The notes beneath the pieces were generated by a model, which worked only from the letters and a program-made list of their open reading frames with translations, ran no database searches and was not told the DNA's origin. From Allomyces arbusculus (Eukaryota; Blastocladiomycota; Blastocladiomycetes; Blastocladiales; Blastocladiaceae): a stretch of DNA of 64,000 bases. Made by a program: the position numbers and the translations under genes. This document shows, piece by piece, positions 1-64,000 of the stretch. Position 1 is the stretch's first letter; each line of letters begins with the position of its first letter. The DNA lies in NCBI GenBank assembly GCA_027604705.1, contig JADHYV010000004.1, positions 310,001 through 374,000 on the forward strand. The letters run 5' to 3'.

Positions 1-658
1 GGAGGGCGAGGAGGTGGGGCACAGCGTAACGGACGCGATGTGGCGCGCGAGAGAGGGGCCGGAGGACGGGGACGGGGTAAAGGTGATGGTTGCGACGACG
101 GCGAGCGCCGGGATGGCGATCTGAATAGGAGGATTTATGATCAGTGACGAGAACGAACGGGTCGCAAATACTAAAACGCACCTCCATCTGCTTGTCGTTC
201 ATGGCGACCACCGTCACAGCGGGCGGCGCCGGTTGCTGCACGCCCGCAGTATCAACATGAGCATCATTTTGCGTGGTAGCCGAACCGTCGTGACCATTTG
301 TCGGCGTCGTTTGCTCTTGAGCTCTTGGTGCAGGTGCCGTGCCGCGACTCGAGCCGCCAGTTGGAGCGACCGCGGCTGCCGCACCAACAAGGTCGAGCAG
401 CGTCACGATCGATTCATGGTGCGCGCGAATTGCGGCCGCGTCGCCCTGCCGAACAATGCCGGGAATGCCCCACATGAGCGTGCGCAGGTCGTGGAGCGAT
501 TGGATCAGGTCATCGCGCGAGGCCGGTGGGCGTGGGGCTGGACGTGGGCGCGCGGCGGGCGGCAGGGACGGGGCCACTGGCGCTCCGGACAGTGCGGCAG
601 GTCCCGAGCGTGTTGGTAGCGGTGCCGAAGCGGTGGTGGTCGAGTTTGGAGCGGTCAT
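1..658 (-). CDS. Hypothetical protein, 5' part only (gene runs off the window start)
   Basis: Two exons can be read: 658-182 (159 codons, from an ATG) and 120 to the window edge, joined in phase by a 61-nt GT-AG intron. Third codon positions are mostly G or C, as in the recognised neighbours. The N-terminus is Ala/Pro/Thr-rich and probably disordered. It is followed by a predicted helical stretch of about 45 residues (DDLIQSLHDLRTLMWGIPG and onward), then another low-complexity linker. The second exon encodes a more hydrophobic segment (IAIPALAVVATITF). I do not recognise the family. The gene is divergent from the CNNM gene with about 160 bp between start codons, so they probably share a promoter. 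The C-terminal part lies outside the window. Confidence 0.6.
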   Translation of the reverse strand, partial: MTAPNSTTTASAPLPTRSGPAALSGAPVAPSLPPAARPRPAPRPPASRDDLIQSLHDLRTLMWGIPGIVRQGDAAAIRAHHESIVTLLDLVGAAAAVAPTGGSSRGTAPAPRAQEQTTPTNGHDGSATTQNDAHVDTAGVQQPAPPAVTVVAMNDKQMEVRFSICDPFVLVTDHKSSYSDRHPGARRRRNHHLYPVPVLRPLSRAPHRVRYAVPHLLAL

Positions 659-820
659 GATGGTCGTGTCGCCGCCAAGTGCCACGCTCACGTTTTCTCG
701 GTTTGCGGGAAGTACCGCGTTTCCCGGCCCTATCCTTTTTCTCCCTGGCTTGATCAGTACATATTTGCAAGAGAGGACAAGAACAAACCTCCAACCCAAC
801 CTCGACGTTGAACCTGCAGC

Positions 821-2985
821 ATGACGCGGCCGCCAATAACGTCCACCATGTCGCACGCGCGCCGCCCTATGTCGCGGAAATTGCACGCCGCCGTCGCCAT
901 TACCGCCGCGCTTCTTGCGCTCTTGGTCGCGACCGCGCACGCGTTTGCCGCCCCCGCCCATTCCAGTCACGGCGATTACGCCGCTCACGGCGGCGCGGTC
1001 CATGCTGCGAGCAAAGGCGGCATCGACGATGACGATATTCCGCCGTATTCGCGCGATTTTTACTTCATGCTGGGCGTGATCGTCGTGCTCGTGCTGGCTG
1101 GCGGCCTGTTTGCCGGTATGCCCTCTGCTCGTCTGGTGGAGAGGGAACGGAACAATCGTCAGGATATGCTTGCGTTGATTTGGTGATCATAGGCCTCACG
1201 CTGGGCCTGCTGTCGCTCGACTTGATGTCGCTCGAGGTCCTTGGTTCGTATTTATCCGTTGCTGTTCTTGTTGGTAGTTTCTTTCAATTCGTTGCGGCTG
1301 ATCACATACCTTATTTGGGCAACACAGAGCAATCGGGCCAGGAAAAGGAACGCATCTACGCGAGAAAAATCAAGCCGATCCGCAAGCAGGGCCATTGGCT
1401 GCTCGTGACACTGCTGCTCGCCAATGTCATTGTCAACGAGACGCTGCCCATTCTCACCGACTCGATCTGGGGCGGCGGGTGGCCCGCTGTCGTCATTTCC
1501 ACGACCTTGATTGTAATTTTCGGCGAGTACGTCGCATTTGTCTGCCAGTCCCGTGGCCACGTGTGCATCAGATTCTGACGTGCCGATTGCATGGCCAGAA
1601 TTATCCCGCAAGCCGTATGCTCGCGCTACGGGCTCGCTGTCGGCGCCAACTGTGCGTGGTTTGTGCGCGCGTTGATGTGGATCCTGTCGCCCATTGTACG
1701 TTTTAGCTTGGACCTCGCGCTCACGTTGCCAAGATACTAAACAAACGCATTGCTCGTCTCTAGGCGTACCCGATCAGCAAGCTGCTCGACTGGATTCTGG
1801 GCGAGACCGAGGGCATGACCTACAAGCGCGCCGGTAACTACCCATTGCGTCCGGACGACGCATTGCTCATCATCAATATCCTGATCCGTTTCTGTCCCTC
1901 CTATCCCCTTTTGCGATTCTCCTGCCACCAGAACTCAAAGCGCTCGTCTCGCTGCACGAGCAATCCGAGGCGCACTTTGGCCCGCTGACCAACGACGAAG
2001 TCACGATCATCCAAGCCGTGCTCGACTTGCGCGACAAGGACGTGCAGTCGATCATGACGCCGCTCGAGGCCACCTACATGGTCGAGTGGGACCAAGTCCT
2101 CGACGAGCGCAAGGTGCACGAACTCGTCGAAAAGGGTCACTCTCGCGTACCCGTCTACGCCGGCTCGAACCGGAAAAACATTATCGGCATGCTTCTCGTC
2201 AAGAAACTTGTCACGTACGATCCGGCGAATGCTCTGAAAGTGCGCGACTTTGCGCACGCGATCATGCCCGTGCCCGTCCTCGCGCCCAACGTGGCGTGCT
2301 TTGACATTCTCAACTTGTTCCAGGAGGGGCGGTCGCATATGGCCGTGGTCGTGAACGATGACGAGGAGCGGATTCATGCAGCCGCATTGGCCACTTCCGA
2401 CCCGTACTCGCGCCCGGTCCTCAACGTGCTCGGGATCGTCACGCTCGAGGACGTGATTGAGGAGCTGATTGGCGAGGAAATCATTGACGGTACGTCCTGC
2501 TCCGCTCGCCTCACGTCCACAATTCGCGTTCTCACCACTACCTTTCGCAACCCCCTACAGAAACCGACGTTTACGTCGACATGCGCCGGCAAGTCCCCGT
2601 CCCGCGTCGATTCAAGTCCCCCCGAATCCCCGCGTCTGCAGCACCCGGCACCCCTCGACTTACGGGCTCCACAACCCCGCGGCTCACCGGCACCAACGGT
2701 GCAATGACCCCACGTCTCACGCCTCGACTCGCACCGACGCCCACGTCGGACCTGCTCGTCCCGCGCGGGCCACGGCGGTCGCGGTCGACCTTGGACGCGC
2801 TTGCCGGATCGAGTCCGCCGCGTGCTGGCATGCGGATTGCGGCAGCCGGGCCGGCAGCGCCGCGGAAACAGACACGCAGTAGTGGATTGAGCGTGCGCGC
2901 GGACGGTGGAGAGAGTGGCGGCGAGGACGATTCGAGTGTGCGTGGGCAGGGCGAGGATGAGAAGACGCCTTTGTTGCGCGGATAG
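821..2985 (+). CDS. CNNM/Mam3-family membrane protein (DUF21 plus CBS pair)
   Basis: Seven exons (821-1115, 1193-1243, 1328-1526, 1599-1695, 1764-1833, 1932-2489, 2561-2985) join in frame to 564 residues. The order is: hydrophobic N-terminal segment of signal or anchor type; membrane-embedded DUF21 region beginning near residue 85 ([16 protein letters not shown], then the family signature LTLGLLSLD) with further helices; a CBS-domain pair ([43 protein letters not shown]); and the ETDVYVD motif typical of eukaryotic CNNM/Mam3 proteins. The tail is Arg/Pro/Ser-rich and probably disordered. CNNM proteins act in divalent-cation (Mg2+/Mn2+) handling; yeast Mam3 is vacuolar. Assignment to the family is firm; substrate and membrane are inferred. 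The start is the first in-frame ATG; a second lies 27 nt downstream. Confidence 0.9.
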
Positions 2986-3961
2986 TGGAGTTGGATCAGA
3001 TAGGGTTGCGATGGTACGCGCGTGCACACACATGGGATTGGCCGCGCGGAGGGTGTGGCGGGGTGGAGAATATTTGCATGGTAACTAATTTTTTCGCACA
3101 ATGGATGGACCAAGGGGGAGCATACTGCGGTAGGGACGAGGGAGATGGACGGATTGTTGCTCGACAGTTTCCCTCTCACCAAAATGAAAATGACCTGCTG
3201 AGAGAACAGTACAAAGCAGGGCAGCACGAAAGGAATCCGATTCAAAGAAACTCGTACTCTCGTGCACATCCCAAACGATTTACAAAAGAAACAGCAAACA
3301 CGACACGAGCACAAACAAAACGAGCAAGAAAGGCACGACCGGAAACACAAACACCGCGCGACAGAAATCAAATCTCGCAGCACAGCAGCGCATTTTATCG
3401 CGCAAAACAATGCACACACTCGTCGCTGCTTTGCTCAATGTAACCGTAGAAAGAGTACAAGATTCCAAATCCGGGCGCTGTTCGCCGACCTGTCGTGCGT
3501 GCGATTACTAGCAGCAGCCAGCGAGCCCGACCAGCCAGACTATGATTGGTTAATTTTCCGTGTCACAGCGCTTGGGTGGAGAGTATCCGTAACTTTATCG
3601 AGGTTAATTTCGTGCGGTGTGCTGACGTCGGGGTGGCTGATTGTCGCGCAGTTTGCTGTCGTGGTGGCGAACGCGACCACATGTATACTCGATTTAAATT
3701 GAGACCAAAGATGGCCTACAACACCAGGAAGTTCTTGCCGCAACATGGCCGGTGTCTTTCACAATATCTTCGCCTTGTGCCATCGATCTACAAGACGTCG
3801 GTTCATGAACGAGCGGGGACCAGTCTGCAAAATGATCGTTTACATTCTATTGCCGATCACCGTTACAATCGATTGGGATGCTCCGGATTGTCTGCCGCCA
3901 TGAACAAGCTGCTTTGATATTTACAGCAATGCGAACGCAAATCCCCGTGCGAGCATGGTGC
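2986..3961. other. Intergenic region, no gene recognised
   Basis: About 1 kb between the convergent ends of the CNNM gene and the small minus-strand gene. It is less GC-rich than the flanking exons, with A-rich patches around 3180-3380. A plus-strand reading of about 69 codons from an ATG at 3711 has no third-position GC preference and no recognisable motif. I see no RNA gene or repeat. Confidence 0.5.
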
Positions 3962-4930
3962 TCACTTCGACGAGTCCCTGCTGTCAAGAGCTCTGCGGAT
4001 CAGGTGCGCATCTTTCTCCTCCTTGGCCTGCTGCTGGTGGACCGCCTTTTCCTTATCGGACATGACCATCCATCCTCTCCCGCGTGCTGCACAGCCCTGT
4101 CATGTCCTTTTGAACTTCAGTGGGCAACGACGAGCGCACCTCCATCATGAAGATCTGGAACAAGTTCATGAGCTTTCGCACCTTCTCCTGAGCTGCTTTG
4201 CGAGCCTACTCGCGGGGCGGATACCAAGCCGTGGTCATGGTCATCAAAGGGTTCCAGTGGCGGAACACAACCAACACCTCGTACCGGGTTAGCCTTTTTA
4301 GACAAGGTCACGCATAGCTACTTTCCAATCGCGCGCCGCATGCTGCTCGGCCGTGTAGGTCGACCGGTACCACTCCATGTCAATCTCGTACTGGGTCCAG
4401 AGCGTCACAAACTCGCGCTCGTACTTTTCCTGTTCTGTGAAAGAGATCGGCACAGATCCATACAGCGGGTCAATCCGAATTCGCGCAGCAAACATCTGGG
4501 TAAAGCACCAGCGTCGGCAGCTCGTGACGCGGCGGCCAGCACACGGCCAAGGTATATACGCACGTTCAGGCGTGAGTTTCGCCCAACGTTGGGGCAGGCG
4601 CTGGTTGAGCCAATCGTGAGGAAGCAGCACATCGGGAGGCTGTAAATCGGCTTGGTCTCGGGAGAAATGACCATATGGGCTCTTCCTTTTGTGTCAACGG
4701 ATGAGCAGCTTGCTGTTAGGGTCACAATTTTGCTATGCCCAGGACAAGGAAGGCACGCGCACCAGTGGCCGCTTGGGCGGTTCCGGTGCCGGAACGGCGG
4801 TAGACGACAACACACGCAGCGAGCAGGAGAAGAACAGAGGGACGGAAGCGAGCTTGATGTTGGTGTGCAAATTGGCCGCTGCGGGGCGTATGCCCGCCTG
4901 GAACATCATGGCGGCCTTTAGCGTGTGCAT
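3962..4930 (-). CDS. Unresolved small intron-containing gene, possibly mitochondrial ribosomal protein (mL40-like)
   Basis: A minus-strand gene is supported by third-position GC and by in-phase splicing of its 3' half. The first exon starts with an ATG at 4930 and reads MHTLKAAMMFQAGIRPAAA, which looks like a mitochondrial targeting sequence. A central exon begins MFAARIRIDPLYG and continues VPISFTEQEKYEREFVTLW, followed by an aromatic, charged helix. Two further exons add a basic coiled-coil-like tail ending near SDKEKAVHQQQAKEEKDAH, with stop at 3964-3962. The pattern P-x-x-FTE-x-E with a W-x-x-Y-x-x-E helix recalls the mL40 core, but only loosely. The segment between the first and central exons (about 4500-4740) can be read in two frames and I could not settle it. 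It may be wrongly spliced here, contain a sequence error, or be decaying. Confidence 0.4.
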
Positions 4931-5109
4931 GGTGGCAAGCTGGACGCGCTGGACGTGGTTGGTTGACGGTCGACATGACAACACGGGAAGATTGAGCGTA
5001 GGAAGCGAGGTGGAACAGGAGTGGACAGATTTCGGCCAGCACCTCAGCCTTTCATGCTCGTGCATGCAAGAAGCCAATCCAGCACAAATGAATGTCTGAC
5101 CAGACTCGT

Positions 5110-5124
5110 GGGGGGGGGGGGGGG
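5110..5124. repeat. Poly-G run of 15
   Basis: A mononucleotide G tract in the spacer between the ribokinase gene and the small gene on the same strand. Its length is likely to be unreliable in short-read assemblies. Confidence 0.9.
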
Positions 5125-5200
5125 TTGGTGTTTTGATCGACACATACACTCCCGACTTACCGAGAATGGAATAAATCACGCCCTGGACCATCCACCGAAC

Positions 5201-6370
5201 CTAGCCCTGAATCCGCGCAATGACGGCCTCGTGCGTCGGAATGCTCGCCATGGCCCCATGCCCTTCGCACGCCATGGCCGCGGCCGCCGTGGCGACGCGC
5301 ACGCACTCGAGAGCCTCCGTGCGCACCGACTCGGGCATGGGTGGCGCGACATAGCTCGCCACGTCCTTCTCCACCTCGGACCGTACGCGCACGCCACGAC
5401 GTGCGAGACCGCCGACGAGGTACCCAACACACGTGTCACCAGCCCCAGTCGTATCGACGGGCTTGATCGCAAGCGATGCGACGTGGTCAACTTGCAATCC
5501 GGATGCGGACCGGGTCACGACTGCGGCACCGCGCGGACCGAGCGTGACAACACCAACAGCGATTTGCGGGAACGCCGTCATGACGGCAGCAAGCCGCTCC
5601 ACAGCCTCGTCGGTCGAGGTAATGGAGGTCGCGGTGGGCAGGTTGTGCGCGAGCTCGACGGCCTCGCCCTCGTTCACCACCAGTACGTCGACGGCGCGCA
5701 GGTCGAATTGTTCGCGCAGCGTAGTCGAGCACGGGGCCGGGTTGAACACGACGTTGGCACCCGACGCGCGTGCGCGGAGCAAAAGCTCGGGTCCGTACGA
5801 GACTTCGTTTTGCAGCAGCGCGTAGTCCAAAGGGGTCATGCGGCTCAAAACAGTTGCAAGAGCGATGGGGGAGAGGGTCGCGTTGGCGCCGGCGTGCAGG
5901 ACAATTGCGTTTTCGCCCGCGGCAGAGAGCTGGATGATGGCGCGACCAGTGGGCTAGGTGGACAAGGACGAATCAGCTTAGTTCTGAGCAACCAAATCGC
6001 GTCGCGAAAGAGAGAAAGAATATCTATATCCATACCACGTCCGGGAGAACTGTCAAAAACTCAACATTGACGTGCCGCTGCGTCATCAAGTCGGCGACCC
6101 ACTGTCCGTCCATCCCGATAGCGCCAACATGGTAGATCTGATCAGGCTAAAATAGAGATTCGCGGTCAGAATGTAATTTTATGGCGCGGCCAAGGCCGAA
6201 GCAATTCGCACATGGGTTTGCGCAGCGGCCACGCTCTGATTTGCGCCCTTGCCACCCGGGAAAAGGTGCTTGCTCGTCGAGGCAATGGTCTGGCCAGGTC
6301 GAACAATATCCTCGACGCGGTAGACGTCGTCAATGTTGACGGAGCCGATAACAAAGACGCGTGAGGCCAT
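5201..6370 (-). CDS. Ribokinase (PfkB family)
   Basis: Three exons (6370-6212, 6146-6036, 5953-5201) give 340 residues, near the usual 300-340. The enzyme phosphorylates D-ribose to ribose-5-phosphate with ATP, feeding nucleotide synthesis and the pentose phosphate pathway in the cytosol. The N-terminus has the PfkB start (VFVIGSVNIDDVYRV) and the first signature GGKGANQSVAAAQ near residues 35-47. The ATP/anion-hole signature DTTGAGDTCVGYLVGG, with the catalytic Asp in GAGD, lies in the last exon. The substrate-contacting NPAP motif (VVFNPAPCS) and VNEGEA are also present. In-frame codons extend 5' to 6466 but without an upstream ATG, so the start at 6370 is preferred. The gene is divergent from the stathmin-like gene, 489 bp apart. 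Confidence 0.93.
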
Positions 6371-6859
6371 TGCAGCTGTCGTTGGAAATGATTGAATTGC
6401 TGCTGAAGCTGCTGGTGTCGGTGGCTCGCGCGCACGAAAGACACCGTTCGACGTTGAAGAGATCACCGTGGCCCAAACGTTGATGCCGGCGTCAAGGTTG
6501 ACCAGGATCTGAAGACGAAGAAGCTGTTGCTCAAGTCGGTCCGTCTTGTCTGCGGATGTGATCCGCCGTGGCGTGTGGCGGCTCGCAACACGTGGATCTG
6601 TGGTGACCGCGTCTTCATGTCCAAACGCGTTTTTTGTAGCTCATCGCGCTGCCTTCCTTGACGCGAACCGCCACCGCACTTTGGCTGCCACCGGCATCAC
6701 GCGCAACGCAAGGCCCCCCGCACGCGACACGCTCGACCCCGTCTCGACCCCCGCGCACCGTGCATTCCCGGCCCCGTTCCCATCCGCCGCGCACTTCGGC
6801 CCGCCGCAAACTGCGCGCAGACCCACTGTCAACCGCACGCCACGCCCGACTCGCCCGCC
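6371..6859. promoter_or_regulatory. Divergent intergenic region between ribokinase and stathmin-like genes
   Basis: 489 bp between two start codons facing away from each other, so both core promoters must lie here. I see no TATA box of the type found before the repeat genes at 46.9 and 50.7 kb. Confidence 0.45.
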
Positions 6860-7912
6860 ATGAGCGCCAACGCTACCGACGCACCGATCGACCCCACCAG
6901 CACCGACACCGACATGCTGTGCGCCGACAAGAAGCCCGTTGCGTTTGAAGTCGACATCAAGGACCCGGTGCGTCGCGGCAAAATGCTGGTCGCGGCGCGA
7001 GTCGCGCGTTGTCAAGTCCGAGATGGTCGGGCACTGATCGTGTGCTTTTCGGTGCATTCAACAGGCCAATGCCGCGGCACCCATGAAGGTCGTGAAGCGT
7101 TTCGAGGATGTGCAGGCCGAGCTCGAGGATCGCCGCAAGTACGTGCCTTATGGTTGCTCCTGGACAATCGCGCGAGGCTCGAACTCACTGACCCCCTACG
7201 GACCCACTTTGATGTAGCATTTCCAAGGAGGAGATTGCGCAGCGTCTTGAGGCCGCCGAGGCGCGCCGCCAGGAGCTGGCCGAGTCGAAACTGCGGTTCG
7301 CCAAGGAGGACGTGCAGAAAGTGAAGCAGATTTCCGAGGCCATCGACACGCTCGAGGGACTGCAGGCCGCCGAAAAGGGTACATTGTGTTTTGTCTTTTT
7401 TCATGCAGCCACTGTTCTCAGTTTCTCATCGTTCTCGCGTCACTTTTATAGCCAAGCTTATCGAGGAGAAGCTAGAGCAGGCTGCGCTGCGCGCTGAGGA
7501 GCAGCTGCGTGACCGGCAAAAGAAGCTCGAGTCGCAGCACCGCGAGGTCGAGCAGCGGCGCACGCGGCAGGCGTCGGGCTCGGGGTCCGACGAGGAGACG
7601 CAGGCGCGACTTGAAGCCGCCGAGCAGCGCCGCAAGCAGCTCGAGGAGGAGCGGCTCGCCAAGCTGCGCGATAACGAGCGCCGTGCCGAGGAGGCCGCAC
7701 GCCGGCGCCAAGAGGTCGGCGTCGCGCTCGAAGACGTGCAGTCGAAGCTCGACGCGGCCGAGCTGCGCCGCAAGCAGATCGAGGAGGAGCGCGCCGCCAA
7801 GATCAAGGCATCGCTCGAGCACGTCGACACTGTGCGCCGCCGGCGTGCCGAGTCGATTGGTGCCAGCGGCGAGCAGCTGAATGAGACGACTGGCGAGGGG
7901 CCCGAGGAGTAA
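6860..7912 (+). CDS. Stathmin-domain protein with a duplicated helical repeat
   Basis: Four exons (6860-6967, 7065-7138, 7218-7378, 7452-7912) join in phase to 267 residues. Residues 26-36 (KPVAFEVDIKD) resemble the N-terminal cap strand of stathmins (AFELILSP). After a short linker comes EEIAQRLEAAEARRQELAES, closely matching the first tubulin-binding helix of animal stathmin (LEEIQKKLEAAEERRKS). The long charged helix continues and includes KLIEEKLEQAALRAEE, which parallels the EEKLTHKMEANKENRE stretch. The C-terminal third repeats the unit twice (ARLEAAEQRRKQLEEERLAK; SKLDAAELRRKQIEEERAAK). Stathmins bind two tubulin heterodimers and promote microtubule disassembly. The order of cap strand and helix favours a true stathmin over a generic coiled coil, but any long Glu/Arg helix can mimic part of this. 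Function in this organism is inferred. Confidence 0.72.
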
Positions 7913-8666
7913 TTTGAGGGTCGTGACCGCCGACAGCAAGAGGAGGCGCGTTGGTTGCGCTCCACCCGAAACGAGCGGTCGCTTGGTGCCGGTTCTCGGC
8001 GCAAAGAAGGCTCGGCTCGTGCTGTTGGCCGGCCTGACGTAATTTTGTCCTCTTTCTTCGTATCCTTATTTGATCCCGCCCACCTGCCCCGTCATTCCAT
8101 TTCACACTACCCTTCTGCGACGTTGATTCCGGTCTACATGTTTCCCGCAACAGCGAGCGCCAGATCCTCGCTGTCCTTTTGAACAATGATCCTTTCATTT
8201 CAATGCAGAATGGAACCACAAGCGACAGCCGACGACAGAGATGACAGAGCCGACAGAGACGACAGTCAACTAGAGGACGTTTTGCTGCCTTACGGATTTC
8301 TCTGGCAGGGGCGGCGACGCGTGGGCGGTGGGAGGGTTTGGTCGTCACGCGAGCGCGTCCATAGTCTTCGCTTCATTCCCATTTCCCACTGCGCAAGCCA
8401 ATCTGCGCACAAACGCGTCGTCGACGACGACGTCGTCAACCCCAGAGTCCTGACCTGTCACTTTCCCGCCCACATCCACGTTTCCGCTCTCCCTGGCCTG
8501 GCCTCTCGTCTTTCTCTCTGCCGGACACACCAGAGATCTTCTCTCTCCACGAGCTCGACGACGACCTTCCTCGACAACGCGCAAATCGCCGCAACCGCCA
8601 ACACTTCCAGCTTTCCAACCCTCCAAGAACACCCGCCAAGTCGTCATCCCCACCACCACCACCACC
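7913..8666. other. Intergenic region, no gene recognised
   Basis: About 750 bp between the stathmin-like stop and the URC1 start, holding the 3' flank of the former and the promoter and 5' UTR of the latter. A CACCAC microrepeat lies directly before the URC1 ATG. Open frames here show no family motif. Confidence 0.45.
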
Positions 8667-9986
8667 ATGTCGACGACCAACGAGCAGGGAGCGGCCCTGT
8701 CTCAGCAAGCCATGCTCGAGGCCATTCTCGACACGGTCAAGGGCCTGCGGCTCGATTACGACACGCTCAACACCAAGGTCCGCGTTCAATCACGCCGTCA
8801 CATCGATTTTTGAATCCATGGATTTCGATCTAACTCGAACTACGTGTTCTATGCGGATTCCGCTTAGATGAACCGTCTCGAGGCGCTGACGAGCACGCCC
8901 AATCTCGCGGCCGTCGAGTCGCGACGCGAACGCACCAACAGTACGATCTGTTTGCTTTGTTGTACTAGCTCCCCCGACGTCTCGGCATCCGTGCACACAA
9001 AGAGCTGACATACCTTCGAACCGTGACGTAGCCGACTCGCCGACCGTTTCGGACAGCGGCATGGCCCTGCACTCGCCCGACTCGGCCGTCGCGCCCGCGT
9101 CCCCTGTCAGGTCGCCGACCACGTCCATGTCGACGCGGCACTCGCTCTCGACGGGCTCGCCCTACACGTCGCGCGTCGTCCTAACCACGTACCCCGGCCA
9201 GGCGGGGATCAAGCCGACCAAGCTTGACTGGGGCAATCCTGGTACGTATCCCCGCACGCAGCGCGCAGTTGACCAGAGTTTGACCCCTCCTCGACGCATT
9301 CTAATGCAAAATATGTTCCTCTCATCGCTAGACCCGAAACAGCGCGGTCCCGTCATCGCGTCGCGCAACCCGACCTCCATTGGCCTGCGCAATGCGATCG
9401 GCGCGCACGGCGGTTCCTACTGCATCTACCACGCGCTCTCGGTCGCGATCGGAGCTCTCCCAGCGACGCACCGCCCAGACCTCGAGAACACGGAGCCGCC
9501 CGTCAAGATTGGCCCGCACCCCCAGTGGGCCGACCCGACCAAGCTCGTATCGATGGACCCGTTTGGTCATCTCGTCCAGCAGCACTTCAAGGCCCAGATT
9601 GACGCTGGGCTCGATATTCGCCCGTCAATTGCCGTGACCAAGGCGCACATGCAATTGCCGGAGATTGCCGAGGCTGTGCGCAAGGGCCGGTTGCCCATCG
9701 ACGGCAAGATTGTAATCAACGACCAGGGGGATATCAAGGTCACCAAGGCGGCTGTCGAGCCCGTTTGGTACTTGCCGGGCGTGGCCGCGCGGTTTGGGAT
9801 TGATGAGGCCGTTCTGCGTCGGTGCATTTTGTGCGTCTTTCCCCATTTGCTCCGAATGCCGGTTTTCGACGAGCTTGTGTCTGACAATCAATTTTAGCGA
9901 GGACACGGGCGGCATGTACCCGGAGCTCATCACGCGTCCGGACCTCAAGGTGTTCCTGGTACGGCTCGGATTCACTACATGCCCCC

Positions 9987-10018
<32 letters not shown>

Positions 10019-10847
10019 NNNNNNNNNNTTTTTTTTTTCGCTGATAGCGCGAAATTCATCTTTTTGTGCCCCGTAGCCTCCGATTGGCGGTCTCACCGTC
10101 TATATCTTTGGTCCCGTCGAGAACATGTCCGACCCGATCAAGAAGCTGACGTTGCGCGTTCACGTACGCTCCCGGCAAGGTCATGGCAATCCCGATCGGC
10201 ACTATTTCTGACCTTCTCCACCCGATCATTAGGACGAGTGTAACGGATCCGACGTGTTTGGGTCCGACATTTGCACGTGCCGCCCGTACTTGATGTACGG
10301 TATCGAGGAGGCCGTCAAGACGGCGCAGCAGGGAGGCAGTGGCGTCATTGTCTACTTCCGCAAGGAAGGGCGCGCGCTCGGCGAGATCACTAAGTACCTA
10401 GTCTACAATGTCCGTACCCGCCAGGCCTGTCCCCCGCACCTGTGTCCTTTGGCGATTAACTCCTGCCCTCCACCCAATGAAAAACAGGCGCGCAAGCGGT
10501 CGCAGGACAAGGCCTCCGAGTACTTTCAGCGCACTGAGAACGTGGCGGGCGTCAAGGACGCCCGGTTCCAGGCGCTCATGCCGGACGTGCTGCACTGGCT
10601 CGGCATCACCAAGATCGATCGCATGATGTCCATGTCGAACATGAAGTACGACGCGATTGTCGACGCTGGGATCGCGATCAAGGAACGGTGCGCGATCCCG
10701 GACGAGCTAATTCCGCCGGACAGTCGTGTCGAGATCGACGCCAAGATCGCCGCGGGGTACTTTACGGCGTCGGGCAAGGTGCCGGACGAAAAGGAGTTGC
10801 AGGCGGTGCAAGGGCGTACCTGGGAATGGGACGAGATTCAGCATTGA
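8667..10847 (+). CDS. URC1: Uracil catabolism protein 1 (GTP cyclohydrolase II-like)
   Basis: The start is an ATG at 8667 (MSTTNEQGAALSQQAMLEAI); the gene is spliced through several short introns to a stop at 10847. The body carries the URC1 signature YPGQAGIKP-KLDWGNP, then PVIASRNPTSIGLRNAIGAH, the GTP-cyclohydrolase-II-like metal site GSDICTCRPYLMYGIEEAV, the catalytic-region motif VIVYFRKEGRALGE and KYLVYNARKR. The C-terminus has the fungal-specific ALMPDVLHWLGITKIDR block. In Lachancea kluyveri, URC1 belongs to the URC pathway that degrades uracil; it is related to GTP cyclohydrolase II but acts in uracil breakdown. The N-terminal 40 residues form a helix, followed by a Ser/Pro-rich linker. 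A 10-base assembly gap falls within an intron and does not touch the coding sequence. Confidence 0.9.
9986..10038. other. Assembly gap flanked by poly-T, poly-A and poly-T runs
   Basis: Ten N bases (10019-10028) sit inside a URC1 intron between long homopolymers: a T tract followed directly by an A tract before the gap, and a T tract after it. The tracts are probably why assembly failed; the true length is unknown. Confidence 0.95.
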
Positions 10848-11111
10848 GGGCGGGCGGTCGCGTTTTGGGGGTGCGACGACACGCGAGAACGTGAAGCGGC
10901 CGGTTTTGTTCCATTCTTTTTGAGCGATTGAACGCGGTCGTTGGCCCACGATTTGCTTTGTTTTTTTCCTATTTTCAATCGCAACTCTTGACTTGATGCG
11001 CTCTCTCCAAACCATCCACAGCAAAACACGTTCACTCTTGGTCGAACATAACCTCCATCTCGCAATACAAGTCCGAGCCAAGTCGGATCCCCACCACCGA
11101 CTCCACCCTCA

Positions 11112-14100
11112 TCACCGCGCTTTCGCCCGCCCGTACATGCTCGGCCCCAGCCCCGCCGCACCACCACTACTCACTCCACCCGCTGCGGCCGCACCCACAC
11201 CTCCACCACCTCCCCCTGCCGGCCCACCGCGATGATTGTGCCCGTGTCCGCCATTCCAACTGTGGTGGTGATGATGGTGCCCCGCGCTCCCACCGCCGCC
11301 ACCTGAATTCGGCTTTTCCGGCAACTTGATTTCCTCGAGCTCGTACTTGGTATGCTTGACCAGCTCCTTGTAGACTGTCTCCGGCCGAACAGCGCCAATC
11401 TTGACGGCCGGCGGCGGGACCGCGTGCGTGGCGCGCTGCGCACGCGTGCGTGCGTGCGAGTAGCAGAAGTGCTGAATGTCCGAGTGTACGGACAGACTCG
11501 CGTCGTCGATGCGCCAGTCGCGCCCGAGTTTACGGTTCGCCGTGTATTCTGGTCGCGGAAACGAGTCAGTTAAGAGGGAGCGGGAGAGTCGCGGAAGAGT
11601 AGGCATACCTCGCCATTTGCGCACTACGTTAGTCTGGATCGTCTTGGTGCGCATCGCGGCCGGGTCGCGAGCGGCTGCCGCGGCGGCTGGGTCGGGTCGC
11701 GCGGCCATGCGGTCGCTCACCATTTGCATCACCTTGACTTCGAGCTCCTGCAGCTGCTTGAGGACTTGTGGGTCTGTTGGTTGGAAGCACGAGTGAGCCC
11801 AAGAGCGGTGGGGGGGGGGGGGGCGGTGGTGTTCAAAGAAACGTGCCTTTCGAGTCCATCGACGCTTCAAACGCCTTGAAGTTGGCCCATGCCGCGGCGA
11901 GCTCGTCGTCCATGTCGAACGGCGCGTGTTCGAGCGCGTCCAGGTCTACTCAGCGACAACGGGCTCGGTGAGTCGGGTCAAACGGAAGTGAGCAGAATAG
12001 TCGCACGGAATCGTACCGTCGTGGCCCACGCCGTAGTGCGGCGACGACAACGGCTTGGATGCTAGTCAAACGGAAGTCAGTCACCTGGCCCACCTTTTTG
12101 GACACAGTACCAAACAAGAAAGGACAGAACGTACTTGTCCACAGGTCAATCACGGCGCGCTTCAAGCTCTGCCGCTGCGTGGTCAGAATTTTATCGCGGC
12201 GCTGCTCGATAATATTGTCCTGCCGCACGTCGGCCGGGAACACGGCAAACGTGCTCGGGTCCTCGAGATCCCACGTGTCCTCTTGCCCGAAAATGCCAAT
12301 ATGCATGCCGTCAATGCACCACGATCGCACCGTTGTGTCGACGGACGCCGTCAGGATCATGTCGTGCGTGGTCACAAAATTGACGCTATATTTGCGACCA
12401 GAAAGGAGGCAACGCGTGGGTTAGCAACCAAAGAGGGGAACCAGCATCGTCGCCGGTACGAGGTCACACCGTACCTCGTGATGCTCATCGTATGGCACTT
12501 CCACATGCACCCGAGCACCAACTTATCGTCGTACGTCTCGCCGGCACGCAGCGAAATCGGGCGCACGTGGAAGACGCGCACGTGGCCCTGTGACCCGCCG
12601 ACGACGAGCAGCGTGCCCTTTTCGTTGACGGCGAGCGCCGTGAGCCCTTCGTTGTCGATCATGTCGGCCGAGACTTCGTGCACCATGCGCCCTTCGTAGA
12701 CGTCCCAGATCCGCACAAACCCGTCGGCGTGCGCCGAAACGAGCGGGAATTTTTGCGTGCGAGGGTAGGACTCTTGCGTGCGGTCGTAGACGAACCGGAT
12801 CTGAGAGAGAGTCGGGGCATGAGCGGGGGGAACGTGCGGAGCGCAGCAAGAGCAGGAGGAAACACGTACGTCCTCGACAGCCTTGCACTCCAAGCTCTTG
12901 TACTCGAGGAACGGGTCCTTCATGTTGGCGCGCCACGTGCCGCTCTCGATATTCCATGCGACAATCAACCCATCGAGCCCACCCGTCGCGAGCAACGACG
13001 GCGGTGCCATGGCCACGCACAAGATATCCTCGTGGTGCCCACGGTGCGCGTCCGAGATTTCGCGCAGCGGCCAGCACTCGAAATCCTCGGGGCTGTCGAG
13101 AAACACGGAAATCTTGTGGTCCCAGCCGACGGCAATCACGTACTTGTTGGCCTGTACCTCGACAAACAGGACAGCCGAGACTTCGGCCGTGTTGTTCTTG
13201 AAACATTTGCGCAACAGCTGGCCGTTGTTGAAGTTCCAGATTTTGATGACGCCGTCGCGGCTTGCGGTGATGAGCCGACGCCCGGAGTTGTCGAAGCACA
13301 TGGCGGTGATCTCGAGCTCCTAGGGAATGGCGACGGTGCAAATCAGTCCGTTTCGACGAAGACAAAGAAACACGCAAAGCGAGCCACCGCGGCCGCAAAA
13401 ACGTACGCCGTGCACTTGGTTGAACTGAAACGTCTTCTCGCCCGTGTGCGCGTCCCACACGCTGACCGTCGAGTCCTCGCCGCCGGACACGACCTGATGG
13501 AACGACGTGTTGAAAAGCGCGGCGACCACGGGCGCCTCGTGCGTCTCCACCATCGACTGCTTTAACTGCGTGTACAGCGGCCACGCCTCGAGCTTGTTGG
13601 ACCCCGTGATCAGCTGCCTGTGCACATTGTCAAAGTAGATCGACGAAATGATGTTCTCGGGCCGGTGCGGGAACCGGTCCGTGAGTGTCTGCAGGCAAAA
13701 GAAGGTCTTGATGTTCCAGATCTTGATCACCTTGTCCTCTGACAAGCTGATTACGTGACCGTCGGTCTGATTCACGAGCACGTCGGTCACAGTCGCATTG
13801 TGCCCAACGAGACTGCCGGCGGCCTTGCTGAGCACGTACGGGTTCCAGAGCCGAACAATCCTGGATGTGTCGGGGCAGTGAGCTCGAAAATGAGGGAAGG
13901 AAGGGGAGCAATGCAGATAAGCCGTACTTGTCGCGGCCACCTGTCACCAAGAACGATGGTCGCCGGCACGCATCAAAGCACCGCACGCCCTTGGGCACGC
14001 TGATACTCCTCGTCGTCTTGCGTTCGAGGTCGCTGATCACGAGCGACTTCGCCGACTCGCTCGAGCACGTCACAAACGCGTTGATTTCGCGAATCAGCTG

Positions 14101-15774
14101 GATGCGCTCGACCCATCCGGTGTGAATCTTTTTCTACAGAACGGAAAGCACTGGTTAGGTACTTGGCAGAGCAGCAAACTACGATCCGCCTTCCGCAAAT
14201 GAGCGAAACGGACCCGGTGGAGCGTGATCGTGCCCTTGTACGGGTTCTCCTCCTTGTGGCTCAGCGCCGACGGCTTGATCACGGCCGCCTCGGTGTCGCT
14301 CACGTAGTCGGCAAAGAAGCGCCGCGTAAACGACAGAATGTTGATGTAGCCGCCGTCGTCGCCAAATACGAGCAATGACCGCTCCTCCTCGAATTTGCCT
14401 AGGTTCTCGCAGCCAAGAGCAATAAGTTCGACGCGTTCAAAGCAGGCAAGCGAAAAGAGTGGTGGTTCGCGTCGTGGCAACGTACTCGTGTAGGCAATGC
14501 ACAGTGGGTTGTTTTCCAAGGGCGCAATCGTCACGAGCTTCCTCGGCTTGATCGACTGCATCATTTCATAGATTGTGAGTCTGGAGAGGTCATATATTAG
14601 CAAATCGTACTTGCAGGGTCGCGACGCGTCATGAGCAGCCCAACAACGTACTGGCGGTCGTCGGACACGATGGCGAGCTTGTTCTGATCCTGAAGGAGGA
14701 CCGCGTCGGTGACCCAGGACTGGGACCCCTCGCGCGTGACCAGCGATCGCTGGAGCTTGAGTTTGGGCGACCACAAACAAAGCGAGCCCTCGCGACTAGG
14801 TGGGGGATGGGGAAAGTGAGAGGCGGGATATCGAGTCGAAGAGGGGGACTATCGCGCACCTGATGCTCATGTACTTGCGCTCCTTGGTGATGTAGTCGAT
14901 GCGCTTGATCAAGTCCTTGTGCGACGAGTCCACCAGTTTGCGAATCTTTTCGTCGACAATGGCTTTCTGGACGGACAGGGGTCAAGTGCGTCAGGTGGAG
15001 CGACGCCAAACCAATCAAGCAGAGCGGAAACGCGCAAAAGACACGGACCGTGTAGTCTTGGTTCAGGCCACCGACCATGACGACAAACGTGGAAAACTCG
15101 TCCCAGCTCACGGTGCCGTCCGAGTTGGCGTCGATTTTCATGAACAGCTGCGTCATTTGGTCAAACGAGAGGTTGCCGCCGAGCACCTTGCCAAACACTT
15201 CGCGGAACTGTTGGCGATGGCAGCGTTGTCAGTGCTGATATTGTGTCGATGACGTCTTGTGCCCAGCGTACCGTGTCAATGTCGAACCCCTCCTCGCCGT
15301 CCTCGTTGCGGTGCGACTTGAAAATGGCCATGAGCTGCTCGAAATGGTGGATGTTCATGTACTGCTGCACGTCGTCGGTCCTACGGCGCGCGGAAGTCAC
15401 GTCAATTCGCTGATCTCCGCGGTAAGAATCCCATGAACGGCATCGCCGACTACGCACGCAGAGCGGCCGACTTTCCGCTTACCCGTTGCGGTCGTCGACT
15501 GGTTCCCCGGGGGAACGGCTGCACCCGGGCGGCCGTCCGCTTCCGCCGACGGACTGATCCCTGCACCGGGTGGTGATCCAGACAGGATGCCGCTACCGGT
15601 GCCCCCACCGTGGCTGTAGTTGCTACCAGCGACCACATTGTGGCCCGCGTGGTTGATGGCCGGGAGGCCGCTTGGTGAGGACGGTCCACCGACGCCGTCA
15701 ATTGTCAACGCCAGACCCACGGTCAGGGCCGACGTGCCGGTGCCGTAGGGCGACGAGGCGCTCTGCGGCTGCAT
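11112..15774 (-). CDS. EF-hand and WD40-repeat protein, WDR49/CFAP337-like (probable axonemal)
   Basis: A multi-exon minus-strand gene whose exons read in order: a Gly/Ser-rich N-terminus (MQPQSASSPYGTG); a helical segment (NIHHFEQLMAIFKSHRNEDG); a canonical EF-hand with loop DANSDGTVSWDE, whose acidic ligands are intact; and a linker helix (KLVDSSHKDLIKRIDYITK). Then come at least eight WD40 blades, for example LITASRDGVIKIWNFNNG, VVSGGEDSTVSVWDAHTG, LVSAHADGFVRIWDVYEG and LTASVDTTVRSWCIDG. A C-terminal helix (VLKQLQELEVKVMQMVSDR) and a Gly/His-rich tail follow. EF-hand plus tandem WD40 in this order is the architecture of WDR49/WDR64 and algal FAP337, which is associated with ciliary axonemes; that points to a flagellum in zoospores. 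The join between the first exon and the second is not in phase with the splice sites I can see, so the true start could be the ATG at NIHHFEQ or involve another exon. Confidence 0.75.
11810..11823. repeat. Poly-G run of 14 inside an intron
   Basis: A mononucleotide G tract within an intron of the WDR49-like gene (C-rich on the coding strand). It lies near the 5' side of the exon encoding VLKQLQELEVKVMQ and could serve as part of a polypyrimidine region. Confidence 0.8.
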
Positions 15775-16308
15775 CGCCGGTGTGCGATTTGACGGGTTCG
15801 TTGAGGTGCTCGCGGGGCTGGAATGACGGCAGATCACTTGGCAGCGCAAAGGCGGCAGCGCCCGCTTGAATATTGACTTATTCAGTTCCGATTGCTGGGG
15901 GTTGCTAGCGAAAGCGGCTCGGGGGTGTCGAGAAAATGAATGAAGCTGTTGATCAGCGAAGACTTGCACTGTGCGCGACGCGGTCTGCTGGCCGGGGGCA
16001 GTGATCAAGCACAATATTACTCCCCAGAGCGGTCCGGGACTGAGCTCCTCACCGCACGGGCACATGGCTACCCAAATGGTGCAGCATTGCTCCCACGTGA
16101 GCAGATCAGCCCAGGAGGCTCTCTGGACGATCACGACCGGCTGGCTCGTTGACCAGAGGCCAAGTGACAAGACCCCCCCACTTCACCAAAACCGACCACC
16201 ATGACAATCAGCACACATTCCCGTCTCCTTGCAAAACGTCGTCCCGCATCAATCTCGGCTCCCGAACCGACCCTGAAACGACGCGACTCGACCGCTGCCG
16301 CACCACCA
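15775..16308. promoter_or_regulatory. Divergent region between WDR49-like and ISWI genes
   Basis: About 530 bp between the two proposed start codons, which face away from each other. Both promoters should lie here. Because both 5' ends are uncertain, part of this stretch may be untranslated exon. Confidence 0.4.
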
Positions 16309-19300
16309 TGGCCGCCCGCCGCCCCAAGAACTCGCTGCAAAATGTGCGCCAACTCCCGCCGCACCTTGCCTGCTCTCAACCCAACTTGCTCGCGCAATTT
16401 TCGTTATTCCTGTGCTTGGGACCACCTTGGACGGGCGCTCGCCCCGTTCCTCGACCCCCGCGCAGGACCCGGCCAGCGGCAAGAGCCATGATTTTCGATA
16501 ATATCAAGGCTGACCAAGTCAAATTCGACTCTATCCCTGCGATATCCAGAGCGATAGCCCGGACCAGCTCCGTCGCTATGCGTTCTTGCTCGGCCAGACC
16601 GACCTTTTCCGCCATTTCCTCGACGATCACGTTGTCGAGGCATTACCTAGCGCGACTGCGAGCTCGGCGAATGGGTACGAATTCTTCCACCGACCCGATT
16701 CTCCACTCTTCCCCCTCTAAACTACGATCCGTTGTGTTGCTAAATACCCTGGCGCGTTCTTGTGTTTGCCGCGATCAGGTCCCGCCGCCACCGAAAGACT
16801 GAGGCCGAAGAAGACGCCGAGTTGATCCGCAGCGAGGACGGCGAGATCGTCCAGACCGTCTTCACGGAGTCGCCCTACTGTACGACCTTTCCTTTCCTTT
16901 TTCTTCTTTTGCCGCGGTCGCACACGTTCGCGGGGTGGCGACAGATGCTCACCTTCTGCTTTCCCGACCCAACAGACGTCGAGGGCGGCACCATGCGCGA
17001 CTACCAGGTGCAGGGGCTCAATTGGATGATTAGCCTCTTCGGCAACGGCGTCAACGGCATTCTCGCCGACGAGGTGCATAAATTTGCCGCCGTCCCACGC
17101 TCGCGTCGTTGCTGGCGCCCACGTTCGGAAAACTCACTCCTCCACGACCAAATTCCTGCAGATGGGGCTCGGCAAGACGCTGCAAACCATTTCATTTCTC
17201 GGGTACCTCAAGCACTTCCGCAACATAGACGGCCCGCACCTGGTCGTGGTCCCGAAATCGACGCTGCACAATTGGGACTCGGAGTTTTCCAAGTGGGTGC
17301 CGACACTGCGCACGTTTGTGTTCCACGGTGCCAAGGACGAGCGCGGCACCCTCGTCAAGGACATGCTCTTGCAGCCGAGCAAGTGGGACGTGTGCATCAC
17401 GTCCTACGAAATGTGTTTGCGCGAGGAGACGCAGTTCAAAAAGATTGCTTGGGTCTACATTATCATTGACGAGGCGCATCGCATCAAGAACGAAAACTCG
17501 GCCTTGTCGCAGATCATGCGCGTGCTGTCGTCGCGGCATCGGCTGTATGTGTTTCTCCAATTGATTGTTGCCTCGATTATGGAAAAACTGACCGTTTTTT
17601 CGCTCGCCCTTGTTCAACTCCCCACAGTCTCATTTCCGGCACGCCGCTGCAAAACTCGCTACACGAGCTGTGGGCGCTGCTCAACTTCTTAATGCCCGAC
17701 ATTTTCCACGACTCTGCCGCCTTCGAGGCGTGGGTCAAGTCCGGTGACGAGCGCGTCGAGCAGCTACACCGCATTCTGCGCCCGTTCCTGCTGCGCCGCG
17801 TCAAGTCGGACGTCGAGAAATCGCTGCTCCCTAAAAAACGGCTCAACGTGCCGTGCGAGCTGACGGCGATGCAGCGGCAATGGTACCAGAAGATTCTCGA
17901 AAAGAACATTGACGCGGTCAACGGCGCCGTCAAGACGACCAAGGCCAACAAGACGCGGCTCATGAACATTGCCATGCAGTTGCGCAAGTGCTGCAACCAC
18001 CCGTACCTTTTCGAGGGTGCCGAGCCCGGACCACCGTATACGACGGGCGCGCATTTGGTCGAGAATTGCGGCAAGATGAAGGTGCTCGACCGGCTTTTGG
18101 CGCGATTGCAGGCGCAGGGGTCGCGCGTCCTGATTTTCTCGCAAATGTCGCGCGTGCTCGATATTCTCGAGGATTATTGCGTGTGGAAGGAGTTCAAGTA
18201 CTGTCGGATTGACGGGAATACCGCACACGAGGACCGCATTCGCGCGATCGACGAGTATAACGCGCCCGGGTCCGACAAGTTTGTGTTTTTGCTGACGACG
18301 CGCGCCGGTGGGCTCGGGATCAACTTGACGACCGCCGACTCGGTCGTGATTTACGACTCGGATTACAACCCACAGAACGATCGGCAAGCCGAGGTGCGCG
18401 CGCACGGTGTCTGACAATATTTGCGCTGGTCGGTGGTGCTCATTCGCGTTGTTTACTCGCCCTCTAGGACCGCGCGCACCGCATCGGCCAGACCAAGCAG
18501 GTCGTCGTCTACCGTCTGATTGTCGAGAACACGATCGACGAAATGGTCTTGGAGCGCGCGACGCAAAAGCTGCAGCTCGACAAGATGGTGATTCAGCGGC
18601 AAATCAAGGGCGGGTCGGCGGCAGCCGAGGCCGCGCAAAAGGATTCGGCCACCGACTACCTGTCGATGATCCGGCACGGCGCCGCCACCATGTTCAACGG
18701 CACCGACAGCTGCGTCAACGGCGCATCCTCCTCGTCCTCGGCCCCGGCCGACGATATCGACATTGACGCATTGCTGCAGCGGTCCGAGGAAAAGACGGCC
18801 GAGCTGTCGGCCAAGTACGAGAACGCCAAGGTCGAGGACTTGCTCAAGTCGAGCGCGTCGGCGTACGAGTGGGGCGGCGAGGATTACCGCAAGAAGAACA
18901 AGGACGAGCGCGGGAAGTTGGCGGTCGAGTGGATTGGGCCGGCCAAGCGCGAGCGCAAGAAAGGGACCTACTCGGTCAAGGATATGCTGAAGGCCGAGTC
19001 GGCGACCGGCGCCAAGGGCAAGGGTAAAGGCAAGGGTAAGGGCAAGGGCAAGGGCACGATCCCGCCGCCGACGGCGCCCGAGCACCAGTTTTACCCGCCA
19101 CGGTATCTCGAGTTGCGGCTCAAGAAACACTACTACGAGCTAGTACGTTCACTCTTTGCAGATTGGCTTCGTCCGGCCCCGCTGCACTTTCCCGGCCCGT
19201 TGAGCTCACTCGGCACTGTGGCACTCCATGTGAATAGAAGGAGCAAGACAAGTCGGACCAGGTCACGCCCGCCGAAGTGGAGCTCGTGACCGCCGCCGAA

Positions 19301-20236
19301 CCGCTCACGGCCGACGAGGAGGCCGAGCTCACGCAGCTCGAGCAGGAAGGGTTCCCGAACTGGGCCAAAAAGGATCTGGCCTCCTTCCTGCGCGGTGCCG
19401 AAAAGTACGGGCGCACCAGCTACGCGGCCATGACGAGCGAGTTCGAGAACAAGACGGTCGAGGAGATCGAGGCCTATGGCACCGTCTTCTGGGCGCGGTA
19501 CCAGGAGCTGCCAGACTGGGAGAAGAAGCTCGCCGAGGTCGAAAAAGCTGAGGCAAGGCAGCTGGAGAAGGCTGAAATGGCAGCCGAGTTGCGCGCGCGG
19601 ATCGCGGCACTGGCCGACCCGCTCACGGACCTCGTCATCCAGTACTCGGCCAAGGCCAAGACCAAGCCGTTTACCGAGGACGAGGACCGGTTCTTGCTCG
19701 TCATGGCCAACAAGTACGGCGTGCTCAACGACGACGCGAATGACAAGGTGCTTGCCGAGATCCAGCAGCACGCGCCGTTCCGGTTCCACTGGTACGTGCG
19801 GTCGCGCACGCCGATCGAGATTGGTCGCCGGATTCAGACGCTACTCGTGCTCATCTTCAAGGAGCAGCACCCAGAGTTTGCGATTCACGGTGGGCCGGGC
19901 ACCGCGGGTAACCCGAGCGTGCGCAAGCGATTCTTCCAGAGCAAGAGCAAGGACGGCGAGCTGTTCAACGGTGCGGGGGCTGCTGCAGGAGCGACGGCCA
20001 GGGTGGCAGTGGCGGCGGATTCGTCAACTGCGCAGCAGCTCAGTCACGACGGAGATTTGAGCGACGAGGAGGAAGAGGAGGACGACGACGATGACGACGA
20101 GATGAGCCACCGCGCCGCTAAGCGCGCCAAGCTCAATGATGCGGTCGACTCGGAGTCGGTGCAGTCGTCGCTGCAGTACAGCAGTCCCTCGATTACACCG
20201 GGTTTCGTGGACACCATGGACGTGGATGTGGAGTGA
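16309..20236 (+). CDS. ISWI-family ATP-dependent chromatin remodeller
   Basis: Roughly 1,000 residues over several exons. The order is: an N-terminal region with [20 protein letters not shown], the ISWI pre-ATPase segment; a basic [12 protein letters not shown] patch; and the SNF2 ATPase. The ATPase has motif I GLGKT (split by an intron after ILADE), DEAH box [30 protein letters not shown] and [21 protein letters not shown], ending with HRIGQTKQV. The HAND-SANT-SLIDE part follows, with [21 protein letters not shown] (SANT) and [18 protein letters not shown] (SLIDE). An acidic run and MDVDVE end the protein. ISWI enzymes slide and space nucleosomes. A Gly-Lys dipeptide run at 19009-19056 is a local low-complexity insertion. 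The ATG at 16309 has good third-position GC, but the exons between it and about 16536 are not settled. Confidence 0.92.
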
Positions 20237-20384
20237 AGGAAGCGGTTGTGTGCTTTTGTTTCCTGATGCCGTTTTGTCGTGCGAAGAAAAGCATTCTATT
20301 CTTATTCTATCCCCCCCCCCCTCTCCAGCATGCCGGCGCGTCGCACCAGGCGACACAGCGGCGATCCAACAAGCGCGATTGAGC

Positions 20385-21119
20385 TCACAACTCCGACTGG
20401 TACAGATCCCACAGCGCCTCGACCGGGTGGCCCGTCAGGTCGGCAAAGATGGCATTGCGCCAGACGTGACCCTTGGCTAGCACCGCGTTGAGCCGCTGCG
20501 TGAAGTACGGCACGTTGACGCGCGTCTCGATCCAATCGAGGAAATACGCGGTCGTGTCGTATCCGGCGTCCCACGACACGCTCGGGTCCGACTTTTTGCG
20601 CTGCCAGTGCGGCGGCGCGTACCCGGCACGCAGCCGCACCAAGTCGGCAATCCCTTCAATCAACCCGCCGGGCGCGACCCCGTTCGAATTGAATTGCCAA
20701 ACATGCACCATTTCGTGGACCAGGACGCCGAGAATTTCGGCCTTGACAGCCGCATAGCTGCGTCCAGGCACCTGTGCGTTGTTCCAAAAGTACGTCGACG
20801 ACAAGTGGATCTCGGCGGTGCCCAGCTCCTTGTGGTTGATTGTGTGCGCGACGCCATCAAACGGGCGAATGTGCAGCGTGATGCGCGACCGCTGCGGCGG
20901 CGACGCGTCGATGCCCGTGTCGACGGGCGAGAGCAGTGGGTCGGCGTAGAGAAAGTCCCAAACAAACTCGGCGGCTTCGGTGACCACGTCGGCCGGGTGC
21001 CGGAAATGGCGCAGAATCAGATTCGTGCCGGCGTGGGTCGTGTCGGCGACGACGTCGACGGTCAGGTCGCCCGGGAAAAAGGTCTCGGGGCTAGTCGAGG
21101 GGGCCTTGATGACGGTCAT
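20385..21119 (-). CDS. Basic secretory protein (BSP) family, metallopeptidase-like
   Basis: A single exon of 244 residues. The family core is clear: LGVLVHEMVHVWQFNSNG carries the HExxH zinc motif, followed by APGGLIEGIADLVRLRAGYA with the third-ligand region, then SWDAGYDTTAYFLDWIE and the C-terminal DLTGHPVEALWDLY. Plant and fungal BSP proteins are usually secreted and linked to defence or peptidase activity. The model here starts MTVIKAPSTSPETFFPGD with no signal peptide. In-frame codons continue 5' without an ATG and overlap the end of the RNase H2 gene, so I take 21119 as the start. Secretion is therefore not supported by the sequence; an unseen 5' exon could supply a signal. Confidence 0.87.
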   Translation of the reverse strand: MTVIKAPSTSPETFFPGDLTVDVVADTTHAGTNLILRHFRHPADVVTEAAEFVWDFLYADPLLSPVDTGIDASPPQRSRITLHIRPFDGVAHTINHKELGTAEIHLSSTYFWNNAQVPGRSYAAVKAEILGVLVHEMVHVWQFNSNGVAPGGLIEGIADLVRLRAGYAPPHWQRKKSDPSVSWDAGYDTTAYFLDWIETRVNVPYFTQRLNAVLAKGHVWRNAIFADLTGHPVEALWDLYQSEL

Positions 21120-21348
21120 GATCGTGCAAGCGGGCGTGTGCGGCAAGTCGGCGGGCGGGGAGAGCGAGATTGCTGGAGACTCGGAGAGAAGCTGCCGCTG
21201 CTGCTGGTGGTGTCGAAGAGGAAAGTGAGGTGGACGGCCTCGCCACTTCGAGCGAGACGCGTGTCGTTGGAGCTGGTGGATGTTGGAGCTCAGCGAACGA
21301 CTCGAGCCATTTTCTCCACATAAATTACGAATGAATCGCGGCGATATA

Positions 21349-24737
<3,389 letters not shown>

Positions 24738-27602
24738 CTACATGTTATTCTGCGTGCGGAACGCGTCCCACGCCTCGTTCAGTTGCGCAAACACAGCCGT
24801 CGCCATCATCTTGTGCGCGACATTCTCCGTCTGCAGCTTATCCGGATGCAGCTTGGCAATCGCCTTCATGTACCGCACCTTGCACTGCGCCGGCGTGATC
24901 AGTTGCCCAAGCTCCACTTTTTGCCACCCAAGTTCCGGCCACAGGACAAGCTCAAGCGAAGCCAGCAGAGCACGCAAGTTGGTCTCTTTGCCCTTGCGCC
25001 ACGCCGCGAGCTGCGCGTCGATCTCGTCCTTGACCGCGAGCGCCGCCTCAGCCTCGGCCTCGGCTTTCCGTTCCTGCGCGCGTAAACGACGCACACGCGA
25101 ACTGCGATCGACTTCGTCCTGCGTGACGGCGGGCGCCGTCTCGGGCGCAGTCCCGCCCGTGGTGGGGGTCGACGCGTCGTTGGTCGTCAAGAGCGTGTCA
25201 AACATAGCCACGACTGACGCGGGCTCTTGCGCAGCTGCTGCTGCCGGAGTCGCAGCTGCCGCGGGAGGCGCGGGCGCGGCATCCGCCGCCTGCTTGGCTG
25301 CGGGAGACAAGGCACGCTGGCACCGCGCCATCCCGTCAGACGCGACCTTATTGCCTGCCTCGCGCGCAAGAACCGCCGCAAACTGTTCTTTCGCCTCGGC
25401 GTACTTTTCCACATTCTCGAGCGCGCTCGCTTGCCGAAGCAACGCCTTGGTTACGTCGGCCCACCCGACGGTATTCGTGCCGTCGGTGATCGTCTCGCTC
25501 GGCCGGTCCAGGCCGCCATAATACTCAACGACCGCGATCGCCGCCAACGTATCGGCAATCGCCTCCTTGTACTCGCCCGTCTTGAGTTCGGCGGCGGCGC
25601 GGTTATTGTGCAGCGCGACAAGCGCAAGGTGATTGGCGGGTAACGCGGAAATCGCGTCGGAATAGTACGTCACGGCCTCGTGGTACTGGCCGAGCCGGTA
25701 GGCGTCGTTGCCCTGCGCCTTGGCGTGCGCCGACTGGTCGGCCATCAGGCCCGCGCAGACGGGGAACGGCGGACGGACCTTTTCCTTGGGCGGGGCCGGG
25801 GCCGGTGGTGCGACGGCGGCTGGGGGCGCAACGGGAGTCACGGCGCGAGGGGGTAAGCCCGCAGCGGACGCTGGCCGTGGCGGAACCGGGGGTGCCGCCG
25901 TCGGCGCGGTCGTCGCGAGCGACCCGAGCAGGTCCCCCGTCGACGGTCCGCGCGGTGGGGTCCGTGGCGGGGTCCGCGACCGCGGCCGCGGCGGCGTCCG
26001 GCGCACGGCGGGCGGCGAGGGTGCGGGGGAGCCGTTGGCCGGCACGGGTTGCTGGCCGTAGAAATTGGCGCGCGCCTCGCGCTCCCAGTGATCCTCATCG
26101 GGTGTACGGTCACCGCCCGCACTGGAAGGCTGCTGCAGCCGCGCCTGCACGACATTGACCATATTGGCGAGCACGCCGCCCTGTTCCTTGAGTTCGCCCA
26201 CTTTCGACTGCACGATCCCTTTGGACTTGTTGAGCAGCGACGAGGCCTTGCCGAGGAATGACGACACTTTCGATTGCTGTTGTTGTTGCTGCTGTTGCTC
26301 GCGCGCCATCGTCTCGTTGAAGACCAAGTGCAGCGCCTGCTCGAGGTTGCCATTCGTCGCGCGCAGTGCTTCGGCCGCCATGTCCGCCGAGAACCCCATA
26401 TCCACGAGCTTAGCGAGTTTCGCGTCAAAGCTCGGCTCGGCACGCGCTGGCGGCGTTGACGCGCGCAAGCTCGGTGTCGTCTGTGTTGTCGTCGTGCTTG
26501 CAGCAGCCGCAGCCGACTCGGCAGCGACCGACGCGCCGAGCGCCATCCCCGGCGGGTTCGACATGCGACGTGCGGGCGCTGGGGGCGGTGGGATCCCTGC
26601 CGCCGCCGCGGACGCAGCCGCAGGGGTGGGCGGGTTGTGCGTCGCGCGGCGCGCCGTCGGCGGCGATGCCGTGGGCGCAAGCGGGGCAGCCAAGGGCGTC
26701 GACGCGCGAGCCGCCGCGGGGGCCGGCGAGAAGAAATCGCCCAGGAGAAGGTCGTCGTTGGCCGGTGCGGGGGCCGCATTCACCGGCTGTGGGGTCGCCG
26801 GAGACGACGACGACGTGCCGCCCTGCAGGAGCAGGTCCCACGGGTCCGCGGCTGCGATACTCGACGCGGCGACGGGCGCGGGGGCCGCGAAAGCCGGACT
26901 GCCGCTGAGCGGCGCCGCGAACGGGTGCAGTCCGAGCGGCGGCGCGGGGGACGCGCGTGCCGAGTTGGCGGCGCTCGAGGGATGCGACCCGCCGCCGATC
27001 CGTGCACCATTCGCGGGCGTAGCACTGCTGGAGGAGCTGCCGCCAACGAGCGAGTCGAGAAAGGCCACGTCAAACTGGCCCAACGACGGCGTCGGCGCCT
27101 GCGGCTGGACCGTGGGCCGCGAGGCGGGCGTCGACCGGCCGCTCGCGCCCATGGGCGTGATCGCGTACGCCGGCTGCGTCTGCTGCTGCTGTTGCTGCTG
27201 CTTGAGCTTGACCTGGTCGGCGAGCGACATGTGCGCGGTACTCGCCTGCTGCGCGTTGCGCCCGCCCGCCGCGGACCCAAACGACACGAGCGCGCCAAAC
27301 GGATCGTCGTTATTCGGGCGCGCCGCTGCCACCGCTGGGGTCGCAGACGCAGCCGAGGCGGGCCGCATCGGCGCCGACGTGTAGTGCGCCATCGGCATCG
27401 GCACGGCGGGGGCCGGGGAGGGCGAGGCCCCCATGGGCGGCAGCGGCGGGTACCGCGGGCTCGCGGCGCGCGCGGCGTCGACGGGGGTTGGCGCGCGCGG
27501 GTGCGCGGCGAGTTGCGCGAGAGGGGTCGAGTGAGTCGAGTGCGCGGCGTGCGGCTTGGCGACGCCGGCCTGCTGCCAGACAAGGTCGGCGAGATCGTCC
27601 AT
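24738..27602 (-). CDS. Auxilin/Swa2-like clathrin-uncoating co-chaperone (UBA, TPR, J domain)
   Basis: A single exon of 954 residues starting MDDLADLVWQQAGVAK. The first 380 residues are Ala/Pro/Ser-rich and disordered, with short DPF/DPW-type peptides (DDPFGALVSFG; AADPWDLLLQGG), the kind that bind clathrin or adaptors. A UBA domain follows near 390-430 (LVDMGFSADMAAEALRATNG). TPR helices lie at about 625-760 (GNDAYRLGQYHEAVTYYSDA). The C-terminal J domain has the HPD triad within KAIAKLHPDKLQTENVAHK and ends DAFRTQNNM. UBA-TPR-J order is that of yeast Swa2, which recruits Hsp70 to strip clathrin from vesicles. Assignment is strong; clathrin binding by the N-terminus is inferred from the motifs. 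Confidence 0.9.
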   Translation of the reverse strand: MDDLADLVWQQAGVAKPHAAHSTHSTPLAQLAAHPRAPTPVDAARAASPRYPPLPPMGASPSPAPAVPMPMAHYTSAPMRPASAASATPAVAAARPNNDDPFGALVSFGSAAGGRNAQQASTAHMSLADQVKLKQQQQQQQTQPAYAITPMGASGRSTPASRPTVQPQAPTPSLGQFDVAFLDSLVGGSSSSSATPANGARIGGGSHPSSAANSARASPAPPLGLHPFAAPLSGSPAFAAPAPVAASSIAAADPWDLLLQGGTSSSSPATPQPVNAAPAPANDDLLLGDFFSPAPAAARASTPLAAPLAPTASPPTARRATHNPPTPAAASAAAAGIPPPPAPARRMSNPPGMALGASVAAESAAAAASTTTTQTTPSLRASTPPARAEPSFDAKLAKLVDMGFSADMAAEALRATNGNLEQALHLVFNETMAREQQQQQQQQSKVSSFLGKASSLLNKSKGIVQSKVGELKEQGGVLANMVNVVQARLQQPSSAGGDRTPDEDHWEREARANFYGQQPVPANGSPAPSPPAVRRTPPRPRSRTPPRTPPRGPSTGDLLGSLATTAPTAAPPVPPRPASAAGLPPRAVTPVAPPAAVAPPAPAPPKEKVRPPFPVCAGLMADQSAHAKAQGNDAYRLGQYHEAVTYYSDAISALPANHLALVALHNNRAAAELKTGEYKEAIADTLAAIAVVEYYGGLDRPSETITDGTNTVGWADVTKALLRQASALENVEKYAEAKEQFAAVLAREAGNKVASDGMARCQRALSPAAKQAADAAPAPPAAAATPAAAAAQEPASVVAMFDTLLTTNDASTPTTGGTAPETAPAVTQDEVDRSSRVRRLRAQERKAEAEAEAALAVKDEIDAQLAAWRKGKETNLRALLASLELVLWPELGWQKVELGQLITPAQCKVRYMKAIAKLHPDKLQTENVAHKMMATAVFAQLNEAWDAFRTQNNM

Positions 27603-28031
27603 GGCGTGGTGCGTGCGGCCAGCTGCGGGAGTCGGATCGAGTGGGTGGAGTGGGTGAAGAGAGCGCGGGCGCGCGCAGTGCGGGCGGTTGGAGCGTCTTC
27701 TGGACGCGGGTCGACGCGGTTGGCGAGGTGGGCGAGAGCGTCGCGCCGCGGCGGCCGTCGAGCGAGCCGACAGAGTGGAGGAGTGCAGCGGCGCGCGACG
27801 CGACGGTGTGCTGCTGCGCGAATCACGCGGCTGGGCTGCACACGCTGCCGGGACCATGCTCTCATACGCGCCATTTGCCGTGATTTGTCGGAAATGTTGC
27901 CCGCGGCGTGACTTGATCAGCCATGATCGGCGCAGCCTGCTCGACCCCGAACTCGGAGCCATCGCAGCCAACCTCGAATCCGCCCCCTGCCCGCGCACCA
28001 ACCCACCGCGCGCCCGCACTCCCCGCACACG
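27603..28031. promoter_or_regulatory. Divergent region between Swa2-like and uS7m genes
   Basis: 429 bp separating two start codons that face away from each other, so both promoters are here. The sequence is GC-rich on the Swa2 side. Open frames crossing it continue 5' of the Swa2 ATG only by lack of stops. Confidence 0.4.
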
Positions 28032-28673
28032 ATGCTGCGCGCCGTCCTCTCGCGCTCTGCCGCGGCGGTCGCCGCCACCGCCAACGCGGCCCCGACCACC
28101 ACTCCGGCCACCCTGGCCGCGGCAGCGACCCGCACCTACATGCGCGGCCTCGACCACTCGCCGTCGCGCAAGGCGCAAACGCAGCACGACCTGTACTCGT
28201 CGACGCACCCGGAATACGTGCGCCACGACGCGCTGCTCGCGCAAACGACCAACCTGATCATGCGCCACGGCAAGAAGGCGCAGGCGGCCCGTCTCTTGAC
28301 CGACGCGCTCGACCACGTGCGCACGCTGACGAACACGCCCGGGTCTGGCCTGCCCGCGCGCGCCGACCCGGCGGACCTGTTTGCCGAGGCTGTGGCCCGG
28401 ACGGCCCCCTTGCTCGAGACCAAGGCGTTCAAGCGCGGGAACAAGGTGCTGCAGATCCCCAAGGCGTTGAACGAGCGGCAGCGCAACCGCCGTGGGATTA
28501 CCTGGATCTTGGATGCCGCGGGCAAGCGGTCGAATAAGGAGTTTGGCAAGCGGTTGGGGAATGAGATTGCTGCTGTGCTGGATGGGACCTCGGAGGCGGT
28601 CAAGCGCAAGGACCAGCTGTATAAGCTTGCGCTGGCGAACCGCGCGAACGTGGCCGTGAAGATGAACATTTGA
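28032..28673 (+). CDS. Mitochondrial small ribosomal subunit protein uS7
   Basis: A single exon of 213 residues. The first 40 residues are rich in Ala, Thr and Arg without acidic residues (MLRAVLSRSAAAVAATANA), as in a mitochondrial presequence. The uS7 core follows: TTNLIMRHGKKAQAARLLTD, the central helices, KVLQIPKALNERQRNRRGIT and the C-terminal KEFGKRLGNEIAAVLDGT. uS7 nucleates assembly of the small-subunit head and contacts the E-site region of the mitochondrial rRNA. The gene is close to and convergent with the flippase gene downstream (299 bp between stops). Confidence 0.93.
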   Translation: MLRAVLSRSAAAVAATANAAPTTTPATLAAAATRTYMRGLDHSPSRKAQTQHDLYSSTHPEYVRHDALLAQTTNLIMRHGKKAQAARLLTDALDHVRTLTNTPGSGLPARADPADLFAEAVARTAPLLETKAFKRGNKVLQIPKALNERQRNRRGITWILDAAGKRSNKEFGKRLGNEIAAVLDGTSEAVKRKDQLYKLALANRANVAVKMNI

Positions 28674-28855
28674 GGAGTTTTTTGTATCGTGGTCTTGTCG
28701 CTGGCTTTGTGCGAACTCGCCGCGTTCGTTTGCGTCCAGCCAAAACACCTCGGAGCGATGGTCTAAGGCAAGCGTTTGCTATATGTATGGACTGAACGGC
28801 AAAATTGCAAACCACAGCACCCAACGCAAACACAACTCAGAACGCGAACGCACGA

Positions 28856-28905
28856 GCAAACGAACAAACGAACAAACGAACAAACGAACAAACGAACAAA
28901 CGAAA
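28856..28905. repeat. Microsatellite, 8-bp unit AAACGAAC
   Basis: About six tandem copies of AAACGAAC between the convergent uS7m and flippase genes. It is likely to vary in length between individuals. Confidence 0.9.
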
Positions 28906-28972
28906 AACAAAAGAATGCCAATGCTTGGGTCGCGTGCTAATCTATGCTCTCCTCCCCTCCGCTCCTCCTCCT

Positions 28973-31900
28973 CTAAAGTCCACTCGGCCGCGGCCGCGCT
29001 GAATCAAAGTGCAGTAACGTCCCCTGCCCCGGACTCTGCGAGAACGCATAACTCGACCGGTGCAGCGATGTAAGCCTTGCCAAGTGCGCGGGCGTCGCTG
29101 CCGACGAACCACGTGGGGGCGGCGGCGTTCCCTCGGGGGACCCCATCGGCGTCCGTTGCATCGGTGGCGTGCTCATCGGCGACGCCGATGAGACTCGCGG
29201 TGGCAGCGGGGTGTTCATCGAGTTCGCCGACGGACCACCCGTGGTCATGACCATGGCCGGTGCCGAATTGCCCATTGGCGTTGACACGCCCGCTGCCACC
29301 GGCAGGGCGACGGAGGAGACGGTGGCCAGCTCTACGGGCGCGCCAACAAGCGACCGTCTTGGCGGCGCGACGGCACCAGACACGCGCCGCCGGCGTTCGC
29401 GGTGGAGCAATTTCTGTTCTTCGCGGCGCACGTGGATCTCGAGCGGCCGGAACCAGTGGCGGTAGAACTTGACGGCCAAGTCGCGCAACAAAACCAGGAT
29501 CGCAACGAGCACGACGGCGAGCCAGAACCTCGGATCGACGTAGAGCGATTCGGCTCCGACGAGCTCCGGCGAGAGGCTGATCATTTTGCCGCCGACGATC
29601 GCGTAAATGGGCAGGAAAGCGATCCAGAGCGCGAGCGACCCGAAGATCGCGAGGAACGTCCATGGCGCGGCCCAGTACGACGTGATGAGCATGGCCTTGA
29701 GCAGGACCGTGACGAGGACGGACGTGTACATGACGACACCGAGAATCCACACGCCGCCAATCAGACCGTCGGCGCGGACGTGGTCACCCATGGTCCCGCC
29801 GTGCGTGCCCGTGCCGAGGTCCCAGGTGCCGAACACGTAGGTCGTGCCAAAGAAGATGGCCTAGATGGTCATGAGAGTGAGCGAGGGAACCGTACCAGTC
29901 GGGTGCGACGAAAGAATAGAGCAGTTACGAACCGTCGAGTGGTAGAGCGCGTTCACGAGCCACATGGCAAATACCTTGACGTTGAACTTGCGCCCGCTTT
30001 GATGCACCGTATACAGCGACGGCGTCGACTCGAGCATGTCCTCGTCAATCACCTTGTCGAAGATACCAAGCGCCAAGGGCGGGATCGACGTGAAGAAGAC
30101 GTTGAAGCCCGTTAGGATCCACGTCTCGTAGACGGTCTGGCCCGAAAAGCCGTTGAACACGGCAAACTAAAAGAATGGGGAGGATGAGTGCGAGTCGGAA
30201 CGAAAACGCGAGCAACAGGAGAATTGTACCCAAAACTGCGTCAAGTAGAGCGTAATGTTCTTGTAGAACGAAAACAGAATCAGCTTGACGAGCCGGTGGT
30301 AGGCGTAGCACCCGTGCACGAGCAGCAGCCGCTGCAGGTACCGGAACTGGCCAATCGCAACATCGGCCGCGCGCGCAGCCTGCAGGCCCTCCTGACCCGA
30401 GATGCCAATCCCGATATGCGCGGCCTGGATCATCGACACGTCATTGGCCCCGTCGCCAATCGCCAGCGTAATCGCATTCACGTGCGCCTTAACCATCTTG
30501 ACGACCTGGCTCTTCTGCAACGGCGACGTGCGGCAGGCAATCACGACATGGCACGCGCACGCGAGGTCGGCAAACGGCACCGTCAGCGAATTATCCACGG
30601 GCACGACCGGCGCCTTGGCTTTCGGCTTCTTCGCGGCGCCCCATGGCCATGCCGACTTCTTCTTCTTGATCGACGACCGCGCCGAACCCGCATCGCTGGC
30701 CACAGGCGTCTCGTCCGGCAAAACGTGTGCGAGCGACGCGCCCTCAATCACGAGCGCGTACTCGGCGTCCGGGTCGGCGGCCATGGTCGCCTTGTGTTCA
30801 TCGATCCGACGCGCAATTGCCGCGGGCGAGGGTTCGTTGATAATGAGAAGAACCATACTGGGAATCAAGAGTCGGCAACTGAAACCGATGTTAATGGCGG
30901 TTTCCTGCCGGTCGCCCGTGAGAACCCACAGCTTCAAATTGGCCTTGGCGAGCGTCGCAATCGTTTCTGGGACCCCGTCCTGCAGCTTGTCTTCGATCGC
31001 CGTCGCGCCGAGCAACACCAAATCCTTTTCAATCGCCTCGGCCACGCCCATGAGCGCGTCGCCACGGTTCACAAGCGTCGTGCTCGCCTTATCAAACTCG
31101 ACGAGCCAAGCCTCGGCCTGCGCTTTCGTCAATTGGCGGTACGCGAGCGTCAACGTGCGCAGTCCCTGCGTCGCATAATACTCGAGTGCGTGCAACGTCG
31201 GCGCCTGCTGCTCGATCGTGTGCGGGTGGTTCTGGTCGAGCCGCGCCAAGATCACGTTGTCGGCGCCTTTGACGTACAGCCGGTACTCGCCGTTGCTCTC
31301 GACGAGCACCGACATGCGTTTCCGCGTCGAGTTGAACTCGTTCACGGCTAAGACCGTGTAGGTCACGGCCTCGACGTCGTCCGGGTGACTGTCGGCACGC
31401 GGCCGGCGCACTTCAATAGTCACGGAGTTGGGTTTCCGCGCGACAAACTTGTACCCGAGATCGGCGGCGCCGCTGACGAGCGCGGCCTCGTCGGGCGAAC
31501 TGGCTTGGTACGCGACCGACCCATTCTCGACGATTTCGGGCAAGACCGTGTGGCAGACCGAGAGCAGCGTCAAGAACTCGTGCGCGGTCGCGTCGTGGTC
31601 ACCCATCACCTCACCTTGTGCGGCCGCGTACGCGAGCCGCCCGCGCAATGACGCGAATGTGGCCATGGGCGCGTCGGGCGCGGGTTCGGGTATGGACTCG
31701 GCGTACCGGACGCCGCCAATCGTGCACTCCATGAACTGCATGATGTTGCAGGTCAGCGTGCCGGTCTTGTCGGAGAAGATGTACTGCACTTGGCCGAGTT
31801 CTTCGACGAGCGACGACGTGCGCACGACCGCGGGCATGTCGGCAGGCGCATAGTACATTTGCAGGTCGGACGCAATCAGATCGGCGTTGACGAATTTGAC

Positions 31901-34055
31901 CATTTCCATAGTCACGATCAGCGAGATGGGGATCAAGTTGTTGAACAGAACTGGAACAAGCAATGAGACGGCTGGGTCAGTTCAAGATGATCGGGAACAG
32001 GAGAAGAACGCAAAGTGTACCCCAAAACGTCGCGAGATTACTCAAAAACAAGACGACCGGGCTCAGCGACGCCTCGCTGAGGAGCAAGTACCACGCCGTG
32101 GACGTCCACTCGGCCGTCAAGACCTGGGTCCCAACCGAGCACGCGAGCGCCATGAATAATAGCAGCCCACAGAGCACCAAAATCTGACGATTCGTTGCGC
32201 CCTCGAGCGCCGTTGTCTTGATCGGTGCCGCCGACGCATTCCGCATCAGTTTCGTCTCGTGCCCGGTATACACGACTACGCCGCAAATCCAGTGCGTGTT
32301 GCGCAGCCGCGCGCCGCGCAAGAGCACCTGTTTCGGGTCGAGCGCGATCGGCGCGCCGAGTCCATCGATGTGCATCGTGCCTTCGAACGTGTAGAGGGAC
32401 GAGTTGGGCAATTCGCACTCGATCCGACCATGTACGCCCGCCAAGTCGGCCGCGTGCACCCAGTTGGCCGTCTCGGGCCGCGCCTGCTTGATCTTCAAGT
32501 TGGTTTCGCCGTCTAAATTGGCCGTTTCGATGTAGCAGAGTCCATCCTGCTCAGACGAGGCCAGGAGGACCAGATCAGCCGGGAACGACTCGCCATTCTC
32601 GACACGCACAATATCCCCGACCGCCACGTCCTGCCAAACGACCGTGCGCAGCTGCGCGTCGCGCCCGAGCACCTGCACGTTACACTGATTCACTTCGTCG
32701 TCGGCGCGATGCCGGCGCAAATCCTCGGCGATTTCCTTGGCCGCCGTGAACAAGAGCACGACCGTCAGCGGCGTAATCGTGTCGAACCGGTTGGTCGGCG
32801 AGATGCCCGGAATCTGCTGAATGCACGCCGTGAACAGGAAAAACACGTTGGCGTATTTCCCGAACTGCTCGCGCAGAAATTTCGGCAAAAACGACCACGG
32901 CGTGTACTTGGCCGTGGAAATCCCATTGTGCAGGAACGTCGGCGCGTCGTCGGTGCCCGCCAGGTCGGACCGTGCGTGGATCGGGATCGTACGAAACGTT
33001 GGCGCGGGCGTCGATGAAAGGACCGTCGACATGCGCTGCAGCGTGCGCGACAATGTCGCGACCATCCCGCCGCCATAGCCACCGCCACCACCGTTGGCAC
33101 CGCCCGAATCGTGTGTGGGGGACGGGTCGAAGCTCGGTAGGCCCGGAGGCGGCGGGCCAGCAGGCCCATTGTCGTCAATTAGGTCCGGGGCCGTGACCAT
33201 CATCTTGACGTGCAGTGGTCCAGGCGCGACGACGCCCGAATTGGCAGGATCGGCGCCCATCGTGGTCTGGCCGCCCGACGAGGACGACGAAGGCGGGAGC
33301 AGCGGAATTTGCTCGCTCGCGGGCGCGGGCGACGCGGCGCGAGGACCGAGCGCGACGGCGGATGCGGACGCGGATGCACGCGTGGACGCGCCTCGCGGCG
33401 GCGGAGTCGGATTCGCGGCGGGATTCGCGGCGGGGAGCGATGCGGCGGCAGGGACGCGTGCTGGCGAATGGGCCGACGCCTGGCGAAGAGTTGCGGCCGG
33501 TGCTACTAGTGCTGGCGCGGGTGTGGGCGTCGGTGCCGGTGCCGGTGCCGGCGACAGAATCAAGGGCACATCGACCGCGCCCGGGGCGAATTGCGCGTCG
33601 CTGGGCGGCGGGACTGCGGCGGGTGTGCTGCTGGGTAACGTGGGCGGTTGAGGAGCGTTGGCGACGTTTGGCGACAGCGTGGGCGACACTTGCAGTTGCG
33701 GACGCGCCACCCCATCATGGACAGCGTCACGCGCACGCCTCTCACCTGGGGCCGACTCGGCCGTTCGATCCAAAAACGACGATGCGGCGTGCACTACAGG
33801 CTCGACTTCGTGCGACGTGACAGGCTCGGCGATGCGGTCGCTCTCCACCGTGATGCATTCGTGCGGCTCGCCGGTGGAGGGAGTTGCGTCCTGGCCGAGC
33901 TGGTCGTCGCGGCTTGAGGGCAAGGTCGGCGGGGGAAACAGCACCACATCACCAAACGCGTCGTGATCGGAGTTGTCGATATCGAGCTGCACGACGGCGC
34001 CCGCCGTCGACACGAGCGGGCTGCCGGTGCGTGCGGGGCGACGCGCAGCGGGCAT
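28973..34055 (-). CDS. P4-type phospholipid flippase, Drs2/ATP8A-like
   Basis: Four exons (34055-32021, 31950-30230, 30166-29933, 29860-28973) join in phase to 1,625 residues. The enzyme moves aminophospholipids to the cytosolic leaflet of Golgi/endosomal membranes. Residues 1 to about 370 are low-complexity and far longer than usual. The canonical part starts near NGISTAKYTPWSFLPKFL and continues with EQFGKYANVFFLFTACIQQIP and SPTNRFDT, the actuator motif DGETNLK, and the phosphorylation motif DKTGTLT with the acceptor Asp near residue 739. Nucleotide-binding KGADNVIL and TGDRQETAINIGFSC, the hinge GDGANDVSMIQAAHIGIG and the C-terminal membrane helices are present. All catalytic motifs are intact. 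A Ser/Pro-rich cytosolic tail follows the last helix. A Cdc50-type partner is expected but is not in this window. Confidence 0.94.
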
Positions 34056-34727
34056 TGCGGGGCTGGCGAGCGGAGCAAGCAGACAGGATGGAGCAATGGT
34101 GAAGCGCACGGTCTGCAAGCAGCACGTCCCCACAACCTCTCAAGAGCGTCGGCTTTCGGTCCCGTGCATCGGTTCTCGCCTTGCGCGGCCTCACGACGCC
34201 GTCTGCGCCGCTGTGAATGCAACGATGCGGCAAGTCGCGCTCCACGCCAGAGTCGGCCGGAGCAGGTGACGGTTGCGTGAGTTGGAACAGGTTGGCGCGC
34301 TCCGTGCACACCTCTCGCTTGGCTGAGGGTGGATGGTGACTTGTCAATGGATGAGCTCGAACGCGCTGCGGTGCGCTGGCCCACCACCACCGCGGCCACG
34401 TCGCCTTCCAGATCACTCTCAGCCCTTGCGCGGCAACGCGGTCGGACGGCGCGCACGCGGTTGGCTGTCGCGGTTGCGTTGTCTGGTGGCTGTTCCTCAG
34501 CAGCGCCGCACCTGCGACATTTAAGAGCAGGAAGAACAAAGAAGCAGGGCGAGCTGACACTCCGGCGCGCAGCAAGAATAAAACAAAATGCGATACCGGC
34601 TTTACATTCCATGGCCGCGGCGCGGCAGCACAGCGACGCGTCACCGGCAACGGCAGGTCGGTCAACAAGGTACAGGGTAAAGGCAAAGATGGAGAAAGGG
34701 CGCGGTTCCTTGACCGCGACGCTGCTC
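34056..34727. other. Intergenic region between NEDD8 stop and flippase start
   Basis: About 670 bp upstream of the flippase ATG and downstream of the NEDD8 gene on the same strand. It contains the flippase promoter and the NEDD8 3' flank. No further coding exon could be supported by third-position GC or motif. Confidence 0.45.
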
Positions 34728-35514
34728 TTAGCAGCGGCCACCACGCAGCGACAGCACGAGATGCAGCACGGAACCGCCCTGGATGTTGTAGTCGGCCAGA
34801 GTCTTCTCGTCGCTCCTAGATTAGTTGGAGAGCGCGACCTGGTCAGACCGCGTCTTGGACTCGCGAAAACCGATGACACCGGTGAGAACCCGAGTCGTAC
34901 ATTTGCTTGCCACCGAAAATGAGACTACAGGCGGGGGTTCAGTCAGACACACCATCGCAGTGAGACACGGCAAGCTCCGTCGTGGAGGTCACGGCAAGGA
35001 CGCGTACCGCTGCTGCGCCGGCGGAATGCCTTCCTTCTCCTCGACCTTCTCCTTGACGCGCGTGAGCTACATGACGCGTCGTCAGCACCCATGATCGTGG
35101 GTTGGAATCGCAGGCCAGAATTGGCTCGGTTTTCGGTGCGGATACTTGCCTTGTCATCGATCTCAACGTCAATCTCAATCTGGTGGACGCAACGTAAGAC
35201 GAGATGAGCTTCCACGCCGAGGTGACCATGGTACGCGTAGTCAGCAAGGCATCGCGCCTCGGAGGCAATCTGACCGCACCTCCTTGCCCGTTAGCGTCTA
35301 CCGTCACGGTCAGAGTCGCGAGCATGGGTGTGCAGCACGTCGTGGGCGTGGAATCGTTAGTCGTCGTGGTCTTGAGACGTGTCCTGCTGCTCGGTCGACG
35401 CGCGACAGCCGTATCGGATTGGCCGAATGCCATGGCGCATGTCGACACGGCAGGTCGCGGCGGGTTCGGTCCATTGAGGGTGCTGGTTTTCATTACCTTG
35501 ACCTTGATCTGCAT
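34728..35514 (-). CDS. NEDD8/RUB1 ubiquitin-like protein, six short exons
   Basis: No single open frame reveals this gene; it emerges only after splicing. Exon 1 (35514-35497) encodes MQIKVK. The next exons encode [43 protein letters not shown]; and [20 protein letters not shown] then LSLRGG-RC and the stop at 34730-34728. A Met codon is split across the last intron. The product is 78 residues with the processing site after the Gly-Gly pair and a two-residue tail to be clipped. [18 protein letters not shown] and [14 protein letters not shown] identify NEDD8 rather than ubiquitin; residue 72 is Ser (Ala in NEDD8, Arg in ubiquitin). It modifies cullins to activate SCF-type ubiquitin ligases. 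The intron after [10 protein letters not shown] begins GCAAGT, a GC-AG intron; using the nearby GT instead destroys the reading frame. Confidence 0.93.
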
Positions 35515-35904
35515 GCTGTTGGTGAGGTGCTGGCGAGCGAGCGAGCAGCGGCTGCAGGTTGCGCGAGCGAGAGAACGGCGCGGCGGCAAGTGCGCCAAGG
35601 CAAGTTCGATGACGAGGTGCGCGCGCCCGACTGACTCGGCGGTGGGCTGCCGTCACATCTGTTGAAGAGGCACGTGCGAGTGCATCAGTCCGCGCGCGAC
35701 CAGACCAACTTCGTCGTTTCTGCTTTGGTCGGCCACCGCGACCACGGTCCTCGTCCTCGTCCTCGTCCTCAAGCACGTCGACGGTACTAGCTGCCGCGAC
35801 GCCGACAACTCAACCGAATCCAGCACGGCGCACCGTGCGCGCCGCCCGCCGACCGACCCCATCCCAGTGTTTGCCCCCTGGATCAACGCTCCGCAGCACC
35901 CACC
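35515..35904. promoter_or_regulatory. Divergent region between NEDD8 and THOC1 genes
   Basis: 390 bp between two start codons facing away from each other; both promoters should lie here. A CTCGTC-type short repeat lies at about 35750-35770. Confidence 0.4.
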
Positions 35905-38900
35905 ATGGCCGCGCTGCCCCCTGTAGCCGTCGCCGCTGTGCCCCCCGCCGGCCCGCCCACGGGCCGCGCGCTCGTCACGCACGCGACCTCGGTCCTCGAA
36001 CAGCTCATCTGTCACGCTCTCGACCAGCCGGCGCCCGTCAATGTCGCCGCGCTCGTACGCGACCGGCTGTGGCCGTTGACTGAGCCCGCCTACACGGTCC
36101 CGGCCGCGTCGCTCGCGCGCTGCATCCACGCCATGACCTGGCACGTTGTCTGGTCGACGGCGCCCGTCGCCATCAAGGAAACCTCGGTCGGCGACCCGGC
36201 GCGGTTCGTGCGGTTTGCGCTCATCTACCTCGACGCGCTGCTGGCCTGGTGCGAGCTCGACACAGAGCGCGCCGTGGCCGCCGCCGCAGCGGCCGCGAAA
36301 GGCGACGACGATGCCATGGAGGTTGTAGACGGCGCGGCACCGGCCGTGCCGGAGAGTTTGTGCGAGGCAATGCCGGGTGGGGCCGATGGAGGTACCGATC
36401 GACCGTGCTTGATGGAGACGCGATCATGTTGCTCACAACTGGATCCATGGTTCTCTAGAACACACGCTCTTCGTGGATCGCTTTGCCGACGTGCTCGACA
36501 TGACGCCGACGGGCCACTGCGCGCGCATCCTACAGTTTCTGCTTGACCACGTTCCGCAAGTCATTAGCGTCCGTACCCGCGCTCCCTCTCTCTGATCTCC
36601 ACTGGCCTCATTTCCAGCATCTTGACCACAATTGTGTTTGTGCTATCAGGCGGTCATCCGCGAGACTTCGGCGCAGCTGGATTTCAGCAAGCTGGTCAAG
36701 AAACAGCTGCTTGCCGTGTTCACGTCGGTCTTGCGCCGGTCCCCATCGCTGCTCTACCCCGACGTGGTCTCGACGATCCTGCGCATCAACACGCTCATGT
36801 CGAGCGTCGACGAATTGAGCGGTATGCATCGACCTGGACGTCGACCCTGAACCTGTCTGAATCATATCTGAGACCGCCCCTCCCCCGTTCTCTTAGCTCT
36901 GAACCCGCGCGCCGTGCCGAACCTCGACAACATCACGCACATTGACACCGACTTACCGCGCAGTACGGGCCCCGACGACGCGCAGCTGCAGCACCGCAAC
37001 CAGTTCTACCAGCGGCTCTGGCGGCTGCAGCAAATGCTGCAGGATCCGCGGCAGTTCCTTCGCGCGCAGAATCCGGCGCCACTCAACGAGTTTTTGGCCA
37101 ACGTGGAGGAATGCGTGCACGAATTCGCCAAGATCGCGCACGATCTCAAGGAGCATTTGCGCAACCCGAACAAGGACAAGCTCATGGGCGGCGGCAACGA
37201 CCAGCACAGCGCGGGCACGGCGCACGATTTCTTCGTGTCCAAGTTCTTGACGAGCCGTGAATTGTTTGACGCGCAGGTACCGACTCGCGCTTGACCGCGA
37301 TCCGCGCGTTTCCTCGCATCTGACGCGCGAACCACCAGATCACCGACCCGTATTTCCGGCGGCAAGTGCTCGTGCAGTTCTTGCTCGCGTTCGAAGTGCT
37401 GCAATTCTACTCGGACGCGCACGTGCGCGACCTCGAGCCAGCGTTCTTGACGGTCAAGCGCAACAAGAACATGCTGCCGACCAGCGGCACCACCTACGTG
37501 ACGTCCGACCAGGTACGCGCGGGTCCCACTCATTCACCCGCCCACCCATCCGTCCAATCGAACGAAACCGTGCAGTCCATTTTTTGTGTGCCAATCGCTC
37601 ACCCCGTCCCACCCGCCGCGCATAGGTCCGGCACGTGAAAACGCTCCGCACGCGCATCGCTGTCCTGCTCTCGCGGATTCCGCCGAACGGACTCGACTTC
37701 CTCGAGACCGTGCTGCAGCTAATCCGGCATGAGGGCATGTGGGTGAGTATTTGACTCGTTGCGCCCCTCGCAGGGCGCGGTCACTGACGCCGCGCTCGCA
37801 CCGACAGATGGACTGGAAGGCCAAGTACTTTGCCCCGAAACTCAAGATGCCCGTGCCGCCACTCGCCGCGCCCACGGATGTCGCGCGCATCGACCTCGTG
37901 GCCGCGGCCGACATGCCGCGATATCTCGGGCACCCGCGGCTCAACGAGCTGTGGAACGAGGAGCACGAGGACGTGCCGAGCGAGTACGTTCCGCGTTTTC
38001 CTACTCATCCCGTAATGCTCATGGCTCACTCCTCCCTTCTCCACCCACCGACTAGTCTCCCGCCCATCGACCTCGCGCAATGGGTCGCGCAAGTCGAAGA
38101 TGAGGCGCGCGGCGACTTGGACGCCGAGTACCAGCTGTCACGCAAGGAGCAGTGGAAGTGGCAAACGTTCCGGCTCTACGTGCAGCGGCATTTCGCGACC
38201 ATGACCAAGCCCACTACGCCGTACCCGATTCGGGATCTCGTGCGCCGCTCGTTAGGGCAGCCGGATATGACCGACGCCGAGCGCGAGGAGGAGGAGGAGC
38301 GCCGCCGCGAGCGCGAGGAAATGGAGCGCGAAATGGAGGAGGAGCGCGCGAGGATGGAGGCCGAGGCCGAGGCGTTGCGCAAGGAGCGCGAGGCGAGGAT
38401 GGTGGAGAAGCGGCGGAGGGAGGAAGAGGAGCGGAAGCGGGCCGAGGAAGCGAGGGTCGCGGCGGAAGCGGAGGCGAGGAAGAAGGCCGAGGAGGAGCAG
38501 AGGGTGCAGGAGGAGGAACGACACAAGCACGACGAGGAGCAGCGCAAGATGCAGGAAGAGCAACGACGGATCCAAGTGGAGCAGCGCCGAGTCCAAGAGG
38601 AGCAGCGTCGGGTTCAAGACGAGCAGCAGCGCAGGCCCGCCGAGGACCGGCCCAAGGCCGAGGATCTTCGCGCCATGCTCCTCGAAAACGACCGGCGCAA
38701 GACGAACGAGGATCGGCCCAAGGCCGACGACCATCGTGCCAAGCTCGAAAACGATCGGCACAAGGACGGCGACGCGCGCCCAGCCGAGATTCAGCTACGC
38801 CGCGACCAGCCACCCGGCAGCCAGCGCCCTGATGACTCGCCGCGTCCCATCGAGTTCACCCTGCACCGCGACCAACCGGGTCCCGCGCGGCCCGACGACG

Positions 38901-39780
38901 TTCCACGCTCAGACCTGATGCGCGGGCGCACCGAAAGCACGCCGGTGCTCCCGGCTGAAGGACCCGCGCCGGCAGCACCACCCCTCTCAGACCGCCGTGC
39001 GTCCGGCCGCCGTCGTGGCGGCAGGGACCGTCGAGGTCGGTCGATCAGCCCGCCGCCACCGCCGCAACAGGCAGCATCGTCGGCGGTCCCAAGCTCGCTC
39101 GACCAGCGGCTCGGGTTCCACGCTGGAGCTCCTGCGCCGCAGCCAGCAGCGCCGCCCGCCGCGTATAATCACCACCAGAACCAGCACCAGCACCACCAGT
39201 TTGACCGGCGGCCCGCGTCATCGGACGGCCGCGAGCGCCGGTGGGACACGGCGCCGACGGCGCCGACCCCACCGCCGCCGTCCGCTTCGCAGGGTCCGCC
39301 CACTTTGCAGGGTCCATCTGCGCAGTCGGGCTCGTCGCGACTGTTCCAGCGGCTTACGGCGCCGGCGAACAAGGAGGATTTTGCTTCGCAGGGGTCGCGC
39401 AGCCGCGGCGGGAGTAGCAACGCGGGTGGCGGGTTTGGCGATCGCGATGACCGCGGGCCGCGCGAAGATGACCGGTACGGGCGTGGAGATCGCGACGGCG
39501 ATCCGCGTGGCGGTGCCGGCGGGGGCGGAAACGGGGACCGCGATTGGGACCGAGACCGCAACGACCGCAGTGACCGCGACCGAGATCGCGACCGGAATGA
39601 CCGCGATCGTGGAGACCGGGTACGAATTTTTTTTCATTACCTCTTTGGTCCTGATTGCGATCAGAAAGCTGACCCCATCCTACATCGGCATCACCACTTC
39701 TCTTGCATCCCCGACTACAGAAACGTGGCGGCCGCAGCGACCGTGCTGACGAACGCAGCAAACGGCGTCGCGCGGGATAA
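35905..39780 (+). CDS. THO complex subunit 1 (Hpr1/THOC1) with a long charged C-terminal extension
   Basis: The start is an ATG at 35905; there are eight or nine exons, the last 39721-39780 ending KRRRAG. The THOC1 fold is recognised by FVDRFADVLDMTPTGHCARI, FSKLVKKQLLAVFTSVLRRS, LLYPDVVSTILRINTLMSSV, HRNQFYQRLWRLQQMLQDP, and especially TDPYFRRQVLVQFLLAFEVL with the following IPPNGLDFLETVLQLIRHE and a tryptophan-rich NELWNE block. THO packages nascent mRNA and couples transcription to export. From about 38280 the protein becomes a long Glu/Arg coiled coil (EEERRREREEMEREMEEERA), then Pro/Gln-rich and Arg/Asp/Gly-rich tracts ending in RD dipeptides. That extension, roughly 450 residues, is not part of the usual THOC1 fold. 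The charged tail could be an RNA-binding RGG/RD module (inference). Confidence 0.85.
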
Positions 39781-40816
39781 GCATGCCGGTGGCGAGCGAC
39801 TCGCAACCGTCTCGGTGTCCTTTTTTTAGCGGCTTGTGTTCATTTTTGTTGTTTTTGGTTGCGTGAAGCGCTCACAAAAAGGGGGTGAAAACCCACACAA
39901 AAAGCGCTTCGTCAAAGAGGTTAAAAACGCCTCATGCACGTGATTCATGAGCGCAAAAATGCGCTGGAAACCTCGCCAAGAAGCGCAAACCGTGGGAGCG
40001 CATGCCCGCTTCCGTGTGGGTTTGCTGGCCCAGGAGGAAAAGGAGGTTCTTTCGGCGGGACCGATCCGGTCGCTCACACACCCCCACCGCATCGCCCCGA
40101 ACGTCGACTGGCGTCGGCCCACTCCCACCGCGCCAGCCCGCTCTGTCCAAGTTGGACCCCTGCCCGCGCTCGCGCCCGCTGCCACTGCCTCGCCCATCCA
40201 GCGCCGCCGCGCCCTGGACGCTGCCCAACCGACGCCGACGACAACGACAACAGCAACGGCAACGGCGCTGACGACGACGTTCTGCTGCGGTTTTCGATCC
40301 CGCTTGGCTCTGTTCGGGTGCGTTCCCGTCATGCTTTTGCCATGTTGGTTTTTTCGCCGCCGGAAACGCCACTTTGCCAATCTTGGGAACTCGTCATTCG
40401 CCGCGCCCTGCCAGACCAATCGCTGACGCGTGTGTCTCCCGCTCCTGTTTTCTCGCTTATCATGATTTTGTTGACCACCATTCCGTCGTGCTGCAATCTG
40501 CTCGACGCGTTTGTTGCCATCCGCCCTGGCCCTCGACCATGGTTCCCGGCCATCTGCAACGCGCTTCACCCCATCGCTCGCCCTTTCGCAATTCCTCCGC
40601 GCCACGACCGTGGTCGCGATCCCTGTCCTCTCCCGTCTGCTCGCTCCACCGCCTGCGGCACGCACCCGGCAACACTGCGAATTGAACCATGATCAGACAC
40701 GCCCGGTCGACGTGACCACCTCTCGCCCCTTGGCTTGCCCGTGCTTCTCGTCCTCGCGGCTCGTTTCTACGCGACGTGACGCGACGCGACGCGGCTCGGC
40801 CCCGTTCCCCCTCATC
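39781..40816. other. Intergenic region, no gene recognised
   Basis: About 1 kb between the THOC1 stop and the EPL1 ATG. It holds the 3' flank of THOC1 and the 5' region of EPL1. Long open frames on the minus strand show no motif and no third-position bias. Confidence 0.45.
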
Positions 40817-43800
40817 ATGGCACGCGAAAGCACTAAGTTCCGGACGCGCAAACTCGACGCGCGCCGCGCCCTGCCCGTCCTCCGCGCGTCGCAGCTCAAG
40901 GACCTCAATGATGCGACGACACTGACGCGCACGCTAACCGAGGTCGCGACCGGTGTGGAAAAAGAGGAGGAGAAGGTTCGCGCACGCCCACCGCACCCTG
41001 GTCGAGTTCATCACGCACCTGATCAATTCCCGACTGACTAATCTTCTCCGTACCCCCATTCAGGAACTGCACCTGCAAGCCGCTATCTCGTCGTTTGCCA
41101 CCACGGGCGCGTCCGGCGTCTACATTCCGACACCCGACGCGAACCAGACGATCCCCGAGGAAGAGTATCTGCGGCTCCACCCGAGGCGCACGGTACCGAC
41201 GACGGGTGTTGCTTCGCTCGCTGCCAAGGACTCTCCGCCACCACCTTCCAACGCCTACCCGCCGTGTCTGCCACGATCGCTGATTCGGTACTCGACCCAG
41301 GTCGAGGACGCGATCGGGTGCCCCTACAATGTCGACGACGAGGACGCTGCCTGGCTGCACGCGTTCCGCGACGGTTTTGCCGCGGGCAAGTCGGCCGTGC
41401 TCGACTCGGCGATTGCGGCCGCGTCGGCGCCAGCGGCGAATGCATTGGCAGTCGTGTCGCCGCCGGCCAAGAAGCGTGCGCGCACCAAGAGCCCTGCGAG
41501 CCCTCAAAAGGCTGTCAAGGCCGCCGCGGCCGCAGCAGCGGCCGATGCACCGGCACCACCGAGACCCGCGCTCACCGACGACTTGTTCGAGCGGTGCATG
41601 CACGTGCTCGAGGCGCTCATGAACGACCGCACCGGCTGGATGCTCACGACGCCCGGGTTCGAGCAGGAGCTCGAGCAAGCCGACTTGATCACCATCACCG
41701 AGGCCCTGGCTGCGGTCCAGGACCGGCCTGATCTCGCAGGGACACCGTCGTCCCCGACATCAGCCTCGTTCTCGAGCATGGCGTCGCTGTCGGCGCTCCC
41801 GACAGCCGCGCGCGACGCAATCGAGCCCGTCGAGCCCGTCGAGACGTTGTTCAACGCAACGGCGCTGTCTGAGGCACGCGCGGCCGGGTCGGCCGCCGCC
41901 GCATCGGCACTCAGCCACATCACCCTCCCGCTGCCCTCGCCCGTGACCCCTCTTGCCGTGCACGTCGCGTGGTGGCTGCCGCACATCTACCCCTGGTGGT
42001 CGCACCGGCGGCGCACGCGGCGCAACCGCCCTCTCGCGCCCATCGTGCGCATCGAGGACCCGAACCCGCGCAACGAGACTGACCCGTACGTCTGCTTCCG
42101 CAAGCGCGAGACCAAGGTGATGCGCAAGACGCGGCGGTCCGACGCACAGGCGGGTACGCATTTACGCAAACTGCGGGGCGAACTCGCCATGGCACGCGCA
42201 CTGCTAGCGCTCGTGCACGCGCGCGAGTCGGCGCGGACGCAGGTGCTCGTGCGCGACAGAAGCGTTTTCGAGGCGCGCGTCCAGCTGCGCGCCGTCAAGC
42301 GCAAGCTCGGTGTCAATGACGAAAAAGAGTTTGAGCGGCCTGATTACGTGCCGCCGTCGCGCGCGACCGCCGCGGCGGTGGCGCGTGCCAAGGCGATCGC
42401 ACAGGCGCAGGCTCTGCAGGCGGCGGCTTTGACCGCGGCCGCGCACGCGCCCGCTGCGCTGGCTACCCCGAATGCCGGGCCCGCGACCGTCAAGAGCCGT
42501 GCGTCTTCGACAACCCCGCTCGAGGCCCCCGCACGGGCGCCGCGCGCGTCGCAGCCTGCTGCACGTACTGCTGCGACGGCCGGGAGCGTGCGCGGTCAGC
42601 CACTTGTCCTGCCAGCTGGCCGCGGTGCCGCGGTCGACGACATGCCTTCCATGACAGAATTGCTCAATCGGCGCGTCGACGACGAGTTTCGCCGGCGCAA
42701 GGCTGCCGAGGAGCATTTCGAGGACGTGTCGCTGTTCCCGAAACACATTTTCGTTGGAATGCCGCCGCCGGTCGTGGGTGCCGCGACGATGACGACGACG
42801 CCAGTGTCTACGAATGTGCACCTACCAGGCGTGACGAGTCGGTCCGGGTCGACAGCCGCGGGGCAGATCATGGCGCGGCAGCAGCGTGTGGCCGCTGCAA
42901 CGAGCTCTCCGACCGCGATGCCATCCGCGTCGGCCGCGCCGACCGCGCCTGGGACACCGGCTCCTCTTTCAACGTCGTCGTCGGTCGCGTCACTTGTCGC
43001 GGGAGCCGCAGCCGCCGCGCCGTTGCCGCCGGTCCCACCGTACTTGCCGCCGTCGATCGCCTACCCGCTCGCGTGGCGCGCATATGCCGCGCAACTGCTC
43101 GTGCGCGGGTACCCGAGCCCTTACGCGTACCCACCTGCTGTGCCCGCGACCGACGCGCCCGCCGTCCCGCCATCGGCCTCGGCCGTATACTCTCCCGGTG
43201 CCTGGCCATCACTGCCAGCATACGCGAGACTCGCTCCAGGCCAGCAGCACGCGTGGCTGTACCCGTACGCAGCACGGTCGGCCGCACTCGCGGAAGCGCG
43301 ATCCTTGGCCGGCAAGCTCAAGCCGGCCGAATCCGCATCCCAGCCCACGTCATCTCCCACCCCCGCGGTCCCCGTTCTGCGCCACCCCCTCGTGCATGGT
43401 CCCGCGGTCCTCACCCACCCAACGCTCACCGGACAAGGCACCGTCGTTCTGCCGCTGCCGACGCCCGAGCCCGCAGCAGTTGAGACCACTGCCAGGTCTC
43501 TGGCCGGGTCCGCGTCGTCCCCATCGACAGCCGCCACCACCCCGACGGCATCAACTCCGCCCAAGACACTCGTGACACGTGGCCCGCCGTCGCCGTCGTC
43601 GTCGCCACTATCGAACGGGGCTGTCGACCCACCCGCAGACCCGCCGCTGCTCATGCACCCGAGCATGATTGCGGCTGCGCGGTCTGCGTCACCAGCGCCG
43701 CCATTGTCTCCCGCGTCGGTGCTCGGCGAGGATCCACTCGCTGACAAGCCTCTCATCCCGCCTGCTGCACTCATGCCCGCAGCACCTGCTGTGGTGCCGT

Positions 43801-44102
43801 CGCCGACATCGACGACGACGACGTCCGACAAGACGGTACCGACGCTGCCGCCAGGGATCGGTGTCGGGCCGTCGGGCCAGTTGTTTGCCGACTGGCTCGG
43901 CAAGGAACGGATGATCCTCGACGGCGACAACGACGAGGCTGACGGAGAGGATTGGACTGGTGCCGACGAGGCCATGGAAGTCGACGGCGCGCCCAAGGGC
44001 ACGCCCGTCGCGACGTGGATTATGCGCAAGCGTGTCGGACGCAACGGACGCGTCTTCCTTGAGCGCCGGCGCGCGCCGGGAACGCGATGGGGGAACGTGT
44101 AG
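40817..44102 (+). CDS. EPL1: Enhancer of polycomb-like protein, NuA4 subunit
   Basis: Two exons (40817-40975, 41064-44102) give 1,065 residues. The EPcA domain spans the junction: STKFRTRKLDARRALPVLRA, then TEVATGVEKEEEKELHLQAA across the intron, IPTPDANQTIPEEEYLRLHP, and the core YSTQVEDAIGCPYNVDDEDA. These are hallmark sequences of Epl1/EPC, which scaffolds the Esa1/Yng2/Eaf6 (piccolo NuA4) acetyltransferase on nucleosomes. A second conserved block around residue 400 (DPYVCFRKRETKVMRKTRRS) is the basic region following EPcA in EPC proteins. The remaining C-terminal half is an Ala/Pro/Ser low-complexity region; the last 60 residues are acidic then basic (GDNDEADGEDWTGADEAMEV). The family call is firm; the length of the disordered tail exceeds many fungal homologues. 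Confidence 0.92.
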
Positions 44103-46868
44103 TCTGGTGGCCGTGAATTTGGCGTTTCGGTTGAATTTCTTTCTCCTTTTTTGTGTTTGCTTGCTTTCCGTTCTTCTCATCTTTGGAGTGCCGTGGGCCG
44201 ACCGCATGAACCTGGTCCCACTCTCCACGCGCGAGTAGTGTGCGCGTCGGAAATTCTCTCAATACATCGTGCTCGCTTGATTTATCTAGTGGACTCTCGG
44301 TCGTGTTCATTCTGTAATCAGCAGACAAAAGGCGTCAAAATGCGGAGGTTTGATGGGTGTGCTTGTCTTGTCACCAAGGCTTTCTTGCAATCGCTGGGGC
44401 TGCTTCCATGACGGCGTTCGAAACGTGTGCCACGCCGTCGTTGCCAGTTGCCCAGCGACATGTTCGGTTGATGCATGCCCCGCGACCTCCACTTTGGTCT
44501 CCCCGGGAGGAAAGTCATCGCTGAAGGGCAAGCCGCACTGTCTCATCTTCGAGTGATCTTGTGGAACTTCAGCAAAAAGGTATATCGCATCTTAAGTGGA
44601 GGACGCGACGCGCAGATCTAGAGGAAGTGCGGTCCACTGACACCATAGAGATTGATCGTGGGCGTTTTGAGTCGTTCTGAGTTACTGCAGCCCGGGCGAA
44701 CCCACAAAGGCCAGAGTGGACGCGTCGTTCCATACCTCTCGACCGCGGTTCGGTCGATTTGTCCTTGCCACCGTGTCAACGAACGTTCGCGCTGAGACAA
44801 GAAAACTTGTGACCGCCGTCATCAATGGCCGCGACGCGCGCAATCAGACATGCGCGCATCCCATTCCCTCTCGCCTCCATCGTATGGGTCGATTCCCGAG
44901 AGAGCAACACGCGCTGACAACCGAATCAATTATGGATCATTCAATGATCAGTGAGTGATGCGGGCCTCGCATCAAGCCCAGCGTGTGTCCACTCCAGCGT
45001 GCCAACTTCATTAGGATACCTCCTGCACGACCACGTTCACAGTGAAGCACGGCTTGCGCGCCATTCTCATTGCTCAGCAAGTTGGCGGCCGCCGATTTTA
45101 TGGCAAGACCAGCTCACGGCCGTAACAACCACAGCAACGACAGCTTGCCCAAAAAGCAACACGATGCCCTCGGTTTCTGCGGCGGTGCCAAGATGAAACC
45201 CGTTGGCGAGGACGCCGGATCATGGTTCGTTGAGGTGCTGGCACGCTCGTGTTGGAGGCATGTCCAGGCATGCCACGATCAGGGAGGATTCAGGTGGGTC
45301 ACATCTCATTCCCCTCGCCCAACCGACAAATGCTACCATGACCGTGCGTCAGAGGACACGCGCGGTGCGGAGAGAGTGGTGTGTTGGCAATGCAGCCGTG
45401 ATCATGGCCAGAGGAGCTGATAACAACGCGTCGACGTCCTGCGTGTGCACGAGCTTTTGAATCATTGTCTGTTTGCACCTGTCGTGCGCGCTGAACAGTT
45501 TGCGACGAGTCCACGACGTCGGTCATCGTTGGTTACCGGCCGCCTACCCTCTTTTCTCAAAGACCTACCCGTGCGCTCAACAACGTGCTGCAGTCGGACG
45601 CGAAATCGTCAGTGCGGCAAACTGCTCACCAGCGACGGTGCAAGTCGCGTCTCACATCGACCTGCACCCACGTTGCGAGTGCAAGATCACCGCAGAAAGG
45701 ACTTTTTGTGGCAGCACCGCGCAATCGGGCACGATGCACACCGCAGCGGTGTGCGTGGTCCCCTTGCATTCAAGGACGGTACACGCCGTGTTGCATGCTG
45801 CATGCCGCTGTCCGACCAAATCTTGGCTTTGGCTTCGGCACGTCCATGTGGACGGCGGTGGCAACGTCGAGCATCGAATGTTCACCACCACCACCGTTCA
45901 CCACCACCACCACCGTTCACCAAGACGAAACATGGTGGAGAACGCGTATCGCGGCTGTCGCAAGTAGCAACGCAGCCGCCGTCGTGGATCGTCTTCACCA
46001 ACGCGATCAAACTCGGCCCTGCTCCTCAAGCGACCTGGTACGTGCGCGAGGAGCGCGAGGGGGCCAGTGGCTCGCCAGGGTCCCACTCCGGGTGCCCGAT
46101 GGAATGGCGGGGAGACGACGGGAACACAAGGCAACATCGTGGCACGCGCGCTCGTGCACGAAGACGGCGGAAATGACTTGCCATGACCCATGGTCCGCCC
46201 ATGGTCGACAGGTCCAGCTGCGGGTGCAGCGAATGCATCCTTGGGGCCGTTGGCGATGAAGTCAAACGATGGCAACCGCAGCACGGCCTTCGTTGGAGTT
46301 CCCCAACGACGACGCTTGTGGGCAAAGTTTTCATGGTCTGCTTTTACGACTGCCTCCGGCACGATGATGATCATCCAGCCGCCGCGGTGCGCACCGCAAG
46401 CTGGCCGCGCACGCTCCCCGCCGCGCGCGCCCCCATTGTGCGGGTGGATGCCACCGCAGCAATGGCTCGCTCGCGGCGCCGTCGGGACTCGTCGTCGAGT
46501 CGTTTCGTGTCCCCCACTGTCCCACGCCGTCGGACCATGTTGGCGGTTTGGGTCGCTTCGCGCGCGGTAACTCGGCGCCACACGGGCCTCGCCCACAAGG
46601 TTTCTTGTGACACGGTGAAGGCCTGTGCAAAGCTCGGAAGCAGTGCATTTCCTTTCCGGCTGCGGATGACGGGCAAGCGACAAACCGCTGCAAGCCACTG
46701 CCAGCCTTCACCGCTCGCCGCGACTTTGGCGCTACCAGTGCGCCCTGCAGCAACACTGATCCTTGCTGATCCTGAACGTCTTCCGACCGGCACCCGACCT
46801 GTCATTGTGATCGCGGCCAACGACGAAACGCCCGGCTTTGTGCTCGACAGACGAGTTCTAGCGCACGC
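44103..46868. other. Long gene-poor region upstream of the first repeat gene
   Basis: About 2.8 kb, the longest stretch here without a supported gene. Many open frames exist on both strands (up to about 266 codons), but they overlap one another, show no third-position GC preference and no domain. A 79-codon minus-strand frame at 44546-44307 starts with ATG and looks neutral. A short direct repeat of CACCACCACCACCGTTCAC lies at about 45888-45923. The region probably contains the extended regulatory DNA of the repeat gene. Confidence 0.5.
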
Positions 46869-46884
46869 TATATAAACCGGCCGG
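46869..46884 (+). promoter_or_regulatory. TATA box with GC extension, first repeat gene
   Basis: TATATAAACCGGCCGG lies 84 bp before the ATG at 46953. Fourteen of its first fifteen bases match the element before the paralogous gene at 50.7 kb. TATA boxes are not obvious before the housekeeping genes in this window, so this suggests strong, regulated transcription. Confidence 0.75.
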
Positions 46885-46922
46885 CCCCCCGCCGACGAGG
46901 ACCGGCACGCTTTCGAGCTTCT

Positions 46923-46942
46923 TACCCCCCCCCCCCCCCCCC
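46923..46942. repeat. Poly-C run in the 5' leader
   Basis: An uninterrupted C tract of about 17-18 bases immediately before the start of the first repeat gene, probably within its 5' untranslated leader. Its length may be unreliable. Confidence 0.8.
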
Positions 46943-46952
46943 ACTCTTCACA

Positions 46953-49305
46953 ATGTCGTCGACCTCGGCTCCGGCCACCCCCGCCCCGTGCACCCCGGCC
47001 ACGACCTCGGTACGCTTGCTCCACGCTCGAGAATGCTGCTCTCGACCTTCTCCACCCGAAATCTGACCTGATCGCTTGGTATTTATTCGTTTTCTCTAGG
47101 CCGACGCTGCTCAGCTCCAGGGCCAGATCCAGACCGTCAACGCGTCGTCGTCGGGCCACGGCGCGACCAACGTGACGGCCACCCAAGGGCAGCTGCAGGG
47201 GCAGGAGGNNNNNNNNNNNNNNNNNNNNNNNNNNNNNNNNNNNNNNNNNNNNNNNNNNNNNNNNNNNNNNNNNNNNNNNNNNNNNNNNNNNNNNNNNNNN
47301 NNNNNNNNNNNNNNNNNNNNNNNNNNNNNNNNNNNNNNNNNNNNNNNNNNNNNNNNNNNNNNNNNNNNNNNTCCAGACCGTCAACGCGTCGTCGTCGGGC
47401 CACGGCGCGACCAACGTGACGGCCACCCAAGGGCAGCTGCAGGGGCAGGAGGTCTCGGCCACTGCCGGTCACGGTTCGTCGTCGGTTGACGCCGCTCAGC
47501 TCCAGGGCCAGTTCCAGACGGTCAACGTGTCGTCGTCGGGTCATGGCGCCACGAACGTGACGGCTTCGCAGGGCCAGATCCAGGGCCAGACCGTTGAGGC
47601 TTCGGCCGCTGGTCACCACGGCGCGTCGTCGGTTTCGGCTACGCAGGTGCAGGGCCAGTACCAGGAGATCAACGCGTCGTCGGGCGCCGGCTGCCACGGT
47701 GGCGCCGATGTGCACGTCGCGCAAGGTCAGGCGCAGTACCAGGAGGCCTCTGCCTCGGCACACGGCAGCTCCAACGTCCACGTCTCGCAGGGCCAAGCCC
47801 AGTACCAGTCGGCTGATGTTTCGGCGCACGGCAGCACCAACGTGCACGTTTCGCAGGGCCAAGCTCAGTACCAGGAGATCAACGCCTCTGCGCACGGCCA
47901 CGGCGCGACCAACGTCTCGGCAACGCAATTCCAGGGCCAGCAGCAGTCGATTGACGTCCACGGTGCGTCCGTGAACGCGACGCAGGTCCAGGGCCAGACG
48001 CAGACCGTCTCGGTCTCGGGGTCGTCGTCGGCGCACGCCACGCAGGCTCAGACGCAGCACCAGACCGTCACGGTCACCGCCGACCCGCATTGCGCCCCGG
48101 TCGTTGTCCCCGCCGAGCACTGCACTCCCGTCGTCGTTCCGGCTGAGCACTGCACTCCCGTTGTCGTTCCGGCCGAACACTGCACTCCTATCGTCGTTCC
48201 GGCACCCGCCTGCCCGGCTCCGGTCGTCACGCCAGCCGCGCCGTGCGCTCCCGCTGCCACCCCGGCCGCGCCCGTTACGCACCCTGCTGTCCCCGCGAAG
48301 TACGACGACGGTATGTGGTGGAGCGGCAAGTATGAGGGTGGTAACACTGGTTTCGACGACGGTATGTGGCACGGTGGTGTCTCGACGCACGCCACGCCCG
48401 CCGCGCCGGCCCCCGTCCACACCGCCGACCCGGCTCCGTGCACTCCCGCGCCGGTCCAGGACCCGTGCGTGCCCGTTGTGCCGGCCCCGGCCCCAGCGCC
48501 CCACTGCGCACCGATTGATGTGCACGCGTGCACCTCGACCTCGGTCAACGTTTCGCAGGCGCAAGCGCAGACGCAGTCGGCGTCCGTTTCGGGCCACGGC
48601 TCGGTCAACGCCTCGCAGGGCCAGTGGCAGGCGCAGAACATTGACGTCTCGGGCCACGGCTCCGTCAATGCCTCGCAGGGCCAGTGGCAGGCGCAGACCA
48701 TCGATGTGTCGGCCGGCCACGCTCACGGCAACTCGTCGATCGATCTGTCGCAGTTCCAGTCGCAGTTCCAGCAGCTCAACATTGACGGCCACCACGGCGC
48801 GTCGGTGAACGCCAACCAGGGTCAGTGGCAGTACCAGGATGTCTCGGCGTCGGCGCACGGCCACGCGCACGCTGATGTGTTCGCGCAGCAAGCGCAGGGC
48901 CAGTACCAGACGATCAACGCGTCGGGCAACGGCCACGCTGATGTGTTCGCGCAGCAGGCTCAGTTCCAGGGCCAGGACGTCTCCGTCTCGGCTCACGGCC
49001 ATGGCGCTGATGTGTTTGCTCAGCAGGCGCAGTTCCAGGGCCAGGACATCTCGGCCTCGGCTTCGGGTCACGGCCACGCCGACGTCTTCGCGCAGCAGGC
49101 GCAGTTCCAGACGCAGGACGTCTCGGTTTCGGGTCATGGCAACGCCGATGTGTTCGCTCAGCAGGCGCAGTTCCAGACGCAGTCGCTCGACGCTTCGGCG
49201 CACGGCCACGGCTCGGTCGATGTCTCGGCTTTCCAGGCGCAGGGCCAGGCTCAGTCGGTCGACATCCACTCGGCTGTCGTTGCCCACCCGGCCGGTCTGT
49301 GCTAA
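46953..49305 (+). CDS. Gln/His-rich repeat protein, unknown family (paralogue 1)
   Basis: Exon 1 (46953-47009) encodes 19 residues ending ATTS; exon 2 (47100-49305) encodes the rest, about 680 or more, interrupted by an assembly gap. The protein is mostly irregular repeats of about 16-24 residues with consensus S-x-HG-x-x-NV-x-x-SQ-x-Q-x-Q-x-Q-x-[IV]-[ND]-[VA]-S, for example HGSVNASQGQWQAQTIDVS and HADVFAQQAQFQGQDVSVS. In the middle are four VPAEHCTPVV-like decapeptides (48082-48201), a Pro/Ala linker, and the motif YDDGMWWSGKYEGGNTG with DDGMW (48301-48378). The end reads VDVSAFQAQGQAQ and VDIHSAVVAHPAGLC. There is no signal peptide or membrane helix. Alternating Gln/hydrophobic residues predict stacked beta strands, as in curli-type amyloids or beta-solenoids. 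A structural, self-assembling role is inferred; no family is recognised. Coding is certain: codons are overwhelmingly G/C-ending and repeats stay in frame. Confidence 0.88.
47100..49290 (+). repeat. Tandem degenerate repeats of about 48-72 bp in coding sequence
   Basis: Two blocks (47100 to about 48081, and about 48532 to 49290) flank the Cys/Pro-rich and Trp-rich centre. Units are multiples of three and keep the reading frame. Adjacent units in the last block (ADVFAQQAQFQ five times, with one variant) are nearly identical, indicating recent unit duplication or gene conversion. Confidence 0.88.
47209..47371. other. Assembly gap inside the repeat gene
   Basis: 163 N bases. The 81 bases before the gap (47128-47208) are identical to the 81 after it (47372-47452). 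The stated length shifts the frame by one base relative to the reading frames on either side, so the size is an estimate. The flanking copies may be two true repeat units or one unit placed twice. Confidence 0.95.
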
Positions 49306-50722
49306 GAGGCTCGTCGAGCTTTAGAGCGCGCGTTGCGCCTTTCCAAGCGAGCTGTGCCGTCCATTGAACCCGTTTTGAGCACGCTTGCTTTGGTGGCTGC
49401 CGTTTTCCCCCCCTCATCCCATTTCCGTCTCCCCTGTTTTTTGGTTGCAAGATCTGCATGTAGCCTCATTGATCAGTAATGCATCACTGTATTGATATGC
49501 AATTTGTTGTGCGCGAATTCTTTTCTCACGAGCGCGATGGGTTGTTCTGCCTTGCTTTCCCGACGCTTCGTCGTTGTTAGTCAATATTCTACATTTGCCG
49601 CGGTCGTTGAGCATTAAAAATGACGTCGCGCGCCAGTGGGTGGCGGGCGCGGAGAGGTCGGGTCGCAGGCGGTAGGGAGAAGGCGGTACACGGCAGCTGG
49701 GGAACACGGGATTATTGAATTGAGAAGATGCGCGGCGAGCAGTGGATAGAGATGTGACAAGTTGGGGAGGCGTTGGTCGACCAGACGCCCGCAGCACCGT
49801 GAGCATGGTCGGATTCGAACTGGGGCCTGACGCACAGCCTCGTTCAATGCCCTGAGTTGGAGTGATCAGCCGTCGTTGGCCCGAGCGTCGCGCGAGCCGC
49901 CGCTGGCCGAATCTGAGGACAATTGCGAGCGTTGCGGGAGCCGTCGGGCCGCTGTCCATGGGTGGCCCTGCGACAGCGCTCTTAGTAATTCCTCCTGAAT
50001 CAGGACGATCAGGACGATCAGGACTGCACGGTTCGTGCTTGCTCGCGTGAGCGATCTGCCGTTTTCCGGCACCTCAGAAAATAAGAAACATGATGAATAT
50101 AAGTTTGAACGGTTGAACGAGCAAGCTGACCGCGCCGCGATTACTGTCACCTTCAACCGGCTTCAATGATGCCGCGTGCCGTAAATATGCACGCTGTGCC
50201 AGCACCGGCCACCCTTTCTTCTTCCACCACCATTCGGCATGACGGCGGAGCCCGTGCTGTTATCCAAAGCATTGTGGTGGGAAACGCCGAGATGCGCGCG
50301 AAACCGTTGACAAAACTTCCCGCACGACCTTCCCGCCGGTGGTGTTCATGCACGCATGGCGCCGAGCTTCTCGCCATTGTCATTGCACACCAGCATGCAC
50401 GCCCCCTTCCGTGCAAACGTGCAAGCACTGATCCGTACACCGCTCGATCGTGCACTGGAATCACATCCACCACCACCATCGGCTCAGCGTTTGCTGCGCC
50501 CGCAACCCTGGCCCACGTCGAGTTGTTTCCAGAAGCGTGCGCTGACTTGCAAGTAACGACGATCGGACAGGGCAGACGGCGCGCACCATTGTTTGACGGC
50601 ATCTCCTTGCCGACTTGCACGCAACAATGGAACCATGCTTTGACTGGCGATGCCTATTGTCCCTGTGCACGAGCACGATCGCGACGACCGATCAGCGCGG
50701 TTCGCCCGGGTGTGCTTGCGTC
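49306..50722. other. Gene-poor spacer between the two repeat genes
   Basis: About 1.4 kb holding the 3' flank of the first repeat gene and the upstream region of the second. A tRNA-like TTCGAA stretch near 49810 (minus strand) does not form a T-arm or acceptor stem. Open frames show no domain or codon bias. Confidence 0.5.
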
Positions 50723-50737
50723 TATATAAACTGGCCG
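50723..50737 (+). promoter_or_regulatory. TATA box with GC extension, second repeat gene
   Basis: TATATAAACTGGCCG lies 73 bp before the ATG at 50796 and differs by one base from the element before the first repeat gene. The conserved sequence extends beyond the TATA core into the adjoining GGCCG, suggesting common regulation or a recent duplication of the promoter. Confidence 0.75.
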
Positions 50738-50795
50738 CCGCGCGCCCCCGTCGTCCGCCATCATTACCACAAACTTGCACTCTACTCTCTCCACC

Positions 50796-52407
50796 ATGTC
50801 CACCACGCCTGCTAGCAACCCCACGACTTCGGTACGTGTGTTGTAGGCGACTTTAATGGCAGCAATCTCGCGAGCGTCTCGCAAAAAGCCTCGTTTGCGC
50901 TTATTTCAAGCGCTTTCTGATCCACCGCGTTCTTTTTCCTTCCTCTTGTTGCCTCGACGCGTCGACCCAGCAGCAGCAGATCTCGCACGCGGATCACGAC
51001 CATCACGATCATCACGACCATCACGACCATGATCACCACGATCACGACGACCACGATCACGACCAGCACGATCATGCCGTGCCCGTGACGGCGACACAGG
51101 AGCAGCACCAAGGCCCCGATGCGTCGACGACAGGCACCAGCAGCAGCACGACCACGGAGTCGGCGCAAGCGCAAGCGCAATCGCAGCAGGTGGAAACGAC
51201 GGTTGGCCAAGCAACTCAAGGACAGCAGCAGGATCAGCAGACCGCGGCCGTGTCGGATCATGCCTCCCACGCTGCAGACGCGTCAGAGGCGCAAGCGACT
51301 GCACAACAACCAGCCGCGCCAACCGCGCTGGACGCGCACCACGACCATGACAGTCACGCACATGGCGATGCGGCTGCCACGTCGTCCGTGCCAGCGCCCG
51401 AGGCGCAAGCGCAGGCTCAGCCGTCGACCACCGCTGCCGCCCCGGATGCGCATCACGACCATCATCACGATCGCGCTCACACTGAGCCGGCTGCCGCAGC
51501 GCCCGTAAACGCGACCCCGTCAGACGCGCACGACCACGACGCCATGGGCCATGACCACGCGCACGCTGCCCAACCCACGGCTGCGTCGACCGCCACGTCG
51601 CAACCCGAGGCGCAGTCGACGACGGCAACCTCGACTTCGTCCGACGCGCATGAGCACCACGACCACGACGCGCACACCAATCACACGCACCCGACGGCGG
51701 ATCCGCATGCGACGGCAATGCCCGTTCAGTATGACGACGGGTCGTGGTGGCAAGGGAAGTGGGAGGGCGGCAATACGGGGGTTGACGACGGAATGTGGTG
51801 GCCGGGCAAGTATCCTGGTGACCATCATGACGGGCAGCATCAAGCGAGCGTGGCGCACGATCACCACGCGCACGCAGACGGGATGGCCGGGGACGCTCAC
51901 CACACGCACGCGGGGGAGCCGTCGCATGACGCGCACCCGGACACGGTCGTCTACGCACACCACGACCATGCAGATGCGTCGGTGCACGCCCACCATGCTG
52001 ACGCGGACGTGTGGGCGATGCACGCGACCATGACGACCTACGACGATGGCCAGTTCCATCAACTCGACTTCGGCGGTTGCGACGATGGCCAGTACCACCA
52101 GCTCGACTTAGGTGGCCACGCGCATGGCGCAGATGCATGGGCCTACCAGCACCAAACGTGGCAATGGCAGTCCGCCGATGCTTGGAGCCACACTCACGGT
52201 ACCAACGACGCTTGGGCTCATCAGCAGCATCAGCCCGGCATGGAAGCGTGGGGTCACGATCACGTGGCGGACATGGTCGCACATCAGGTGCCTGTGCAGT
52301 GGACGCCGTTCGATGCAGTCCCGTGTGTCGATGTTTCGGCGTACCACGTGCAAATGCCACAGGTCGACGTGCATTCGGCCATGGCCGCTGCTCCAACGTT
52401 CGTCTAA
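50796..52407 (+). CDS. His/Asp- and Gln-rich protein, unknown family (paralogue 2)
   Basis: Exon 1 (50796-50831) encodes MSTTPASNPTTS; exon 2 (50971-52407) encodes 478 residues, total 490. The intron sits after the same TTS residues, in phase 0, with the same GTACG donor as in the upstream paralogue. Exon 2 opens with a stretch made almost only of His and Asp (HHDHHDHHDHDHHDHD), then Gln/Ala/Thr-rich sequence with scattered DAHHDHD-type clusters. The shared motif reads YDDGSWWQGKWEGGNTG plus DDGMWWPGKY (51730-51813). Two DDGQ[FY]HQLD[FL]GG units follow, then Trp/His-rich sequence. The end VDVSAYHVQMPQVDVHSAM matches the end of paralogue 1. The His/Asp clusters are likely to bind Zn, Cu or Ni (inference). 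No signal peptide or membrane helix is seen and I recognise no family. Confidence 0.85.
50980..51078 (+). repeat. His/Asp codon repeat (CAC/CAT GAC/GAT)
   Basis: About 100 bases of alternating His and Asp codons, with the trinucleotide pattern CAC-GAC varied at third positions. The variation in synonymous codons suggests selection for the peptide rather than simple slippage. Confidence 0.8.
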
Positions 52408-53795
52408 GCGGCTTGGAACACCCTTGAGCGTTGTGGTCGAGGTCTCGCACGTATTGGGAAGCTTCAGTTTGTCACACTGCCCCTCCATCCCGATTCTCGA
52501 TTGCCAGTATATTTTGCTACTGATTCGGCCTCACTTTTTGGTCCATTGAAGGAATTTCATGTGGAAATGGATCATTTTTTTGCTCAGAAACATATGAAAA
52601 GGCGTTACGATTGGCATGTGGAGCCAAGTATCAACGAGCATCAAGAGCGGTTCAGGCGTCTCGGCTCTGTGGCCCACCATCCTCGCCTCATCAGCCGATT
52701 TGGTTGCAAGTCATTTTATGGTCATCAAACTCGGCCTTCTCCACCCTATTGTGTTTCGTTTACCTATGACACTGCTCGACACGTTAGGCCACCATTTTGC
52801 GGCTCCACAGTGTCCTTTCGGCCAATCGATTTTATGACCTTCCCAGCGTCGCTACACTTCCATGAATGCGATTATGGCTGAATGTGTAAGCACGGGTGCT
52901 GAAAACCAATTATCATATGTAAATCGCCAGCTGCAAGCGCCGTTGTTTGGTGTGCTGGTCGCGATCGTAACACTGCAGGCCGTTGCGTTGGAGAAGCAGG
53001 CAGGAAAATGGTCTCAGAATGAAGCGAGGGAGCAAAACGCCAGCACCACGCGCGGCAGTCATCCATTGCTGCAAAAAGATTTCGAGAGCTCGCGCTTTCA
53101 GCGTGGTGAGCTGCGTTCCCCGCCAATACGGGGCCAGCTTCTAGCGAGCGGATTTCATCGGCAGTGCGGGCGTGAAGAGCGCTGGCAAGTTAGCTGGTTT
53201 TGGCGAGATGGGCAGGGACACGTCGCAGGGCCGGCCAAACCGGTGCCGCCCTGCAGCAGCAGTGGCGGACGCCGGGTCGGCAAAAGCCCGGCCGGTACCC
53301 GGAAGCCGAGCGCTGACCACAAAGAGTGCCCGCTCCCATCGCTCTCACGCGTGCATGCGAGGTGAGATACATATCTGGAGCGGCAGCTGTGGAGGAGTGG
53401 CATTGCGCGAGCGAAGAGTGACAGGCGGTTGCAATGAATGCTCCCTGCGCCCGCGACGAGACTTGGCTGATGAGAGCGGCGCACGAGCACGAACCGTTTT
53501 CTGCCTGCTCTTCGCCCGGCTGCTTTGATGCCCTCTTCCTGCCTACCGCCACCCAAAGTTCACCTCTCCTGCTGCCGGACGCCAGCCATCCTTTCTCTCT
53601 GACGTCCCCCTCGACATCGACTGCACGAGACCGCCCGACTGCTGCCGGTCACTGCACGCCCGCCACGACGTGCACTAGAAGCTCCACGGCCGCCCACTGC
53701 CCTGGACACCCCCGCTCTGCCACGCCGAGCTCTTCGCTGAGTGCTCGGCCCGCCGCCCTCGACCCGTCCTCGACCGTCACCAACCCGCCATCATC
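52408..53795. other. Intergenic region, no gene recognised
   Basis: About 1.4 kb between the second repeat gene and the septin gene. The first 500 bases are less GC-rich. A plus-strand frame of 126 codons (52501-52881) lacks an ATG at its start, has no third-position GC bias and no motif. The last 250 bases are pyrimidine-rich and probably contain the septin promoter and leader. Confidence 0.5.
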
Positions 53796-54851
53796 ATGGT
53801 CCGCCCCCGCCGCAAGGTTGCGACGCCGCTCAACATCATGGTCCGTCTGCTCTCTTTGCGCAGTGGTCTTGACATTATCTGTGTTGTTCGTCAGAAGAGG
53901 CTCACCTGACTGTGCGCCGCCGTTGGTTGCAAACCATAGGTCTGTGGCCGTGAGGGCGTTGGCAAGTCGGTGTTCCTGCGCACGCTGCTCGCGTCGCTTG
54001 CGCTCAACGGCAAGCTCGTTGACGCGACGCAGGCGACGCCCGTGCCGATTGGCTCGGCCGACACGCGCATCAAGGTGCACCAGCCGGTCGATGTGGATGT
54101 GGCGCCCGGTCTCCGTGTGGCCCTGACGCTTATCGACACCCCCGGGCTCCCGTACTCCGCGTCGGCGACGGGCGATGCCGCGCAGTCCGCGGAGATGGCC
54201 ACGGTCGTGGGCTACATTGAGTCGCAGTTTGAGCGCTTTTTGATTGAGGAGCTCAAGGTCAAGCGTAACGCCAAATCGCACGACACGATGGTGCACGCCG
54301 TGCTCTACCTGCTCCCGCCCATGGTGCCGTTCCACCCGGTCGACTTGGCCGCGATCCAGACGCTCTCGGTTCGCGCCAACGTGATCCCGCTGCTCGCGCA
54401 CGCCGACAGTATCACGAACCGCCAGCTTGAGACAATCAAGGCCGCGCTCTACAAGACGCTCGCCGACACGATGCCGCTGCTCGACTTTGCCACGGCCGAC
54501 ATGGACGGCGACGGCACGATCGACGACGAGGAGGAGGAGCAGTTTGTGGCCGAAATGGCCGAGCTCAAGGGCGCGCTGCCGCTCACGGTCATTGGTGCCG
54601 AGTTCCCGCTGCCGGGCCAGCCCAAGGGCGCGAGCGAGTACCTCGAGATTGACGGCAAGAAGGTTCTTGGCCGTGCCTACAAGTGGGGTGCCGTCAACGT
54701 CGACGACCCGGAGCACTGCGAGCTGCACCGCCTCAAGTTCTTGATCTTCGACTTTGCCTTGCCCGGTCTGCTCGCGAGCACCAAGAACATCCTCTACGAG
54801 TCGTACCGTACCGAGCGTCTCATGGCCCACGCAGGCGGCAAGCAGGCTTAG
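53796..54851 (+). CDS. Divergent septin GTPase
   Basis: Two exons (53796-53840, 53940-54851) give 318 residues. Exon 1 ends TPLNIM and exon 2 begins VCGREGVGKSVFLRTLLAS, so the intron interrupts the typical septin start just before the P-loop. G3 is DTPG (LTLIDTPGLPYS). The septin region FERFLIEELKVKRN followed by DTMVHAVLYLLPP is present. The G4 position is AHAD (LLAHADSITNRQL) instead of the usual AKAD. The septin unique element is clear: YKWGAVNVDDPEHCELHRLK. The protein ends shortly after, without the coiled coil found in many septins, and contains an acidic insert (DGDGTIDDEEEEQF). Septins form filaments at membranes and division sites. The changed G4 and missing tail make this an atypical member, perhaps with altered nucleotide handling. 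Confidence 0.87.
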
Positions 54852-55184
54852 ATTTTTGTTATCGGGATTTGAGTTCACTTTTTGTTGGCCAGAGCCGCCG
54901 CCGAGGGGGGCCAACGCAAAATTGGGAAGGCTGTACGCTGTGTTGTAATTATCGTCTTTTTGTTTTTAGTTTCGGCCACGACTGGCTGGCCCAAACGTAA
55001 CATCAATCAAACGTGTCGTTCAATCCGTGTCTTCTGGTATTTGTCGGGGCCGCTCGCTTGCTATAATGGGTTATTCTCATCTCGTCTCGTCTCTCCCTCG
55101 ACATGACGACGAGTCCCGACTTGAGTTCGACGACGTCTTTGTACAGCCAAGCAGGCCGCGTGACCAGTCGCGAGCTCGCGAGGT
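54852..55184. other. Convergent intergenic region
   Basis: 333 bp between the stop codons of the septin and zinc-finger genes, which point at each other. T-rich in the middle, consistent with 3' ends; nothing else seen. Confidence 0.45.
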
Positions 55185-56114
55185 TCACGACGAACCTGGC
55201 CGTCCTTGCTCTTGCCCTTGCTGCTGCTTCTTATCGTTGCCTTTCGGTCGCACAAACGTGCGCCCACGTTCACCACCAAACACGACCTTGCTCGGCACGA
55301 CCAGCTTGGCGACGCGCGCTTCCAAATCGGCCATGACCACATCCTCGTCGTCGTCCTTCACATCCACCTGTGCCGCCGACTCCACCTTGGCATCCGTCGC
55401 CATCTGGTCCACATCGTCGTCGACCCCCGATGGCGCCAACACTTCGGCCCCGTACGCGACCCGCGCGCTGATCTCCTGCACCCACGCTAGGTCCCATTTG
55501 TGCTCGGCGACCGCATGTACGATCCGTGCCGCGCGCGTCCGGAACGATTCGCGGCACTGCGACGACAGGCACGGAAAGACAGAGTCGCCGCGGCGGTAAC
55601 GCGCCCAGAAAAACGCCGAGTGGCCCTCTTCGAGGTGCGCGTCGAGCATGTGCGCCGACGGAAAGACACGGCCGCAGCACGCGCGGCTCATGTGCGTCGT
55701 GGGCACGCCGCACCGGTGCCAGTGATCGGCGCGCACGTGCCGCTCGATGGCTTGCTGCGTGGGAGCGCGGCGCTTGCACCACGGCACTTGACACTCGAAC
55801 CGCGACCGCGCGGGGGTGGGGGTCGCGGTGGAGGTCGTGGAAGGTGGACTTGACGCGGTCGCTTGCACCGATTGTTGTGGTGCGGCCGGCAACGGCTGCT
55901 GATCTTGGGTCGGCGCGGCGTCATCGTGCTCGTCGACGACGCGGATCCACTTGCGCATCTGCATCATTTCTTCGCCATCGTCTTGGTCGTCAGTGTCGCC
56001 ACGACGGCGCTTGCCCTTGCCGGTCGGAGGGGCGTTACTTGACGAACTGGCCTGCATGGTCGTGTTCGGGGTCGCGTGCGGATCTTGGGTTTGCTGCGTC
56101 GTGCCGGACAGCAT
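55185..56114 (-). CDS. C2H2 zinc-finger protein, ZNF511-like
   Basis: A single exon of 309 residues. The N-terminal 120 residues are Gln/Ser/Thr-rich with a basic patch (GKGKRRRGD). Three zinc-finger-like units follow: FECQVPWCKRRAPTQ then ERHVRADH; CCGRVFPSAHMLDAHLEEGH; and CLSSQCRESFRTRAARIVHA then VAEHKWD. The spacing of these fingers, the FPS and LEEGHS context, and the Cys-poor acidic C-terminal region are like animal and fungal ZNF511 proteins, whose molecular role is poorly known. The protein ends with a Lys/Gln/Gly-rich basic tail (GGERGRTFVRPKGNDKK). Nuclear localisation is likely from the basic stretches. Identity as a ZNF511 orthologue is a moderate call made from finger arrangement only. 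Confidence 0.75.
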   Translation of the reverse strand: MLSGTTQQTQDPHATPNTTMQASSSSNAPPTGKGKRRRGDTDDQDDGEEMMQMRKWIRVVDEHDDAAPTQDQQPLPAAPQQSVQATASSPPSTTSTATPTPARSRFECQVPWCKRRAPTQQAIERHVRADHWHRCGVPTTHMSRACCGRVFPSAHMLDAHLEEGHSAFFWARYRRGDSVFPCLSSQCRESFRTRAARIVHAVAEHKWDLAWVQEISARVAYGAEVLAPSGVDDDVDQMATDAKVESAAQVDVKDDDEDVVMADLEARVAKLVVPSKVVFGGERGRTFVRPKGNDKKQQQGQEQGRPGSS

Positions 56115-56699
56115 GGTGGAGAACGAGGCGACAGGAGCGGTCTGCGGAAAGTGACCGGTCAGGTTGCGATTGGTGATGTGGGGTGATTTTGCGATGTGGG
56201 TAAATCGAGTTTGATCAAAGAAAAATGAGCATTATCTTCGTCTCTGCACGAGCACCCTCGCACGAGCACCCTCGTAATGACCTTGACTATTGGCCATCAA
56301 CGAGGCCCACCAACTCCACTCGAGGCCGTTCCCGGCGTCATTCCCGACCTTCTCCACCCGGAGGTTCCTTGCAGAGGGTGGCCAGAATGGGGGTGCTGTT
56401 GGCCTGATCGCAACACGACAGGCCTGTACGGATCCGCTCCAACACAATCGCGATCACTTTTTGTCTGCCAGTGGGCGAGGAATGCGATCTGCGAGCGAGC
56501 CATGACCATCCCGCCCGCGCTGAATGGAGTCCGGCAAAAGATTGAGGGACCATCTGTATCGAAAATATTTGGCAAATGAACAGCACTCCACGTCGCGCGA
56601 CCCAAACGAAGCAAAAGACGAGAACAGAATTAAACGAGGCACGAACGAAGCAAAAAACAAGGCAAAATATCCACAAATCGACCAGGCTCATTGTCGCGT
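56115..56699. other. Intergenic region, no gene recognised
   Basis: 585 bp between the zinc-finger start and the RPA190 stop, both on the minus strand. It holds the zinc-finger promoter and RPA190 3' flank. It contains the 12-mer CTTCTCCACCCG (about 56350), also found in introns at about 10213 and 47048. Confidence 0.45.
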
Positions 56700-59600
56700 T
56701 TAGTGCGCCATGAGCGGCTGCAGCACATCAAACGACCCGGTACCGCCCTCGACCACCTTGCCGACGACAATACGCGCCGACGGCGAGTCGAGCGCGTCGT
56801 GGTCGCCGTAGAGCGTCGCTGACGTCAAGAAACTGCACGTCGTCTCGTACGACATTTGCAGGAATGGCGATGGGTTGCTGTTCATGCCGATGCGGTTGAA
56901 GGGCTTGTACCCGCCCTCAAACGTCATGAAGTCGGCAATCAACGACAAGTGCCGCTTGTCGACGGAAATACCGTAAACATCGAAGACGCCCGCGATTTCC
57001 TTGATAATGGCCGCGCGCGCCGCCTCGACACCGTAGACTTCCAGAATCTGGGCAATGTCGTTGGTGTAGATCGAGTTGACGTCGATCATGTCGGCGTGGT
57101 CCCACATGCCGCGCAGGTTCACACCGTCGGTGCCAATGCGTGCAACCTTGTCGTTCTCCGACTCGTTGACGACCGGGTAGCACCGGTCAATGCCGGTCAT
57201 TTCGTGCAGCACAGTCTGCTTGACGACCTGCTCGACAATCTGGACCATGAGCAGTTTCTTCCACTCGCCTGGCAGCGTGAGCTCGAGCTCGCACCAGGCG
57301 CCCGACTGCGTGTCAAACGAGTAGCCCGTGACAAACGACGAGCCCGCCTTGACTTGGTCCTCGTCCGCGTCGTCGTCGCCCCCACGGTTGCCCGACGCCG
57401 ACTCGTCGTCGCTGCTACTGCTGTCGTCATCGTCGTCCGACGCGAGCGCCTTGCGAATCTCCGCGTCCTCGTCATCCTCCTCGTACGACGCAAACTCCTT
57501 GCGCCGCGACGAGTACTTGGCCGCGGTCGCGTCGCCCTCGTCGTCCGAGTCGTCGTCGTTCGACGCCTTGCGAGCGCCCTTGGACGCGCCACCCTCCTCG
57601 TCGTCGTCGCCACTACCGCGTGCAAACTGCGATGCAAACGACTTGTCGGCCTGCATCGTGATGAGCTCCTCCTCACCTACCTCCTCGCGCTTGTTGGCCT
57701 TCTTGAGGTCCTTGAGAATCGCGAGCTCGAGGCGCTTGACGAGCCGCTGCGCGACCACATTGCGCACGTCGCGCGACGAGATATGGTAAAGCGCGCGGTA
57801 ATCGGCCTCGTCGAACAAGTCGATGCGGATCTTGTACTTGCGCACGCGCCTCAAGCTCTCGCGCGTGAGCCGCTCGCGCACAGTCACGCGCTGTGCAATC
57901 GCGGCCAAGGTCAGTCGCGACCGCTGCTTGCAGAACAAGTCGCGCTGCGCGTCGGTCACGCCTGGCTGCAACGTCAGCGTCATGGCCGGCGTTTTGATAC
58001 TGGCCGAGGCCGTCATGACGATTTCACGCAAACGCGGAATACCGAGCGTCACGTTCTTGGCACCGAACCCGGCGAAATGGAACGTGTTGAGCGTCATTTG
58101 CGTGGACGGCTCACCAATCGACTGCGCGGCCAAGACACCGACGGCCTCACCCGGATCGACGAGCGACTTGAGGTACTTGAGCTTCATGAGCAGCTGGAAG
58201 GTCTTGATCTTGGTCGCATTGTCAAAGTCGGTCTTGTGCTTCTTGTAGAGCACCTTGTCCGGGTTCGACTCCGTGTACTTTTCGAGCGCATCGGCAAACG
58301 TCTCCGACGTGCTGCCGAGGTACCGGTAGGGCGAGAGCTTGGAGAGCGTCGTGTCCGAGTACCCGTGCTTCTTGATCTTCTTGGCGGTCTTGGTCGCAAG
58401 CTCCTCGTCGATCTTGTTGGCGAGCTCGTCCGGCTTGTACCGCGCAAGCAGAGCGTCAATGTTTTCGGCGCAGAACCGGAACTGGCGCAGATGCTTTTGT
58501 TTGGTCACGTCGAGACCGTCCTCGCCGTAGAAGAACTGCAAAATCGACCCGTCCGAGTCACGGACCGTCGCATCGTAATGCACGCGCGCGCCCTCGAGAT
58601 GCTTCATCAGGCAACGCTGCAGGTAACCCGAGCGCGACGTCTTGACGGCCGTGTCGATCAAACCTTCACGCCCGGCCATGCAATGGAAGTAGTACTCTTG
58701 CGGCTTGATCCCCGTCAAGAAACGGCCGGAAATGAACCCACCGGCACGCGCCGACGTGTCAAACGGCACAAACGACGGCAGCGACTTGCCCGAGACCATG
58801 ATGGGCACGCGGCGGCCTTCGAGTTCCTGTTGGCCGAGACAGCACGAAATCTGCGACACGTTCACGTTTGACCCCTTGGCACCGGACACGGTCATAAGCT
58901 GCATACCGTTGGCCGGGAACAGCTTGACGAGACCGTCGGGCAAGCATTTGGAAATGATCGACGACGTAAGCCCGTTCATCTTGCCCTTCATGGCGGCATC
59001 GAGCCCGGCCAGCTTCTCGTCCTCGCGCAAGACCTCCTCGAGCTGCTGCTTGAGCTGCGTCTCGTTGGTCGACTTGGTGTACTCCATGGCCACCTCGTGC
59101 CCAAACGACTGCCCGCCGTTGATCAGGTCGCGGCGCCACTTGTCGCCCTGCTTGGTGAGCAGCAGATCGTCCATGCGGCACGAGAACGCGACCATCTGAA
59201 TGTGCGTCGAGAAGAGGCGCGACAGCGAACCCAGCAAGTGACCGGCCATCTCCGCCCCGTAGAGCTCATACACCGAGTGCACCAAACCGTACGCCGAGGC
59301 ACCAAACTGCGACTTGTCGAGAACACCCGTCATGAGCTCGCCGTTACAGAAGACGACTTGCGCCTCGTCGGCGCCCTGCGGGCCCCAGTACTTGGCACCA
59401 ACGCGCGCCTTGGACGTCAGGTTGAGCGGTGCGAGCCCGTAGCACATGTTGTGCAACAAGATCGAAATCACCTGCTTGCCCGTCCAGAGCTTGCGCGGCT
59501 TCATGACGGCCGGCGGCAACATGCGAATCGGGCCCTTGCGCAGCGTCGCCTGCGGCAGCGACCCAACAAGCAACTGCTGGACCTCGTCGCGCGTCAGGAA

Positions 59601-62048
59601 TGTGTCGCGCGCGCACATGCGCACGCCCGTGACGACATGGTCCTGAATCAAACCGCGCAGCGGCGACCCGTCGGTCGGGACGAGGTACTGGTTGTCGGTG
59701 TTGGCAATCAGGTAGGCCTCGGCGCGCGCGACTTCGTTCTGCGGGAAATGCACGTTCATTTCGTCGCCGTCGAAATCGGCATTGTAGGTGTTGCAGTTGG
59801 CGTAGTGCAGGCGAATCGTCTTTTCGCCGGGCAGGACACGCGCCTTGTGCGCCATAATCGACGGCTTGTGCAGCGTTGGCTGCCGGTTGAGCAGCAGAAT
59901 GTCGCCGTTGCGCAAGTGCCGGTAGACCTTCTTGTTGGTGTGGATCGCATAGCTCGGCTGCGTGCTCGACAGCGTCTGCTGCGGCGTCAGCAACTGCGCG
60001 GCGAGCGCCGCACGCTGCTCGACCGAGAGGTCCGCGAGCGACTGCATCTGCGCGTCCTCGAGCTGGATGTGCGTGGCGCCCGGCCACACGTCGGGACCGT
60101 TGATGACGCTGGCCATGAGTTCCTTGACGTTGTGCCCCGTGACGGGTTCCGGGTAGGTGAGCTTGGTCGCAAACACGGGCGGAATCCCGATTTCCGACGT
60201 CTCGATCCAAGGGTCGGGCGAAATGACCGACCGCGCCGCGTAATTGACACGCTTGCCCATCATATGCTTGCGAAACAGCCCCTCCTTCTTTTCGAGCAGC
60301 TGGCGAATACCGGGCGGCGGCTGCTTGCCCGACTTGGACATGGTCGGGTTCTTGGTCGAATCGAGGAACGAGTTGACGTGGTTTTGCACCGCGAGCCATG
60401 AGTCGTTCACCTGGTAGAGCAGCTGCGACCGACGCTGCCCGTCGGCGGTGCCGTTGGCGAGCTTGAGCGAGTCGCGAATGCGCTCGCACGCCTTGAGCAC
60501 CTCGGTCAGCGCCGTGTTCTGTGCGTGGTCAAAGACCATGTCGCCCATCTTGGATGCCGGACGGAACTTGGTCGGCGGGACGGCGACCACGTCAAAGAAA
60601 AACATGTTGGGCGACGACTTAGCCTGGTAGGCCGCGCGCTCGGTCTCATTGAGGACGAGCGGCACGTCGTAAAAGGTCGAGTGGAAGACGAGGTCGAGGA
60701 ACGGCGCGTCGTTGACCCACAGCAGCTCGAGAATCGTCTTGACGAGCGTAGGGTTCATGTACTCGTGCGTGTTCTTCTTCGCGGGCGTCGCGTCGTTGCG
60801 GCGCTTCTTGCGCGCATCCGCCGTCGCCTCGTCACCGTCCACCTCCATGGCGTCCTCGTCCTCGCTCTCCGATGACGACGACGAGTCCGAGCTCGAGTCG
60901 GACGACGACGACGACGACGACGACTCGTTCTCCCAGTCCTCGCCGCCATTCGCCGCGGGCGCCGCCGGGGCACTGCCCTTGATCTTCGCGGCCAACTTGA
61001 GCATTTCGGGCGCGGTCAGTGGCGTCGCCTGTGCCTTGAGCGCGTCACGCTTGATGAACACGTCGGCGTCGGAGAACGCGAGCCCCTTGGCGCTCATTGC
61101 CACCTGAATTTTGCGCGTGTAGGGCGTGCGGAAAATCTTGACGTGCCCATCGCGGCGCAGCGGCATGGCGTGCGCGCCACAGTGCGAGCACTTCGGGACG
61201 GCTGCCAGGCGGCGCGCCAAGTCCGTGACAATCTCGCGGCGGTATTTGGTGACCATGGTCACCTTGTCCTTGGCGTTCAAGTGCGCCGAGGCCGCGCCGC
61301 CCATGGCAATACTGCCGCGCACGTACTGGTCGATCCGGTCAATCACCGTCTCGGGCGCGAGCTTGGGCACCTTCTTGCCGGACCCAGCAGCGGTACCGTC
61401 CTCGTCGTCCTCCTCGAGCTCCTCCTCGGGCCGGTTGTCCTCCATGGCCTCGTCGCCGTCGTCATCGGCAGCGGCAGCACGCGCGAGGTAGGACGGCACG
61501 TTGGCGTGAGCGTCCGGGCGGTACCCCATGACTTCTTCGAAAATCGACCGATTCACGGCGTCTTCGAGGTTGATCGATTCAATGACGAGCCCGCGGTGCA
61601 GGAGCAGCAGCTTGGCCTTGGTCATGTAGAGCTGCACCTTGCTGAGCCGCAGCCGGAAGCAGAAAAAGCACGTGGCCTTGAGGTACTGGAACATTTGCGG
61701 AAACAGCGTCGTGTTGTAGACCGGCAGCGGCAGGTCGATGTGACCGAAATGGCCGGGGCAGTCGAACGAGCTCAGCGAACAAGTCCCACAGCTACAGGCG
61801 CGCAAATCGTAGTCAGCGTCCGGTCGCAACGCTGTTGAGATCCTCGTCGTGATAAATACTTACTAGGTGCCCTTTTCAAACGGACCGAGCGCTGGGTCAT
61901 AGAGACCGCCGCGGTTCGGGTGGCCAAAGGCATCGAACATGTTGGGGTTCGTGATAGCCTTGACCGAGACGGCACGAATGTCCTCGGGCCGGTAAAACTC
62001 GAACGCGACATTGGTGAGCTGCCGGCCCACCGGCTTGGCAATGTTCAT
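56700..62048 (-). CDS. RPA190: RNA polymerase I largest subunit
   Basis: Two exons (62048-61864, 61791-56700) give 1,758 residues. This subunit forms one side of the active centre of Pol I, which transcribes the large rRNA precursor in the nucleolus. It opens MNIAKPVGRQLTNVAFEFY; the clamp zinc site GTYCGTCSLSSFDCPGHFGH is completed across the intron. The invariant metal-binding loop NADFDGDEMNVHFPQ is intact (about 59742-59785). RQPTLHKPSIMAHK, the bridge-helix region (CMAGREGLIDTAVKTSRSGY) and AAQSIGEPSTQMTLNTFHFAG (trigger loop) are present. Acidic Asp/Ser inserts near 60850-60930 and 57350-57600 match the Pol I-specific jaw/expander regions, being longer than in Pol II. The end DVLQPLMAH is complete. 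The GTF-like Pol I signature and Asp/Glu inserts separate it from Pol II and III. Confidence 0.94.
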
Positions 62049-62543
62049 TGGCGGCAGGTGGAGGGCCGGTAACGGCCGCTTCGTTGGTTGGTTGGGACGG
62101 GTGGGAGGTTGGTCTAGCGTGCGCGAGGCATGTGCGGTCGAGCGCTGCGATCCGCCGCTGGTACTTGGTGGTGCTCACGGGCGCGGTGTCCTTGGACCAC
62201 GTCGAGTGTGATCACGGTAATGCAGCAGCGCGTGGCAGTGACCAGCACCGAGTGCGCGTGGTCGGTCATGCTTCCCCACATGACAGGTCGCTGGGACATG
62301 AAAGCGTTGTTCACGAGCCCAGCTGATGGGTGTGGCATGCCAGTGATCAACCTCTGCTGATCATTTGGCAGCGTGATATGCTTGCTGCCATCAACCAGGA
62401 ATCCGTCGAGGAGCTCGCCCATTCCACGCCAACACCGGCCGCACACTTGCAGCAACCGCCCGCACGACGTTATTCAACGTCCCCACGCCCCGGCACCCCG
62501 CTCGTTCCGCCGCCAGCCTTCCAACCCACCAACCGCAACCACC
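62049..62543. promoter_or_regulatory. Divergent region between RPA190 and uS13m genes
   Basis: 495 bp between start codons facing away from each other; both promoters must lie within it. No TATA box or other named element was recognised. Confidence 0.4.
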
Positions 62544-63327
62544 ATGCTGCACCTGCTCGGCGTGAACCTGCCGGACCGCAAGAAAGTGCCCGTCTCGCTC
62601 TCCTACTTTTTCGGCGTGGGCCGGAAACTCGGCGAGCAAATTTGCCACCAGCTGTCGATCCACCCGGCGTGCAAGCTGCAGGACCTGACCGACGCGCAAA
62701 TCAACCAATTGGGTGAGCTGCTCAACAAGATGACGCTCGAGGGCGATCTCAAGCGTGAAATCAAGAACCGCGTCTTGCATCACCGCCAGATTGGCACCGT
62801 TACGGGCAAGAAATTTGAGCTGGGGCTGCCGGTTCGTGGGCAGCGCACGCGCACGAATGCCCGCACGGCGAATAAGCTGAACCGCCGCTGGTTGGCCAAG
62901 GATTACTCGACGTATGTTGACGGGGATGGTGGATGATGCGCGTGACAGCACGCGGCCGGAGAGCTGGTTTGAGAAGTGCGGGGAATGGGAGACGGACACC
63001 GACACGGCCTGGCTTCACGAAGGTCAACGGACCTGCACGGCTGCGTGGTCATGGGTGGCCATCGCGGGACTGGGCGCTGCCGTGTTCGGGTGGAGAACGC
63101 TGCCCTGCCCATCTTCTTCCTCGCGCGCTAATCCGCTTCGGCATGTGTTCAACGACCACTGTGATTGCGTCGCTGACCTTCGGCCCCATGCAATCACTCG
63201 TAGGATGACCACGCCCCGCTCGTTGCCAATGTCCCTCGCGACGATCCCGGCGCCGCACCACATGCCGTTGTCCGCGCGGGCCTTGCCCGCCATGACGCGC
63301 ATGCTCAACTTCCTCAAGCGCGTCTAA
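62544..63327 (+). CDS. Mitochondrial small ribosomal subunit protein uS13
   Basis: The core is secure: LPDRKKVPVSLSYFFGVGRK, the helix-two-turn-helix-like NQLGELLNKMTLEGDLKREI, and the C-terminal GLPVRGQRTRTNARTANKLN. uS13 contacts the tRNA and the large subunit (bridge B1). Two C-termini are possible. Unspliced, the frame stops at 62936 (130 residues), but its last seven codons lose third-position GC. Spliced, a canonical donor GTATGT at 62912 joins 62911 to an acceptor at 63203, in phase, and adds 41 codons (63204-63327) of which nearly all end in G or C, giving 163 residues ending LNFLKRV. I prefer the spliced model. The presequence, if any, is short, since the core starts almost at the first Met. 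Confidence 0.82.
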
Positions 63328-63559
63328 AATTTTCGTTGATCGTTTGTCTCGTTCGGTTTTTTGGCGTTTCTTCGATACATAAAGTCTAGTGGTCCACCCT
63401 TCATGGTTCCGTTCAGAGTCGCTCGCAGCGTTGCAGTCTGCACAGACACGCTAATTATTGCAGCGCGCAAGACGGGTACAAATTGGGTAACAAAGTCCGA
63501 ATCCCAACAATGTACAAAGCCGACCAACCAACCAACCATCCCAACCCCATCCTCCAACC

Positions 63560-64000
63560 TCAATCACGCTTCTTGTCGGACGACACCGCGTCCGCACCCC
63601 CCTCCCCCGAGACCGCATCCATCGACGCCGACCGGCTCACACTCGTCGACGCACCGCCACAACTGCGCAAAATCTCATTGGCCACAAAACACGACACGTC
63701 CAAATCGGCCCAGTAGGCCGTATGCGTTGACAGCGCCGCCAAGTACGGATTCTCGAGCACCCCCTGCTGCAGCGCGAAATCGACGCGGCCATACCGCGGA
63801 TTCAGGGCCTTGATCCCGTCATCTAACGACTTTGTACGGCGTCTCCGTCCCCTGCGCCCGGTCGGCTCCTCTTCCACATTCGCCGCCTCGGCGTGAACTG
63901 CGTTGGCTGTCGACTCGACCAACGCGCGCGCCGCGTTCTGCGTGCTCGGCTTGAACAAGCTCGCGACCGCGTCCCAGGCTCGGGTCGTCATTTGCTCGAC
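63560..64000 (-). CDS. DDHD-domain phospholipase, 3' end only
   Basis: An open frame running in from the window end to a stop at 63562-63560, giving the last 146 residues of a larger protein. ALNPRYGRVDFALQQGVLEN, then NPYLAALSTHTAYWADLDVS and FVANEIL, is the C-terminal part of the DDHD domain (the equivalent stretch in SEC23IP/DDHD2-type enzymes is LNPRYGRIDYVLQE, with a WxSxD block). The domain belongs to intracellular phospholipase A1 enzymes. The Ser active site (GXSXG) must lie upstream, outside the window. Between them is an Arg-rich segment (GRRGRRRRTKSLDDG). The final 40 residues are Ser/Ala/Asp-rich. Confidence 0.85.
   Translation of the reverse strand, partial: VEQMTTRAWDAVASLFKPSTQNAARALVESTANAVHAEAANVEEEPTGRRGRRRRTKSLDDGIKALNPRYGRVDFALQQGVLENPYLAALSTHTAYWADLDVSCFVANEILRSCGGASTSVSRSASMDAVSGEGGADAVSSDKKRD

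Follow-up and report, generated by a model that had tools for sequence, protein, structure and literature searches.

Two adjacent genes on the plus strand of the 64-kb window analysed here (the whole stretch of Allomyces arbusculus DNA, with a G+C content of 62%), gene A at 46953-49305 and gene B at 50796-52407, are each read as a short first exon, a small intron with a GTACG donor in phase 0 and one long second exon. In gene A, which runs from an ATG at 46953 to a stop codon ending at 49305, exon 1 (MSSTSAPATPAPCTPATTS, sequence and translation; 46953..47009, 57 nt) is followed by a predicted 90-nt intron, GTACG...TAG (47010..47099), and by exon 2 (47100..49305, stop codon included), which contains an assembly gap. 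Gene B, with its ATG at 50796 and its end at 52407, has a 36-nt exon 1 (MSTTPASNPTTS, sequence and translation; 50796..50831), a predicted 139-nt intron, GTACG...CAG (50832..50970), and an exon 2 (50971..52407, stop codon included) that encodes a His/Asp-rich acidic protein. These splices are read from the DNA, and both genes appear to need them: in each exon 2 the first in-frame Met lies well inside the protein, so that neither long frame has a start codon it could use by itself. The TAG of the gene A intron acceptor is, in addition, an in-frame stop directly before exon 2, which makes splicing from a short first exon the natural interpretation. The exon plan described in an earlier note on this DNA, namely a short exon 1 ending in TTS and a phase-0 GTACG donor, is seen in both genes.

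The pair also has a common core promoter, CTATATAAACYGGCCG, found in the window at genes A and B only. The element of gene A (CTATATAAACCGGCCG, 46868..46883, plus strand) and that of gene B (CTATATAAACTGGCCG, 50722..50737, plus strand) differ by a single base, as the earlier note had it, and they are the sole two matches in 64 kb when up to three mismatches are allowed, against an expectation of 0.15; two matches occurred in none of 100 shuffles. In both genes the distance from TATA to ATG is approximately 75-85 nt.

The first repeat array of gene A is interrupted by a 163-N assembly gap (47209..47371), whose flanks overlap exactly over 81 nt and differ in reading frame. The exact overlap suggests an unresolved or false gap in the repeat. 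Owing to this overlap and frame change the length of the gap is unreliable: additional repeats may be concealed in it, or there may be no true gap at all, and all repeat counts for gene A are minimum counts. Antisense to the gene, a 727-residue open frame (47137-49320, minus strand) mirrors the repeats and is probably a by-product of these and of the high G+C content.

Elsewhere in the window lie several features of separate interest. A septin frame (53940-54848, plus strand; Pfam 1.9e-48) carries a canonical-looking EF-hand calcium loop, DMDGDGTIDDEE, with a weak Pfam EF-hand match (E 0.0024); the loop aligns with an acidic DCDSDEDED stretch of the best-matching solved septin. For the large subunit of RNA polymerase I, encoded on the minus strand at 56703-61859, the fission and budding yeast chains give 1639 and 1466 bits, respectively, and the human one 1140 bits, which places it closer to fungal than to human sequences. 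A predicted tRNA-Thr (AGT; 33474-33555, plus strand) is antisense within a minus-strand P4-ATPase frame (31980-34139), ahead of the first Pfam domain of that frame. A 698-residue open frame (37733-39826, plus strand) matches nothing in Pfam at E up to 0.01, and the frame at 20388-21638 (minus strand) matches the Pfam family BSP, 'Peptidase of plants and bacteria' (E 7.3e-46), a name unexpected in a fungal window.

Judged from their sequences, A and B are old tandem paralogues under protein-level selection. One link between them is a 31-residue YDDGxWW motif, located at 48286..48378 in A (AVPAKYDDGMWWSGKYEGGNTGFDDGMWHGG) and at 51715..51807 in B (AMPVQYDDGSWWQGKWEGGNTGVDDGMWWPG), both on the plus strand. 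It is identical at 22 of 31 positions (E=5e-13), with no equally good match in 1000 shuffles, and B has extra DDGQ[FY]H copies at 52042 and 52081; DDG-x-aromatic motifs number four in B and two in A. Between the two copies of the shared motif pS is 0.87 and pN 0.21 (pN/pS 0.24, with synonymous sites saturated), and this combination of saturated synonymous sites and limited amino-acid change points to an old duplication maintained by selection on the protein. The C-terminal VDVSA...VD[IV]HSA endings align with a score of 55 (shuffle maximum 35) and the regions downstream of the motif with 154 (shuffle maximum 99); upstream of it the result is less clear (167, shuffle maximum 159). Convincing similarity was not found more than 120 nt upstream of the genes, in the introns or in the 3' regions. 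The tandem relationship proposed in the earlier note, together with its Trp/Gly/Asp motif and C-terminal ending, is thus borne out by motif, C termini, flanking similarity and common promoter. Its further claim that the bodies have diverged is too simple, as similarity extends to both sides of the motif. A profile of the gene A repeat matches the body of B no better than it matches shuffles. For this reason we do not claim the same repeat for B: on sequence grounds B is like A in motif, ends and general similarity, not demonstrably in the repeat, and a fold common to both is unproven.

The body of A, previously described as alternating Gln, is built from an exact repeat, x-V-x-A-x-Q-x-Q-x-Q-x-Q-x-V-x-A, present in at least 22 copies (21 after the gap and one before) with GHG turns between them. 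The earlier note speaks of alternating-Gln repeats; it missed their precise form and the assembly gap. The spacing within each array is 19-26 residues, with a defined period of 22/24 residues. The first array (47374..48081) holds 10 of these Gln-ladder repeats, a further one lying before the gap, and is followed by a central Pro/Cys/His linker (48082..48516), predicted to be disordered, which contains the YDDGxWW motif and four HC[AT]P[VI]VVPA units; the second array (11 repeats) and the C terminus occupy 48517..49302, all on the plus strand. The repeat core is gapless, with the consensus x-[VI]-x-[AV]-x-Q-x-Q-x-Q-x-Q-x-[VI]-x-[AV]: all 21 post-gap repeats align over 16 positions without gaps and have Q at positions 5, 7, 9 and 11, the last of which was not part of the pattern used to select the repeats. 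A has 63 Q-x-Q pairs where shuffles have 13 (z=15), and it has fewer adjacent QQ than shuffles do; a His is found at position -4, in the GHG turns, in 14 of the 21 repeats.

Conservation of every second residue over 15-16 residues indicates beta strands, and selection on the repeats is specific to one face. With pS at approximately 0.6, near saturation, on both faces, pN/pS is 0.21 on the conserved face and 0.96 on the other. Since the selection pattern fixes some positions of the conserved face, columns outside the pattern were tested separately, and these gave values of 0.49 and 1.0, the same direction but weaker. AlphaFold2 is able to build solenoids from repetitive sequence. For the second array, given an alignment that consisted of self-repeats only, namely the first array and its fragments, it predicts a parallel beta-solenoid in which most repeats contribute two strands (pLDDT 79.1, pTM 0.80). 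For the whole of exon 2 it returns two beta arrays around a disordered linker that holds the motif (pLDDT 61.3, pTM 0.45). Foldseek gave no significant fold match (best E 0.11), the weak matches being mostly to beta-helix proteins, and nothing significant among viral models (best E 0.043). With VIA-align, parallel beta-helices came out on top, at a best Z of 18.7 (rmsd 3.0 over 237 residues), a score to be read in the light of the ease with which repeats reach high Z.

Several known systems invite comparison with A. Curlin repeats are 23 +/- 5 residues long, follow the pattern N-x-Psi-x-Psi-x-Q and space their Gln residues as QX10Q (PMC10192328). As in CsgA and CsgB of curli, the repeat of A spans about 22-24 residues, its turns contain Gly, and one face would carry ladders of Gln together with hydrophobic pairs; the model of the second array predicts two beta strands for most repeats, the number also given for curli. 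Unlike these subunits, A places four alternating Gln in the middle of the repeat with Val/Ala outside, and its N terminus does not resemble a signal peptide by hydropathy. The amyloid-kernel patterns X6QX10Q and NX5QxG, taken as regular expressions from PMC10192328, occur nowhere in A, and Pfam curlin is not among the hits of A or B at E up to 1. Membership of the curli family was rejected on these grounds, the curlin spacing and profile both being missing, and curli is the closest working analogy to A. The overall fold predicted for A resembles that of parallel beta-helix proteins such as phage tailspikes and polygalacturonases (Z up to 18.7 against the model), from which A differs in its far more regular rungs, in an identity of mostly below 10% and in showing no sign of an enzyme domain.

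Searches for relatives covered collections in which eukaryotic genomes and proteomes at large are not included, so that absence from them says little, and the family may be named elsewhere as a hypothetical protein. Within that scope, viral contigs yielded no relatives with the C-terminal half of A or the motif alignment, genome contigs none with the motif and phages none by tblastn; NCBIfam and PHROGs gave no useful match for A or B. PDB sequences likewise gave no relatives, a single weak match to a DARPin (E 0.012) being judged to be chance. In Pfam, the second array of A scores 36.6 bits against DUF2807 (PF10988, putative auto-transporter adhesin, head GIN domain; cut-off 24.2); the first array scores 12.5 bits, and as the reversed second array still keeps about half of the score (18.6 bits), the match is partly driven by pattern. 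The statement in the earlier note that no known family could be recognised therefore holds for NCBIfam, PHROGs and the PDB sequences, and is qualified by a DUF2807 match to A that is formally above the cut-off; apart from DUF2807, none of the curated families fits. The literature consulted on Blastocladiomycota and Allomyces and on Gln- or His-rich proteins has nothing on the pair, nor has a Blastocladiella EST paper.

A contains 14.5% Gln, 46 His and 13 Cys, with Cys residues close to each terminus as well as within the linker. The 490 residues of B include 76 His (15.5%) and 60 Asp (12.2%); HD/DH dipeptides number 44 against 18.7 expected, and the N-terminal region has a DHDHHDHH run. With such a composition the His/Asp clusters of B may bind metal. 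Lys and Arg are nearly absent from both proteins, with 2 Lys and no Arg in the approximately 700 residues of A and 2 Lys and 1 Arg in B, and all four Lys lie within or directly adjoining the shared motif.

A structural role for the pair is likely, and we give a probability of about 0.45 to the reading that A and B supply the two parts of a single self-assembling protein material. Briefly, the two arrays of A would fold into two parallel beta-solenoids with one rung per repeat, and stacking of the conserved V-A-Q-Q-Q-Q-V-A face would form Val/Ala ladders and four Gln ladders, the GHG turns setting His in line along one edge of the rod. Such a rod would be stable and able to add to another through its open ends, and the flexible Pro/Cys/His linker with its Trp/Asp motif would join rods, allowing A to bridge or to polymerise end to end; the linker Cys could act as joints and the His as metal or pH sites. 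For the body of B, with its His/Asp clusters and hardly any Lys or Arg, we envisage binding of divalent metal or a pH-dependent change of charge, by which B would cross-link the A scaffold or control it. Co-expression, co-assembly and metal binding of A and B are inferred, as is their place, either inside the cell or reached without the classical secretory route. The self-assembling, metal-binding structural material envisaged in the earlier note fits the beta-solenoid predicted for A and the His/Asp clusters of B, its metal-binding part being read from composition.

The same note had thought of a zoospore, cyst or sporangium coat, which finds no support here. Hydropathy shows no N terminus resembling a signal peptide in either protein (the maximum 10-residue window in the first 40 residues is 0.18 for A and -0.67 for B) and no membrane segment (highest 19-residue window 1.32), which makes a classically secreted coat unlikely; with a TATA element so close to the ATG, there is also little space for an overlooked 5' exon that could encode a signal. 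An extracellular coat or glue of these stages, exported unconventionally, is a doubtful alternative, in spite of the silk-like, His-rich composition, the placement of Cys in A (towards either end and within the linker) and a TATA promoter of strong consensus type that the window has nowhere else. Mussel byssus, worm jaws and squid suckerins combine His-rich and beta-sheet segments in load-bearing materials. Those proteins differ from A and B in being secreted and of animal origin, and the likeness is one of composition (for the byssus, see the review PMC6477608).

It is similarly unlikely that the pair is a metal or histidine store, with B as a soluble zinc, copper or nickel buffer and A as a scaffold or second store, and no material function. 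The His and Asp content of B, its DHDHHDHH run and the His and Cys of A would suit such a store, which nevertheless does not account for why residues in A alternate so exactly in a beta-strand pattern or why selection there falls on one face. Less probable again are intracellular Gln-rich regulators assembling into condensates or in a prion-like manner: the Gln content of A, its disordered linker and the lack of a signal peptide would suit them, but Pfam recognises no domain for binding DNA, RNA or protein, and the repeats have an ordered build, their dearth of adjacent QQ being unlike polyQ. Functionless drift of low-complexity expansions, to which the biased composition and repeats perhaps still duplicating (the exact overlap at the gap) might point, is very improbable given the face-specific purifying selection in A, the constrained motif and open frames that span 490-700 residues, gap aside.

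Returning to the two-component material, a more specific and more tentative version is that it is particular to this lineage: a Gln-ladder beta-solenoid filament (A) made in the cytoplasm, whose assembly the His/Asp paralogue (B) would govern in response to metal or pH, with a common specialised promoter driving both, making the pair an independently arisen eukaryotic counterpart of curli. As Lys and Arg are nearly absent, A and B would be almost invisible to trypsin-based proteomics, however abundant. If the reading is right, A would represent a new and simple filament design, with 22-24 residues per rung, four ladders of Gln and His along one edge, and B may serve as the metal or pH switch of that filament.
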